From Cinnamomum chago (Eukaryota; Streptophyta; Magnoliopsida; Laurales; Lauraceae), in assembly GCA_038049695.1 (NCBI GenBank), contig CP142453.1:116724001-116788000 (forward strand): a stretch of 64,000 bases of DNA. Direction: 5' to 3'. Numbering within the stretch: the first letter of the stretch is position 1; each line of letters starts with the position of its first letter. This document shows, piece after piece, positions 1-64,000 of the stretch. The notes below the pieces were generated by a model. The model was given only the letters and a program-made list of their open reading frames with translations, was not told the DNA's origin and did not search any database. Both the position numbers and the translations under genes were made by a program.

Positions 1-1073
1 GAAAAAAACACCATAGTCCAAAATCACATTTTACAGCCAAGAGGTGTCCCAAAAATCCTTATATCTGTCGAACGATGAAGATGGTTTACCTACACGGCTC
101 TGCCGCTCTCAGCTTAATTAGCTCGCTAATCCACTAGGCCACAAACACATAGGCTGGCCCAACGTGATGTTTTGTTTTCCCTGAAACGCTGCGGTACGCT
201 TACAGATGGGCGAATGAATAGGCCTTGTTCATACTCTAGAGCTAGACATATTTAGGCACAAAGAGACGTGCTGCTAGTTTCAACATTTCCAATGTCAGTA
301 GAAAGATACAGCCCTTTGGGAGCCTTAAAAAAGTGGACGTGGCCAAACTCATACTGTATAGGGTCATGAAATGTATCTTTCAATGTTAATGGCATTGCCA
401 CCAAACGATATGTATGTTTGTGTGTCATGATGGAACGTTTGGATTGTCCCGTCAGCATCAATTATGCCACATGGCTACTCCGAGGGTGGGGACCAAATTG
501 ATGAACAGAGTGGAAGGCCTGCTTGTGTTAGACAGGTGTAACTGTGTAAGTGATTATTTGGGACCGGATTCAATCAAAGTTGGTGGGCACTTGGGCTTCA
601 AAAAAAAGAAAAGTGGGAAATGAAGTGTGAATTTCCTGTCGAAGTCCCAAGGCATCGGAGTAGCCTAAGCACTGTTTTGGTCGATCTCTGGCTGCTAGTG
701 GTTGAGAGGAAAGTAGATGGCCGACCGCTTGGCTTTTGTGACGGTGGAAGTGGGTCTCTACTGTTGATGATGGAGAGGGGGTGGAGTTTGGTAGTTCTTT
801 CACTGTTTAGTCCCCTTTCTTTGACCCTGAGTCTTCTGTTGGCATCGAAATGGAACTGAACCATCTATTCAACGTTACACGGCAATAAAGAGGAGGAAAG
901 AAATCCATACATGAATCAAACATTCTTCAATAATTGAAAACAGGGGAAACCAGCATTTCAATCAGCACATAGATTCTTCAAGCAAAGAGAAAGTATCATT
1001 TAAAACACTAAAATGTATGACTCATTTGTTGAGAAGTGACACAAAACTTATTTTTTATGGTAGAAAAGTGACG
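1..1073. other. Intergenic sequence, no gene recognised
   Basis: Short open frames exist on both strands but none resembles a known domain, has a convincing start context or shows paired splice sites. The last five bases before the retrotransposon (1074-1078, ACTTC) are its left target duplication. Confidence 0.5.
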
Positions 1074-1078
1074 ACTTC

Positions 1079-1626
1079 TGATGATGCTAAAAAGTGGTTT
1101 TCGGGCACCACCGGTCAAGTAATAAATAATTAATGAGAAAATTAATGGAGAGAGAGAGAGAGGGGATTTATAGTGGTTCGGTCGGTGCGACCTACGTCCA
1201 CTTTAAACTGATGATTTTACTGCTCTGGGGGAGAGGTTACAAAGTAAAAGATTTACAATGATGATGTGAAGAAATTGGAGGAGGCTCGCTTCTTTGATAG
1301 GACTCTCCTTTTATACTCTTCCCCCAACGGGTGGGGAGATTCTCCAGCGATCTCCAGCGAGATACGCTCCATTCTGGTGGAGTCTTCCGAACCGTCCTCA
1401 ACAGACGCGCATGTAAGATTTCTTCCGTAGGACTTGGTGAAGGCCATTTAAAGGAACGAGGCACTGACTCCGTCATTCGGTGGATCTGGACCCGGCCCTC
1501 GAAGGGTGGACATAGACCTGGACCCATCATGGACTTGGGTCAGTCAGACCTGACCCGCCATCGTGGACCGAGCCGTTTGGGCTTAGCCCGTCAGCGCAGA
1601 TTGAGCCATTTGGGCCTGACCCATCA
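1079..1626 (-). repeat. 3' LTR of the gag-only retrotransposon
   Basis: 548 bp, same length as the other LTR and differing at about nine positions. It is preceded in element sense by the G-rich polypurine tract at 1627-1640. Confidence 0.93.
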
Positions 1627-1640
1627 TTAGCCCCCCAATG
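1627..1640 (-). other. Polypurine tract of the gag-only retrotransposon
   Basis: The minus strand reads CATTGGGGGGCTAA directly before the TGATG start of the 3' LTR, the expected place for the plus-strand primer of reverse transcription. Confidence 0.7.
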
Positions 1641-1879
1641 CCCCTTGTCTAAGAAAACTTGGAGAAGGGACATTAGCTTGAATTATTGAGTTCTGGTTGG
1701 TGGAGACTCCTTCTGCTAAGTCTTTTCCATTTTTTGAATGATGGGCCGTTGTTGGGCGTACAACTGAAGCCCCGGGCGCCTGTGGGGGCGACGCAGGAGT
1801 GGAGACCCAGACGAGAAGAGTGACAATCCAGGTTAGGGGCGCAATCCAGCTGGGCGAGCTGGTTGTTTGCGCGAAGGGC

Positions 1880-2020
1880 GTTGGGAGCGTGGGCGAGGAG
1901 CACTGGCGAGGAGCGCTGGGCGAGGAGTGCGCGGGGAGCAGGCGAGGAGCACTGGCGAAGAGCGTTGTGCGAGGAGCGCTGGCGAGGAGCGCTGGCGAGG
2001 AGCGTGGGCGAGGGTCCGGG
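1880..2020. repeat. Degenerate GCGAGGAGCGCTG repeat
   Basis: Words of the type GGCGAGGAGCGCTG or GGCGAGGAGCACTG recur with a spacing of about 13-20 bases. A second GC-rich low-complexity block in the element interior, distinct from the GGGCGCCC array. Confidence 0.7.
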
Positions 2021-2579
2021 CTGGTGCTGGGCACTTGCTGCAGGTGGAGAGAGCTGGGCACCCCCTAGGGCGTGGGTGCTGCAGTAGGCAGTGGAGGCGT
2101 TGACGTTGCCCGGAGCCCTTCTTTAATTTTTATCTTAGGACTGTAGTTGCTATTTGCAAGACGCATAGGCATAGTAGAAAGAAGAACCCAAACTGTAAAG
2201 TCCATCAACTTGACACGTGGAACACCACCTGTAAGCTAATGCTTACATCTTGATCCAAAACCATCATGGATTAGGCACGTGCAGTCTCCCTTTTACACCT
2301 TTTTTTTTTTTTTTTTTTGTAGGTGGGCGAGCACGTGGAGAGGGCCTCCAGATCAGGCCAGGTGAGCAGATTTTTTTTTCTTGCCGAGCATTTATAGCTT
2401 TCCTATACACTGTTCGTTTTTGTTGTTCCCCTTTTAATACATACACTTCGCAGAGGGGGTCCGGGGGTGTCCCTCGGCGGTGGTCGAGCTGATCGGTCAG
2501 CTCGCGGGGGCCTTTGGGCGCGAGCGAGGAGCGCGAGCGCGGGGGGAGCGGGCGAGGGCGAGGAGTGCCTGCGCGCAGA

Positions 2580-2900
2580 TGCTGGGCGCCCAGGGTGCTG
2601 CTGGGGTGCTGGGCGCCCAAGGCTACTGCTGTGCCTGGGCGCCCCTGGTGCTGGGCGCCCAAGGATGCTGTTGTGCTGGGCGCCCAAGGCTGTTGGCCGC
2701 CCAAGGTTGCTGGTGGTGGGCGCCCAAGGCTGCTGGGCGCCCCTGGTGCTGGGCGCCCAAGGTTACTGCTGGGCGCCCCTGGTGTTGGGCGCCCAAGGTT
2801 GCTGGGGTGCTGGCGCAGGCGAGGCTGCTGGCCGGGACGCCCCCTTGGGCGCGGGTGAGGCTGCAACAAGCAATGGAAGGGGGCGCCCAGGCTGCACCTG
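2580..2900. repeat. Array of GGGCGCCC palindromes
   Basis: About eleven copies of the 8-bp palindrome GGGCGCCC, usually as CTGGGCGCCCAAGG or CTGGGCGCCCCTGG, are spaced irregularly by 10-40 bases. The region is very GC-rich, CpG-rich and able to form many hairpins. It lies in the 3' non-coding interior of the gag-only element. Frames open across it on both strands translate to low-complexity Gly/Ala/Pro/Arg and are not considered genes. Confidence 0.85.
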
Positions 2901-3299
2901 TTCCTGCGATGAGCCACGGATGGGTGGCGCCCCTAATGCTGCCCCAGTTGCCGGCATCTCTGATGCTGTGAAACAAAGGGGAAAGGGCTGCCCGTGGTCT
3001 GCGCAGAGGAGGAACTGGGCGCCAAGCTGTTGTGTGCCAATGTGTGCGAGCACGCGGGTGAGCAGGCTACTCTAGTCCATCAGGCACCATGGGATGCTGA
3101 TCCAGGCGAGCAAAGGGAAAACTATTTTGGGCGAGCAGACCGTGTCAGGTGCCCTTATAGGCGCTGTTCCCGCTGGTTTGGCTCATTTGGGCGGCCAGAC
3201 AGTTGGGTACGCTAATTTAATGTAGTCCCCCGGGTTGCAGATGACCTGGTGAATGAAGCAGACTGCTTGCGTGAGAGCAAAAACAGAGTCTGGGGATTG

Positions 3300-3660
3300 C
3301 TCGTGAGAGAGCTTGAGACCGTGCTTTTGGCGCCCCATGAAAGAGCTGCTAAGCTGGAGAAAGGCTACCTGTTTGAGAACAGAGCAGGGGTAGGCTAAGC
3401 TTTTTTCGCGACCCGTGAGAGAGCCGCTAAGCTGGAGATAGGCTGCCTGTTGGAGAACAGTGCAGAGGTAGGCCAAGCTTTTTTGGCGACCCGCGAGAGA
3501 GCCGTTAAGCTGGAGATAGGCTGTCTGTTTGATAACAGTGCAGAGGTAGGCCAAGCTTTTTTGGCGACCCGCGAGAGAGCCGCTAAGCTGGAGATAGGCT
3601 GCCTGTTTGAAAACAGTGCAGAGGTAGGTCACGCTTTTTTGGGCGACCCACGAGATGATT
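3300..3660. repeat. 78-bp tandem repeat inside the gag-only element
   Basis: The word GCTAAGCTGGAGA (with minor changes) recurs at 3348, 3426, 3504 and 3582, giving an exact 78-bp period and about 4.5 units. Units share TAGGCTGCCTGTTTGA and a GCAGAGGTAGGCCAAGC block. As 78 is 26 codons, both strands stay open through the array (minus strand 3183-3632, plus strand 3450-3707). I take these open frames as a consequence of the periodicity, not as genes. Confidence 0.9.
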
Positions 3661-4978
3661 CACCTCGCCTAGACCTGTTGATTTCCTCAGCGTTCATATA
3701 TTTTTGAGCTTTTGCCAATAGCTCTGGCATGCTCTTTGGTGGTCGCTTCATTACTAAAAAAAGGAAACTGGATGAACGGAGGCCTCCTAGAAAGGCGGTC
3801 ATGGTGACCTTGTCGTCTGGCTCTTCGACTTGGAGTACCTCCTCGTTAAAACGAGTGAGATAGCTCCTGAGGCTTTCATTCTTATCCTGCTTTATGCTGA
3901 GCAGGTGTGTGGCGGGCTTCTGGTGGCGACGTCCTCCAATGAAATGTGACACGAAGGACTTACTCAATTCTGCAAAGGTGGAAATGGAGGTTGGGGCGAG
4001 ACTGGAGAACCATTGCCTTGCAGAACCCTTCAAGGTGGTTGGAAACGCTCTACACATCATCTCGTCAGGGATGTTGTGTAGTTGCATTAGGGTTTTGTAA
4101 GTTTCCAAGTGATCCAGCGGGTCCTTGGTTCCATGAAAGGTCTCCATGGTCGGCATTTTGAATTTTTTTGGGAGTGGGTAGTTCGCCACGGAGGGCTTGA
4201 ACGGTGTGTCCGTTCGCTGTACCAGGTAGTCTATTGATTCTGGTACCTGTGCCTTCATGGCATTGAAGACATTGTCAATCTGATTTTGTATCTCCTTGAT
4301 CTTCTCGTCCCAATGGTTGGGAGCTTCCCTGGACTGACCTCGGAAATGACTCTCGCCTTCCAGGCTGTAATTCTCACTTCCCTCCTCCTGGAAATCAGGA
4401 TCCTCATCATTGGAAGCAGGGGGAGGAGGTGGAAGTCCACCGCGATTCGACCCTCCTGGGGCTCGACCCGGGGGAGGAGGTACGTCGAGATGAGCGCGAC
4501 CTTCAGGATCGACCAGGAGTCTTCCGTGTGGGATGACAGGCGGAGCTCCAGCAGATGTGCCCTGGGCGTGGGCGCCATGATGACCGGCGCCCAGGGTGCC
4601 ATGAGGATGGGCGCCCAGGGGTATTCCTCGACCCTGGGCGCCCATGGGTTGGGTGCCCAGGTGAGGATGGCGTCGGTTGGCGCCTCGGCCCCGGGCACCG
4701 TGTGGACGGGCGCTCGGGTGAGGTGCCCCTCTGCGTGGAGCAACTGGTTGCTCTGAGCGAGGTACGTCCTGTGGCCCTGCACCTAGTGCTCCTTCCTGCC
4801 CCGCCAGCATGAGCTGCAATATTTGCTGGTTCTGAGTCACCAGCTGCTGCATGGTCTCCAGCATCTGTTGAGGAGAGGGAGCGGGAGCATTCGGTGGAGG
4901 GTTGGTTGGTGGAGGATTACCCTCGCCTTCCCGCGAAGGATTACCATCTTGTTGCCTTGTTGACCTGGTGATCGGCAT
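3629..4978 (-). CDS. gag: Retrotransposon Gag protein
   Basis: 449 residues, uninterrupted, starting about 50 bases inside the 5' LTR. Gag is the structural protein that packages element RNA into cytoplasmic virus-like particles. The N-terminal third is rich in Pro, Gly, Ala, Gln and His with a Gln-rich helical stretch (residues about 38-60). Residues about 283-405 form a Retrotrans_gag domain (PF03732 type), with the typical AFPTTLKGSARQWFSSL block at about 311-327 and SLRSYLTRFNEEV further on. There is no CCHC zinc knuckle; the protein ends in a short basic Ser/Arg/Lys tail. The Gly-Ala-rich region at about 60-170 is encoded by the same GGGCGCC words that fill the non-coding interior. An intact frame fits the element's youth and suggests selection for Gag supplied in trans. 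Confidence 0.9.
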   Translation of the reverse strand: MPITRSTRQQDGNPSREGEGNPPPTNPPPNAPAPSPQQMLETMQQLVTQNQQILQLMLAGQEGALGAGPQDVPRSEQPVAPRRGAPHPSARPHGARGRGANRRHPHLGTQPMGAQGRGIPLGAHPHGTLGAGHHGAHAQGTSAGAPPVIPHGRLLVDPEGRAHLDVPPPPGRAPGGSNRGGLPPPPPASNDEDPDFQEEGSENYSLEGESHFRGQSREAPNHWDEKIKEIQNQIDNVFNAMKAQVPESIDYLVQRTDTPFKPSVANYPLPKKFKMPTMETFHGTKDPLDHLETYKTLMQLHNIPDEMMCRAFPTTLKGSARQWFSSLAPTSISTFAELSKSFVSHFIGGRRHQKPATHLLSIKQDKNESLRSYLTRFNEEVLQVEEPDDKVTMTAFLGGLRSSSFLFLVMKRPPKSMPELLAKAQKYMNAEEINRSRRGESSRGSPKKA

Positions 4979-5012
4979 AGCTTTTGAAAAAAAGGAAAAT
5001 TCTTTTCAGTTC

Positions 5013-5030
5013 CCACAGACGGCGCCAAAT
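5013..5030 (-). other. Primer binding site of the gag-only retrotransposon
   Basis: The minus strand reads ATTTGGCGCCGTCTGTGG just inside the 5' LTR. TGGCGCCG complements the CGGCGCCA 3' end of plant tRNA-Asp over eight bases and then diverges, so the exact primer tRNA is uncertain. Confidence 0.7.
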
Positions 5031-5578
5031 TGATGATGCCAAAAAGTGGTTTTCGGGCACCACCGGTCAAGTAATAAATAATTAATGAAAAAATTAATGG
5101 AGAGAGAGAGAGAGGAGATTTATAGTGGTTCGGTCGGTGCGACCTACGTCCACTTTAAACTGATGATTTTACTGCTCTGGGGGAGAGGTTACAAAGTAAA
5201 AGATTTACAATGATGATGTGAAGAAATTGGAGGAGGCTCGCTTCTTTGATAGGACTCTCCTTTTATACTCTTCCCCCAACGGGTGGGGAGATTCTCCAGC
5301 GATCTCCAGCGAGGTACGCTACATTCTGGTGGAGTCTTCCGAACCGTCCTCAACAGACGAGCAGGTAAGATTTCTTTCGTAGGACTTGGTGAAGGCCATT
5401 TAAAGGAACGAGGCACTGACTCCGTCATTCGGTGGATCTAGACCCGGCCCTCGAAGGGTGGACATAGACCTGGACCCATCATGGACTTGGGTCAGTCAGA
5501 CCTGACCCGCCATCGTGGACCGAGCCGTTTGGGCTTAGCCCGTCAGCGCAGATTGAGCCATTTGGGCCTGACCCATCA
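5031..5578 (-). repeat. 5' LTR of the gag-only retrotransposon
   Basis: 548 bp with TG...CA ends. On the minus strand it contains TATAAAAGG (plus-strand 5259-5267), a plausible U3 promoter TATA box, and a short GA run near its 3' end. It is followed directly by the primer binding site. Confidence 0.93.
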
Positions 5579-5583
5579 ACTTC

Positions 5584-6153
5584 TTGTTTTTTAGGTGTAG
5601 ATACAGTACCATTTCAGTTTTGGAAGGATTTTTTTCACCTAAAACCCAGTTTTCATGCTTATATAAAACTATCTTTTGGGTCCCATATGAGCTTACTGAT
5701 GATCTCGGGGGATTAAAAAAAGCACTCATTTTGCATATATGCTTTCCCCATTGATGGTTGGGGTCTCACAATCAACTCCTTTACTTTTAAGGTATCTTTA
5801 ATAGATACATTCACGCACCTGCACCTCGTCAATACATGCATCAAAGTGAGCCTCCCAAATGCCCATTCCTCGTGCAGCCTTATGGAAACTGAACCGTCTT
5901 AGACGAACATAGCGCGCTCGCTCTCTCTCTCCTTCATTCATGGTCTACAAGTTAATAGTTTTATATCAAAACGAAAAATTGACCATCAATTCAACAGTCT
6001 AGTTCATCCGAATCCATCAAATTCATGGGATCCAGTGCCTAAAAGGTGGTTATGAATGAGTGGTCAATTTGAATGGGCCATAAGGTGGGTCCCAGTGGGC
6101 GTTCCAAACGGTGCGTACCGTAAGGACCGCTTCCTATATATATATGGAGTCAA
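5584..6153. other. Intergenic, no feature recognised
   Basis: AT-rich sequence right of the retrotransposon. No domain-bearing frame was seen. It continues the sequence interrupted at 1078. Confidence 0.5.
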
Positions 6154-6382
6154 CTCTCCTAAGCTGAAGTTTACCTTATCCTAAGCTGAAACAGTGTTGG
6201 TTTTACTAATCAAAGTCAATTATCATTGTTTTTTGCATAACGATAGTCTCTAAAATCAAAATAAATCCAATTAGAATTGGATTTTTCAGTTCTATCATGC
6301 AAAAAAACATATATAATCAACTTTGATTTATTAGACCAACATGATTCCAACTTAGGATAAGGTAAGCTTCAGCTTAGGAGAG
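6154..6382. mobile_element. Foldback MITE, 229 bp
   Basis: The left arm starts CTCTCCTAAGCTGAAGTTTA and the right arm ends in its near-perfect inverse complement. Arms of about 65 bp pair with a few mismatches, through CCTTATCCTAAG and a TAATCAAAGT-like inner end. The middle is AT-rich and non-coding. I could not settle the superfamily because no unambiguous target duplication is visible. Confidence 0.8.
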
Positions 6383-8817
6383 CCCTGCTATTTATTTATT
6401 TATTTATTTATTGGACATGTGTACATATGACAATGGTCATGTGCACGCCTTATGAGAGATGTTCTAGCGGACTCCCTTTTTTTAAGCATGTAGGACCTCT
6501 ATGATCAACCAAACCCCTCACACTCACTACTCCCTTTTCCTTTCATGAATTGGAACAAACCAAAATCTGATATTCAAATCTTTAAAAAACAGTGATGCAT
6601 TCTTCAACCATTAAACTTGAGGCTGGGTCAACGACTTAAGAGGATCTAAAAGAGTTAAAATTTTGCAACATGTTGTAATCGTTAAAATATTTGATCCCCG
6701 AATTGGGATACTTTGAGGGGTTTGACTCACGGTGACTAGGAGTAGACCAATCACAATCTGCCACGTCACCATGAGCAGCCCCTACTTTATATAGAGCAGG
6801 CTGCCCGCGTGCATTGCAGGTTGCCCATGGTGATGTGGTGGACAGCGATATAGTGGCGTAAAGCCTCAAAAGACCAGGACTCTAGATTTTCTCCTTCCCC
6901 ATGGTAGACGTGGCTCCAAGTGGACTCCAAAGAGGGTCTTCATGAGGTGCACAACTGAGTACGACCCTATACATATGTGCATTTGATCTGGTGCAAATGG
7001 TACGTACAATGAACCCTATGTGGTCCACTTAGGGCCATGACAATCATGGTTGAGTTGAGGGCATAAGAGCTCAATGAAATCCATTAGCGTCCAAATTATC
7101 CAGCATATAGATTATCCAAACCCCTTGATCATATAGCTCTCAAGTTAAATGGTTTTAGTGCTTAGTTACCAAAAATTGTTAAAACGGTTTTGGAATGCAT
7201 GAATCTAACTTGAACATAAATGGGCATCAACAACTTCATTAACTAACTGTATTTTATTCATAACACAGGACATGTAGTGCCCACTCTGAAATATAATTGG
7301 CTTATATTTTACTCTCCAATATTTCCCCTTTGTTGGTGATGGCCTAATAAAAGTGGTCCAAGTTGCTCATAGAACTAGAGAAAAGCATTCAAATAATTTT
7401 TAGGGATTTTTATGAAAAAATTAATTTTAAATCTTAATTCAACAGTTTTACAAAGAAAAATCATAACATGACAAAAGAGTTGTTCGTATTTTTTATTTTC
7501 TTTTAAAAACTACCCCAGTTGACGATATCGTCAACTTTCATTGCAAAAAAACTATGTGTTGCTTCATCTTTCTCTATCTAGTGATGGAAAGTTAGAAAAA
7601 AACTATTGCATTTTGTATCTCGGTTGTCTTATTTAGGTAGTCTTGGCAATCTTCCTAAGAGGCGAAAAATGAGTGGAAATCAAGCGTGAGACCTACACAC
7701 CTGAGGAAGATTTTCACGCTAGTTTTGGGAGTCCGGATGGGGAGGTACTATTTCATCTTATCAAATCATGCCTACTATATAAAATATTTTATTTTCTTTT
7801 TTCATCAGCGAAACAGGGGATCAAGACGAGTTTTGGAGGGGGTGGTCTTACCCATGTACGTGGGTACGCCTATGGCACAAGAGGAGGGGCCTTAACATTA
7901 GAAAAGAAGAAAAACTATATACAAACCAACGAAACCCATAGAAGAATGATGTCAAAGAACCTATTGGATATATATGTAATCCACAATATTGTTGGTAAGG
8001 GATATATCTGTCAAAAAATAAAAATAAGAAAGCCAAAAAAAAAGTGTGTACATGCACTCTACTAAATATTGAAGTTTGTTTCACTGAAAAATGAGTTAAA
8101 AACCCCATAAATTAGATTACCCTTTTTTAAGGAGATTTTAGAGTTTTGGGAAATGCCTCCAATGGCAGCTTGCCATCTCCCTCCCTCCCTCCCTCCCTCC
8201 CTACGTAGAAGGGCTTTTTTGAGGAGTGGAAGAGGAGGAATAAACTTTTCTAAAGAGAAATAAGTGAAACTTTTTTTCTCTTTTAGAGGAGAAAATTAAA
8301 AAAAGAATTATAATTATTTGCAGAAAGGAGAAGAAAAGCTTTTAGTCTGAGGAGTAGTGGGGAAATTAAAACAGTTTTTTATATATATAGTAAAAGTGAA
8401 TTTCTATCATTAAGAGGGGCATTTAACCATTGAATAACCAACTTTTTGAAGAAAAAAAAACAAATAAACAAATGAAAGTATTTTATCCAAGATAGCTTCC
8501 TCCATATATATTGGCTAAAAAAATGATAAATATCTCAAAGAAGATTCTCCACCAATATATTTCTCATTCTATATTGGCTATCATTTTGCGCCCATCCAAA
8601 TGAGCAGTGCATCCTTGCAATCTCAAAGTTAAAAAACACATATTATAGACCCTAAAAAGGTCAAACATTAGATGTTACCAGTAATTTACACTTGAATCAT
8701 ACAACATATAAATCCACGAGTACTTTCCATTTCAAACTCGTGATGTCTTTAAATTGTATCTTACTGTTGACCAATTGTTAAAAGTTACGATCAAGCAAGA
8801 CAACGATCACAAAGACC
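6383..8817. other. Intergenic, simple repeats only
   Basis: Contains a (TTTA)n run at about 6390-6415 and a (CCCT)n run at about 8180-8203. Open frames at 6636-6869 and 7673-8108 show no known domain and are low complexity. No gene recognised. Confidence 0.5.
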
Positions 8818-9594
8818 TCAATCAAGAGCTTCAAGTTCCTTCCCATGGGGAGATGTGATCCTAAACACATGCTCTTCTCCTGTGCATTGATCTACCCTAA
8901 CAACCCAACGACTCCTCCTTGTCTCACTACAACTAGCCTTACCAGACGCGGGAATCCTCATAACCTGCAGCCCATCCCCAATTGGCAATAGCTCCGTCCT
9001 TGACCCGCTCCAGCACACCCCTTTGTGTAATGCATTGTAGCCCATGATCACGGCCCCCCGGCAATTGGCCCCTGTCTGGGCTGCTCTAAGGACCTCTTCA
9101 TGCCCCACCATGTTACAGTCTATGAGCACAAAATCTGCTCCCAAGTAGTCATTGAGCAAGAGCAATTGAGCATCGCCTATGATGAACTCCACGCAATTAG
9201 CTTCCTTCCCCAGCACTAGTTTCGACGAATGTAGCTCATCTAAACCAGTCAGGATACACACCACTCGGCCTCCTGTCTGCTGTGCAGCAGCAACTAATGC
9301 AAGTGTTGTTGCACCTGCAACACCATCGCATACCTCCACCATTAGTTGCGCACTGCTGCCGGCCGCCAGTGCCGATATGAACTCAGACATGTCGGGCTCC
9401 TTAGCTTTCTTTCCCTGCACCAAAAGCCAAAACAACCCACATTTAGAAATCTAGACAGCTTAGATGGTAGTATCATGTATGTTAATTTATTGATGGTAGT
9501 ATGATGTATGTCAATTTATTGATGGTTTGTTCATGCTTACCATCTTCACAGTTCGAAGAAAGGCTCTGGTGGCATTCTCAGCAGACCAAGCCAT
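8818..9594 (-). CDS. DUF1442 family protein (SAM-methyltransferase-like fold)
   Basis: Two exons: 9594-9541 (18 codons) and 9414-8818, separated by a 126-bp intron with a GTAAGC donor and TGCAG acceptor. The phase is clean and gives 216 residues, the usual size of plant DUF1442 proteins. The protein starts MAWSAENATRAF and continues into GKKAKEPDMSEFISALAAG, both characteristic of the family. A Rossmann-like first strand and glycine loop follow (VEVCDGVAGATTLAL), then GDAQ, DFVLIDCN and an ALHKG segment; it ends near a VFRITSPHG motif. The family resembles SAM-dependent methyltransferases, but no reaction is established and the SAM loop is weak. A start inside exon 2 would lose the conserved N terminus. 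A TATA box and a GA-rich leader lie upstream. Confidence 0.88.
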
Positions 9595-9600
9595 GTCTAT

Positions 9601-9602
<2 letters not shown>

Positions 9603-9639
<37 letters not shown>
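9603..9639. repeat. (TC)n microsatellite in the 5' leader of the DUF1442 gene
   Basis: 37 bases of TC, reading (GA)n on the coding strand and ending 9 bases before the start codon. GA-rich leaders are common in plant 5' UTRs. The array is likely polymorphic. Confidence 0.9.
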
Positions 9640-9641
<2 letters not shown>

Positions 9642-9688
9642 GAGATGGGTTCTCAAAACTTAGTTGAGTTGGAGCCCAACACCAGACA

Positions 9689-9697
9689 TTTATAAAT
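9689..9697 (-). promoter_or_regulatory. TATA box for the DUF1442 gene
   Basis: The minus strand reads ATTTATAAA about 95 bases before the ATG, a spacing that leaves a roughly 60-base leader including the GA array. Inferred from position and sequence only. Confidence 0.5.
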
Positions 9698-9699
9698 GG

Positions 9700-12600
9700 A
9701 TCGAGGAGGCCATGGCATCTTTGCATTAATTTCGATGTGCTGTGGGAGGAACAAACAAGGGGAGGCTTTATCATGGTATGGCTATTATTTGACCCTTTCC
9801 CAAATTAAATATGGAGTAGCATGGGTGGGTCAGATCCTGGGTCCTATATGTCTCTATCAATTTCTGTTTCGGATCGGTCGACTAGTGGGGCATAATATAA
9901 GTGTGTCTTATTGTATTACACCAAAATTCATGCAATGTACGGATAAGGTGCTTCGTGGTTGTTGCTCTTTTAAGTGTTAATAAAGTTACGTTGTGCTAAT
10001 GAGTAATGACTGATGCTTCTTCCCTATTAATTCAATGAATGGAGTAATACACTGGTCCCCAAATATTCATTTCCTGCTTAGCTGTAATGCCCTAGTATGG
10101 ACCGGCCCGGATCAGAGGAAAAAATTAAAAAAATTTGTTGAGGTTTTCCTAAGCTTGTAGAGCTTTCTCAAAGACAAGCCTGCTGCTCCCATGTTTCATT
10201 GGGTAGAGACACTATCCAACAAGGTTTTATTTAAGATGCACCAAGGGACTTCTTATGTGTTAATTGTTTTATATGGATGGATAGAAGTGAACGGGAGTGT
10301 GGACTGCAGAGATCATGTCTTTCCATATTATCTTCAGGCTTCTGCTGGCAAGAATATAACGCCGGACCATTTTGCCGCAGGCCAAGCTTGGCCTGAATTT
10401 GAGGCCTCAGTATAAAAGAATGATTGGCTGTGATGAAAGCCCATTTACAGGTGTTGGAAAACGAGCATAAGCTGGATTTTGGGTTCAATAATAATGCAGG
10501 GCCTGGTCACGAAATATAGGTAAGACCCATAAACAGCCCTATCAGGGGCCAGTTTGGCTCTGCTGTTGGTAGTTCTCTGATACATTTCTTACATCTTTTG
10601 ATTGAATGATGGACCAGTAATCTTGATTGGATCTCACTATATTTTAGCCCACAACTAATATTGTACCCGGTCTCTTTAATATAGAAGCAATATATAGTGG
10701 TTGGCCTCGGCTAAGTTCCACGGTTGGATCAAGTTTTCCTGTTTATACAAGTGGGATTAATGGACCTATGGGGCTCTGTCCGGTTTTTTATGGAATTAAA
10801 ATATTCATGATTCTCTTATCAAAGGCCCTTCACCTAATCCATACCTAATTCATATATTTTTCTAAAACTACTGTGTTTTTTTATTCTAAACAAGGGATAA
10901 TTAAGAGTAAATGATAGATGGTAGAAATGTAAACATGACCATCATATAGACCTATAGATCTTGACCCTTCAGTCTTCCCCTTTAATTAATTAAAACCCCT
11001 ACCCATAGATTCTTGGGAAGTCGGTAAGAAACTGCCGAAAGGGTCATTAACCTTCTTTCTTCTCTCAATGTGAACATTTTGATTTACTTTTTTCTCATCC
11101 ACATTCCAAACCCAAAATTAGACTTGACCCCTTGCGTAACCAATTAGTCATATTTATTTAGAATCAATGCTCAACTCAAAAGAGAAGAAGACTAGGACGC
11201 ATAACCAATTAGTCATATTCATTTAGAATATATAAATGCTCAACTCAAAAGATCGACTAGAAGACTGGGACTTGAAAAAATTGTACAAATTTAATTTATG
11301 AGTCTTGAATTGTTAAAGGTAATAGTTCCAGGTCAGGTCATGGGCCAATGTGCAACAACCCACCTCAAGAAACAACTGGAGAAGCTCGGTCAAACAAAGA
11401 CCCATTCAAATAGAAACTGCTCGCTTAGAATTAGCAGTAGACTTAAAATTCAATAGAATTAGCAGCATGATGGACTCAACTAGCTATATTCTAAACCATT
11501 TATGCCCTGGACAGTGGTCACAAGTAAAAAGGATTAGAATTCTCTTGTTTGAGAGATTTTCCATGATTGGGCATCCATGTTGATGGCGGTGCTTTTCATA
11601 TTTCTAGTCTGACTATTTAAAATCTGCTTCTCACTAGGACAATTGAAATTGAATAATCCTTAGTAGAAGACAATACAAAGACATATAGGACATTGGAAAT
11701 GACAAGACTAAGCAACACCTATTATCTTTTGTGCCCCAGCACCCACACAAGGATCCAAGTCCCATAACTTTGTTTTCTTGCATGCATGCATGTACGGTTT
11801 TGTGGGTGAAAGTTTGCTTTTAAATGCTTCCTTGTTTTATGTCAAGTATCTCATATATTAGGAGATGGGTTTCATTTGTCAGATGTATGAGAGGGGATGT
11901 GTCACCCATGGTATTGATAAGTTTCTGGGGTAGTTGCGAAAGCTATATTTTCTGAAGGTTGGTGGGGACACATGCATGAGGCCCATATCAAATTTAAGAG
12001 ATTGTGAAGGAGAAGATGATGACAATGGAAGAGGATTGTGCAGGAGAAGATGCAAAGAGTACAGTCTTACAGGGACAAGATAAGGCCCCTAAGACCTTGC
12101 CTGATTGGATAACTTTTCAACAGGAGCCATGTCTAGATACATTCGCAAACAAATGGGAATAAAGTGCTTTTTTTTTTTTTTTTTGAAAAATACAAGCAAA
12201 AGTGTTCAAATGCTTTTATTTCCATTCAGTACATCCCTTTTCCTCCCATCCATTTGTAATGGGAGAAATGGTGAAATATGAGAGACAAATGTACTGTTAG
12301 TGGGGTGGTCCATTGTAAGGAGACCCTCATTGTCAAATTAATTAGTTGGCAAGTTCTTGTGTTGGAGAAAACAGATTGAATGTTATTAGGATTTAGTAGA
12401 ATATCATTATCCTTGGGATAAGAATATCTTCGGGATAAAGTAAGTTCAATATTTGATTATAAATGTAGCAATTTCATTTAATGGAACATAGGTGAAATTA
12501 TGGAAACAAAGTGATTCTTGAAATTCTTTAATTAGCACTGGAGATCTGTCCTAAATTTTCCTTCCATTTTTCCCACTCAAAAAAGTGTGCTTGATTGGGT

Positions 12601-13744
12601 ACCAAATATGATTTTGAAAAAGTAGATTATCCACTGTCGAGATCCAATTCTGCCCCTCCCGTAGGGAGACACTCCGGATGCACTGTATGTTGGCTTTTTG
12701 TCAAATGCAGGGAATGGTTTGGCCTCTTGGCCCTACCTAGAAGCACAAGAATGAGTGGGAGAGGATGATGGGGTTTTGAAGAGTCTCCTTAGGACCTACC
12801 TGCAAGATGAACTGATGGCTTCAAAAGTTATCTAAATAATAGCCAATGTTCCTACCAAAAATAAAAAAATAAAAGGCAGAAGTGTGCCAACTTTTTGGAC
12901 CCTCCAATTTTTTTCTGAAAAATATGTGGTTCTTAAATATGTTCTCTTCACTTTTAAAACGTAATGGACAACAACGGCGGATCTTGGATTTTCTTTTGGG
13001 TGGTGCTGTACTATATGGTCAAGTGAAGAAGTAATATAATAAAATTGAATTTTTAAGAACTTATCTAAGGGTTTTCTTGAATTGCACCCTCGTGCTAACA
13101 CTTGGATCCACCCTTGGTAACACATGAGCAGAACTGAAATCAGATCATGCGCTCAGTGCAACCTCACATTGGTTTCTTATGTAGGCCATGGGATTATTGC
13201 AGAAGTGAAAATCAAGTTTCTGTTTCTCCAGCAAGTGCACAAATAAGTTCTTTCTGGCGCCCTCAAGGAAAACTTCTTGGGCACTTTTTCGACATGGGAC
13301 TCCAGAATCAACAGCCAATGTAAAAAGAGAAGGCTGACATGTAATGTTGAGGACAATCCTGGTGCGGTCAAACCGGCTTGGTGGCAGTTCACAGAGGGTG
13401 GTGTTCATCAGCGGACTTGAGAAACTATCCTTTTTGAGGAAAGCCACATTTGAAATAAATAAAAAAGTGAAAAATGAAGGGGCCAAATCTAAAGGAATAA
13501 GGATTTCAAAATTTGTTTTTGAGGGTGGAGAGAAGCAAGTAACTGATGCTCCATGCCCAGCAAATTGGTTGTTGATGAGAAGCTATATTCCGGAGTGCTT
13601 GATGTTTTGGTTTAGCCCATATTCTAATAATTTATTTTAACCAAAAAGTCAAGCATGAATATTTTAAAATTTTGCATATAAAATACAATGAATAAATTAA
13701 AATCCTAGCCTATTGGTTTTTATATTAGACACCCATATTCTTTT
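9700..13744. other. Intergenic, no gene recognised
   Basis: About 4 kb of AT-rich sequence. Open frames at 10191-10415, 11350-11583, 12832-13125 and 13145-13640 were read and show no recognisable domain or splice pattern. A T-run with flanking ACAAG text near 12170-12190 may be an old retroposon tail. Confidence 0.45.
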
Positions 13745-14454
13745 AAAGGCCTGTTTGGTATCTCTACTCTTTCCTCTTTTTTTTTAGACACCCACGGGTT
13801 CCAAAAAATAACATCAAATGATTTACATTTTTTGCATTTATCTCTAGCTTAGGGGGTGATCAAATGGTTGAAATTTGGATCCATAGTAATGTTTGACCTT
13901 CTAAACATTTTCACGGTTTGGATTGTGATTTTCTATCTCGAGAATCATTAAAAGAAACATAAAAATAAAAACAGGATTGCCTATGGACTAATAAAAAAAT
14001 GAGCATGTTACATCAATAGTTGGTATTTGTTCGTAAATTTCTTGAAATCCACAAAGTATCTAGTCTTGAGAATTGACCTCATATCCATGTTCAATCTTCC
14101 AAAAAGATCTAACGGTTTAGTTCTTTTGTTTGGGGTCCACAGAATCTAGAAAATAATATCCAGTGGCTCACTGTTTTTTCAAATATCTTGAGATTGGTGA
14201 TGATTCAATGGCTGAAATTTGGTCTCATAGCTGTGTTTGGCCTTGTTAACATTTTCAACAGCTTAGATCTTGATTTACTCTCTCAGATTTTTTTTTTAAA
14301 TATAAAAAATCAAACTAGGGTGTTGTGGACTTGAGAGTATTGTTCATTTGCCTCTTTTTTTCCCCTCTACTTTTCAAGAGCATATATAAGAGGGTTGTAG
14401 TTTTAAGATGTTTTGTCTCTACTTCTCTAAAGTGAGCAACATGTATAATGACCG
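13745..14454. repeat. Diverged internal duplication, probable old repeat
   Basis: Two stretches (about 13800-13960 and 14140-14300) share the order GATCAAATGGTTGAAATTTG / GATTCAATGGCTGAAATTTG, then a TGTTTGNCCTT block, CATTTTCA and TTGATTTACTCTCTC-like words. This is a diverged direct repeat of about 160 bp, non-coding, with no terminal structure identified. Confidence 0.5.
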
Positions 14455-14595
14455 CCAAATGCTCTTATTTTCCAAACCTTTGCATGCTTTAGACATTTAG
14501 ACAAATAGAGTTGGAAATAGAGATGCCAAATGCTCTTATTTTCCAAACCTTTCATGCTTTAGACATTTAGACCAATAGTGTTGGAAATAGAGATG
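14455..14595. repeat. Tandem duplication, period 70-71 bp
   Basis: CCAAATGCTCTTATTTTCC starts at 14455 and again at 14526, and CCAAATG appears once more at 14596. The two units differ by a one-base indel and a few substitutions. Confidence 0.9.
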
Positions 14596-14745
14596 CCAAA
14601 TGGGGGCTAACTCATGCATATAAGTGAGTAAAGTGTAATATATCAATGAGTTTAATAGAATATTTTATTTTATTTTAAGAAAGAAGAAGCTACGATTTAT
14701 TTTTATTTTTTTTTGGTAAAAGAAAGATGCTACGTTGGAGTTGGT
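14596..14745. other. Short AT-rich spacer
   Basis: Nothing recognised. Its last bases run into the left target duplication of the Copia element. Confidence 0.4.
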
Positions 14746-14750
14746 AAGGA

Positions 14751-15042
14751 TATAACAAATTTAGAGACTGAAAAGCTGTCAAGTAATGATGGAGACAAAA
14801 TGCAGAAACTGAAAATTTTATTCTCTCTGCAGATAATTGATTGAGAACAACTCTATTAATACTAAAATATCTCCTAAATAATCTCAACAACATCAACGGT
14901 TTCAGAGATTATTCTTGCTAAATAAAAGCAACAAAGTCCTAAATAAAAGGAAGACTGAAAAACAACTTAGACTTATTCAAGAACCCTAATAACTAGGATC
15001 CACTAAAAGCAGTAAGCCAGTAAGTTGCACTAATTTTTGACA
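14751..15042 (-). repeat. 3' LTR of the Copia element
   Basis: 292 bp. It is bordered on the element-internal side by a minus-strand polypurine tract, CTAAGGGGGAAG (15043-15054). Confidence 0.93.
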
Positions 15043-15054
15043 CTTCCCCCTTAG
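15043..15054 (-). other. Polypurine tract of the Copia element
   Basis: CTAAGGGGGAAG on the minus strand, directly before the TGTCA start of the 3' LTR. Confidence 0.8.
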
Positions 15055-15942
15055 TGCAAACTTATAGCTAACAACACCAAGAGCACTTGGAAAAACTTCC
15101 AACTTAGCTTTGGCAAGTGCTTTGGTAAATATATCAACAACTTGATCTTCAATTCGAATTTTCTGCAACTCAATGTCTTCAGTTAACACCTTCTCTCGAA
15201 CAAAATGGTAATGAGTTTCAATGTGTTTTGTGCGTACATGAAACACGGGATTGCCAGCAAGCTTAATAGCACTCTCATTATCACAATAAATGGGAACTGG
15301 AAGGTTGAAAGCAAAAACCAAATCTTGAATGAGTCTCTCAAGCCAAAGACATTCTTGAGTGGCCATGGTAGCTGCCATGTACTCAGCTTCACAACTTGAA
15401 AGAGCAACCGTAGTTTGCTTTTTACTGCACCAGGACCCTACTACTGAACCAGTATTGAAACAATAACCTGTTGTGGATCGCCTATCATTCACATCGCCAG
15501 CCCAATCCGCATCTGCAAAACCACTTAAAGAAAAAGATACATGCTGCTTGTAGAGTAACCCAAAATTTAGAGTACCTTTGACATAGCGAAGGATCCTCTT
15601 GGTTGCAATTAGATGACCCTCACATGGTTTTTCCATAAACTGAGAAACGACTCCAACAGAAAATGCAATGTCAGGTCTTGTGATAGTTAAATAGAATAAA
15701 CTCCCAACAAGCTATCGAAAAAGTGTTGCATTTTTAAGTGGTTTTCCATCATCTTTTGTTAACCTCAGGAAAGGCTCCATAGGAGTGGTCATTGCTTTTG
15801 ACTCCCCCATATGAAAGTGATTCAATAAACTTGCAGCATACCTTTTTTGAGACACAAAATAACCATCTGATTTTTCAACCTTTAGGCCAAGAAAACAACT
15901 AGCTTCACCCAAACTCTTCATTTCGAAACGAATGGACAAGGC
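15055..15942 (-). pseudogene. pol: Copia pol remnant: reverse transcriptase end and RNase H
   Basis: Continues the same frame on the far side of the hAT: MKSLGEASCFLGLKVEKS, then a KRYAASLL block, an in-frame TAG (15712-15714) where LVGSLFYLT is usually preceded by Gln or Arg, and the Copia RNase H with FADADWAGD, SSCEAEYMA and HVRTKHIETHYHF motifs. CAG to TAG is a single C-to-T change. The open frame runs on past LGVVS into the LTR. Confidence 0.9.
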
Positions 15943-15950
15943 TTCTTGAA

Positions 15951-16165
15951 TAGGGATGGCATTTTTAACCCGTCCCGCCCCAACCCGGAGTGCCCGCCCC
16001 GCCCCGCACGGGTTTTCCCCGCCCCGACTCTTAGACGGGGCGGGGACGGGGAAAAAAACTATACCCCGAATCCGGGGCGGGGCGGGGATGGGTATGGTTC
16101 TTGCCCCGCCCGGCCCGCTGCCCCGCCCCGAAATACCGCCCCATGCCCCGCCCCGTAACCCCCCC
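15951..16165. repeat. Left terminal and GC-rich subterminal region of the hAT
   Basis: An 11-bp TIR followed by about 200 bp of C/G-rich words (CCCGCCCCGCCCCG, GGGGCGGGGACGGGG) in both orientations. hAT transposases bind repeated subterminal motifs, so this probably acts as the left end recognition region. Sequence outside this block turns abruptly AT-rich. Confidence 0.85.
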
Positions 16166-19100
16166 CGAAATTAATAATCCTCTAAAATATATATATATTA
16201 GATTTCTTTTATAATAAATAAACATATTTATATGTAAATGTATATATTGATTTTATGTTGTTATTAAGGGTTAAGTAGATTGATTGAAGACTTTTTTGAA
16301 AGTTAAACATGTAATTGAATGAGACATTATAAAAGCATATAATATGATCCCATTCCCTCTAATTCAAATTTAATGAAGTTAAAGTTGTTAAAAAAATCTA
16401 TCTAAGCTTATTTTACTGTAATCATATATAATGTTAAATTGTGACAAGATAAATCATATTAAATAAAACGAATATAAATATATAATAGAATGATGGATCA
16501 TGCTTTAATAGCAAAGTAAATTATAGTTAGTAACTTAATATGATTCTAATCATACTAACAACACTATAAATTATACTAATTTTAATTATATGTAATCAAC
16601 ATCTTTATTAGTAAGTGGAGTTCATTGGTCTTAAAGTGAGGTTTCTGCCAAATCAATGAGATTTAATGATATTGACCATCAACTGTTAATAATTTTGACT
16701 CGACTTGATCCTCGTTAAGATCTTCCAATCTTTTTCTTACCTGTGGTTAGTACTTGGTATGCATATGGTTGGGGCCCACACCATGGAAAGTTGGGTAAGC
16801 TTGTTGACCTGAGGGAAAATTGAAACATATATCATGTAGTCAGTTCAATACCAGAAATGGAGTGAAACCATGTATTGAAGGAGTTCATGATATAAACAAT
16901 CTAACAATGCCCCACACTTATAAAATATTTATGCGGTGAGATCTTTTTATTCTATTTTGAGAAAAACGTCATGGTCCCTAGAAAGACTAATGTTTTGAGA
17001 GGGGCCTGAGTTTCGGGCAAATAAGTCAGCATGGTTGAGTTTTTTTTTTAATATTATTAAAGGCATGGAGATAATATAGATGAATCATTTATGTGGTTTT
17101 TACCATGTAAAATAAATGAATTTACCTTTTTTCTTTGTAGAAAAAAAGTGATAATTTAAAAATAGGGAGATGGAATTGAATGTGTTGAATAGTGCGGAGT
17201 AGCATGTATGCTCGACCTAAAGTTTACTCATTCATTAATTATGATAAAGAAGTCAATTCAAATATTTTTTAAAGCTATAAAGGTTAAATCAACATTTAAT
17301 TAATAGGTCACATTCAAGTTAAATTGCCGAGAGGTCATGGTAAAGTTGGGCCCGGAGGTCATATGTTATAGATTAACTTTAATACAATCCATTGATTAAT
17401 TGGGTTAGAGAAATGTTAGTTCAAACATACGAAAAAAAAAAAAAAAAACTCTAACTTTGAATTACCAAGTGGATTCACTGGTAGCTTAGCGGTGAGGCAC
17501 ATCCCTTCCATAAAAACAGGTAAGGATCAGTTCCTTACTATAGTACTGATGGTGAGGGACTTGATTGAGTGAGTACAAGGCATATGATTATTTATAGTAC
17601 AGGAGGGGGAGTTCGAGTTAGGTTGGTAAGTTAGGTCAAAATTTCTACTACTATCAATTTCTTCTAAAACTTTCTCCAATTAAAGGACTATAGCTAATTT
17701 ACCAACTGCCTCATGACAATGCTCTTATTAATTATCATAAATTAAAAGAGTTTATAAAACTATCTTACTTTTGTTTCATTAGAAGGTAACTTGCACTTGA
17801 GCTAAGCCCAAATTGTTACCGAACCAACTTCAGTTCTAACCCTTCCAATTTCAAACTTTACCTCTAAATTTCAAATTTCTTTAATCCTATATTTTTTTAA
17901 TTGTTAAATCATTTAAGGGTGATTGTAGTCATCTTTTATTTTTAAATATTATTAACATAATTGCCTCATTTAATTTATAATCTCGTTGATCAAAATATAC
18001 CTATAAGAGAGATTCTTCTTTATCGATAAGAGAGAATGTCATGTCATGTCCATTTCGCTCAACAATTTAAAATCATGATAATATACTCTCTACATTCCTT
18101 CACCCAAAATAATCACACTTTATATTTTATTTTTACTCAATTTGTAAATGGGGCTTTTCTTTAGGCTTATACTTAATAAATCTCATTATGTCACTCCAAT
18201 TAAAATTACTTGATATGTAGTTAAAATTTATATTAATTTCTTACTTCTCATAAACTTTTATATTTTTTTATTACCTTTTATTTTTTAACGTTTAAACATT
18301 GACACCGATAAAATTTAAATAATGTTTAATTCATAAAACTAATTACATCTTTAAGGTTTTGACCTTAATCAAGGCTACTATGACAAATGTCCATGCTTTA
18401 AGCACGGGTGGTCAAGCTAGTTATTAATTATTATACATTATAGGGTTAGGATTCGATTTTGAATTTGAAGTCTGATTTCGCAATTGATTGAGAAATTGGA
18501 GCTCAATTGAGATTGCAATTGCGAAATTGAAACTCCAATTTTGATTTCAATTTTGATTAGAGATAAATTTTAAATTTGCTTGAAATCTACGTTGAGAGTC
18601 CACTTTTGTCAACCTTCTTTAGGAGAATTTCAAATTTAAATATATTTTATAGTACAAGCACGTTTCTCTTTTTTCTTTGCCTTTTTTTTTTCCTATTGAA
18701 AAGTAGAAAAACTTGCACATGATTTCTCTATGTCAAAGCCTTTTAGAGGATCCGGATTTATCAATGTGTATAAATCTAACAGCAGAGCCTATATCTTAAA
18801 TCGTTCACATCACTAGCTAAACCTATATTAGATTTATTTTAAATTCTACTCTAATAGAACTTATCTCATCAGCAAACTTGAAAGAACCTCCTAAATCCTA
18901 ATGGGCCCATTTGGATCATAATCTGGGCATATATAATATCTGGGCCAGGCATGGATGAATGACAGAAAGCCCAAGCCCTGGCCTAGGCGAGCCCAAATAA
19001 AGAGTGTAATTTAGTGATTATTTGTCCAAACAATAAAGCATTTTGCTTAGCCTGGCCCAATTGGTATTGGACCCAGACATGACCCAAAAAAAGGCTCGTT

Positions 19101-19380
19101 TGCAACTCTTTTGCCGTATGGAATTTGAAGTTCATATATAAATTCATTTTTTCTACTCTAATAATGATTTAATATTCATATGACAATACTTGAAGTTCAT
19201 ATATAAATTCTTTTTTTTTAAATTACTAGTATATGTTTTTAGAATTTTTTCTACATTTTAAGAATTTTATATACTTAACTAGTTAATTGTATGTAAAATA
19301 CTTAACTGAACCGTTAAAAAAAAAAAGAAAAAACAAAGGGGCTCAATGAAATATTAACACCTTAAAGCAAACCAAAGGTC
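16166..19380. other. AT-rich 5' filler inside the hAT
   Basis: About 3.2 kb of AT-rich sequence between the left subterminal repeats and the transposase leader. No coding domain was recognised on either strand. It may contain unrecognised older insertions. Confidence 0.45.
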
Positions 19381-19390
19381 CAAAAGACCA

Positions 19391-20749
19391 AAACCCTAGC
19401 CGTCTCTCAAGCCTCAACTCATCTTCTCTCCAGTCTCCAGACTCCGGCACCAGCAGCCGCCCATCTCCATCTCCATCTACATCTCCCATCCTCCATCGCG
19501 CAACGACGACGCTCTTCATCGACATCTTGCCTCTCCCTGCAAGGCTGCAACCCATCTCACGCACTGGTGCACTACCGTCTTCATCTTCCTCCGCCGGACG
19601 CACGCACGCAGCACTCCCCGAACACCGCAGCGCCTTCACCTTCCTCCTCCGCCTCACGCGACGCCTCCCCTACAGCAGGTACACTCCCTTGTCTTTTTTT
19701 CATCTTGGCCCCCCTGCAGTGTGTAGTGTTGTCTGTATGATTGTTTTTTTCTTCATGCTGTGGGGGTGAGAGAATCAAATGTAATGCCATGAATCTACCC
19801 CAAGCCGCCACCCTTTTTTTTTTTTTGTTCTCTTGTTCTTTTCATTTGAATGGATGTTCTGTTTTTTCTTCTTTTTTGCAATCTTCTCTGACCTACTAAA
19901 TGAGTTGGATAAACAGCAATTAGGAAAACTCCTTAAATTGTTACCCAGACTAAAATCACATGGGTGTGAGATTAACAGTTTGTAGGTTATAGAATTCAAT
20001 AAAGAAGATATCGCATGTTATGTTTGAGGTCCTAATCCTTTGTGTGCTGCTGGAAAGTCATTGTACAAGTCATTTTTTTTATTCCTCGCATTCAATAATT
20101 GTCATCTCCAATAACCTTTGCGGTCCAATTGATGGTTCATAGACCAAGCAATCCTTAGTTGATAGATTTCAAAACCATCCAAAGTGGCGCTCTTAGTTTT
20201 GGCAATGACCCATCACTTGGTCAATGAATGTGAATTTTCTGAATACACAGATAATTTATACACACTAACCTTTCTAAATTGCTACTGAAGCTCAAAGAGT
20301 TGGTGGATGTGTACACTCTAAGAAAGGTGCTTTGATACATTAATGGACCACATGGCTATGTAGACAGTAAAATCCATTTAGTTCAGATAATAGGAGCCTA
20401 ATTAGTTTCATATAGTTCTACTGGAAGTGTTAATGGAATTTGAAGAGATACTAATGCTCCAATAAATGACTAAGAGAAAATTACGGCAGGGCACAAAGTA
20501 CAAAGATATCACAATCCTATCTCCATTCTGTCAAGTTTCCTATAATGACTGTCAAAACATATGCAATACTATCCATTGATCTTGGTGGGGTCTTGGGGAG
20601 TGATTTGGTTTCCCTAACATCTGCAATTAAATGTTGGTCCTTTTTTTTCTCTTCTTGAAAAATTCAAAGACCTAATAGAAGTTAAAAAGTACAGTGGTTG
20701 TTCATCTTGGTGTTTTTATTGCTAGTTGTATATCTAATTTAATTTACAG
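19391..20749 (+). promoter_or_regulatory. Leader exon and 5' UTR intron of the hAT transposase
   Basis: A C-rich, CpG-containing leader begins around an AAACCCTAGC telo-box-like motif (19391-19400) and ends at CAG|GTACAC (donor GT 19679-19680). The acceptor ATTTACAG ends at 20749, giving a 1,071-bp intron. From 20750 the first ATG is the transposase start at 20810. The transcription start itself is not determined. Confidence 0.5.
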
Positions 20750-20809
20750 GATTTTCTAGTTGACACGTTGAAAGCAAATACTAAAAGAATTATTGCAGAT
20801 TTTGTTCAA

Positions 20810-22904
20810 ATGTCTTCATCATCTTCACCTGGAAATGATGATATGGTTACTGGATCTCAAACTTCTTCACCAATTTCCGAAAGTCCGCAATCACCTATGA
20901 TCCCTTCTGAAGAGAATCAATCCAATGCTTCTTCAAGTCCTATCCATTCTGAACAAGTTGAAGCTAATGATGGTGGAAAGTCAAAATTGAAGTCGGCTAT
21001 GTGGAATCATTATGATAGAATAATAGTTGATGGGGTTTATAGGACAGTGTGCAATTATTGTTCAAAATCCCTTGGTGGAGAAACTAAAAATGGGACCAAA
21101 CATCTACATGACCATTTTAGGAGATGTCCAAAGAGAAAGTATAAAGATATTGTGGATATGAGACAACAAGTTTTGGTGAATCAACAAAATAAAGTTGATG
21201 AAAGAATGAGTTTGACTGCCCATCACTTTGATCAAGAAGTATCAAAGAGGGAACTCGCAAATATGATTATTTTGCATGAGTATCCTCTTTCTATAGTGGA
21301 GAATTTTGGGTTTAGAAGATTTGTAGTTTCATTGCAACCTTTGTTTAAAATGGTTTGCAGAAATACAATAAAGAGCGAAATCTTCAAAATCTACAATTGT
21401 GAGAAAGAGAATGTGATGAAAAAGTTAGATAAGAATCGAGGCAGAGTTGCCATTACAACTGATATGTGGACATCAAGTAACAGAAAGAGGGGGTTTATGG
21501 TTGTAACGGCACACTTTATCGATGACTCGTGGAATTTACATAGTCGAATTATGAGGTATATACTTCTTTTTTTTTATACTATTTTAGATTGTTTGAACTT
21601 AATTATTGAACAAGTAGATTTCTTAACTAATCAAACTCAATAATTAATTATATTTCAGGTTTATTTATGTGCCTTCTCCACATACAAAGGAGGTTCTTGC
21701 GGATTCACTTTTGGAATGCTTATTGGAATGGAATATTGACCGGAAGTTGTCTACAATGACCGTGGATAATTGTAGTACAAATGATGCCATGGTTAAAATT
21801 CTTTCAGAGAGGCTTCAAAAAAGTTCACTTATGTTGCACGGGTCCTTGTTGCATATGCACTGCGCCGCGCATATTCTTAATCTGATTGTTCAAGATGGGT
21901 TGGGTGTAATTAAGGTAGCAGTTGAAAAAATTCGGGATAGCGTGGTATTTTGGACAGCATCAACAAAGAGAAGACAAAAATTTGGAGAGACAACGCAACA
22001 GTTGCATATGGAAAGAGCTAAAGAATTGGTTCTAGACTGTAAGACTCGTTGGAACTCTACATATCTTATGTTGTCTAGTGCCTTGATGTACAAGGATGTT
22101 TTCTTTCGCTTAAACCAACATGACTCATCCTATGATTGCATGCCAAGTGATGAAGAATGGGAGGTTGCAAAAAATATTTGCAAGAAACTAGAGTTATTCT
22201 TCAATGTGACTAAGTTGTTCTCAGGTACCACATATCCTACTGCTAATAATTATTTTCCAAAAGTTTGTGAAATTAAAATATCATTGGCGGAGTGGTGTTT
22301 GGATTCTAATGTTGTGATTAAGAATATGGCATTTCATATGTTTGAGAAATTTAATAGTTATTGGAATGTCATTAGTGGTATCATGGGTGTAGCAACTGTC
22401 CTAGATCCAAGGTATAAGATGATGTTGTTGGAGTTCTACTTTTCTACAATTTATGGTGACGACACAAATGATGAGATTAGGAAGATAAAGGGAATTTGTG
22501 AGGATTTGATGCATGAATATAGTTCCCAAAATATGGACACAAATAGCCATGACTCCTTTACATCAAATCCAAATGTGGTAAATAAAGACAGTCTTGCTAG
22601 TTTTGATCAGTTTGTTAGTAGTAGAAAGAAGGGTTCAATTGGAAATATAAAGTTAGAGTTGGACCACTATCTTGAGGATGATGTATTGCCTCGGTCTCCT
22701 GATTTTGACATCCTTGCTTGGTGGAAAACTAATGGACCCAAGTATCCCAATTTGCAACGTATGGCAAGAGATATTCTAGCCATTCCAGTGTCAACGGTTG
22801 CTTCAGAGTCGGCTTTTAGTACCAGTGGTCGATTGTTGAGTCCCCATCGTAGTAAACTCCATTCAAATACGGTTGAGGCGTTGATGTGTGCTCAGAATTG
22901 GTGA
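20810..22904 (+). CDS. hAT transposase
   Basis: Two coding exons, 20810-21555 and 21659-22904, joined by a 103-bp GT-AG intron that falls within an Arg codon (…HSRIM-R-FIYVP…), giving 663 residues. A Ser-rich N terminus (1-50) is followed by a BED-type zinc finger at about 60-106 (C81, C84, H102, C106). The RNase H-like core carries Asp218 (ITTDMW) and Asp285 (TVDNC). A DUF4413-like region lies at about 440-540. The C-terminal hAT dimerisation region (about 580-663) contains Glu632 (ASESAFSTSGR). The DDE triad is thus intact. The frame stops directly after MCAQNW, where a further exon appears to have followed. I chose the ATG at 20810 because the upstream frame to the splice site has no ATG. 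Confidence 0.93.
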
Positions 22905-23121
22905 AACAATGAAATTTCACCTAGAGATGGAGGTATTATAAATTAATATTTAAATTAATTACATGTTATTTAATTGAATTTCTCTTATTTTTAATATGTT
23001 TTTGGTGTTATTAGGTCATTCATTGAAAATAAGTTCAAAGGATTCCATCACGCTTCAAAACATTCTCGATGACATTGATGATGGTGAAGGAGAAGAAATT
23101 GATCAAATTGTGCTTGGATGA
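22905..23121 (+). pseudogene. Probable lost C-terminal tail of the hAT transposase
   Basis: After the TGA at 22902-22904 the same frame stays open to an exon end GATGGAG|GTATTA. An 82-bp intron (22933-23014, acceptor TTATTAG) leads in the correct phase to a further open exon (23015-23121) ending in an acidic run (DDIDDGEGEE) and a TGA. This would be 44 codons beyond the stop. The matching phase argues that TGA is a secondary change, for example from CGA. Confidence 0.55.
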
Positions 23122-24447
23122 TACCTTCTAAAGTAATTTTTTTTTTCACTTTCACTTTTGTAACTACTTGGGAGTTTATATGTTAATTATTGGATTCATT
23201 AGATTTTCATTTTACATGCAGTGAGGCTGACAGAGGACAACTAGTTGGTGCATTTGGCGTTGCAGGGTTCTTTTTTCTTTTTTATTCCTATCTTGCTGGT
23301 GCAACTTGAACTCTATTTGTGGTTGAACTTTGTTTGTGGCATTGCGGGGTTCTGTTATTTGAACAATCATGTACTCTATTTGAACTATGTTTGTGGTTGC
23401 TTAAAAATTCTCCAAACTTGATGATGTGATTGTACTCTATTTGAACTTTGTTTGTGGTTGACTAAAAATTCTCCAAGCTTGATGATGACCTTGGAAATCA
23501 GAAAACTTATGTTACAAGGTGGCTTTTCCTCTTCTTCTTCTTCACTTTTCTTTTTTATGAAGAACTTTGACAGGTCCAATGGCTAGTGTAGACTGTGAAT
23601 CATTGAAGTGTGCAGCCGTGCAGGTGAATGCTATACAGGTCCAGGACTGATGCAACCCATTTTTTTTGAGCTTTTGCTATAGAAGTATATACATGTTTCC
23701 TTTTTCGTTCTTAATAATGCTCCATAACAATGCTGGTGGTGGTGATGACGCATTGATCTGAGGTGGAATCTTTGAAGCACTATTGCATTGCACCTAATGT
23801 AATCTTAAAATCTCTTAATATCTGAACTTCCATGCAATATGCATTTAATCTTTTCTCTCACAATGTGCCAGTTCTCTCTAATGGGTATAATGGAGAGGAA
23901 ATGAAATTAGTGAAATCAACGCGAAAAAGATAGGTAATCCGTTTTTTTTTTTAATTGGTAGTTTGGTACAAGCCCTCTGTGTGTGTGTGTATTTAACTTG
24001 TTTCTAAACTTTGTTCCAGAACGACATGAACATCAAGGTGACTGCCACTTGTATATATATGAGTTCCTGTGATGTGTGCACATGCTAAGAGTGAAAATCT
24101 TCAATTTGGGAAGCCAATTGATGAGGTAATGTTGTAATGTGGTTTATAGTGTGACTCTTTAGGTCAGATTTTGAGTTAGAATTTGATGATGCTGATTTCT
24201 ATTGCCAGCACTATGCTTGATGTTATTGCTTTTTGAACTTACATGATATAGTCTTGAAACTTTTGCCTTGACTTTAGGGCCCCATTGGCCAGATTGCACC
24301 ATCCTCGTGAGGATAGTTGTCACCTGAATAAAGCTCATATTAAAAAAAAAAATCTATGTATGACCAGAGCCCAGCGGGCCTGTCCTAAGTCCAGCCCAAT
24401 AAGGGATCCATACCCTAAATCTGGGTTTGATACCTGGCATATTGGGC
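23122..24447. other. 3' region of the hAT transposase gene, no further gene recognised
   Basis: AT-rich. Contains loosely repeated TTTGAACTTTGTTTGTGG words at 23320-23460 and a short TG run near 23980. I recognise no coding domain here. The part next to the BUD31 exon may be captured intron. Confidence 0.4.
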
Positions 24448-24605
24448 CCATTGGATAGCCTGAATCCTCAGTTACTGGACTCGGGCTCAGTTGGTTGGGC
24501 TGGACCTGGGTCTATTTACATACACCCCATTGGATAGCCCGAATCCTCAATTACTGGATTCGGGCTCGGTTGGTTGGGCCAGACCTGGGTCTATATACAT
24601 ACACC
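24448..24605. repeat. Tandem duplication, period 79 bp
   Basis: CCATTGGATAGCC starts at 24448 and again at 24527. Both units run through a TTGGTTGGGC block and a TACATACACC end with about seven differences. Non-coding, inside the hAT upstream of the BUD31 fragment. Confidence 0.9.
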
Positions 24606-24981
24606 CCTGCTTGACTGAAAACAAAATCTTCTCTTACTAATTTTCTGTTATGTTCCCTTGGATGACTTTGGTTACTTCACCTAATGACTGTTGAATTAGG
24701 TCCATAAGGGGCTAATGAGGCCAAGAAGATAGCATTTTTTAAATGCATGGTTAAGTGGAAATAACAATAACAATACAAGATTTTGTTCAAATCTAAGATG
24801 GCTATTTCAATGTGTAGTTTAGTCTTAGTTTTGGCATCAACATCTAATACAGTGGGACCCATCTGGTAGACTGCTCAGATCGTGCACACGTACTAAATTG
24901 GCATGTGACTGTTTTTGTATGTTGTTGGACAACTTACTGATTCAAATCTCATTCTTAATCTTGTGTCTGATTGATTTGCAG

Positions 24982-25137
24982 CCTGGTTATGAAAGACTCT
25001 ACTGCCTAAGGTGCATGCAGCCCCGGGATCACAACTTTGCCACTACCTGCGTCTGCAGAGTCCCCAAACACCTGAGAGAAGAGAAGGTTATAGAGTGTGT
25101 TCATTGTGGCTGCAGGGGTTGTGCTAGTGGAGATTGA
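24982..25137 (+). pseudogene. BUD31: Captured last exon of BUD31/G10 splicing factor
   Basis: A single exon behind a clean acceptor (GATTTGCAG) encodes 51 residues to a TGA. These include [26 protein letters not shown] and the C-terminal [10 protein letters not shown], which is the conserved C terminus of plant BUD31/G10. BUD31 is a small nuclear zinc-binding protein of the spliceosome of about 145 residues. Nothing upstream encodes its first two thirds, so this is a fragment starting at the intron after a ...WKK segment. It remains open, but one Cys of the conserved LCCLRC motif is Tyr here. The exon and probably neighbouring intron and 3' UTR travel inside the hAT, on the same strand as the transposase. 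Whether it is transcribed, or spliced to the transposase transcript, is unknown. Confidence 0.88.
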
Positions 25138-25307
25138 AGCTGATCTGATCGTCGTGTTACTTGTCTCTTCTATCCATGTAAAACAACTATTCTGGATTAA
25201 GATACTTAACAGAAGTTATGGTCCAATGTCCATAACTCAGAAGGGTTCATTTTTCTGTTGGAAACTTGTCTAATATAATCTAGATTTTCGTGTGGAAAAG
25301 TAGCCTA

Positions 25308-25499
25308 CTGTAAGGTCCTTTCATCAGTCACAACAACAATCTCCTGTTTAGTTTTTGTAAGAGCTTCCTTCACTGAAAAAAGTTCATCTCACAGTACTAT
25401 TTAACTCGACTTTACCTCATCCAAATTTTGATTCAACGATGCCAGTGCTTCTGAGAATTCAGTTTGAATTCTTGAAACCTCTGATGTTAGTTCTTCAAC
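25308..25499 (-). pseudogene. Captured coding fragment of a coiled-coil protein
   Basis: On the minus strand one frame reads VEELTSEVSRIQTEFSEA, continues through SLNQNLDEV and, after two stops 12 bases apart, DELFSVKEALTKTKQEI and VVVTDERTLQ. The heptad-like spacing of Leu/Val/Ile with Glu/Lys is typical of a long coiled coil. It lies between the BUD31 fragment and the right subterminal repeats, opposite in strand to both. The parent gene is not identified; filament-like plant coiled-coil proteins are candidates. The TAA and TGA, plus loss of both ends, mark it as a dead fragment. Confidence 0.6.
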
Positions 25500-25726
25500 G
25501 GGGCGGGGCGGGGACGGGGCAACCCAATTCCGTCCCCGCCCCGCCCCGTTGATGTGGTTGCACCACATCGGGGCGGGGCCCCAGGGCATGTCGGGGCGGG
25601 GACGGGCCGGGTATTTAAGATACCCCGAAGTGCAGGGCGGGGCGGGGACGGGGCGTACCCCATGAGGTGCTGGGCGGGGACGGGGCAACCCAATTCCGTC
25701 CCCACCCCGCCCCGTTGCCATCCCTA
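25498..25726. repeat. Right GC-rich subterminal region and TIR of the hAT
   Basis: A hairpin-forming unit built from GGGGCGGGGACGG, CAACCCAATT and CCGTCCCCGCCCCG occurs at 25498-25547 and again at 25671-25718, with further GGGGCGGGG words between. The region ends in the 11-bp TIR. Confidence 0.88.
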
Positions 25727-25734
25727 TTCTTGAA

Positions 25735-27284
25735 GACGAGTGATTTCAGCACTGTCGTCTCCCGTAATGATCATATCGTCCACATAAAGGAGGAGTATTA
25801 TGCACATGTGTCTTCTTAATAAACAAGCTTGGATATGCACTTGCAGACGTAAAACCACAAAAATCAAGATATTGAGTGATCTTACCATACCAAGCATGTG
25901 GAGCTTGCTTGAGACCATATATAGCGTTCTTAAGTCGGCACACACGATCAAGGAATTCCTTAGAAATAAATCCATGTGGCTGTTCCATAAAGATATCACG
26001 ATCTAGCTCTCCATAAAGGAATGCATTCTTCACGTCTAATTGCCACAATTTCCAGCATTTGTAAGCAACCAATGAAATAATTGTTCGAATCGTCACCATT
26101 TTAACAATAGGACTGAAAGTCTTCTCGTAATCTACTCCATATTACTGAGAAAATCCACAAGCAACAAGACGAGCTTTATGCCTATCGATGGTGCCATCAG
26201 CCCTTTTCTTCAACTTGTAAACACACTTACAAGTAATTAAACGCCTTGCCTTTGGGTCAAGTTTAGTCTGATTACCTTTCAATACATGGACATAACAAAT
26301 GGAACCAAAAACTCGAAAATAACTCACATTGGGTTTGCAGTGGTATAGTAGTTCAAATGGAGATGATTCTGTCCCTGGCCATGGAGGTAAGCAATTGATG
26401 ACATGAGCATCGGATTCAATAGCTGCTGCCCATAGCTCCCTCGGAAGATTCTTTGCATGCAACCATGATAAGCACATGGCTGTTAGATGTGCCAACTTGT
26501 GCTCAGAAACTCCATTTTGTTGCGGAGTTTACGGACAAGTCATTTGATGCAAAATCCCATGCTCCCTGCAATATTCGAAGAATTGATCAGACATGTATTC
26601 CCCCCCATTATCGGTGCATAGACACTTTATAGGCAGCCCAAATTCTTGCTCCACCTGCTCCTTGAATTGAACAAATTTGGATAGAGCTTCACTTTTGTGT
26701 TTCAAGAAATACACCCAAGTGGACCGAGAAAAATCGTCCATCACATAATGAAGACCAGTGTAGCTAGGTGTTGTTGTTGGCCCCATAAGATCTGAATGGA
26801 CAAGCTGTAGAGCGAAAGAAGATCTATTTTTTTTAATTCGGGAAAGAAAGACGATGAGATTTTCCATATTGACAACCTGGACAAACCACATTGTGGTGAA
26901 TTTCCATAAAGAGAGGAACTCCATCAAGAAGTTTCTTTGTGGAGATTTTCTGTAGCAACTGATAGCCAACATGACCTAACCAAGCATGCCAAAGTGTCGC
27001 ACTTGCATTCTGACCTGTCTTTTCAACATATGCATCACTTGCAGACAATACATATAATGATTCTTTCCTTTTTCCAGCAAATAAGACATCAACCTCAATG
27101 TGCTTTAAATTTGAGAAACTGAAGCTAGATTCTTCTTTAGGCCTAGAACATGATAAACATATTTGAGAGAAATGCCTCCATCATTTGAATTGCTCTCCTT
27201 GATTTTGAAATACCCTTCTTTCACTACATAATGTAATGAATTATCATCTGTCACAATGGCCTTTTCCCACAATGTGGATGAACA
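25735..27284 (-). pseudogene. pol: Copia pol remnant: protease end, integrase, reverse transcriptase N-terminal half
   Basis: In element order: a GAG-pre-integrase zinc region (LWHAWLGHVGYQ, then CPGCQYGKSHR) near 26833-27048; an integrase core with HSDLMGP and TDNGGEY catalytic segments (26529-26800); the end of the integrase core (26142-26495); and reverse transcriptase from about 26230 to the hAT junction, including LDVKNAFLYGELD and YVDDMIITGDD. Damage: a frameshift near 26830-26970; an in-frame stop just before TPQQNG (26529-26531); a deletion joining an integrase DPKARR segment to reverse-transcriptase CKCVYKLKKRADGT; a stop after GFSQ (26142-26144); and a frameshift near 25800 just before YVDD. 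It ends at the hAT insertion. Non-functional. Confidence 0.9.
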
Positions 27285-28337
27285 TCAGAGCAAAGAAGCA
27301 TTTCTTGTCGCATGATGGGAGTAACCAGAATCAACGATCCATTCTTTATTATAGTCTATGAGAACAACAATATTTGTTGGTGCATTTGTCTGATCCACAT
27401 TTGCAGCTTGATCAATAGTTTCAATGGCTAAGCACTGCTCCCACTTTGGTTGTTCAATCTCACTGCTTTCATGAGCTGCATTTGCATCTTCTTCACTAAG
27501 ATTCACCCGACAATTAGATTGAATGTGACCAGGTTTCCCACAGCGATTGCAAATTACCTTCACTCGGCAATCACGCTTAAAATGTCCATGCTTTCCACAC
27601 CTGAAGCATGTTCTTGAAGTTCCCTTAGATTGACCTTCATCATTTGAAAGCACACTACCATCTACAATTTGCTTTTCATAATAGTTTCTTTTACTTTGAT
27701 CCTTGGAGTAAAGTACTTCCTCCACTTGCACAGAAGGCTTGTTATTGGTCATCTGATTCACCAAGGCTTCCTGATTTGAGAGCAAGTTCTCCAATTCAAT
27801 GATAGAGGGTTGTTTTGACCACCCTTGTATAGAGGAGATGAACGGCATGAATTCCTTCCGTAGTCCTCGAATGATATAACGACGTAACCGTGCCTCACTC
27901 ACAGGTTCAGTAGGATCCAGCTCTGAAATTTCAGCACACAAAGTTTTAACTTTCAGGAAATATTCTAGAATTGCAAGGTTACCTTGGATGATCCCGGCAA
28001 GATCATTTTTTAAGAACTGTAGCCGCATCGTGTTCTTTTGAGCAAACAATCTTTCGAGTGTCTCCCACACTTTCTTTGGTGATTGCTCATCACGAACATG
28101 CTCTATATACTCCTTACTAATAGAGGTTCGTAGAGCAAATAAAGCCTTGCCACACTTCACCTTCCACTTCCGACGTGACTCGACATTTTGTGGCGTGTCC
28201 TCTGAAATTATAGCTTCATCACCAGAGACGACATCCCACAAGTCTTGTCCTTGTAAGAAAGCTTCCATACAAAGCTTCCAATAGTTGTAGTTGTTACCAA
28301 CTAGCTTTTCTACAGCAACAGAATTTGCACCATTCAT
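27285..28337 (-). CDS. gag: Copia Gag with protease start
   Basis: Open from the ATG at 28337 (MNGANSVAVEKLVGNNYN), 350 residues. A UBN2-type Copia gag domain covers about residues 1-200 (NYNYWKLCMEAFL, then a KKVWETLERLFAQKN-like block). Two CCHC knuckles follow at about 245-285 (CFRCGKHGHFKRDC and CNRCGKPGHIQSNC), then the aspartic protease entry WIVDSGYSHHAT at about 333-344, where the usual Cys of DSGCSHH is Tyr. The frame stops soon after in the protease, so the polyprotein is broken there. I chose the internal ATG because the open frame upstream runs into the LTR. Confidence 0.88.
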   Translation of the reverse strand: MNGANSVAVEKLVGNNYNYWKLCMEAFLQGQDLWDVVSGDEAIISEDTPQNVESRRKWKVKCGKALFALRTSISKEYIEHVRDEQSPKKVWETLERLFAQKNTMRLQFLKNDLAGIIQGNLAILEYFLKVKTLCAEISELDPTEPVSEARLRRYIIRGLRKEFMPFISSIQGWSKQPSIIELENLLSNQEALVNQMTNNKPSVQVEEVLYSKDQSKRNYYEKQIVDGSVLSNDEGQSKGTSRTCFRCGKHGHFKRDCRVKVICNRCGKPGHIQSNCRVNLSEEDANAAHESSEIEQPKWEQCLAIETIDQAANVDQTNAPTNIVVLIDYNKEWIVDSGYSHHATRNASLL

Positions 28338-28371
28338 CTTCACGAGTACACGAATCAGCCCTTGGAACCGG

Positions 28372-28383
28372 GCTTTGATACCA
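28372..28383 (-). other. Primer binding site of the Copia element
   Basis: The minus strand reads TGGTATCAAAGC directly after the 5' LTR, one base from the TGGTATCAGAGC site complementary to initiator tRNA-Met that is standard in plant Copia elements. Confidence 0.85.
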
Positions 28384-28675
28384 TATAACAAATTTAGAGA
28401 CTGAAAAGCTGTCAAGTAATGATAGAGATGAAATGCAGAAACTAAAAATTTTATTTTCTCTGTAGATAACTGATTGAGAACAACTCTATTAATACTAAAA
28501 TATCTCCTAAATAATCTCAACAACATCAACGGCTTCAGAGATTATTCTTGCTATATAAAAGCAACGAAGTCCTAAATAAAAGGAAGACTGAAAAACAACT
28601 TAGACTTATTCAACAACCCTAATAACTAGGATCCACTAAAAGCAGTAAGCCAGTAAGTTGCACTAATTTTTTACA
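28384..28675 (-). repeat. 5' LTR of the Copia element
   Basis: 292 bp, matching 14751-15042 end to end with 12 substitutions and no indels that I could see. Adjacent to the primer binding site. Confidence 0.93.
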
Positions 28676-28680
28676 AAGGG

Positions 28681-29305
28681 GAGGGTTAGCTTGAATTTAA
28701 GAATGTGAATAAGGAAATGATCTGAAAGAGAGAACTCCATAGTCAATTCACACACAAATGTACAATGGACATGCCTCTTTGGTGGTTGTCTAATGTTTAT
28801 CTCATGAGCAAAAGATAGTAAAGTTTATTTACCATTGGATTTTGGTATCTTTTTTGGTACCTTTTGCTACATGAGGATGCGCACTTGGTTATCTGCTTAA
28901 TGCAAGATGGTAACATATCATTAATCGAAGGATATTAGAACCTTTATTACTTTTGCTTTTGCTATAAGAAACATGGATGAAAAAATAGGAAAGATGATGC
29001 AGAGCAGCTACCGTAGAGAATGGTTTGTGGTAGTGGATTCATGATCATGGTTGAAGACAGGAAGAGAGACAAAGGGGACTTTTATTTGGTAAGACAACGG
29101 GGACTTTTTTTTGGTAAAAAAAAAGATATTTCATTAAAAAAGCAAAGAAACAACGGGAGGGAGCAACAACAGGAGGGAACAACAGGAGGGAAAGGGGCCT
29201 TGAATACTTATAAAGGCCTAAGATGGCATAACAGTATAAAAAGATAGCATATTCAGGCAAAGATGAAGAAAAACAAGTTTTCCTTTTCTTTTTCTTTTTT
29301 TAACA
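28681..29305. other. Intergenic; possible retroposon tail
   Basis: No gene recognised. GGTAAAAAAAAAGATATTTC at about 29113-29132 resembles the antisense of a LINE-type tail, but no coding part accompanies it. Confidence 0.4.
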
Positions 29306-29625
29306 ACATTGGTGCCCTTATTGTGGAGAGTGACTCTTCTAATGCAATTGCTTGGATGTCTAATAGAAAGATCAACCCATGAAAATTTCAATTAAACTTT
29401 AATGAGATCCGGGTGTTGTCAACATCTTTCTCTGTGGTCTTCCGTCACAAACTACGATCGGCCAACTCTTTTGTCGATACTTTGGCTAAACAAGGAGTTG
29501 AGAGGGTGTGATTATGTAAATTTTGTTGGATAGGGTACAATTCTTTTGTACCTCCCTTTATTCTCTTTTTGTATTTGCTTTCTCTTTTAATGAAAGTTTT
29601 TATTACTGTTTCAAAAAATAAAATA
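29306..29625 (+). pseudogene. 5'-truncated LINE remnant with RNase H end
   Basis: The plus strand encodes the end of a plant LINE RNase H-like domain: VESDSSNAIAWMSNRKINP, a stop (TGA where Trp is expected), then a FRHKLRSANSFVDTLAKQGV segment and a stop at 29509-29511. A short 3' UTR and an A-rich tail (about 29613-29624) follow. Only the last few percent of an L1-type element remains. Confidence 0.75.
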
Positions 29626-30218
29626 GCATCGGAGTGTATATAATTTACTGGTGAAAAAGAAGATAAAGAGGACGACATACCTGTTTCTCAGATTCTCTCT
29701 TGGTTTGATCAATCTCTTGCTTGAGTTAAAATAGAAAGTGAATGACAATAAACCTTTGAAAAATCCCTAACAAATCTTTCTATACAGTGTAGCTAACTCA
29801 GGTAACTCGTGGGAATAGTCGACAAGTTTTTCTACAATGGTTCATGAAAAGTAAAAATAAGAAAATATACAACTCGGCTGCTTCATGAAAGTATCAAACT
29901 CGTCCGAGTCACTGAGTTGCACGAAAACCCGGACTACTCAGGTTGCATCATGTCTATTTTTATAGGTATATGAGAAGCCCCGTTTTTTTTTTTTTTTTTA
30001 CTCGGTTCCTTCTTAAAATACCGTGACTCGGCCGTGTTACGAGTTGACTTCCCCGAGTTTCACAACCTGTCTTGCTAATATTATCTCACACCTCCATTTT
30101 AGGCTGCCCTATCATTTGACGAGATTTGTTGGGGGTAAAAACATGCAATTATCTTTCGGCTCCTATTCTTTTATTGCTCGCCAACTCTCGTACATATAGA
30201 AGAAATGTGTAGTGCACT
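29626..30218. other. Intergenic, possible old non-autonomous element
   Basis: Contains ACTCGTCCGAGTCACTGAG and GTGACTCGGCCGTGTTACG words (about 29896-29914 and 30021-30039), loosely self-complementary and like text found at the ends of some plant non-autonomous DNA elements. No firm boundaries. Confidence 0.35.
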
Positions 30219-32313
30219 GTAACTTCCCTTGAGGGCTACTAGAATGGATTACTAGTTCTAAATTAACCAATTAATGCAGCGAAAATAAACCAATCAGGCA
30301 ATATAGAATTAGCTATCTACCAGTCACACACACAAAAAGGCAGACACAATATTTTGCGTGGAAACCCTATCCAGGGAGAAAAACCACGAACTAGAAATCA
30401 AGAGTTCACGAACAATTACAAGATATACTCACAAGCTCCTTTACCTCAGTCTGTACCTCGACTTAAGGACTGTAGTTATTCTTGCAAAGAACCCACTGAC
30501 ACAACATCCACCGTGCCTTGTTCTCCTTACTTGATCTCCTCGCACCTTGACGATCAAGATGATCAATCTTCTACAAGAAAAGTAGAAGCAGTAACAACCT
30601 TCTAGAGCAGCCCTTCATAATAGTCTCTCAATGGCTCTAGAGAATTAACTCTCTCTAAGATATCTCTGACTCAGATCAATGAGAGTTGTGTATGTCGGTA
30701 GGGTTGAGAGAAACACCCTATAAATAGCCCCAAATTCGTGCCTTAGACTTAGTGCACAAGTAGGACTCAAACAGGGAAAGATAGTCTCAAAGGGAAACTA
30801 ATTTGGATCAGAATAGAGATTTTCCCGTTTTCTACGCACCTGTTCGCTCGAGCGGACCCACCATCTGCTCGAGGCATGGTATCGGTCGATACCGGTTCAT
30901 ATCGGCCGATATGAACCAGTATCGGCCCATATCGATTTGATATTTTGGTGATTTATCGGTCTCGGTACCGCAGACCAAAATATCACCAAAATATCGGTCC
31001 ATTCGGCCAATATTTTGAAAATATCAGTTTAATTGATATATCGGCCGATATATCAGTCCATCTTGGTCAAAATATCGGCCAAGATGAAATAATGGAAAAA
31101 AAAATCCATAAATTTTTCATTTTTTTCCTCATTCTTCCTCTCCACTCATCTCCTTAGAGAAACCCCTCATCCTTAGCTCATTTTCTTGCATATTTCCAAC
31201 ACTATTTCTTGAAAAAAAATCATTTTATTTTGGTAAGAAAATCAACATACTCCCTTATTTAAACTATTATGTATTCTTTAACAATCCATACCGAATAAAT
31301 GATGATGATGATGATATCGAGCGTGGGCGACACTCCACTTGGAATTAGGCTGTCATGCTCATCAATCTCTATCTCTCTAGTCTCCCCTAATTTCAGGCAA
31401 ACCATAAACCTTTCGATGTCCAATGCTTTTTGATTGATTTATCTCACTATCATATTTCAGATTTTAATATTTTATCTTCATGGTCATGGATTTCACAACT
31501 TATTTTGATGATTGAGTTAGTATTAAATGATACTTGATATGTTATCTTTATTTTCTTATATTTTACACTAATAAATTGATCATGAATATCAATAATGGTT
31601 ACATTATATGAAATATTGGAGAAGACAACGAACTACGACACACACAGGACTCATAACTTAAGGTGGCCGAGATTTTGATTTATTATTATTACTAATGGAA
31701 AAAAAATATTGTTTTCCAACATTTTCTAATATTCTGGATTTTTTTGGATATTTTTGCGAATTTTTTTGGATTAAAAAAATTCACACCGCGACGACCGCGA
31801 CAGATCGATATCCGCGACCAATATCGATATCATATCAGTTTTTCAACCCGGCCGATACCGCGACCGAGACCGAGATTTTAAACCATGGCTCGAGGGGATG
31901 AGGTTCTGTCTTGACTTAAAAATCTTCTGTCAGTGCGCTTGGGCTATCTATGTTGCCTTCGCTCGAGCGGATGAGATGTTCGCTCGAGCGAACCCCATTC
32001 TGAATGATCCGAAAATTCAGCTCTATTTCTCCAGCTTTCTTCTTCTAATTCTTTTAAACTTTCTTCTTCTGAGTCCTTTGACTGAGATAAAGGAGCTTGT
32101 GAGTATATCTTGTAACTGTTTGTGAACTCTTGATTTCTAGTTCGTGGTTTTTCTCCCTGGATAGGGTTTCCATGCTAAATATTGTGTCTGTCTTCTTGTA
32201 TGTATGATTGGTAGATAGCTAGTTCTATATTGCCTGATTGGTTTATTTCCGCTGCATTAATTGGTTAATTTAAAACTAGTAATCCATTCTAGTAGCCCTC
32301 AAGGGAAGTTACA
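30219..32313. mobile_element. Long inverted-repeat (foldback) element, interrupted by a hAT-like insertion
   Basis: The left arm (30219-30450) begins TGTAACTTCCCTTGAGGGCT. The right arm (32081-32313) is its inverse complement over about 232 bp with few mismatches and ends in AAGGGAAGTTACA. Without the nested element the unit is about 1.07 kb and non-coding. Inside lie repeated TTCGCTCGAGCG words and a TATA-like CCCTATAAATAG at about 30718. I see no target duplication at the outer ends, so both a foldback/MULE-type element and two head-to-head LTR pieces remain possible. Confidence 0.75.
30875..31887. mobile_element. Non-autonomous hAT-like element, 1,013 bp
   Basis: The ends are CATGGT and ACCATG, directly flanked by an 8-bp duplication, GCTCGAGG (30867-30874 and 31888-31895). 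Subterminal regions are full of ATCGGCCGATAT-type palindromes on the left and CGACCGAGACCGAG-type words on the right. Open frames inside (30945-31157 and 31695-31901) show no transposase domain. The 8-bp duplication supports hAT ancestry, though the TIR is only 6 bp. Confidence 0.82.
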
Positions 32314-32380
32314 ATAAATTCAGCTCTGTTTCTCCAGCTTTCTTCTTCTAATTCTTTTAGACTTTCTTCTTCTGAGTCCT
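32016..32380. repeat. 64-bp direct repeat flanking the right inverted arm
   Basis: A 64-bp segment starting ATTCAGCTCTATTTCTCC lies at 32016-32079 and again, with two changes seen, at 32317-32380. The right arm of the inverted-repeat element lies between them. Confidence 0.85.
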
Positions 32381-33820
32381 TCCAATCTTCTATTCCACCG
32401 AGTCATTTTCTAAAAAATATTACAATTCAAAAGACCTAGAGTTTTGTCCAACCCGTGAATTTTGCCAATACTAAAATACCTAACATGCACTTTAGATCCA
32501 GAAATCTACTAGTAATGTCGGTCTTTTTTAAGCATGTAGAATGTGGTTTTAGATTGCATGTATCTTTTCAGCATTATATTTTATTTGAGTGAAATTGGTG
32601 GCATGCTCTTCTGCTATATATTGTGTTCGGGCTCTTATAAGTGTTTTTTTTTTCTTTTAATGTGTTGCTCATTTTCTTTCTATGTTCTTTCTCCTTTTTG
32701 TTACCTAAGTTAAGGCGGCATGCTCTTGATGCCTTTTGAATCATAGTCAACAAAAAGCGTGGATCTGTGTGAATCAATCATGACTACTTCGTAAGTTATG
32801 TTTGTTACTTTTTCTAATTATTTATTTTTTGAGTGTTTTTTTTTTCTCTTTTTGGATCTAGGACTTTTCTTTTTGGACTGAAAGATTTGAGTTGTGCAGA
32901 TGTTTGTGGTTTTTTTTTTTTTTTTTGGCTAATTGGTAAATTTGTATTCAAATGAGAAAAGAAGGGAAGAGCCCCAAGACAAGGAGGAAAAAGAATACAA
33001 CAAAAGAAAAAAAAATAAAAACACCACAGAAACCAAAAGCAGGGGAGAAGATGTTTTGGGTTTTTTGATGTATGTAGTTTCAAGATAAAGGGGTTTGAAT
33101 TATTAGGAGTTTCTATTTCTTCTTTATATATATATAGGTTTCCAAATGTGGGCCCCATTGATAAATGAGTTCCAATTGAAGTGGGCCAATGCACATTGGT
33201 TTCTTTTGCAAGCTTGCCACCTCAATGTCCCTGGCATAATCTTTTTTTTTATTCAATAGATCTTTTGGGGATAGATCGTAAGAAACTATATTCAATAATT
33301 AATATCCGAGAAAATTGGATCTTCAGAGCTAATATTTTATCATTGAGTCGGATTACCTCCAATAGCGAAGGTTGTAGATTTTTTTGTCATTCCTTGATTA
33401 TTAGAGGGAATCGTACTATGGACCTTGTCCACTATACTACTACTATTATTATTATATAATTATCATCATCATCTATTTTGAACTTATTTTATTTTCAACG
33501 GGCCAATGTCGCTTGTGGTTTTGGTTAAGATAGCAGGTAACTCTAATACAATCAAAGTCAAGTAAAGCCTCAATTTTCTAGAACAGAAGTCCCATCAAAT
33601 GCACTTTATTCAAAAATTTTCCCATCTTTTTCATACAAAAAGTAAAAAAACAGCTACTTTTATCCACTAAAATACAAAAAAAACTTCACTTTTTCATACA
33701 AAAAGTAAAAAAGATTCCATAACAAACAACTAAAAATAACCTCCTTATATGTTATTCCTTCTTCAAAATCAATTTTACTTGGTTTGACTATATTAGTAGA
33801 GTTACCAAACTGGCCCTTAA
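32381..33820. other. Intergenic with a probable antisense LINE tail
   Basis: At about 32911-33020 the minus strand reads as a LINE 3' end: a coding-like PCLGALPFFSHLNTNLPIS segment and then a poly-A (poly-T at 32911-32927 on the plus strand). A trinucleotide-rich patch (ATT/ATC) lies at about 33434-33475. Otherwise nothing was recognised. Confidence 0.4.
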
Positions 33821-33986
33821 GGGGTAGCTCAGTTGGCCTAGTACCACGGTTTGCAACCGGAGATTGTAGGTTCGAAACTGCACTACCACACTAGTGTTAC
33901 ATAGGAATTTATCCGGCTTCTCTCTAGGTCCAGAGGGATTAGGCCAGCCCAAAGGATTGGAAACCCTTCGATAGCAAAAAAAAAAA
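33821..33986 (+). mobile_element. tRNA-derived SINE, copy 1
   Basis: Starts GGGGTAGCTCAGTTGGCC (A-box like) with a B box GGTTCGAAACT at about 33869-33879, then a non-tRNA body with TTATCCGGCTTCTCTCT and GGGATTAGGCCAGCCCAAAG, ending GATAGC and an A-run. It matches copies at 38483 and 63021. The cloverleaf is degenerate, so it is not a functional tRNA. Confidence 0.85.
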
Positions 33987-35523
33987 TCATAATAAAATAA
34001 ATAAACTAAAATAAAAAAGATAGCAGGTAGATGTTGGAGGAAAAAAAAAAAAGTAGGGCCATGTAGATGAGTTGATAAACAATTATGAGACCAAATCAAG
34101 ATAGGTGGGCATTTTAAATTAATAGAGAGGCCTCTCTCAACTGGGCTCTGTAGGCTACGTAACCAAAAGTCTATGGGGAATCGAGCGAGGAATTTTTTTT
34201 TTCTTAGGTGTACGTGTATTTATTATGAGAACATCAAGTGAAAAGAGAATGATATAAGAGAGTTAGTGCCTTTGTTTCAAAGCAAGATTAGTGTCCTTGA
34301 AATGCATCCCCATGCAGAATACTGGAAAATCTATGGTCAAAACCTATGGAAAGTAAAAAAGCACACCATATTATGGGAGGCCCACATCGTGGGCGGGACT
34401 CATTAACATGATCCATTGATGATTGACCACCATTTTATTTAAAGGGTTCTTCAACCACAATGTCACCCACAATCTGAACCGTCTGATTGAGTGATGGAGA
34501 ATTGGAGATACAGATCGATCAGAAATGGGACAGAGTGGGCTTACAATCAAAATCGCAATGATGGATTCCTTAATGGCATACATCTTCACCCGTCGTTCAG
34601 CTGGATAAGAAACATGTGATGTGGTGTGCATGGATTGAAGAGTTCAGATCACTTAAACAGCAAGCGAAAAAAAAAATCCCAAAGGCAGGCATACATCTTA
34701 AATAAAAGCAGGTCGCAAGCCCCACCAGAAACATTGTACGATTTTTTAGACGTGGCCTGAAAATGAAAACCGGGTTGGCGATCTTTTTGGTGGGGGATTA
34801 TTAAAGTCAAAACCTGCTAAATTTCTTGGCCTCTGGCATTTTACTTTTAAACTAAGGTGGAGGGAAGTGAAATAAAAAATAGAAAATAAAATATAAGTGA
34901 GTTTTGATGATATTTTATTTTTAGTTGTTAGGGATGAAATATTATTGACTTTTTGTATGTAAAAATATGGTTTTTTTTTATCTTTTAGTAAACAAAAATA
35001 ATTGTTTTTTAACATTTTTTTTAAGAAAATGAAAGGAGTTTTGAAGTAAAGTACTTTTGATTTGATATTTAATTTTACTTGGCTTAACTTTACTTGACAA
35101 ATAAAATTATCAAATAGGGCCCCGCACAGTGATTCTATTGAAACATGGAATAGGATGACCAAACAGAAACCCTGTTTAGACCAACGAGGGGTGCCACATG
35201 CGAATAAAAAAAAAATTTATATAGAGGAGATGAGATGTCTTTGATATGACATATCTCCCATACGTGGCACCTGAGTGGTCCAAACAGGGGATCCGTCTGC
35301 CCTGTGCCCAGCAGTTTCGAACCCCAACAATCTCAACTCATGCAAAGAGAGTTCTCCTTATAACCAAGCCCATCTTTGTTTTGTTCTCACACGGGAATCC
35401 CGTAGGCTGAAAAATTGAAAGGCTTCACGGAATCACGAAATCCTCGCAGCTACAAAAAACACGAAACGGACCTGCACAGCTAAAAACACTTCTCCATTTC
35501 AGTTCGATTGAGAGCTAGAGAAG
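33987..35523. other. Intergenic and upstream region of the reductase gene
   Basis: AT-rich, no coding domain. CCTTATAACC at about 35357-35366 is a weak TATA candidate for the gene starting at 35524. Confidence 0.4.
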
Positions 35524-37699
35524 ATGGGGATTGAGAAAGGAAAGGTATGTGTGACTGGTGGTGCCGGCTACTTTGCTTCATGGCTCATCAAGAGGCTTCT
35601 TCAAGATGGCTATTCGGTCTCCACCACCGTTCGATCAGACCCAAGTACCCACCCACCCACCCTCTTCTCTAATCTCATTCCATTGAATTATATATACATC
35701 TTTGATGCAATCCAATCATCTTTTCTTTTCCTCATTTTTTCTCCTCTGTTTGTACTTGCAGCATTCAAGGAAGACACCACCCACCTCAAGGCCCTTCCAG
35801 GCGCATCCAAGAGGCTCGAAATCTTCGATGCGGATCTTCGCAAACCCCACAGCTTCAACGCTGCCATCCATGGATGCGTTGGGGTCTTCCACACAGCTCA
35901 CGCCATCGTCTTCGACGCCCAAGATTCAGAGAACATGGTGATCAAGCCTGCCTTGGAAGGAACGGTCGGGATTCTTCAGGCATGCCTCAATTCGAAGACC
36001 GTGAAGCGAGTCGTCTACACGTCTTCGGCTAGTGCGGTTGCTTTCCATGGAAAGAAGGATCTGAAGGAGATGGACGAGATCGTTTGGACGGACGTGGAAT
36101 TCTGCCGAGAGCAAGACATCCCCATCTCTTCCTACTTCATTTCAAAGACTCTCACCGAGAGAGCGGTTCTTGAGTTTGCAGAAGAATATGGGATGGATGT
36201 TGTTACTGTGTTGCCTTCTTCTGTGGTTGGGCCTTTCCTTGTGCCTCATCTCCCTTCCTCTTTCTCCACCAGCATGGCTTTGATCCTCGGTACGTACCAT
36301 GACTTGGGTCGGTTCGCACCCCAACCTACTTGACCGGACTCGACTAAAGTGAAATTTTGGGTTGGGCATGTTTGAGGTTGGGTCTGAATTGAACCTGAAT
36401 TTTGAAACCCACATAAAATTCAAATCAGATAACTCAAACTCAAATTTAGCAAAGTATATCAATTTTGGGTATGTGTTCTGATATAAAGCGCATTCACCTC
36501 TTCAATAGACTCGGTCTGATCCAAAGTTATTGAGTCAATCCCTCCAGTTATAGTTTGATTATATTTCAATGACTCCAAAGTATTTGGAGTGGGCTTTTGG
36601 TTCAGTTCCGATTTAAATTGACCGTTTTCTCCAAAATTTGTTTAATCTGTCTATTCGAAACTTCTGCTCGGCCATTGGTCTATGGGTGGTAGGGCGCAAC
36701 AACCTTATGAGTAACAAAGTACTTTCTCATCAAATGGTCAAATGTGCTATTATAGAAATGGGTTGTGTGACCGCTTTCTATAGAAAATGTGTGGAAATCT
36801 GGACTTCTTTTTTTTTCGCACTAAAAGCCTCCTGCATCTTGTGGGAAAAACTTTAAAAAAATGTGTATAATTTTCAAAGATTCCACAAAAAAGTCTTTTG
36901 GGTTTTTTAGAAGGAAAAAAAGGTTTGCAAAACCCATTTCACTTGGATATATATACACAAACGCACATGTTTGTACTAATATAAAATATTATTTGAGATT
37001 TGTACATTTTATACCTTTTAAAAACCAAATCAAACCTAAAAATTTAGGTTACCCGATACGGAATATACAATATCAAATAATATTTGGGTATCATTTGGGT
37101 TGGGTTGACCCACATGCAATTTAGGTCGAGCTTGGGTACCCGTCCCAACTTAACCAAGTTGCACGAATGGTACCGAGTGCTCCTCTTCCCTTGTGATTTA
37201 ACCACCTGCTGACTAGTGGTCTTGAAGGGACGGTTGAGATGAAAATTAGAATATGTGACAGGGGATCGCGAGCATTGCAAGGTGTTGAGGCAGATGCAGT
37301 TTGTGCACATTGATGACTTGGCTTCTGCGCACATATTCTTGATGGAGTGCCCACAAGCCACTGGAAGATACATTTGTTCTTCAGATGATACTACCATTCA
37401 TACCTTCTCTAAGTTCCTCAGCAACAGATTTCCAGAATTCCCAATACCAACAGAGTAAGTTTGCCAAAACTGCCTTATATTTTTATCCATTTTTGTATTG
37501 TATTGCTTAATTGGAAGTGGGTGATTATGATGGTTTGGTCTTTTGTTTTGATAGTATATTGGATGAGATGGAAGAAGAAGAAGAACCCCTTCACTTGTCT
37601 TCCCAGAAGCTCCTGAATCTGGGTTTCAAGTTCGAATTCGGCCTCGAGGAGATGTTCGATGATGCCATTAAGTGTTGCAAGCAAAAGGGTTTCCTCTAG
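35524..37699 (+). CDS. NADPH-dependent reductase, vestitone reductase/DFR-like (extended SDR)
   Basis: Four exons, 35524-35644, 35762-36289, 37262-37454 and 37555-37699, all with GT-AG introns and matching phases (987 nt, 328 residues, full length for the family). The N-terminal Rossmann motif is VTGGAGYFASWLI (residues about 10-22). The SDR triad is visible as Ser128/Ser129 (YTSSAS), Tyr165 and Lys169 (YFISK). HIDDLASAHIFLME is the usual segment after the substrate loop, and the protein ends DDAIKCCKQKGFL, typical of vestitone reductase and related phenylpropanoid enzymes. Such cytosolic enzymes reduce flavonoid, isoflavonoid or cinnamoyl-type carbonyls; the exact substrate is not predictable. 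Intron 2 is long (972 bp). A Glu run (EMEEEEE) lies at the start of exon 4. Cinnamoyl-CoA reductase-like or anthocyanidin reductase-like activity is an alternative. Confidence 0.93.
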
Positions 37700-37740
37700 T
37701 CCTTGAAGACATGTTTGTGAGCCATGGTCGGTGTGTGCCC

Positions 37741-37742
<2 letters not shown>

Positions 37743-37789
<47 letters not shown>
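37743..37789. repeat. (GA)n microsatellite downstream of the reductase gene
   Basis: 47 bases of GA starting 43 bases after the stop codon, probably within the 3' UTR. Confidence 0.9.
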
Positions 37790-37791
<2 letters not shown>

Positions 37792-38466
37792 GGGCAGTGA
37801 TGCATGCGTTTCTTTTCTCATTTCAGTGTGTATTTTGCAAAAGATTATTTGGGGGATCATGTGTTTCTTGTTTCAGTGTAATCCACAAAAAATGAGAAAT
37901 GAGGATGGAAGATTGTTAATTAGAAAAGACTGAAGAGCCGTATGTATTAAAAACATGATCTAACCACTTAATAAATGGCCAAACAATCAACTTTGCGGGA
38001 ACAATAAACAATGGGCACTCTTTTTTTTCTTTTTTTCTTTTTTTTTTTTCTTGTTTGGATAGCAAAACTTTTGAATTTTAAACAGTTTAAGATAATAAAT
38101 TATGAAAAATGTCATGTTCCAACTTATAGGGGAACCCAAAACCTTTTTTTTTTTTTTTAACAGCTGGTATCAGATCCTCGACCAGAATATGTTAGGGCAT
38201 TAGGTTCTAATTTCATGCTGAAAACTGGTCCTATTATCTTTTCAATGAGTGTGATTCCCAGTGGACCAGCCCAGTTGATCGTTCATTATTGGCATAAAGT
38301 GACGCCCTTCGTTCCCCTGAAGAGAACTAGATTTGTATCCATTCCAACCGATAGGAATATGTTCATTTGAAAGTGCGAATCTCTAGACACGATAGGGAAT
38401 CAAATTTTTGTCTCCCACACTATCAACTTTTATTATCCCTCCTACTCCTACTCCAAGGCACCTTTC
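37790..38466. other. 3' flank of the reductase gene
   Basis: T-rich stretches near 38015-38050 and 38143-38158, otherwise nothing recognised. Confidence 0.4.
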
Positions 38467-38482
38467 TAAATTCTAATACCAT

Positions 38483-38656
38483 ATAAGTGAGGGGTAGTTC
38501 AGTTGGTCTAAAACTACCGTTTACATCCGGAGGTTGTAGGTTCGAAATTACACTACCACACTAGAGCTACATGGGAGTTTACCCGGCTTCCTTTTAAGTC
38601 GGGAGGGATTAGAAAAAGTTGGGAACCCTCCAATAGCAAAAAGAAAAATAAAAAAT
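38483..38656 (+). mobile_element. tRNA-derived SINE, copy 2, with target duplication
   Basis: The body begins near GAGGGGTAGTTCAGTTGG, has a B box GGTTCGAAATT and the same TTACCCGGCTTCC and GGGATTAG blocks as copy 1, and ends CAATAGC plus A-rich tail. A 16-bp duplication TAAATTCTAATACCAT flanks it (38467-38482 and 38657-38672), as expected for LINE-mediated insertion. Confidence 0.92.
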
Positions 38657-38664
38657 TAAATTCT

Positions 38665-38760
38665 AATACCATGTGGCCAAAGGAAGACTAGTTCTCAAAC
38701 CCTTGATAGACTAATACCATGTGGACAAAGGAAGGCCAGTTCCCAAACCCTAGATAGAGA
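38665..38760. repeat. Tandem duplication, period 48 bp
   Basis: AATACCATGTGGCCAAAGGA at 38665 recurs as AATACCATGTGGACAAAGGA at 38713, with similar following text. The first unit starts inside the SINE target duplication. Confidence 0.85.
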
Positions 38761-41700
38761 TGCACACTGTAGTTGATTGATCATGTGCGAAAATGCTTGT
38801 TTCAATAGAGTTAATTAACCATTTTACATGTGACCAAGTGAAACTATATATAGATGTTTATTTGTATCTCTCTCTTTATTTTAACCTTGATTTACTCTCC
38901 CAATTGCCACACTCTTGTTATAAATTATAGAAGGGCCCCATCGACCTTTAGGTTTACTAATAAAATAACCTTCGTTGGTAGGTTGCAGTAGTAATAGTAT
39001 GCCCCATCAATGGTGTGGTTCCAGCTTTGATGATTTCTTTGGTCCAAAAACTCTACTTGATCAAGTTGATCATCGTGATTATTCAATAGTGCGCACTGCG
39101 CAGGAAGATTGTAGTTTTTGGCCCAAAAAAGATCTATTTGATTTAATCAACACCAACTAATTTATCCAATGGCTCATACTTCATTTCTATGACTCAGGGC
39201 CTGCCCTTTGAGCAAAAATAGGGTCAAGCATGGTCGTCTTAACTATTGGGCCAAAGTTAGTTCCAGACCAGTCAAGGGTCTAAAAACACTGCCCAAATTA
39301 TGTGCAACTTGGGCATGGGCTGGCCATGCAATAAGCATCATTGTTAAAATTTAGACAAACCAACAATGTTTGGAGCGGTCGCCAACACTGCATGTCCTGA
39401 TTGTTTTTTGGTATTTTAGTAACCCTAGCTGGGGGGGCGGGGGGCGGGGCGGGTCGGGGGGGCTTGGACTCGGGTCATCCAAGGGCTGGGCCAAGAGGAG
39501 CCTGGGCATGCCAAAACCCTTAAAGGGTGTGATTAGTGTGATTACATAGGCCCATACCCTTGTCTCACGGGTGAGGGTGGGACCCAGGACCTGAAAACAA
39601 GAAAACCAAGGCGATATCTCTACAAAATAAAATGAAGAGATAATAATTTAACTATCAAACAAAAGGAATATTCAATATAAAATCAAGCAAGGGGAAGAGA
39701 TGTGACAATGGTAGTGCTACTTGGAGGAGATAGTTGCTGCCTGTAGTAAAATTCTAGAAATTTATATGATGTGTCAAACATTATATTTGTCACAACATTA
39801 ATGACAATATTATTTTACATGATGATGAAACATGAGAATATCCAATTATGTAATTAATATTATGGTTTTCTATGCTAATCCAAACACGAAAAATATTAAA
39901 AGCAATTTTAGAGAGTGATTCTTGATCCTCGGAATCCATATATAACTTGAGGATTTTAGGAAGGACACAGTACTTGTTGAAATCCAAATTTCTTAAGGGC
40001 ATATTTGTGTACAAGCCTTTTGGTGGAATGCGGAAACTGTCACATCAACAAAATCAATGGTAATTGAATGCCATTGAAAAGGTCTTCCGTAGAAGCTGAA
40101 AATCTATGTTGGTGCGAAATATTTTTCTTTGGGGAAATGATAATTCTCATGTTTGGTGTGGCGATTTTCCACTGGGAAGAATTTTACCAATCCAAGAACA
40201 AGTTTTTTCTCAACAGTACTCTTGCTCTTTGCCACAACCTATCATAGGTGAACATAAACAAAATTGCATGAATGCATTGAGGACAAAAAAAAAAAAAAAG
40301 AATTACAAAGAATTAATAGCTACAAGTGACCAGCTCCATGAAGATGAAGAGAGCATTCAAGAAGCACTTTTTGTATAAATTGAATCCGAAATAAATTGTT
40401 GGTTAGATTAGTATAATTGTTAAAAGGATTCCCAAAACAATTTTTTTAATATGTAGGTGATGCTATTAAATGGTATAATTAGAACTAAAAAAGATTTTCA
40501 ATATAAATATAACTCAAGGTACATGGGCTCTTAAAACTTATATATATTTTTAATATGTGAATGTAATTGTCCTGGATCCAAATCCTCATTTCAGAACATA
40601 CCGAAATCCAGTTTTAGATTTGGATGTTATGGATACAAGCAGATGCCAGCCTGACCAATCAAATTTAAAATATTTAAGGGTTCATATGCCTAAATTCTTA
40701 AGGATTCATAGTAAAAAGGGATTTTATTGATGAGGAATGTAGGATCCAAGTGGATTATAATGAGACCGCTGTACCAGATTTAGATAATCGTGCACAAATC
40801 TTCACATTTAATCCTTCACTGTGTTAAAAGTCCTTTGGAATTCATTATGATCAAACATGGGGCCTCCTGAGAATTGACTAGGGATAGACTTCAAGTGCAG
40901 CATTGGAAAATAAACAATAATAAATTCAAGCCCAACAAAAAGATGAACAAGCTCGGCTGGCTCTCGTGTTCTTCTATTGACTATGATCAGTCATTGGATT
41001 AAATTTTTGGAGACAAATCATTTAAATTTATGTTTGTATGTGGTTTTAGTCAAACTTCTTAGACTAATTGAACTGAATTAAACATTATAGTTCTATTCGA
41101 TCAAACATTTGCTTCTGGATGGTCATGTCCATGTGTTACTCATGTTAGCATTGTGTTGCGAATTCCAAATTGTCCCAAGAAAAGAATGTGGGATAAATCA
41201 TGTAACAGAAACAGGTAAAATCACAAAGGATAGGATAGGATTAGCTAGTAGGACCATAAAAGGAGTTTAGTAGAAAGAAAATCAATGAGTGTCATAAATC
41301 AAACTTCTGTGCAGAGAAATACTTAATCAAACAATTGCCTTTAGACTTTAGATAATGGTTTTTACATAAACACATTGCTGAAGATGGGCTTTCTCCAAAC
41401 TTGTCAATGATGAAACAATTTATTGTCCACAAGCTTTTCCATGTCCAAAGTGCTATATATTAACATTGAAAGCGAACTTTCTGCCAAAAAAAAAAAACAT
41501 TGACAGCGCACTTTAAGGTATACATTTCTTTTATTCATGAATCAACATCAAACTAGTCCACTTCAACTTGATAACATCCGCTTTAGATGCCTAGAGAAAT
41601 GAAGAAAAGTGAAAAGTTGGATTTACATGACAAATTAAGGTCTCCATTAATAAAATAAAAGCAGATGGCTACATTAACTTCACGCATTAATTTTTCACAT

Positions 41701-42102
41701 ATACTTCTTGGATCATAGGAGCTTAGAGAAGAGGACCTTGCTGTAATTGTAAAGTTCAAAGCTAGTTGAGCTAATAGTGTTAGGGCTAAACATCTGTCCC
41801 CACCTTATTTTCTGCTGAATTTATTTTCAGATGAAAACAAACAATCTCCTTCCAGAACCAATGATTCTCCCATAGTTAAGCCATCTCTTCAATCGGAATT
41901 TGCAGCTTTCGTTTCAGGCAGGAGAAGTACGAAAAATGACATGATGAAAATCATGCAAGCAGAAGGGTTTGGATCGAGCACAAAACATGAAAAACCTGAG
42001 ATTGTCTACTAGAGATCAATCTTTGTAAGTAGGGTGGGTTTCCGAACCATTAAAGTATCTCATTTAAACAGCAATTTGAACATCTCTTTGGCAAGAGTTT
42101 TA
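38761..42102. other. Intergenic, no gene recognised
   Basis: Contains a G-rich stretch at about 39430-39465 (runs of G that could form a quadruplex) and an A-run near 40286-40300. Open frames at 38975-39160, 39790-40014 and 40106-40378 have no recognisable domain. Confidence 0.45.
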
Positions 42103-42335
42103 CCCCTCCAGTGTGGCGACATGGGGGGCGCAAAGAGGAAAGAGAGGGATGGGCTTCTCTCGCTTTTGGCATAGCAAGCCTCCCCGTGGGGGGCCCGCAA
42201 GGGCGATTAGCTCAGTCGTAGAGCGCGCCTCTAATAATTGCATCATTGTGCCTGGGCCGTGAGGGCTCTCAGCCACATGGATAACTCAATGTGTTCATCA
42301 GCGCCTTACCTGGGGATGTAGATCATCCATCGTTA
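42103..42335 (+). other. Nuclear plastid DNA insert (rrn16-trnI spacer and trnI-GAU 5' part)
   Basis: Reads as the plastid inverted-repeat sequence before and inside trnI-GAU: GTGTGGCGACATGGGGGGCG, GGAAAGAGAGGGATGGG, CTTTTGGCATAGC, the trnI 5' exon, and the intron start GTGCCTGGGC, GTGAGGGCTCTCAGCCACAT. Many differences from the plastid form as I know it are C-to-T or G-to-A, often at CpG, so it is an old insert. Ends are approximate. Confidence 0.85.
42201..42237 (+). pseudogene. trnI-GAU: Truncated, mutated plastid trnI-GAU 5' exon
   Basis: 37 bases matching the 5' half of plastid tRNA-Ile, followed by its group II intron start. The 3' exon is absent and the GAU anticodon position reads AAT. 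Not a functional tRNA. Confidence 0.8.
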
Positions 42336-43492
42336 CCACTTTGTGGAACATTGTTAGGTATGAATATCCCAGATACCTGTGACTCTCACTTAATTGGTGA
42401 AATAGTAAATATTACTTTCTTTTATTTTCTTGTACATCCAAATAGGACCTTAATATTATTCCCATATTTGATCCTAAGAATAGCTTTTGACAATGGGTTG
42501 GATGTATAGGTCGAAACAGTCTCGAATCTATTTGTGACCAACACAGCAACACTTATCCAAGTCAAGTTTGATCCACCTACTGAAAATTATTTCCCCAATG
42601 ATATCGCAGTATTAATGCAAACCATTTACTACCTCCAGATTTCCTTTCCATTAACATCAGTGTAAGTGCCTAAAAATTTACGGGCTTGATTATATGGATA
42701 TAAAACTTCTTATGAATGATCAAATGACTGAGACTTAAAAGGGAACAAAAGTCAAAGAACTTGGCTGCAGTCAGCCAAAGGCACTCCGATGCTTTAGTTA
42801 GTTCAGCAACTAGACAAATGATGAGTGAGTGAAAAAGAAGGGGGAGTTTTAGAGTATGGGTATAAGATGTTGCATGTAAGTGTTATGTTATTCGTACCTT
42901 CTCTGGATTTGCTCATTGTATATCTAGGCTAAGAGTTGACTTTTGGGGGTAGGGTCCCATTAGACTTTAGCCTGACGTCTTGGGAATAGAATCTCATTGG
43001 ACTTTATCCTGGTTGACCTTAGAGGCAGAGTCTCATCAAACCTTACCTTGATGTAGACGTAGCCGCCGGATAATGATAACTTCATATCTCGATCCGGTGC
43101 ATGTCACCATCAATCAATACGTTCTGTAATGTAGTTGAGTTTTTTCTGTAGGAGTACAGTCGCAACTAACTAAGAGTTAGTGCCCATCTAGGTTAACCAA
43201 ACCGAACTGAAAATGATGCCGAGGTCAAGTGTGACCTCGGTATGGAAGCATTCTGGCACTATGTCCGAGATGGAAAAGGCTGAGATCAAGATATGCCTAG
43301 TTGGTACACTTATCAAGATAATCACAGAATTAGGAAAATGTCCCACACAATCAGCAATGAAAATCTATCCACAAGATACTATAGATTCTATATTTGTCCC
43401 AAAATGGCATAAACTTAAGCAAAATCTAAATCTCAAAACCACATCAGCTCACCCGATGTCTTTTCTCTGATTCTTTCCCCTTCCCCATCTCT
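42336..43492. other. Intergenic, no gene recognised
   Basis: Loosely repeated GGGTCCCATTAGACTTTAGCC / AATCTCATTGGACTTTATCC-like phrases at about 42951-43050. The open frame at 43213-43470 has no known domain and lies in the promoter region of the peptide gene. Confidence 0.4.
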
Positions 43493-43498
43493 TATAAA
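43493..43498 (+). promoter_or_regulatory. TATA box of the cysteine-rich peptide gene
   Basis: TATAAA within CTTATAAAAGGGG, 45 bases before the start codon, leaving a short leader of about 15 bases. Confidence 0.7.
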
Positions 43499-43537
43499 AG
43501 GGGGCATGCCATGTTCACTAGACCATCAATTCATAAA

Positions 43538-43975
43538 ATGGGAGTCAAGAAGGTTTCTGTTGTGGCATTTCTACTTGTTCTTTTGATCTCATCTTCATTA
43601 GCAGTAATGGGTAAGCACCTACCCCATCATACTTCTCTCATTATGATTGAAATTGCTGATTGTAAGTCCTTATAAACAATTTCAATTTTCAAATCGAAGT
43701 ATGACTCTCTCATCGTCAAGAAGCTAAAAAAAAACATTTTACTTGGTTGATTTACTTTGTCATGATATTACTATACATAAAGTTCTAACTGAAAGAAATT
43801 GCATCTGTGTGCAGCTGATGAAAAGCCTCAAGCGCATGGTTTTTTTACTCGCATTAGCTGTCATCCCGGTTGCACTTCGAACTGTCAAGACGAGTGCGTC
43901 CAAGCTGGATATTGTAAAAGCTATTGTGGTGGCATTATTCCCCGAGAAAATTGTTGTTGTGTTGATCCTTGTTGA
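43538..43975 (+). CDS. Small secreted cysteine-rich (defensin-like/LCR-type) peptide precursor
   Basis: Two exons, 43538-43610 and 43815-43975 (donor GG|GTAAGC, acceptor GTGTGCAG), give 77 residues. Exon 1 encodes a signal peptide (basic MGVKK, then a hydrophobic core of Val/Ala/Phe/Leu/Ile ending SSLAVM). Exon 2 encodes the mature part with ten cysteines in the pattern C-x3-C-x3-C-x3-C-x5-C-x3-C-x9-CCC-x3-C. An intron right after the signal sequence is typical of plant defensin-like and LCR genes. A TATA box 45 bases upstream and AATAAA at 44003-44008 fit a compact gene. Such peptides are exported and act in defence or reproductive signalling; the subfamily is not one I can name. The second exon's open frame in other phases is a shadow. 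Confidence 0.82.
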
Positions 43976-44002
43976 CGGCTAAATCTGTCTCAAAGTCTCA
44001 TT

Positions 44003-44008
44003 AATAAA
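44003..44008 (+). terminator. Polyadenylation signal of the peptide gene
   Basis: AATAAA 28 bases after the stop codon, the usual near-upstream element for plant 3' end formation. Confidence 0.55.
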
Positions 44009-44192
44009 ATTTCAGGGTGAATTAGCGAGAGATCTTGATTATTGTGCTATAAAGTCTCTAGTACACAGTATTAATGTTTAAAATCTAAAGTCCCTTGCGC
44101 ATGGGATTAATTCGGGCGGTGGTCCCTCAGCATGACACGTCATACTTTTTAATGACTGATTTACCATTTTCTTGACTCAAAATGCGAGCAGG

Positions 44193-44395
44193 TTTGAAAA
44201 AGGATCTTAGAATATCTAGGGTTGGGCGAGGAGGGTCTCTTAACACCTTCACCCTATCCCCTTCTAGGGGTATTTTAGTAATAGGTTCTATAGGAACGGG
44301 ACGATCCTATTTGGTCAAATATCTAGCGACAAACTCTTATGTTCCTTTCATTACGGTATTTCCGAACAAGTTTCTGGATGGCAAGGTAAATCTCT
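44193..44395 (+). other. ycf2: Nuclear plastid DNA insert, chimeric, with a ycf2 fragment
   Basis: From about 44249 the sequence encodes [20 protein letters not shown] and continues [16 protein letters not shown], the ATP-binding (Walker A) region of plastid Ycf2; the frame is lost soon after. The preceding about 55 bases (TAGGGTTGGGCGAGGAGGGT, CTCTTAAC) resemble the plastid spacer before rrn16, which is not adjacent to this part of ycf2. Non-functional fragment of a roughly 2,000-codon gene. Confidence 0.82.
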
Positions 44396-44451
44396 ATCAT
44401 TAATCGATAATTATTTTTTTCTATATAATTAGTTGGTAAAATCCCTTATTT
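44396..44451. other. Short spacer
   Basis: AT-rich, nothing recognised. Confidence 0.4.
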
Positions 44452-44965
44452 AAAGGGAAAATTATAAACAAGGCCTTACGATTTTGCCTTATTTAAAAAA
44501 AGGACACAAGTTTCAAGAGTTTTCAAATTAGTCCCTAAGTTTTTCGGAAAGTTTTCAATTAAGGACACCCATCTATTTAAAGTTATTTTTCAACGACGTT
44601 TTCTCTCCTTTTTTTTAAATACTCAAATTAACTTTTATTGGAATAAAACTCTCTTTCACTTTCTCTATATTCTCTTTATTTTCTCCACTGGCGTCTTCAC
44701 TGTGAATAAAGACAACCAATATCCCCATATAACCGGTTGCATGTAGTGGCTGGCAAAACCATAACATGTATTTAAATGAATGGTACTTTAGGTATTTTTA
44801 AAAAAATTGAGAAAAACAGTGGCCAGAAAATAACTTTAAATAGACAGATGTCCTTAATTGAAAACTTTTGAAAAAACTTAGGAATTAATTTGAAAACTCT
44901 TTAAACTTGTGTCCTTTTTTGAAGTAAGGTAGAAATTTAAGGCCTTATTTGAAAATTTTTCCTTA
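44452..44965. mobile_element. MITE with long terminal inverted repeats, about 510 bp
   Basis: The left arm (AAAGGGAAAATT, ACAAGGCC, AAAGGACACAAGTTT, TTCAATTAAGGACA, TCTATTTAAAGTTATTTT) is mirrored in order by the right arm over about 150 bp with scattered changes. The middle is AT-rich and non-coding. The long TIR suggests a Mutator-like origin. No clear target duplication was found, so the ends are approximate. Confidence 0.82.
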
Positions 44966-47463
44966 TTTTTAAAACTGTGACTACTAACTTTTTTTTTATT
45001 TGTGTCATTTTTTTAAAATCCCGGCTGTGGTTTAATATTTTGATATGGGACACTAGATAAATCAGCTAGTGAGGCTACTCCATTCGACAAAAACAAGCGA
45101 GGTAAATTGGTGGCTGTGGCACTGATGGTGAGAAACTTGGGTGAATGAGTGTGGTGGTGGGTGTGTGACTTACCATGATTCCATATCTTATAATTACTTG
45201 TGAGGGCTGAGAAATGGGCAGCATGAGAAGAAAACTATCCATCCTTTTACTCCGTCTATTGCCATTCTCACCCAGGCAGCTTTGTAAACAGTGGGGTTTA
45301 GATTGGGATGAAAGTTCATCAAAATCCAGCCAATTTTAAGTTATTTTTGTTAAACATGTTTGGGGTCGGTCCTGTATTGGGGCCATTAAGCATGCATGCA
45401 TGCATAGGCCTAGCCCATTTAGCATATTGGGCTGCATCATGTCCAACCCAAAGCGGGCTAAGCTTGGAACGTGGTAGGCCACAAACAGTTTTAACCCAAT
45501 TCCAATCATGTACAAGGGCATGAAATTTTTGTTAAGACTTAAGAGGGCTACCATGTTAAAGAAAATGTGGTTAACCCCACCTTATTACATTACTCAATAA
45601 TCAGTATACAGAAAATTTCGTTTCTTCACTGTATTTTTTATGGACACGTACCAGGAACCATGATATGGATGGTCACAAACCTTGTCATAAGACCTCCATG
45701 CTGTACCCTTTCAATTCCTTCTATTAAAACTATTTCATAGTGGGCCCCAATGGAATGGAGGCCTACTTTCCAAAATTAAACCCAAGTTCAAAAAAATAGA
45801 AAGCAAAATTAAAACATAACCCCTATAAAGGGCATGCATGTAGTACAAGGTGTTTTGAAATACAAATAGGCAGCCCAAGGGTCAGGGTCTGGACAAATGT
45901 TGAGTTCATGAGCTCAATCTTAAACTGGATAGAAGACCCAATAATTAACTGCCCAGGCTTGGATAAGTTTCAACGAGCCCCAGCTGCTCCTAATACATAA
46001 GAGATTCATAGTGGTCTTGAGGCCGGGCCCATGACTTTCATGTGGGTTTTAGAGGCAGACCTAGGTTCAATGAGGGTGACTTTTCCCAAAACCATATTTG
46101 TGGATCCGCCCATATTATGCACAAGGCAAAAGTATAGTTCAAGATATATATATGTTTATGTATGATTTAGATCAAAGACTCAAAAAAATAACAAGTAAAA
46201 ATATGGTCGTAAAAATAGAAAATGCCAAAATATTGGACATGAACATGTTCGCGTACAATGCTAGGGGTTTTCATGGGTAGGGTCAGGATGGGCTAGGTCA
46301 ATACTTTAGAAGGCATTGACCTGTATCCGGCCCAAGCCTGATATGGGCAATAAATGTCAAGCCCGAGCCCGCCCATTTAGTCAGTCAGGCGGGGCCAAAC
46401 TAAGCTTTTCAATAGTTGTTAATTTGTGTTTTTCAGCAGTTCATAGGACAAATTTATTTATTCCTAAGTTACAAGTAGGATGGGCTGGGCTGGGCTGGGC
46501 TGGGCTAGGCTCTGGGCTTTCTGTCACTTATTCCAAGTGCAGTCCAAATATTTAGTAGCTCAAAATATACATCCAAGCCCACAAAAATGCAATACTAGCT
46601 TGTCCCACTTGCGCCAGTCCGGGTCATAGCTAAAGGCCCAGTAAGGAGGAACTTCTTATACGCAAGTTTTCTTAAATAATTCCCAACACTTATTATGATA
46701 GGGCTCTGCTCAAATCATATAACTCAGGCTCAGGCTCAGGCTCAGGCTGAGACTTATTCTAGGTCAATACTCACCTCAACCTACCCCGGTTGTACCCATG
46801 GCTTTGAGCAACACAATATACTAAAACTATGTCTTACTACCCATCCTCACCGTTCCTAATTATAATCCAAGATCCACATCACAAAAAAGCCATTATGTCG
46901 CTCACTAGCTAGAAGAATAACCAACATTCCATTTCCAGACATGTATTTTTTTTTTTTTTTCAAAACATGATCAATTGTAAGCATGATTGAGGGACCCTCC
47001 CAGCTAATATGGATGGGAAAGAAAGTGAACCAATCACCCCTGGTTAATTGTCATTCCTCTTTCTATCACTCTCTCTGAGCAATAGAGTCCACATTCATTT
47101 CTCACGTTGACACATTATTTTAAGAAGAAAAATTAAATAAAGAAGCTATTTAACGTGCACCACAAGATGAAAAATGATGTTAGTTGGTGCTAATGCTGAC
47201 ATACCTTTTATAATTAGTATATAAGTATTGCCTATTCATTACCTCCAATACCATGTGGTGTTGATTAAAAAAAGTGGAATGGAAGGAAGAAAATATCTAA
47301 ACAAGTTGCAACACTAAACAGTTTATGATAGCAATAATGATAGAAATTGGAGGACATATAGCATATAGGATGGGGGCCATCATCAGTTTTGTTGTATGTT
47401 GAAAGGTCAGTCTCAACTGAAAATGTGGGCAGAAAAACAAATGCAATGTATATGACTATACGA
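44966..47463. other. Intergenic with short tandem repeats
   Basis: No gene recognised. Holds (TGGGC)n at 46482-46505 and (CTCAGG)n at 46723-46748, within text rich in GGGCC/GGCCC words (46260-46810) that may be a mid-sized non-autonomous element; its ends share CATGGGTA in inverted orientation. ATGCATGCATGC lies near 45391. Confidence 0.4.
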
Positions 47464-47495
47464 GTGAGAGAGAGAAAGAGAGAGCGAGAGAGAGA
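47464..47495. repeat. Impure (GA)n microsatellite
   Basis: GAGAGAGAGAAAGAGAGAGC followed by more GA. Confidence 0.8.
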
Positions 47496-50400
47496 TGGGA
47501 AAAGCACCGTGACCACTGGCCACTCCCACCCACCTGTGACATATTGAGTGCGTTTGTCACACAAGAGGCTGACAGCTCCCGGATTGGACGCCCCCACGTG
47601 AGAAAACATCAGCTTGTTTGGGAACTTTACTAATGGAGCTGAGTAGAGTAAATATTATTTTGAAGAAATAATAAAATATAAATGGATTATGATGGTATTT
47701 TATTTTTAATTGTTTGTGATGGAATCTTTTTTACTTTTTTATTAAAAAGTAGAGTTTTTTTGTCTTTTAGTGGAGAAATGAGGTTACTTTTTTACTTTTT
47801 AAAAAAAAATATGGTGGAAAATTTGAATTAAAGTGCTTTTGGTAGGATTTTTATTATAGAAATAGGGTTTTACCTTACTTCACTCTAATAGTAGAATTTA
47901 AGATGAGTCTCAATTGCCTAAGTGTCTCCCACACGCTTTTCATGAGTGAGATGTGTGGAACCCGCAGTAGGGCTGAAAACTAAACAGTTCCAAAATGAAT
48001 GTCTTCTTCCTATATCCTCAAATCTTGCTTCGATAATAACTAGATCCACCGCAAGATTGAACACAAAGCCAATAGCATGATTTGAACAACAGACTAATAA
48101 TATTATTAATGCATATGAATAATAACGCATAAGACTTATGCTAACCACACTATCGGTTACTTAAGTGCTCAATCTTACTTATCAACTTTTATTGAAATAA
48201 AATTTGAGAGTACATATATCATTGATGGGAATCGCCTTCATTTCGAACTATCCTGGTTATCCATATCTAGGCATCTCCAGGAAAGGATGTGGGAAACACT
48301 CCAGAAATTATCGTCACGAGCACAAGATACTATTGAAATAATGTCAAATTTTATATTTTTACCAAAACATTATTGGAAAATTTTTCAAAAAATAATTTAA
48401 AAATATTGTACAATGATTTGAACGATGAAGGAAAAAATGAAAGGAAAAGATCGTTCAAAAGTACTAGAGAATATGTAAAATGTAATAAATTATATATGAG
48501 AAAATCCAAATGGTAAGGTTAGAAAAACCTCTTTCCTTGATGCGTTGAGTTTGGTTATCCTTTCATGGTCTTATACAAATCATAAATATCGTGATAATAA
48601 CCACTCTTTGTAATAAAAGTTGTGGGACCTATTGATTCTATCCGATACAAAACCACTATTTCGGATTTTTCAGCTACTAAGACTCGAGGCAAGCCATTTG
48701 ACCCACCCATTTTATGGCATTGGACAGCTTTTACGTGCAATGTATTTATATTGTAAATTGGTAGTTCTTGGAGTTTCTTGCATTGGGTAGGGCCTTTGGG
48801 CCCTCCACAACTCTCTCAAGTGTCCTACTGTTTAAAAAAATAAAAATAAAAAGCATAGCTTCATGTCTATGTAAGATTTGAATGATTGAATCCTACCACT
48901 TGAGGAAAAAAGATAATTTTTATAAATATGTGAGGCGATTCTTACATATATGATAATGATAAGCTAGAATCTCTTGGTTTTTCATACTCAAATAATAATA
49001 TTTTAAAATATCAAGAAAATTGAAATTGTCACAAGGAAAATACAAGAAAATCTCATATTATCAGAATGGTTACTAACAGGAATTCATTTTCTTTTTGTAT
49101 TTTTAGTGATTTCATGAATAACCAATTTTCGTCGAGATCTAGAAACTCCGAGATTTTAAAATATACAACAATTCAAGAGATGATAATCTTACCAGAAAAT
49201 CTTAGTTTTACCATAATCTGGATGATATAATCATCATGCCATATAAATTCAGTAATCACACAAAATAGAATTAGAAAAGAGTTTAGGCACACCATGTAGC
49301 TGTGCTTTGAACTTTATTAAAATCGGATGATAGAGATAACACCCTGATATTCTTTTAAGCATCTCCCCTTTTGCCGGAAAATTTTAAAAATAACAAATTC
49401 AAGGTTTGGATTTTATTTTTTTGGAAAGCACTTTTCATATTCATATATTTTTCATGTAGAAAAAATATTGAAAATCCCATTGAAAATAATCCTTTTGAGA
49501 ACCCATTTCTTATTTAAAAATTTACGTTCTTTTATATATAGCACACATCCTACAATCGGATATGTTGTAAAGTAAATGAACATTTATAAGAGATCCCTCA
49601 CCTTATCGTTTTACTCTCTTAATAGACTTGGATCCTAATTGGTGGTTATAGTTGTTACTACTAAGCTAGGTTGAGCCAATTTGATTATGAGCCAGGCTGA
49701 ACCTAATGACCAAGAAGGTGATTATAGTTGTTTTAACTACCACTAGCATCAAATCAGGTTAAATCAAAGCTTTTCTCTTAATTACATCTTGAACTATTGG
49801 GGCTGCTCTTGATCTTAATCCACAAGAACGATCAAAAGCAATCATTAAAATAAATAAAATAAAAAAGCCCTTTCCCCATCATTCTTGAGTTGAGAGAAAG
49901 ACATTGATTAGAAAACTAGAGAGGAAAGAAGGACGTTTCACGGGTGCATTTCTTTAAAAAGATAAGAAGAGGAAGTAGTTTTAGAAAGGTCCCTATGGGA
50001 AAAGACACCTTTGAATGGATGAGGAGTTTCACGCATGGAGAGTCCTAGTGGTTGAGAAATGTCCTGATGTCCCTTTCCTAATAGGGATGCTCTTTGTAAA
50101 ACCCATTTTCAAATCTCCAATGGTTCTCTCCACAACCCATTCAAATTAAGAGTCGCATTCCCTCCAAATCGTTAAAGTGACTATTTAGTTAGTATAAATT
50201 GAAACCGGGAGAAACTACCTATTTACATTATCATTAGGTGGGTCACATCTCTCATGCATTATTTTAAATCATCAACATGCATACTGTGGGTCATATAAAC
50301 TTTCATGAGTTTTTAAGTCTCATGAAGGGTTTAAGGTTGATCTTTGGGTCAGCAAACGCAGATCAACATCAAATTGAATTGGGCTTCATTGTATGTTGGA

Positions 50401-51423
50401 GGTAGCCCGCCGGTTTAACCTATTGCTGACTTGATCCCACCAAGGAGGTGGCGGAAAACGTCTTAAAGGAAAGTGCCTCGAAGCATTCATTTTTCTTCTC
50501 ATATTCAATTCCATCAATACCAACGCCTTTTATATAGCATGAAAGTTCATTGTTTGTCTGGTTTAAAGAGTTAGAGAAAAATGAAAAAACTATATTTGTT
50601 TATAAAAAGGCCTTCAGATTCTTTTAATCTATCTAAGATTCTAAGTTACAAATCTGTAAGAAATTCTTCATTTGTCATATGTTTTTGTCTCATTAAAAAG
50701 TTTGCTTTAGCTCAGACTGACATCAATGAGAAACTCAAGTTTGTTTTAAATGAAAAACACTTTAAAAGGTATAATAATGCTAATTTAATTAAACAAAAAA
50801 GGGACCCATGTTTAACAGTGCGAGACCACAAAGTCTAAACAAACCTCTCTAAAAAAAAACATAATTGTGATGCTGGTGGGCCCCACATGTAATTCTCAAA
50901 ATGCCATATAGTTGAGTTGTCTTGCAGCAATGCTTGCAATTATACTGGGTCGTGCTCTTTTTAGATTAGCACCTAATGGCGTCTTATCAGCAACTAGAAA
51001 GCTAACACGTATTAATAATATATCGGCCTGCTCACAAATCTATCAATGACTTTGTGTACAAAGGCCATATATAAATGATGATTTACTGAAATGTTGCCAT
51101 CAGTAGGAAAGGATCCGATGTTTTTAACATCTTCTTTCTCTATTCTTCTATGTAATCAGTGCACCAGTTCCATTTATTATATTAAGTTTCCAAGATATCA
51201 GAACCACACACAGTAGACATAGATGATGGCTACTCACTCATATGGATTTGATTTGACATTCACTGCTGGGTTCTGTTTCATGTTCTTTACATGATGTCCT
51301 CACATGAGGAGGTGAAAATCATTTTGATCAAATGCCACCAGTATCATTTCAATATTCATCCTCCAATTGGAGAAGGTGAACTTTTCATACTATCTGAGTT
51401 GAAAGTTGGCACCCATTCCATGT
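47496..51423. other. Intergenic, no gene recognised
   Basis: AT-rich. Open frames at 47918-48148, 48555-48740 and 50581-50838 were read and lack recognisable domains. Confidence 0.45.
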
Positions 51424-51424
51424 A

Positions 51425-51465
<41 letters not shown>
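51424..51465. repeat. Compound (AC)n(AG)n microsatellite
   Basis: About 9 AC units followed by about 12 AG units. Confidence 0.9.
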
Positions 51466-54200
51466 CACTAGTCTACCATGTGCAAAGCTGGAGTAGAAGA
51501 CTAGCCGTTACCAGGAACTAGGTTGGAACCTCTTTTGCAGTTGCCTGTTAGTGGTTCAGTTCGGCTCAAAGTAAAAAAACCTCTCATTGAATGGAGTATT
51601 CCCAGATTTTACGATAATTAGAGCGGTCACATCATAAAATTTAATTGATAAATTGAAAAGGAAGTCCCTCTTTCCCTGGAAGATTCCTAACACCACTTAA
51701 AGAGGAATCCAAGAAACAATTCCAAGAATCATCTTCATTCATGGAAAAAAAATACTTGTTTGCTATCATTGAATTCTCAGGTTTCAAAATTAATGAATGC
51801 CTCCAACCAACCACACTCTCATTAAATCCTTAATTCTCTTCTTCAGACATTCTTTGGGTCTAATTTCAAGATGGAACATATGAAAAAAAAAAGACACTGT
51901 TTGGTTCTAATTATTTCAAGAAGATGGAACATATGAATATAGAAGAAAAATATAAACCAAATTAAAAGAAAATATATCTTTGATTTTTCTTACATGGATA
52001 ATGGATTTCTACTATTAAGAAGTGGGCTCCACCCAAGGGAGAATATTGAAAAGTATTTCCGCTGCTTCTACTAACGCCTTAAGGTTTTTGTAAAAATAAT
52101 TAGCTAAAGAAATTCAAGACCTACTTGATTGCTTTCGAAGGTGATGTATGATAATTCTTGAAGGGAATAATAGATCAAGTGTATATTTTAGGTGGGTGGT
52201 GCAACTCATTAGGTTTTCCTTCCTTTAAAAAAAAAATGAGGGAGAAAACGTTTGATAAAATAGAGAGGAAGCAGAGAGAGAAAAAATTTCACTTTCCCCT
52301 TGGAAAAGTGGTGCACTTTTCCCCTACGTTTTAGCAGTTTTGTTGCACCAAATCTGGTTATATATTCTTTTCAACTTTCATTTTCAAACACCCTACTCTT
52401 TCCACGCAAAAGTGTGTTATACAAACGTAATCTTGAAGAAAGTATAATAAAATCTAGAACAGAGACATCAAAAAGCATCATAGGAAAAGATTGAAGTGCC
52501 AGTGTTTGAGAGTTTTATATTAAGATATTTGGGTTGATCTAGATTGATCCAAGTTAAATGTGTAGACTAGGTGGTTGGGGGGTCAATGCAGCATCTGACT
52601 GGATAGGCTAAAACAAATGGGTTTTAGAAATTGTGGTTACTACAAACTTTTGAATAATTATGGGTTTTGAGTAGATCAGAGAAAAGAAAAAGAGCTCTTT
52701 TGTGAATAATGTAATAAATGAGCTTGCAATTTTGATTCAATGGCATTAACACTAGTTCATTAGAGCACATAGCTAATGGTCCAATTGACCAACTATGAGC
52801 CACTTTCCTTCACATCTTTTTTCTTGAAAGAAACTATGAACCATAGCCTAAAATCACCTCAATTAGAATTTTATAGCTAGGCAATACATATCATCATTTT
52901 GACAGTGAAAAGGAAAGTTCGAGCAGTGGTCAATAAAAATTTAGGGTGCTTGGATGTGGGTGAAGAGTAATATAGAATAAGCAGGAAGTTAAAAAAGAAA
53001 GCTATTTTTTTTTTTCTTCTTTGATGAACAAACCCCATGTTAAGCGTACTGTTTGAAATGGAATGAACAGTGAGATAGGATAAAAAGGGCCCAATGGCAA
53101 ATACTTAAATGAGGAGGAGTCAATTGAGATTAAATCTCTGAAACTTTGGGGGCCTATTTGACGTTAGAATTTAGAAAATTCATAACTTCTATCCATAAAA
53201 GTTTTAAAATGCTAATTTTGAAGCAGCATTCTAAATTCTGAAATTTAGAAAACTATAAAGGTTAAAATGACCGAAACATTTAGGCCCTATTTGCTTGAGT
53301 ATACATGAGAATTAAATATATAGGGTGGTTATAAATGAAGACAAAGGTGAAATTCAAAAAAACGAGCATCAAATAGCATCTTCTTTTGAAAGAAAATGTT
53401 TTGATGTTCATTTTTTGAAATTCACCTTTAATCTTCATTTTTAACTTCTGTATGAATTTGATTCCTATGTATTTTAATGCAAATAAATAGGCCTATGCTC
53501 ATGAGCGAGTGGTGTTGCCACCTCGGTATCACACATGCCCATGACATGGATCGAATTGTTAAGTTTAAGTATCACTCATGGGCCACGAGCCCAACGTACC
53601 CAAAAAAAAAGAGGCCCTAAGCAAATCTCAGCTGTTTCTATTTTATGCCTTCCTCATCAAACAAGAGTATCATTATTACATGACAATTTATGGCAAAAGT
53701 TAAATCCCCACAGCCCAAATTCTCCAAAAAAAAAATAGTATCAGACAGGCCCTGAATTACTAAACTGCAAAGGAGTACATTCATTCTGCTTAACTCATAT
53801 GTTCGTCTTCCATAAAGATATTATGTGGCAACTCAGCCTCCCCACATGTCTTAAACAGCATTGTCATCCACACCGTTCAATTGCAAGCTCTAACAAGAAT
53901 CAAGGAAAGCCCATTGATCAGATCAATTGAACCAGCTGAATTAATCCATTGAAGCCCATCTAATTAAGGCAGCTGAAAGCTTCCTTCTGAAGCACCTATG
54001 GGCAATGGCAGCCACCAGATTGGCAGCTAGAATTAGAAGCCCAGTGAAAAAGACAATTTGGATTCGCCCATGCATGCCACACATGCATCAATGAGTTGTC
54101 ACAAAGTATTGCTCCGTGCGAAACACGCAAACTAGAACAGAACAAATCTTTACTTACCTACACAGAAAACACAGACTAACAAAGAAATTGAAAATGGAGA
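51466..54200. other. Intergenic, no gene recognised
   Basis: AT-rich sequence without recognisable coding domains or element ends. A GAAATTCAAAAAA/TTTTTTGAAATTC inverted pair near 53347-53427 is short and unassigned. Confidence 0.4.
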
Positions 54201-57200
54201 TGAAATGCATCAGTAGCTTGAGTTGAAAACTCCTAGTAAAAAATCAGTAATGATAATAGGAGTTGAATTAGGTGCATTGAAAAGGGGGGAGATTCTCATA
54301 GAAAAGGTGTCATTTTATACTAATCATTACCCCTCTTGCTGCTTTTACAAAGACATGAGTGGGGTGGCATACACAAACCATACAATTGTGAAAGCATTTG
54401 AACTTACAAAAGGGAAAGGGGGTTGTTGAAGTTGGTGAGCAGTCAGCATTAGAGGATTGTCATGCTTTTCTTTTTTTCCATAATTGTCACTGTTACATAA
54501 GTGTTTGAATTTGAAATGCATGTAGGAAGATGAAGAGAGAGGTGGTAATCATGCCACAACTTGCCGTTTTTCAAACTTCAAGGTACTTTATGCTATGGGT
54601 GCCTACAAAAGGGTAAATAATGTTTATGTTGCTGATGAAATATTCAAAGAATACCATCTGAATGCCAAAAAACAGAGCTTTGAGTATCAAGAACAAAAAA
54701 TGATTGCATTTGCTGGAGAAATGATGCTCCCATCTGATATGCTTATACTGGTTGAATTGCTTCCCTTTATCCTCTCTTCTTTTTCCAAGTCCTTGTGTAA
54801 TAAGTGCTGATTTCTGATAAATGAGAATTAAAATATAAAAAAAAAACTCAATATAGGTTATGTGGCTATGGATTGTACTTTTCACAAGCAGGCCACATAA
54901 TTTCATGATCCAGACTGTTTATCTGCTGCGCCTGTGATAGTAGACCATGCCTTTGATTTTACACAATCCCAATGACAACACATGAACATGGATAAGGTCA
55001 AAAAAAAAAAAAAAATGCAGCAATGGTCCTTCAGTTATGAAAAGTCAAATATTGAGTTTACCAGTTATGGGTTATACCAAGGGCATAGGCACTTCCTGGT
55101 AGGCTTCTTGGATTACCAGCAGAACAGCACAATGTATGCAAGCTTGGGTCCATCGTATGCACAGGTCATTAGTCATAAGTTTCCTGTAGGATGTTCTCTA
55201 AATCTCATAGAGAGAAGTGGAAAATGCAATTAGAAGAATGAATGGCTTATCAGTGTTTGGTCACGGACCATATATAGAGTACCTATCATATTAAGGGTCA
55301 CTTGCCAAGGAAGATCAGGCAATTGGGTACACTTCAGCTGAGTGCCTTCGAGAGTTCAGCAGCATACTGCACTCAGGAAGGATTTAAAGAATATATTTCC
55401 AGCATGTCACAGTCAAAGCAAAACAGGAGGCTTATTTCCATGCAAAAGTTTGCCTACAGCTACATGCACATACCAATACATATGCATACATGACAGTAAA
55501 ATAACATTTTTATCCAATCAAAACATTGATTCAACTTGCTGTCACAGCCAGATTATTATCATTGGAGAAACTACGGTTCATAACCGTTGTAGGATCACTA
55601 TCAAGCATCTTCCTACCTCCATCGTGGCAACAATCTTCTACAGTCTGGGTCCTCCTGAAAACTTTTAATCAATCATTATAAGCCTAAGGAACAACTTTTA
55701 TACTCAAAGTTAAAATACCCAATTTAAGCAAACCATCACAACCTTTTGAAATGTTTAGGATACAAGCAACCTGTAGAAAATGTTACAAATAAGACCATCC
55801 TGGCACGTGCCTTTTTGTTTTCTATTTTTGTATGACAAGGCACTGAGACAGGCATCCACTACCTTCATGGTGGGTCTCCACCCTCAAAAGACAAAGAAAA
55901 CAGTTGCAGCCAGCCAACCTCTAGCTACAAAGATCTGTTCATTTTCTTCTGAAGTTGACCATGAATTTGTGTCCCCCTTGAGGTCTGTTCACCATCCATA
56001 CAATCATCTTCGAAATTTCAGATCACCATATTCCAAATTTCATGATATACACGCTAAATTCCAATCCTTTAATTCCAAGTTTCAAATCCATGCTTTTCTT
56101 CTGCTTTGTTTAACTATTACCTTTCTCAAACTAACCCAAAATTCTACATAGAATGTCTCTTCCAGTAATTCCCACAATATTACTTGCTGCTCTAATCTAG
56201 TAATCATTCAGGAAAAAATGATATAAAATAATAAATGCTTGGGATTTGGAGCATTCTCTTGCAGTTGTATATGTTCCATATTTCTACAAGGAAAACACTG
56301 CAAAGGACTGCTGATTGTTGAAAGGGGGAAAATGCTGCAAGAAATGAATTTGCAGGAACCATGAATCAGTGAAACATATTTCAATCCTAATCTGATTATA
56401 ATCACAGGCACGGAAAATCAAACATCTTAAATAAATTATTGGTAGATGAGATCTGAGGTATTTCAAATAATTATTATGAACTAAAGAACAAAGATTACAG
56501 GGAAAACAGTGGAAACTGTATATTACATGTAATTCAACATTTCAGTCTGAAAATAATTACAAATTCTAATGTCTTTTTCCACACACAAAGCATGCTCTGA
56601 AGCAACATCGATTGGAAGTTGGAAACCACAAGCAGCAAGATGCTTTTCGGGTGGTTAGTTGGACCATTGGAATGTATACATCTTGTTCATTACTCCCGAT
56701 TATGATGTTACAAAGCTGCCCATATTTGAAAAGGGAAGAACCTATCAAAACCATAAAGTTCAGTGTCAGAGAGAGAGTGACAGCGACTCTGGGGAAGCTA
56801 ATTTGTGCATCTACAGGATAAGCCATTCCCTACACCTTCCACTTCAGGCCATCTTTTCCATGTTGGGCAAGCAGAAGGGTGAAGTGGTATGGCTATGATC
56901 AGTTGTGCTCTACCATAAATGGATGTGTGCTCGTCTGAATTTAGGATTGAAAAGACAACTTGCGACAGCTGGAGGCAAATGCTTAATAAAAGCAGCATGA
57001 TTCCACCCATCTGATATATTAAGTGCACTGAACTGAAGTTGACTGTGTCCTCCAATCTAGTTTGTCAGAAGCTACCAAATAAATAAAAAAATTCCTCTCT
57101 TGGCAGCAATCATGAGTACCTTCATCATAAAGCAAAGCCACAAGAGAAGTCGATAAACAATTTTCAACCAGAAGTCTTGCAAGGAAATATGCATCACAAA

Positions 57201-58179
57201 AGCTGCAGATTTGGCAGGACTTTTGGAGGCTTCTCTTATAGAATAGAAATTTCCCAATTCCAGCGGCAGCAGGATTGAGAAGTTTAAAGCATCAATAGAG
57301 ACTCAAATTCTGGTTTCAGGCAAAGCCCTTAACTGAATGAAAACAGTTGAGAGAACAGTAGCAATGACAACAGATAACACTATGCTAACCTGAAGTAAAA
57401 GGGAAATAGAGTTCAACACTGCCAACTTATGGGATTGGAAGGCACATCAATCTGAATTATCCTAGAACTGTTTTCAAACAGTTTTAATGATAGACCATAA
57501 ACTTTTCATTTTCTTGACTTCATGGATCAGATGCATTAAATACTTGGCACACTTTTAAACTCTGTATAAAGGAATGAGAAACCTGCTGAAGCAATTCACT
57601 TTGAAGACTATAAATCATTTTTCTGGTTCATTTTTAGCCTTCAACTCTGTCTTGCATAAACATTCAAACATACTGAAGAAGACAAAAGCCAACCATCACA
57701 CCTTAATGTCATAGACTGTTGGGTCTATCAAGGGCAAAAAGCTCAAGATTTCAAAGCAGGAAAAAAAAAAAAAAAAGAACAATCTGAGAAAGAAAGAAAG
57801 AGATCCCATCAAAGTAGAGCAGTGTTCTGTGATTCAAACCCAGAAATACCTTCATAATATTATTAATTAATTGCAATTACTCCAGATAACAAAATGCTAC
57901 ATTTCTCTGTCACTGTTCCTTCAACATTCTATCTTATAAACAAAAGGAGTTTTCTTTTTCTTTTTTTTTTTGGACAAACTCAAAAGCCTCAAAATCATGG
58001 AAGGGCAGGGGATGCTGATTCAGTCGAATTCTGATGCCAGACATTGATAATTCTATCCTTCCAATGTCCCCCTTTCTTTACCCTTAAAACCTCTATCATA
58101 AGAGAGTAATAAACAACAAGGACACAAACACTAGAAAGAATTCAATAATCCTACATAGTAAATTCTACAAGTAAAAATG
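54201..58179. other. Intergenic and 3' flank of the hAT-derived gene
   Basis: Many short open frames on both strands (for example 54571-54906, 55342-55668, 55780-56151, 56566-56826) but none with a domain I know or consistent splice sites. Base composition is more even than in the AT-rich spacers, so a non-coding transcript or long 3' region is possible but not shown. Confidence 0.4.
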
Positions 58180-60456
58180 TTACAGAGAGGACCCATCTGT
58201 GAAAACCTCACTGAGCACATGGTCTTCCCCATTTGCAAACAGCTTGGAATCCTTCTCTTCCTCGCTAAAGAAGTCCCGCCGCTCAAGCTTCGAATGTGCA
58301 GCAATGAATATCACCTTCTGAATCCTATCCATCCCAGACCTTGAGTGGCCATGAGCACTGACCCACCTCAACAACGACCAATTGCACTTGAACCCGCAAG
58401 ATGTAGCGTGGAGGAATATCAACCTCGCTGCTACTTTCCCCAGCGACTTGAACTCGCTCAAGCATGTCTCCCACACCAGACGACTACTCTGAGGATTTGC
58501 AACCTTCATTTTCCCAGTCATGGGATCGCGCTGCTTCACCTGGACTGCCTGCGCATAGAGCGGGTCAAGCCCTTCCGATCGCCACTTCATGAGCTCCATC
58601 AGAGCAATGTGGGCTTCTTCCCTTGAGACCAACCTGGTTATCAGCTTATCAACATCCTTCTCCTGCTCAGGAGTCAAGCGTTTGAATGGTGGGAGATACT
58701 TGCCGCTATTATCCCGCATCAAATAAAGCGGGTCGAGTATGAATGCTGCAGACCATGCCGGATGATAATTCTTCCTGAACCGTCTTTCGACGATCCTTTT
58801 GATGGGCCCTTCAGCCACATTGAATTCTTTACACCAGTCCTTTACCTTCCCCCTCAGATCTTCCCAAAGTGGCAGGCATTTCCCAACCAATGGTCGCTCG
58901 GCTTCGATCTCCTGAGCCATGCCTTGAACCAACTTGATCAGTGAATATACTGCCTCCAATTCACTCCAGAACCCCACATCCTTAACCATATCTACTACCT
59001 CCCTGGCAACTGGATCTTCCACACAGACCACCTTATAAGAATCCTCATTTACTGCTGCTCGCAGAGCACCAGAGGAGCTCAAGATATCTTGAATCATTGC
59101 ATAGAGGACAGTAAAATTTAAATTTTCCCCTCCTTTGGAATTGGAGGGCACTCTAATCAAGCAGGCATGTTCATGTTCTTGCAACTCGAAATTGTGGAAG
59201 CTGTTCCTTACCTGCAAATTGGTGTTGAAGAAATTGGCAAGCTTAAGACAATTCTGAGTGACTTTCTTGAAGATTGGAAGCTCTTTACTGAAGTCTTTAA
59301 TCAAGCTAATGAAGCCCTGAAGCTGGCAAGAGAGATTCACCATCCAATTGTTCCTGCTCTCCAAATTCCGCAGCGCCTTCGCCTTGAACTTGTCTGCGAC
59401 AATTCCGACACACCGTTGCTGTGCGACACTGCCGGGGCAGATGCCGGTGATAGTCTCCCAGAGAACCTCCTCGGCGAACTCAGAGGGAACGCTCCCGCCT
59501 GTAAAAACCGCCCGCCTGAACACACTGGAGCCGTTAGGGAGATTAACAGTGAGACCGACGAGATTCTCCACAGCCCCACATTCACTCCCACAGCGGGGCT
59601 TCCACCCATTCGCCGCCAATTGGAAGAAGGCGGCATCCCGGATCTTCACCTCCGACTCCGACTTGGCCTCTTCATAACAGACGTCTAGCCGGGTGCCCGC
59701 GAGCTCCCGGGGGCTAATTGGCGGCAACCCCACCTGCTGCAAGAAGGCCTTGAATTTGGGGTGATCGACGCCGGAGAAGGAGACGGCGCCGCAGGACTCG
59801 TAAACCCATTCGGCGAGTAGACTGACCGCAGAGTTTATCTGGGTCTTGCTCAGAGGCGGCCCGGGAGAGGACTTGGGGCTCTTCAGCTTCTTCACGCTGT
59901 CCTCCAACATCGCCAAAGCTCCCAAATCCTCCTTCCCGCCAGACAGCACCAAATGCTGCTGCGGCGGCGGCGCCGCCGGGTAACCAATCTGGGTGCAAAA
60001 TTGAGATGGGTCAATGACGGCGAGAGGGGGAATTTGGTAGGCGGCGGAGGCGTGGCGCTTGCGGGAGGGGGGGTCGGAGGATGGAGAAGAAGAGAGGGGT
60101 GATTTGGGGGCGGAGGAGAAGGTGGGGCAGGTGCCGCGCTTGAGATGCTCGGAGGCGGTGCGGGAGGGGTTGGAGGCGGAGAAGACGGCGTTGCAGAGGG
60201 AGCAGCGGAGCTTGACGGCCTTGGGGAGGCCGGTGTCGGAGCTGTGGACGAGGAAGGGCTCGAGGTGGGCCCAGTACCAGGCCCCCTTCCCCTTGATGGC
60301 CTTGCATCGGACGGTCACCAGCCCTTCGTACCGCTTGTGCACGGCCCGAGCCGTTATGTCGTCTGCAACAACCCCACCAGCAGATGATGCAGAGACCGGT
60401 ACCGGTACCGATACCGAGTCTAAGGGAGAGTTTGAAGAAGCCATAGCGGCCATCAT
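58180..60456 (-). CDS. Domesticated hAT-transposase-like protein with BED-type zinc finger
   Basis: One uninterrupted frame of 758 residues. A low-complexity Ser/Val/Pro N terminus is followed by a BED-like finger with C85, C88, H104 and C110 (KLRCSLCNA, then ASEHLKRGTC). A Ser/Pro linker with a basic SRKRH patch (possible nuclear signal) leads to a DUF659-like segment (about 200-290, with HPKFKAFLQQVGLPPISPREL) and a hAT RNase H-like fold to the C terminus (HPAWSAAFILDPLYL, then a KNYH-rich part). The positions equivalent to transposase Asp and the TVDNC motif read GIVADKFKAK with no conserved DNC, and the C-terminal ASESAFS motif is missing. There are no TIRs around it. It belongs to a plant family of transposase-derived nuclear proteins (I believe Arabidopsis AT1G12380/AT1G62870 are relatives). 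Its function is unknown; DNA binding is likely. Confidence 0.87.
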   Translation of the reverse strand: MMAAMASSNSPLDSVSVPVPVSASSAGGVVADDITARAVHKRYEGLVTVRCKAIKGKGAWYWAHLEPFLVHSSDTGLPKAVKLRCSLCNAVFSASNPSRTASEHLKRGTCPTFSSAPKSPLSSSPSSDPPSRKRHASAAYQIPPLAVIDPSQFCTQIGYPAAPPPQQHLVLSGGKEDLGALAMLEDSVKKLKSPKSSPGPPLSKTQINSAVSLLAEWVYESCGAVSFSGVDHPKFKAFLQQVGLPPISPRELAGTRLDVCYEEAKSESEVKIRDAAFFQLAANGWKPRCGSECGAVENLVGLTVNLPNGSSVFRRAVFTGGSVPSEFAEEVLWETITGICPGSVAQQRCVGIVADKFKAKALRNLESRNNWMVNLSCQLQGFISLIKDFSKELPIFKKVTQNCLKLANFFNTNLQVRNSFHNFELQEHEHACLIRVPSNSKGGENLNFTVLYAMIQDILSSSGALRAAVNEDSYKVVCVEDPVAREVVDMVKDVGFWSELEAVYSLIKLVQGMAQEIEAERPLVGKCLPLWEDLRGKVKDWCKEFNVAEGPIKRIVERRFRKNYHPAWSAAFILDPLYLMRDNSGKYLPPFKRLTPEQEKDVDKLITRLVSREEAHIALMELMKWRSEGLDPLYAQAVQVKQRDPMTGKMKVANPQSSRLVWETCLSEFKSLGKVAARLIFLHATSCGFKCNWSLLRWVSAHGHSRSGMDRIQKVIFIAAHSKLERRDFFSEEEKDSKLFANGEDHVLSEVFTDGSSL

Positions 60457-60960
60457 CCGTGTCGGCTCTGGGTTATGTCGTTTCGGTGGAAGCTACTCGT
60501 CGCCTTCCATGGGAAGGTGTGGTGTTGTGGTGATTTCTAGGAGGAGGCTTCATTGAATGGAAAAGAAGCAAGGGAGTAATGGATTGAATATCTGGAGATT
60601 CCAGTTTGTCATGTCTAATAGGAAAATTAGAGATCTGAAGAAGAAGAAGAAAGAAAATTAAGAAATAGATGCTGCTGACAGGACTAATTTTGGGATTGGG
60701 CACTGCTGAGTTGGAGTTGTGTTTGATTTGTTTTTTATGTTGATTTTACTTGATTCTTTATTCAATTATTTATGCTCTGGGTGCCTCAGAGGAGGAAGGA
60801 GAAAGGGAGAGAGAGAGAGCAACAGCAGGTAAAAGAAAAAATGGTACTAGAGAAGGGATGAGAAGGACAAGAGGCTTATGGTTGTGTTTCTTCAAAGACT
60901 AGAGAGAGATGGGATGAGAAAAGAGGCCTTTTGTTTTGAGAATTGAGATAGAGAGGCACC
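60457..60960 (-). promoter_or_regulatory. 5' flank and leader of the domesticated hAT gene
   Basis: Contains plus-strand GA runs (about 60803-60819) that read TC-rich on the gene strand, a common feature of plant core promoters and leaders. No clear TATA box was found. Confidence 0.4.
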
Positions 60961-63020
60961 CCCATAGATGGGTGTTTAAATCCTGGAGACTGGGAGTATA
61001 GTACTACTGAATAGTATCTCTGTAGGACCCCTAATTTGGTCAATTTAGAGTCCGGATCCGGTGCTTCCTGTGAGTGTTAACTGGAAGCAGTGCACCATAC
61101 CGTGGAGTGCAACTAATGAAAATCTTGGGTGTTCAAAATGAATGCTCGTCCTTTCAATGGTGGGATCAACTTGTTTTCCAGTAAAATTTTAGGGATAGGG
61201 CAAATGATCAATTATAAGCTCAATCTTTTAATGAGAGTAAATTTTGAGGACATCTCAAGAATTTCAAGTAAGTTGGATTTCAATACTAAAACTCAAGAGT
61301 GACTTCCACTCCTTTCACCCAGAAGTGTGTGGGGGATCACTAAAGTGGTTCCCAGACTCATCTTAGGCCAGTCAATTGATTGACTTACTAGTGGAATACT
61401 ATCGATGATATTCCCCATTTTTATGGTGGGACCAACTCATTCTAGTGTAAGATTTGAGAACATCCCATGATCAGAGTGGGCGTTTATTTTAACCGGCTCG
61501 GAGTTTCATTAAGGGGGGACACTTCGTAAAAATGTATAGTTTCTATGGGATGCAATGTTAAAATTGCATAAGATTTTTTCTTAACTTAAGGGGACTATCT
61601 GAAATTCTCCCCCAACTATTTCTGCTGCCCCTGCCTAGTGCCTACAGTGAGGTCCACAACTTCCAGTCATGGAAAATGGGAGATCACTCAAGGGATCCAT
61701 ACTCATCTTAGACATTTGAACTCTTGGACTTACTGGAAGGAAGTCATATATGAAGAGGCCGACTGAAAAGATCTAGACACTAACCCATTTAATGTCAATT
61801 GCTAGTTTGGTCAGGTCAGCAGACATCCTTATTAGATCTTTTGAAAGCTGTAGATCTTAAGGCCTCGTCTCAAAGAACAGGGCATTTCCATCCAGCAATA
61901 CTCTCCCTTTGTTGCTATTTGCGATCAACGATCCCAGCCGTATATGAATTTCATCAAGCATAGAGCCTTTAATGTCATGGGTTGAATCTAGATTGGAAGC
62001 CAGAGGTCGTCCTACTGTTGGTGTTGTTGCGTCGAAACACAAAGGAGCAAAAGAGAGATTCGCTAAAAATGCCTGTTATCATTGTTCATTATCATAAAAT
62101 TGATTGATTACAAATGCTCCTCAGTACCTCTCAATCAATCCACTACTTTTCACTATTGAAATAATGTTCATTAGTGCGTGCCTGCCCTAAGTAAGGGGCA
62201 TAATGTCATCTTTAATAAGGGTCTATCCAGCTGAGGATTAGTGGAATGAAATTATCCAACTGGCTAATTTCTTCTTGAGGTCAACGTCCACCCTCGCTTC
62301 TAAGCGGTCATAATCGTAGTCGAGCCCATAAAACTATTGTTGTGCTGTTTCATATCACCAATTATTAGTTTTAGAATAAGTGGTAGCTCAATAGGGGGTA
62401 AGATCCTACATTTCTCACAAAATTTGAGGTGAAAGCAGGTAGAAAAGAACTTTTCGGAAGAAATTGGTAAAGTTTTATTAATTAAACACACAAGCACAGC
62501 CTCAATTTTCTGTCATATAAGAAAAAAACTTCATTGTAGGAATTCATATAATTGTTCAACCCAATGAAACTATAGGTAAAGCAGGTAAAAGAGTCACTTG
62601 ACATTTGCAGTTAGAAAGGTCATACATAGTATTGGTGACTTTTTTTAAAAAGTGCTTTACTATTATGACCTTTTCATAAAACAACATTTAACCAATAAAA
62701 TCATGATTTATTTCTAAAATATCACTAAATTTTATAGTAATTGGGTAATCACAATAAAACCATGAAAAACCAGTTGAGAAATGAAAGTGCTCTTTGTATT
62801 CTAAAGAATGTGTATTTCAATGAGCCTTTTAGTATTTCAGAATGAGAATATTTATTATGCTTTTTATTTTCCCTTTTGGTTTTTATCCATAACTTAAGTG
62901 GTAAGTTTTTTGTATCTACTCTTACCCAAAAAAAAAAAGGATTTTACCATAAAAATACTTTCCATGACCAACAGTATTAGTCATTATTCACTGATACATA
63001 TCAAAAAATTGGTTTTACCA
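60961..63020. other. Intergenic, no gene recognised
   Basis: AT-rich. Open frames at 61857-62042 and 62300-62497 show no domain. An A-run at 62929-62938 is unassigned. Confidence 0.45.
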
Positions 63021-63189
63021 GAGGGGTAGCTCAGTTGGCCAATAACAATAGTTTGCACTCAGAGGTTGTAGGTTCAAATCTGCACTACCACAGTAGGACT
63101 ACGTGGGACTTTACCAAGTTTTCCTTTGGGCCTGGAGGAATTAGTTCAGCCCAAAGAATTGGAAACCATCCGATAGCACCAAAAAAAGA
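63021..63189 (+). mobile_element. tRNA-derived SINE, copy 3
   Basis: GAGGGGTAGCTCAGTTGGCC at the start, B box GGTTCAAATCT, GGAATTAGTTCAGCCCAAAG, and CGATAGCACC plus A-run at the end, in the same order as the other two copies. No convincing target duplication. An open frame through it (63035-63256) is not a gene. Confidence 0.87.
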
Positions 63190-64000
63190 AAAATACTCAA
63201 GACATAAAAGCCGCCTTGTGCTTCAATTGCACCATTTGTACATGTTTAAGGTCTAAAAAAATAGTGGTGAATCTTAGAATTAATTTATAATGGAATACAC
63301 ACAAACAAAAAAATATCATTCGAGAAGTTAACCGAGGTGAATTGAGAAGAACAAAAGAATTAGGGTGATAAATGACTGTATTAGTTGAGGCTCCAATACC
63401 CATAGAAGGCGACAACACAACCAATAGAGAAAAAGAATCAATGCAAAATCACATAAAATAGATTCTTGAAGATCCTATCTTTATAAAAAATAGTGACACA
63501 TTTGTTTCTCATTGCAAAGAATGACAGTGACTTCATCCCTATTGTGTCCACGGGCTTCCTAAACGCTATTATTATATGTATACATTTGTAGCATGTTTAT
63601 TTCTTTACTGCCGTTGGTGGGAGCCCAGGGTACAAAACTGTTGGTGGGAGAGCATGGGGTTTTAGACTTCGAGTGCATTGGTGATAATACTTTTCTAAAG
63701 AGTCATCTAGCAAGATTGCTCCACTCGAACTTTTTCAAGGCCTTAGTACTTGACTTGCAATTCTTGAATCTGAAAGTCACTAAAAATATTACACATCAAA
63801 TTAAATATATATGGGCTAATATGAGATTTTGCTTCAATGAGAATAAAAACTATTGTTGGATTCATCACATTTAAAATATATTAGGAACTTCAATAAGATA
63901 AAATCCATTCAATCTCATGGTAGGAAGCACTTTCATTGAAGTGAATTTTGATGAGTGCCTAAACAGAAGGAAAGGGAGAATGAGAAATAAATTTCGAAAC
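63190..64000. other. Intergenic to the window end
   Basis: AT-rich. The open frame at 63593-63874 has no recognisable domain. Confidence 0.4.

Follow-up and report, generated by a model that had tools for sequence, protein, structure and literature searches.

The BUD31 exon and the element that carries it

The window, the whole 64-kb stretch analysed here, belongs to contig C3 of a 1.06-Gb genome on 14 contigs, that of a plant to judge by its transposons and protein relatives (loci elsewhere are given as contig and Mb position). At 24982-25137 (+) it holds exon 3, the last exon, of BUD31, stop codon included, preceded by a CAG splice acceptor (24979-24981) identical to that before exon 3 in both native BUD31 genes. 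The frame 24829-25137 (+) matches the Pfam BUD31 family (PF01125; E 4.6e-18; profile positions 95-146 of 146) and, over residues 94-145, shares 96% identity with a plant BUD31 query (E 5.5e-31); the identification of this exon and its acceptor in the original prediction is therefore sound. A Tyr replaces Cys at 25001. Exon 3 is the sole one of the gene's three exons present, as a protein search of the 64-kb window recovered neither exon 1 nor exon 2 (second-best match E 0.55).

The exon is part of a hAT transposon (Table 1) that is flanked by an 8-bp target site duplication (TSD), bears short terminal inverted repeats (TIRs) and encodes a transposase with BED, RNase-H-like and hAT dimerisation domains, each a hallmark of the hAT superfamily. 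Its ends are exact, as had been predicted, but fall outside the interval 23122-25310 that had been marked out for comparison; the transposase tail reading extends to position 23121, and 25303 is the right edge of the captured piece. The element entered a Copia-type retrotransposon whose LTRs form a direct repeat of 293 bp (95.9% alike) and whose minus-strand coding sequence comprises RVT_2 at 25746-26141, gag/zinc knuckles at 27285-28541 and, left of the hAT, a part at 14986-15942 recognised by eye.

Table 1. Features of the hAT element and its insertion site, in window positions
Feature	Position	Strand	Remarks
Copia-type LTR retrotransposon	14750..28675	-	LTRs 14750-15042 and 28383-28675; received the hAT insertion
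TSD TTCTTGAA, left copy	15943..15950	.	from sequence and script
hAT transposon, 9,776 bp	15951..25726	+	ends from TSD and from where identity to other copies stops
TIR pair TAGGGATGGCA / TGCCATCCCTA	ends of 15951..25726	+	short terminal inverted repeats
5' segment, possible further captured piece	17139..19123	+	95-96% to C12:1.44 Mb
Transposase exon A, BED zinc finger	20810..21555	+	PF02892 E 3.7e-4, 20.9 bits, cut-off 20.6
Transposase exon B, RNase-H-like and dimerisation	21659..22904	+	PF14372 E 2.8e-30; PF05699 E 1.3e-33
Aspartate-semialdehyde dehydrogenase fragment, intron and exon	23684..24775	+	96.8% to C5:87.387 Mb
Filler between dehydrogenase and BUD31 pieces	24776..24798	+	common to neither donor in the alignments
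Captured BUD31 piece, 505 bp	24799..25303	+	aligned to both native genes and other hAT copies
Coiled-coil gene fragment	25304..25497	-	antisense; named by eye
GC-rich subterminal region and 3' TIR	25499..25726	+	
TSD TTCTTGAA, right copy	25727..25734	.	from sequence and script

The two transposase exons, joined by eye, give a reading of 663 residues; two Erythranthe proteins, the top entries among 120 listed of 1,855 matches, share 62-64% identity with it. In the window copy this reading is closed by a stop codon where each of the six other copies compared has a sense codon; the stop costs a short tail, whereas copies with the sense codon can continue into a short tail exon. Among the five other full-length readings, that of C6:6.2 is free of internal stops over 664 codons, those of C2:65.4 and C2:73.5 have one internal stop each, and those of C2:8.9 and C4:26.9 are frame-shifted. 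Changes relative to the majority codons, summed over six copies, amount to 17 silent, 49 missense and 5 nonsense, and the transposase copies show no visible coding constraint. The element had been called autonomous-looking; given the stop in the window and the C6:6.2 reading, this description appears to suit the family better than the window copy.

The 5' segment at 17139-19123 corresponds to C12:1443538-1445779, where it is interrupted by ~250 bp, and transfer could have run in either direction. Many short relatives genome-wide match the element's 5' terminal 0.7 kb (16180-16893) at 95-96% identity, which suggests a large non-autonomous family with ends in common with this hAT. Searches with the hAT ends scored the best 40 of 607 and the best 40 of 1,903 candidates, the latter for 16180-16893, so that counts of relatives are lower bounds, to be read as "at least".

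Native BUD31 genes and the direction of transfer

A whole-genome protein search in which every first-look candidate was scored (19/19) returned 15 BUD31 matches, two each for exons 1 and 2 and 11 for exon 3, the last group consisting of two native genes and nine hAT copies on six contigs. Both native genes, whose exons were placed by protein similarity alone, possess all three exons in order and lie on C12, at 22.27 Mb and 6.56 Mb. The window piece differs from the former at 4 of 498 ungapped sites and from the latter, its paralogue, at 44 of 496; judged by sequence, the gene at C12:22.27 Mb is the donor.

Alignment to the native loci defines the borders of the capture, which takes in 183 bp of intron 2 with its acceptor, exon 3 and 166 bp of 3'UTR, and which sits downstream of the transposase in the same orientation. 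The intron 2 sequence indicates that genomic DNA was copied, not mRNA, and excludes a retro-captured transcript. Outside the borders the donor continues to align with its paralogue and has no match to the hAT, so that the direction of transfer was from gene to hAT; for the same reason, the hAT was ruled out as the source of the native exon. The capture by a transposase-bearing hAT that had been predicted is thus borne out, with the native genes on C12 and not at this site. The capture of BUD31 exon 3 is real and unusually well resolved.

Two positions bear on the history of the piece. Position 25114 is G (Gly) in the donor and in the C12:8.34 copy and A (Arg) in the other eight copies and the paralogue, a pattern that requires a parallel change or, in the hAT lineage, a reversal at a CpG; at 24967 none of the nine hAT copies agrees with the donor, not even C12:8.34. 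The donor Gly falls in CGCRGC, where the BUD31 query, like the paralogue, shows Arg.

Copies of the element with and without the exon

The piece is no chance resemblance, since eight further hAT copies carry it: C7:46.27, C6:6.2, C6:79.3, C4:26.9, C3:9.2, C2:73.5, C2:65.4 and C12:8.34. Over ~500 bp, seven of these are 98.4-99.6% identical to the window piece and C12:8.34 is 97.8% identical. A DNA query (12/12 candidates scored) gave 12 matches, namely the nine exon-bearing copies, the two genes and C2:8.9, a copy that has lost the exon and retains just the 3'UTR tail. The exon is likewise gone from C4:71.7, where 36 bp of the BUD31 piece remain; coordinates give the same 36-bp spacing at C4:42.49, C3:126.1 and C3:105.6, and the stretch read of the C10:11.08 copy contains no BUD31 exon. 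The C7:46.27 copy is missing 20442-23139, and with it all of the transposase coding sequence, yet still has the exon, between the two halves of an exact TSD.

Exact TSDs, all different, flank four of the six copies with comparable flanks: the window copy, C6:6.2 (GTAATGGT), C7:46.27 (GTCTGAAC) and C2:8.9 (TCATAGTA). The other two have imperfect duplications, with seven of eight bases agreeing at C4:26.9 and five of eight at C2:65.4; C2:73.5, which is flanked by a CCCT repeat, stands outside this comparison. The five full-length copies, including that in the window, differ by 0.99-1.33% in their 10 pairwise comparisons, a divergence that points to a recent spread. At C6:6.2 the 5' TIR, ~76 bp of the element and the preceding target sequence are doubled, 89 bp apart.

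Across the nine copies the exon has acquired two silent, five missense and one nonsense change, along with a frameshifting 2-bp deletion. The silent share (2/8) compares with 27% expected without selection when transitions are weighted fourfold, and coding constraint is not apparent from this pattern. The exon seems to be a passenger, for which a protein function is unsupported, and a useful truncated peptide, one of the consequences first envisaged, is unlikely given these mutations. A 7-bp insertion at 25221-25227 is present in eight of the nine exon-bearing copies and absent from C12:8.34; it resembles the excision footprint of another hAT that may once have resided in the captured 3'UTR.

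An exon-free sister and the joints of the capture

A further relative at C1:14.74 Mb is 97.6% identical to the window element over 1,844 bp of the transposase stretch, although it lacks 244 bp of the transposase (window 22451-22694). It has no BUD31 piece and instead has 111 bp between the two joints. It shares an FKBP-like piece with C12:8.34 (96.7% over 430 bp). Its coiled-coil piece, stop-free in C1 across the shared stretch, is the one that stands after BUD31 in each of the nine copies with the exon. Compared with the window, the coiled-coil piece is 90% identical and the 3' end ~77% identical; a sequence at C4:26.38 Mb resembles the window's coiled-coil piece more closely (96%). The C1:14.74 copy is accordingly a sister and not a direct ancestor. 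An NBS-LRR-like frame, named by eye, is found ~1.3 kb beyond this copy, at C1:14.748 Mb.

The presence of an exon-bearing element, an exon-free relative and a donor less than 1% from the window piece in one genome makes the joints of the capture readable. Element and donor agree in 11 of 12 bases at the left joint (GTGCCTTATTAA and GTGCCTTTTTAA, respectively), and at the right joint there is a gapped patch of 10-11 bp (GGAAAGGTTAG in the element, GGAAAAGTAG in the donor). Matches as good arose in 1 of 200,000 random breakpoint pairs for the left joint and in 19 of 50,000 for the right, in a control that used one stretch per partner and patches picked after the alignment was seen. Such short donor-like patches at both joints point to template switching in DNA repair. 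An extra 15-18 bp of donor homology in C12:8.34 was considered as a longer capture and rejected, as C1 reveals it to be the element's own near-match.

Host pieces and their proposed order

BUD31 is not the only host gene represented in this zone. The dehydrogenase piece of the window copy, for which all 26 first-look candidates were scored, has its closest counterpart at C5:87.387 Mb, where the exons upstream match TIGR01296 (E 4.6e-33) and NF011456 (E 2.5e-35) with scores under the full-protein cut-offs because part of the protein was given; a paralogue at C9:67.4 Mb is 83% identical. In C3:9.2, a stretch of 1.85 kb whose exons read as reticulon (PF02453; E 1.3e-15) replaces part of the dehydrogenase piece, within which it lies. 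The last 1.4 kb of this reticulon piece occurs in C6:79.3, and the piece is present in C4:71.7 and C10:11.08 as well. In C12:8.34, the FKBP-like piece stands where the dehydrogenase piece is in the window copy. The names of this piece, with an exon of 16-18 residues, and of the coiled-coil piece are putative and come from reading the sequence, not from a family match.

The C12:8.34 copy is taken as the oldest exon-bearing form because it lacks the 7-bp insertion and has the donor base at 25114. The few copies available suggest an order that would begin with a C1-type element, followed by the gain of BUD31, the substitution of the dehydrogenase for the FKBP-like piece, the substitution of reticulon for part of the dehydrogenase piece, and finally exon loss from some copies.

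Origin of the captured piece

The element is very probably a transduplicating hAT that copied 505 bp of genomic BUD31 into the stretch separating its transposase from its 3' end and went on to multiply by transposition. The basis for this reading is the donor, the borders, the exon-free sister, the homology at the joints and the new sites with their own TSDs. A break or gap in an element under repair would have been the occasion of the copying: the repair strand may have jumped to the BUD31 gene at the 12-bp near-match, copied it and returned to the element at the second near-match, with 111 bp being replaced. The zone would later have been rewritten, the dehydrogenase piece taking the place of the FKBP-like piece and the reticulon piece that of part of the dehydrogenase. 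A broader proposal, offered tentatively, is that the region between transposase and 3' end is an exchange site in which host pieces are overwritten through homology-guided template switching during repair, with FKBP-like and coiled-coil pieces, BUD31, dehydrogenase and reticulon forming the series.

It is very improbable that the piece has been recruited, be it as a splice acceptor or poly(A) site for transposase transcripts or as a source of small RNAs that damp the host BUD31 genes. Its place downstream of the transposase in the same orientation, with acceptor and 3'UTR kept, would allow the former, and nine copies near the donor sequence would fit small-RNA targeting; however, the exon substitutions look unconstrained, and the exon is absent from C2:8.9, C4:71.7, the three further copies with the 36-bp spacing and the stretch read of C10:11.08. 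The exon-less C2:8.9 copy even has its own exact 8-bp TSD, the loss having come either before or after insertion.

Also very improbable is the neighbouring-insertion model proposed for Pack-CACTA, by which two hAT insertions flanking the end of BUD31 would have been mobilised together as a hybrid. This is a published model for Pack-TYPE elements (PMC8903248; PMC13317346, both in excerpt), but in the C1 copy the FKBP-like and coiled-coil flanks keep their order and are separated by 111 bp. That order indicates that BUD31 replaced an internal stretch, and a hybrid of two insertions would not restore it, so that the C1 arrangement largely refutes the model. Finally, that transposons interrupted a host BUD31 gene in place, as an exon with its acceptor flanked by transposon parts might suggest, has next to no probability, since the window holds no other BUD31 exon, both complete genes sit on C12 and nine hAT copies carry the piece.

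Relation to known elements

How cut-and-paste transposons acquire host genes is still debated. The neighbouring-insertion model has been described for Pack-CACTA, and according to the excerpted text of a 2026 review an undiscovered capture mechanism may exist beside it (PMC13317346). For this transposase-bearing plant hAT, the sequence of the joints favours repair with template switching over neighbouring insertion. In animal Pack-TIRs, among them Pack-hAT-N8_XT, a captured piece was multiplied with distinct TSDs, as in the present element, and microhomology at the joints led to a proposal of template switching; the excerpted account gives one captured piece per case and describes no replacement series (PMC8277862). 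A literature search found no report of template-switching or microhomology-based transduplication by plant hATs, nor, judged by titles and abstract openings, any of a transposon-captured BUD31.

The original prediction took gene capture to be less well known for autonomous-looking hATs than for Pack-MULEs and Helitrons, a view that stands corrected in so far as both Pack-hATs and transposase-bearing hATs with host-gene pieces have been published. The closest known system is Hatvine-6 of grapevine, in which, in the text excerpted, transposase and TIRs are common to the copies and the remainder is variable and often matches host introns and exons (PMC2528002). The element described here is similarly a transposase-bearing hAT with host intron and exon pieces in a variable region and several copies, and both are unusually long; the likeness is one of behaviour and does not imply membership of the same family, and the excerpt on Hatvine-6 describes no exon-free sister with a capture site, no homology at the joints and no replacement order (PMC2528002). 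Pack-hATs are known in maize and rice, and the window copy shares with Pack-TYPE elements, as excerpted, the hAT TIRs, the 8-bp TSD, captured host coding fragments between the TIRs and multiple copies, but it encodes a transposase, whereas Pack-TYPE elements are defined as non-autonomous (PMC8903248). It is the C7:46.27 copy, with the exon and without the transposase region, that fits the excerpted description of a Pack-hAT (PMC8903248). A fungal hAT with histone H3 is alike in its length of ~9.5 kb, transposase domain, 8-bp TSD and multiplication of a housekeeping gene, although in the excerpted account an intronless transcript or retrocopy was captured there, in contrast to the genomic DNA with intron found here (PMC6710886). 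The kind of element is therefore already known; the novelty lies in the present case and in a series that can be read. As far as BUD31 is concerned the find is ordinary, with no sign that the exon is used.

Other features of the window

An Rfam scan of the 64-kb window at the gathering threshold and a tRNA scan of the same stretch gave no hits, and the open reading frame at 58180-60492 (-), of 770 residues, had no Pfam match at E 0.001. A direct repeat at 1079-1626 and 5031-5578 is 98.4% identical; the gag-like reading, made by eye, at 3629-5005 (-) between its two parts suggests that this is probably a second LTR element, and the same interval holds a tandem array at 3325-3655 with a 78-bp unit in 4.2 copies. 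The window also contains two probable host sequences: a DUF1442 reading at 8818-9450 (-) that is probably a gene exon (PF07279; E 2.3e-25), and an NAD-dependent epimerase/dehydratase-like reading at 35512-36333 (+) that is probably a host gene (PF01370; E 2.6e-19).
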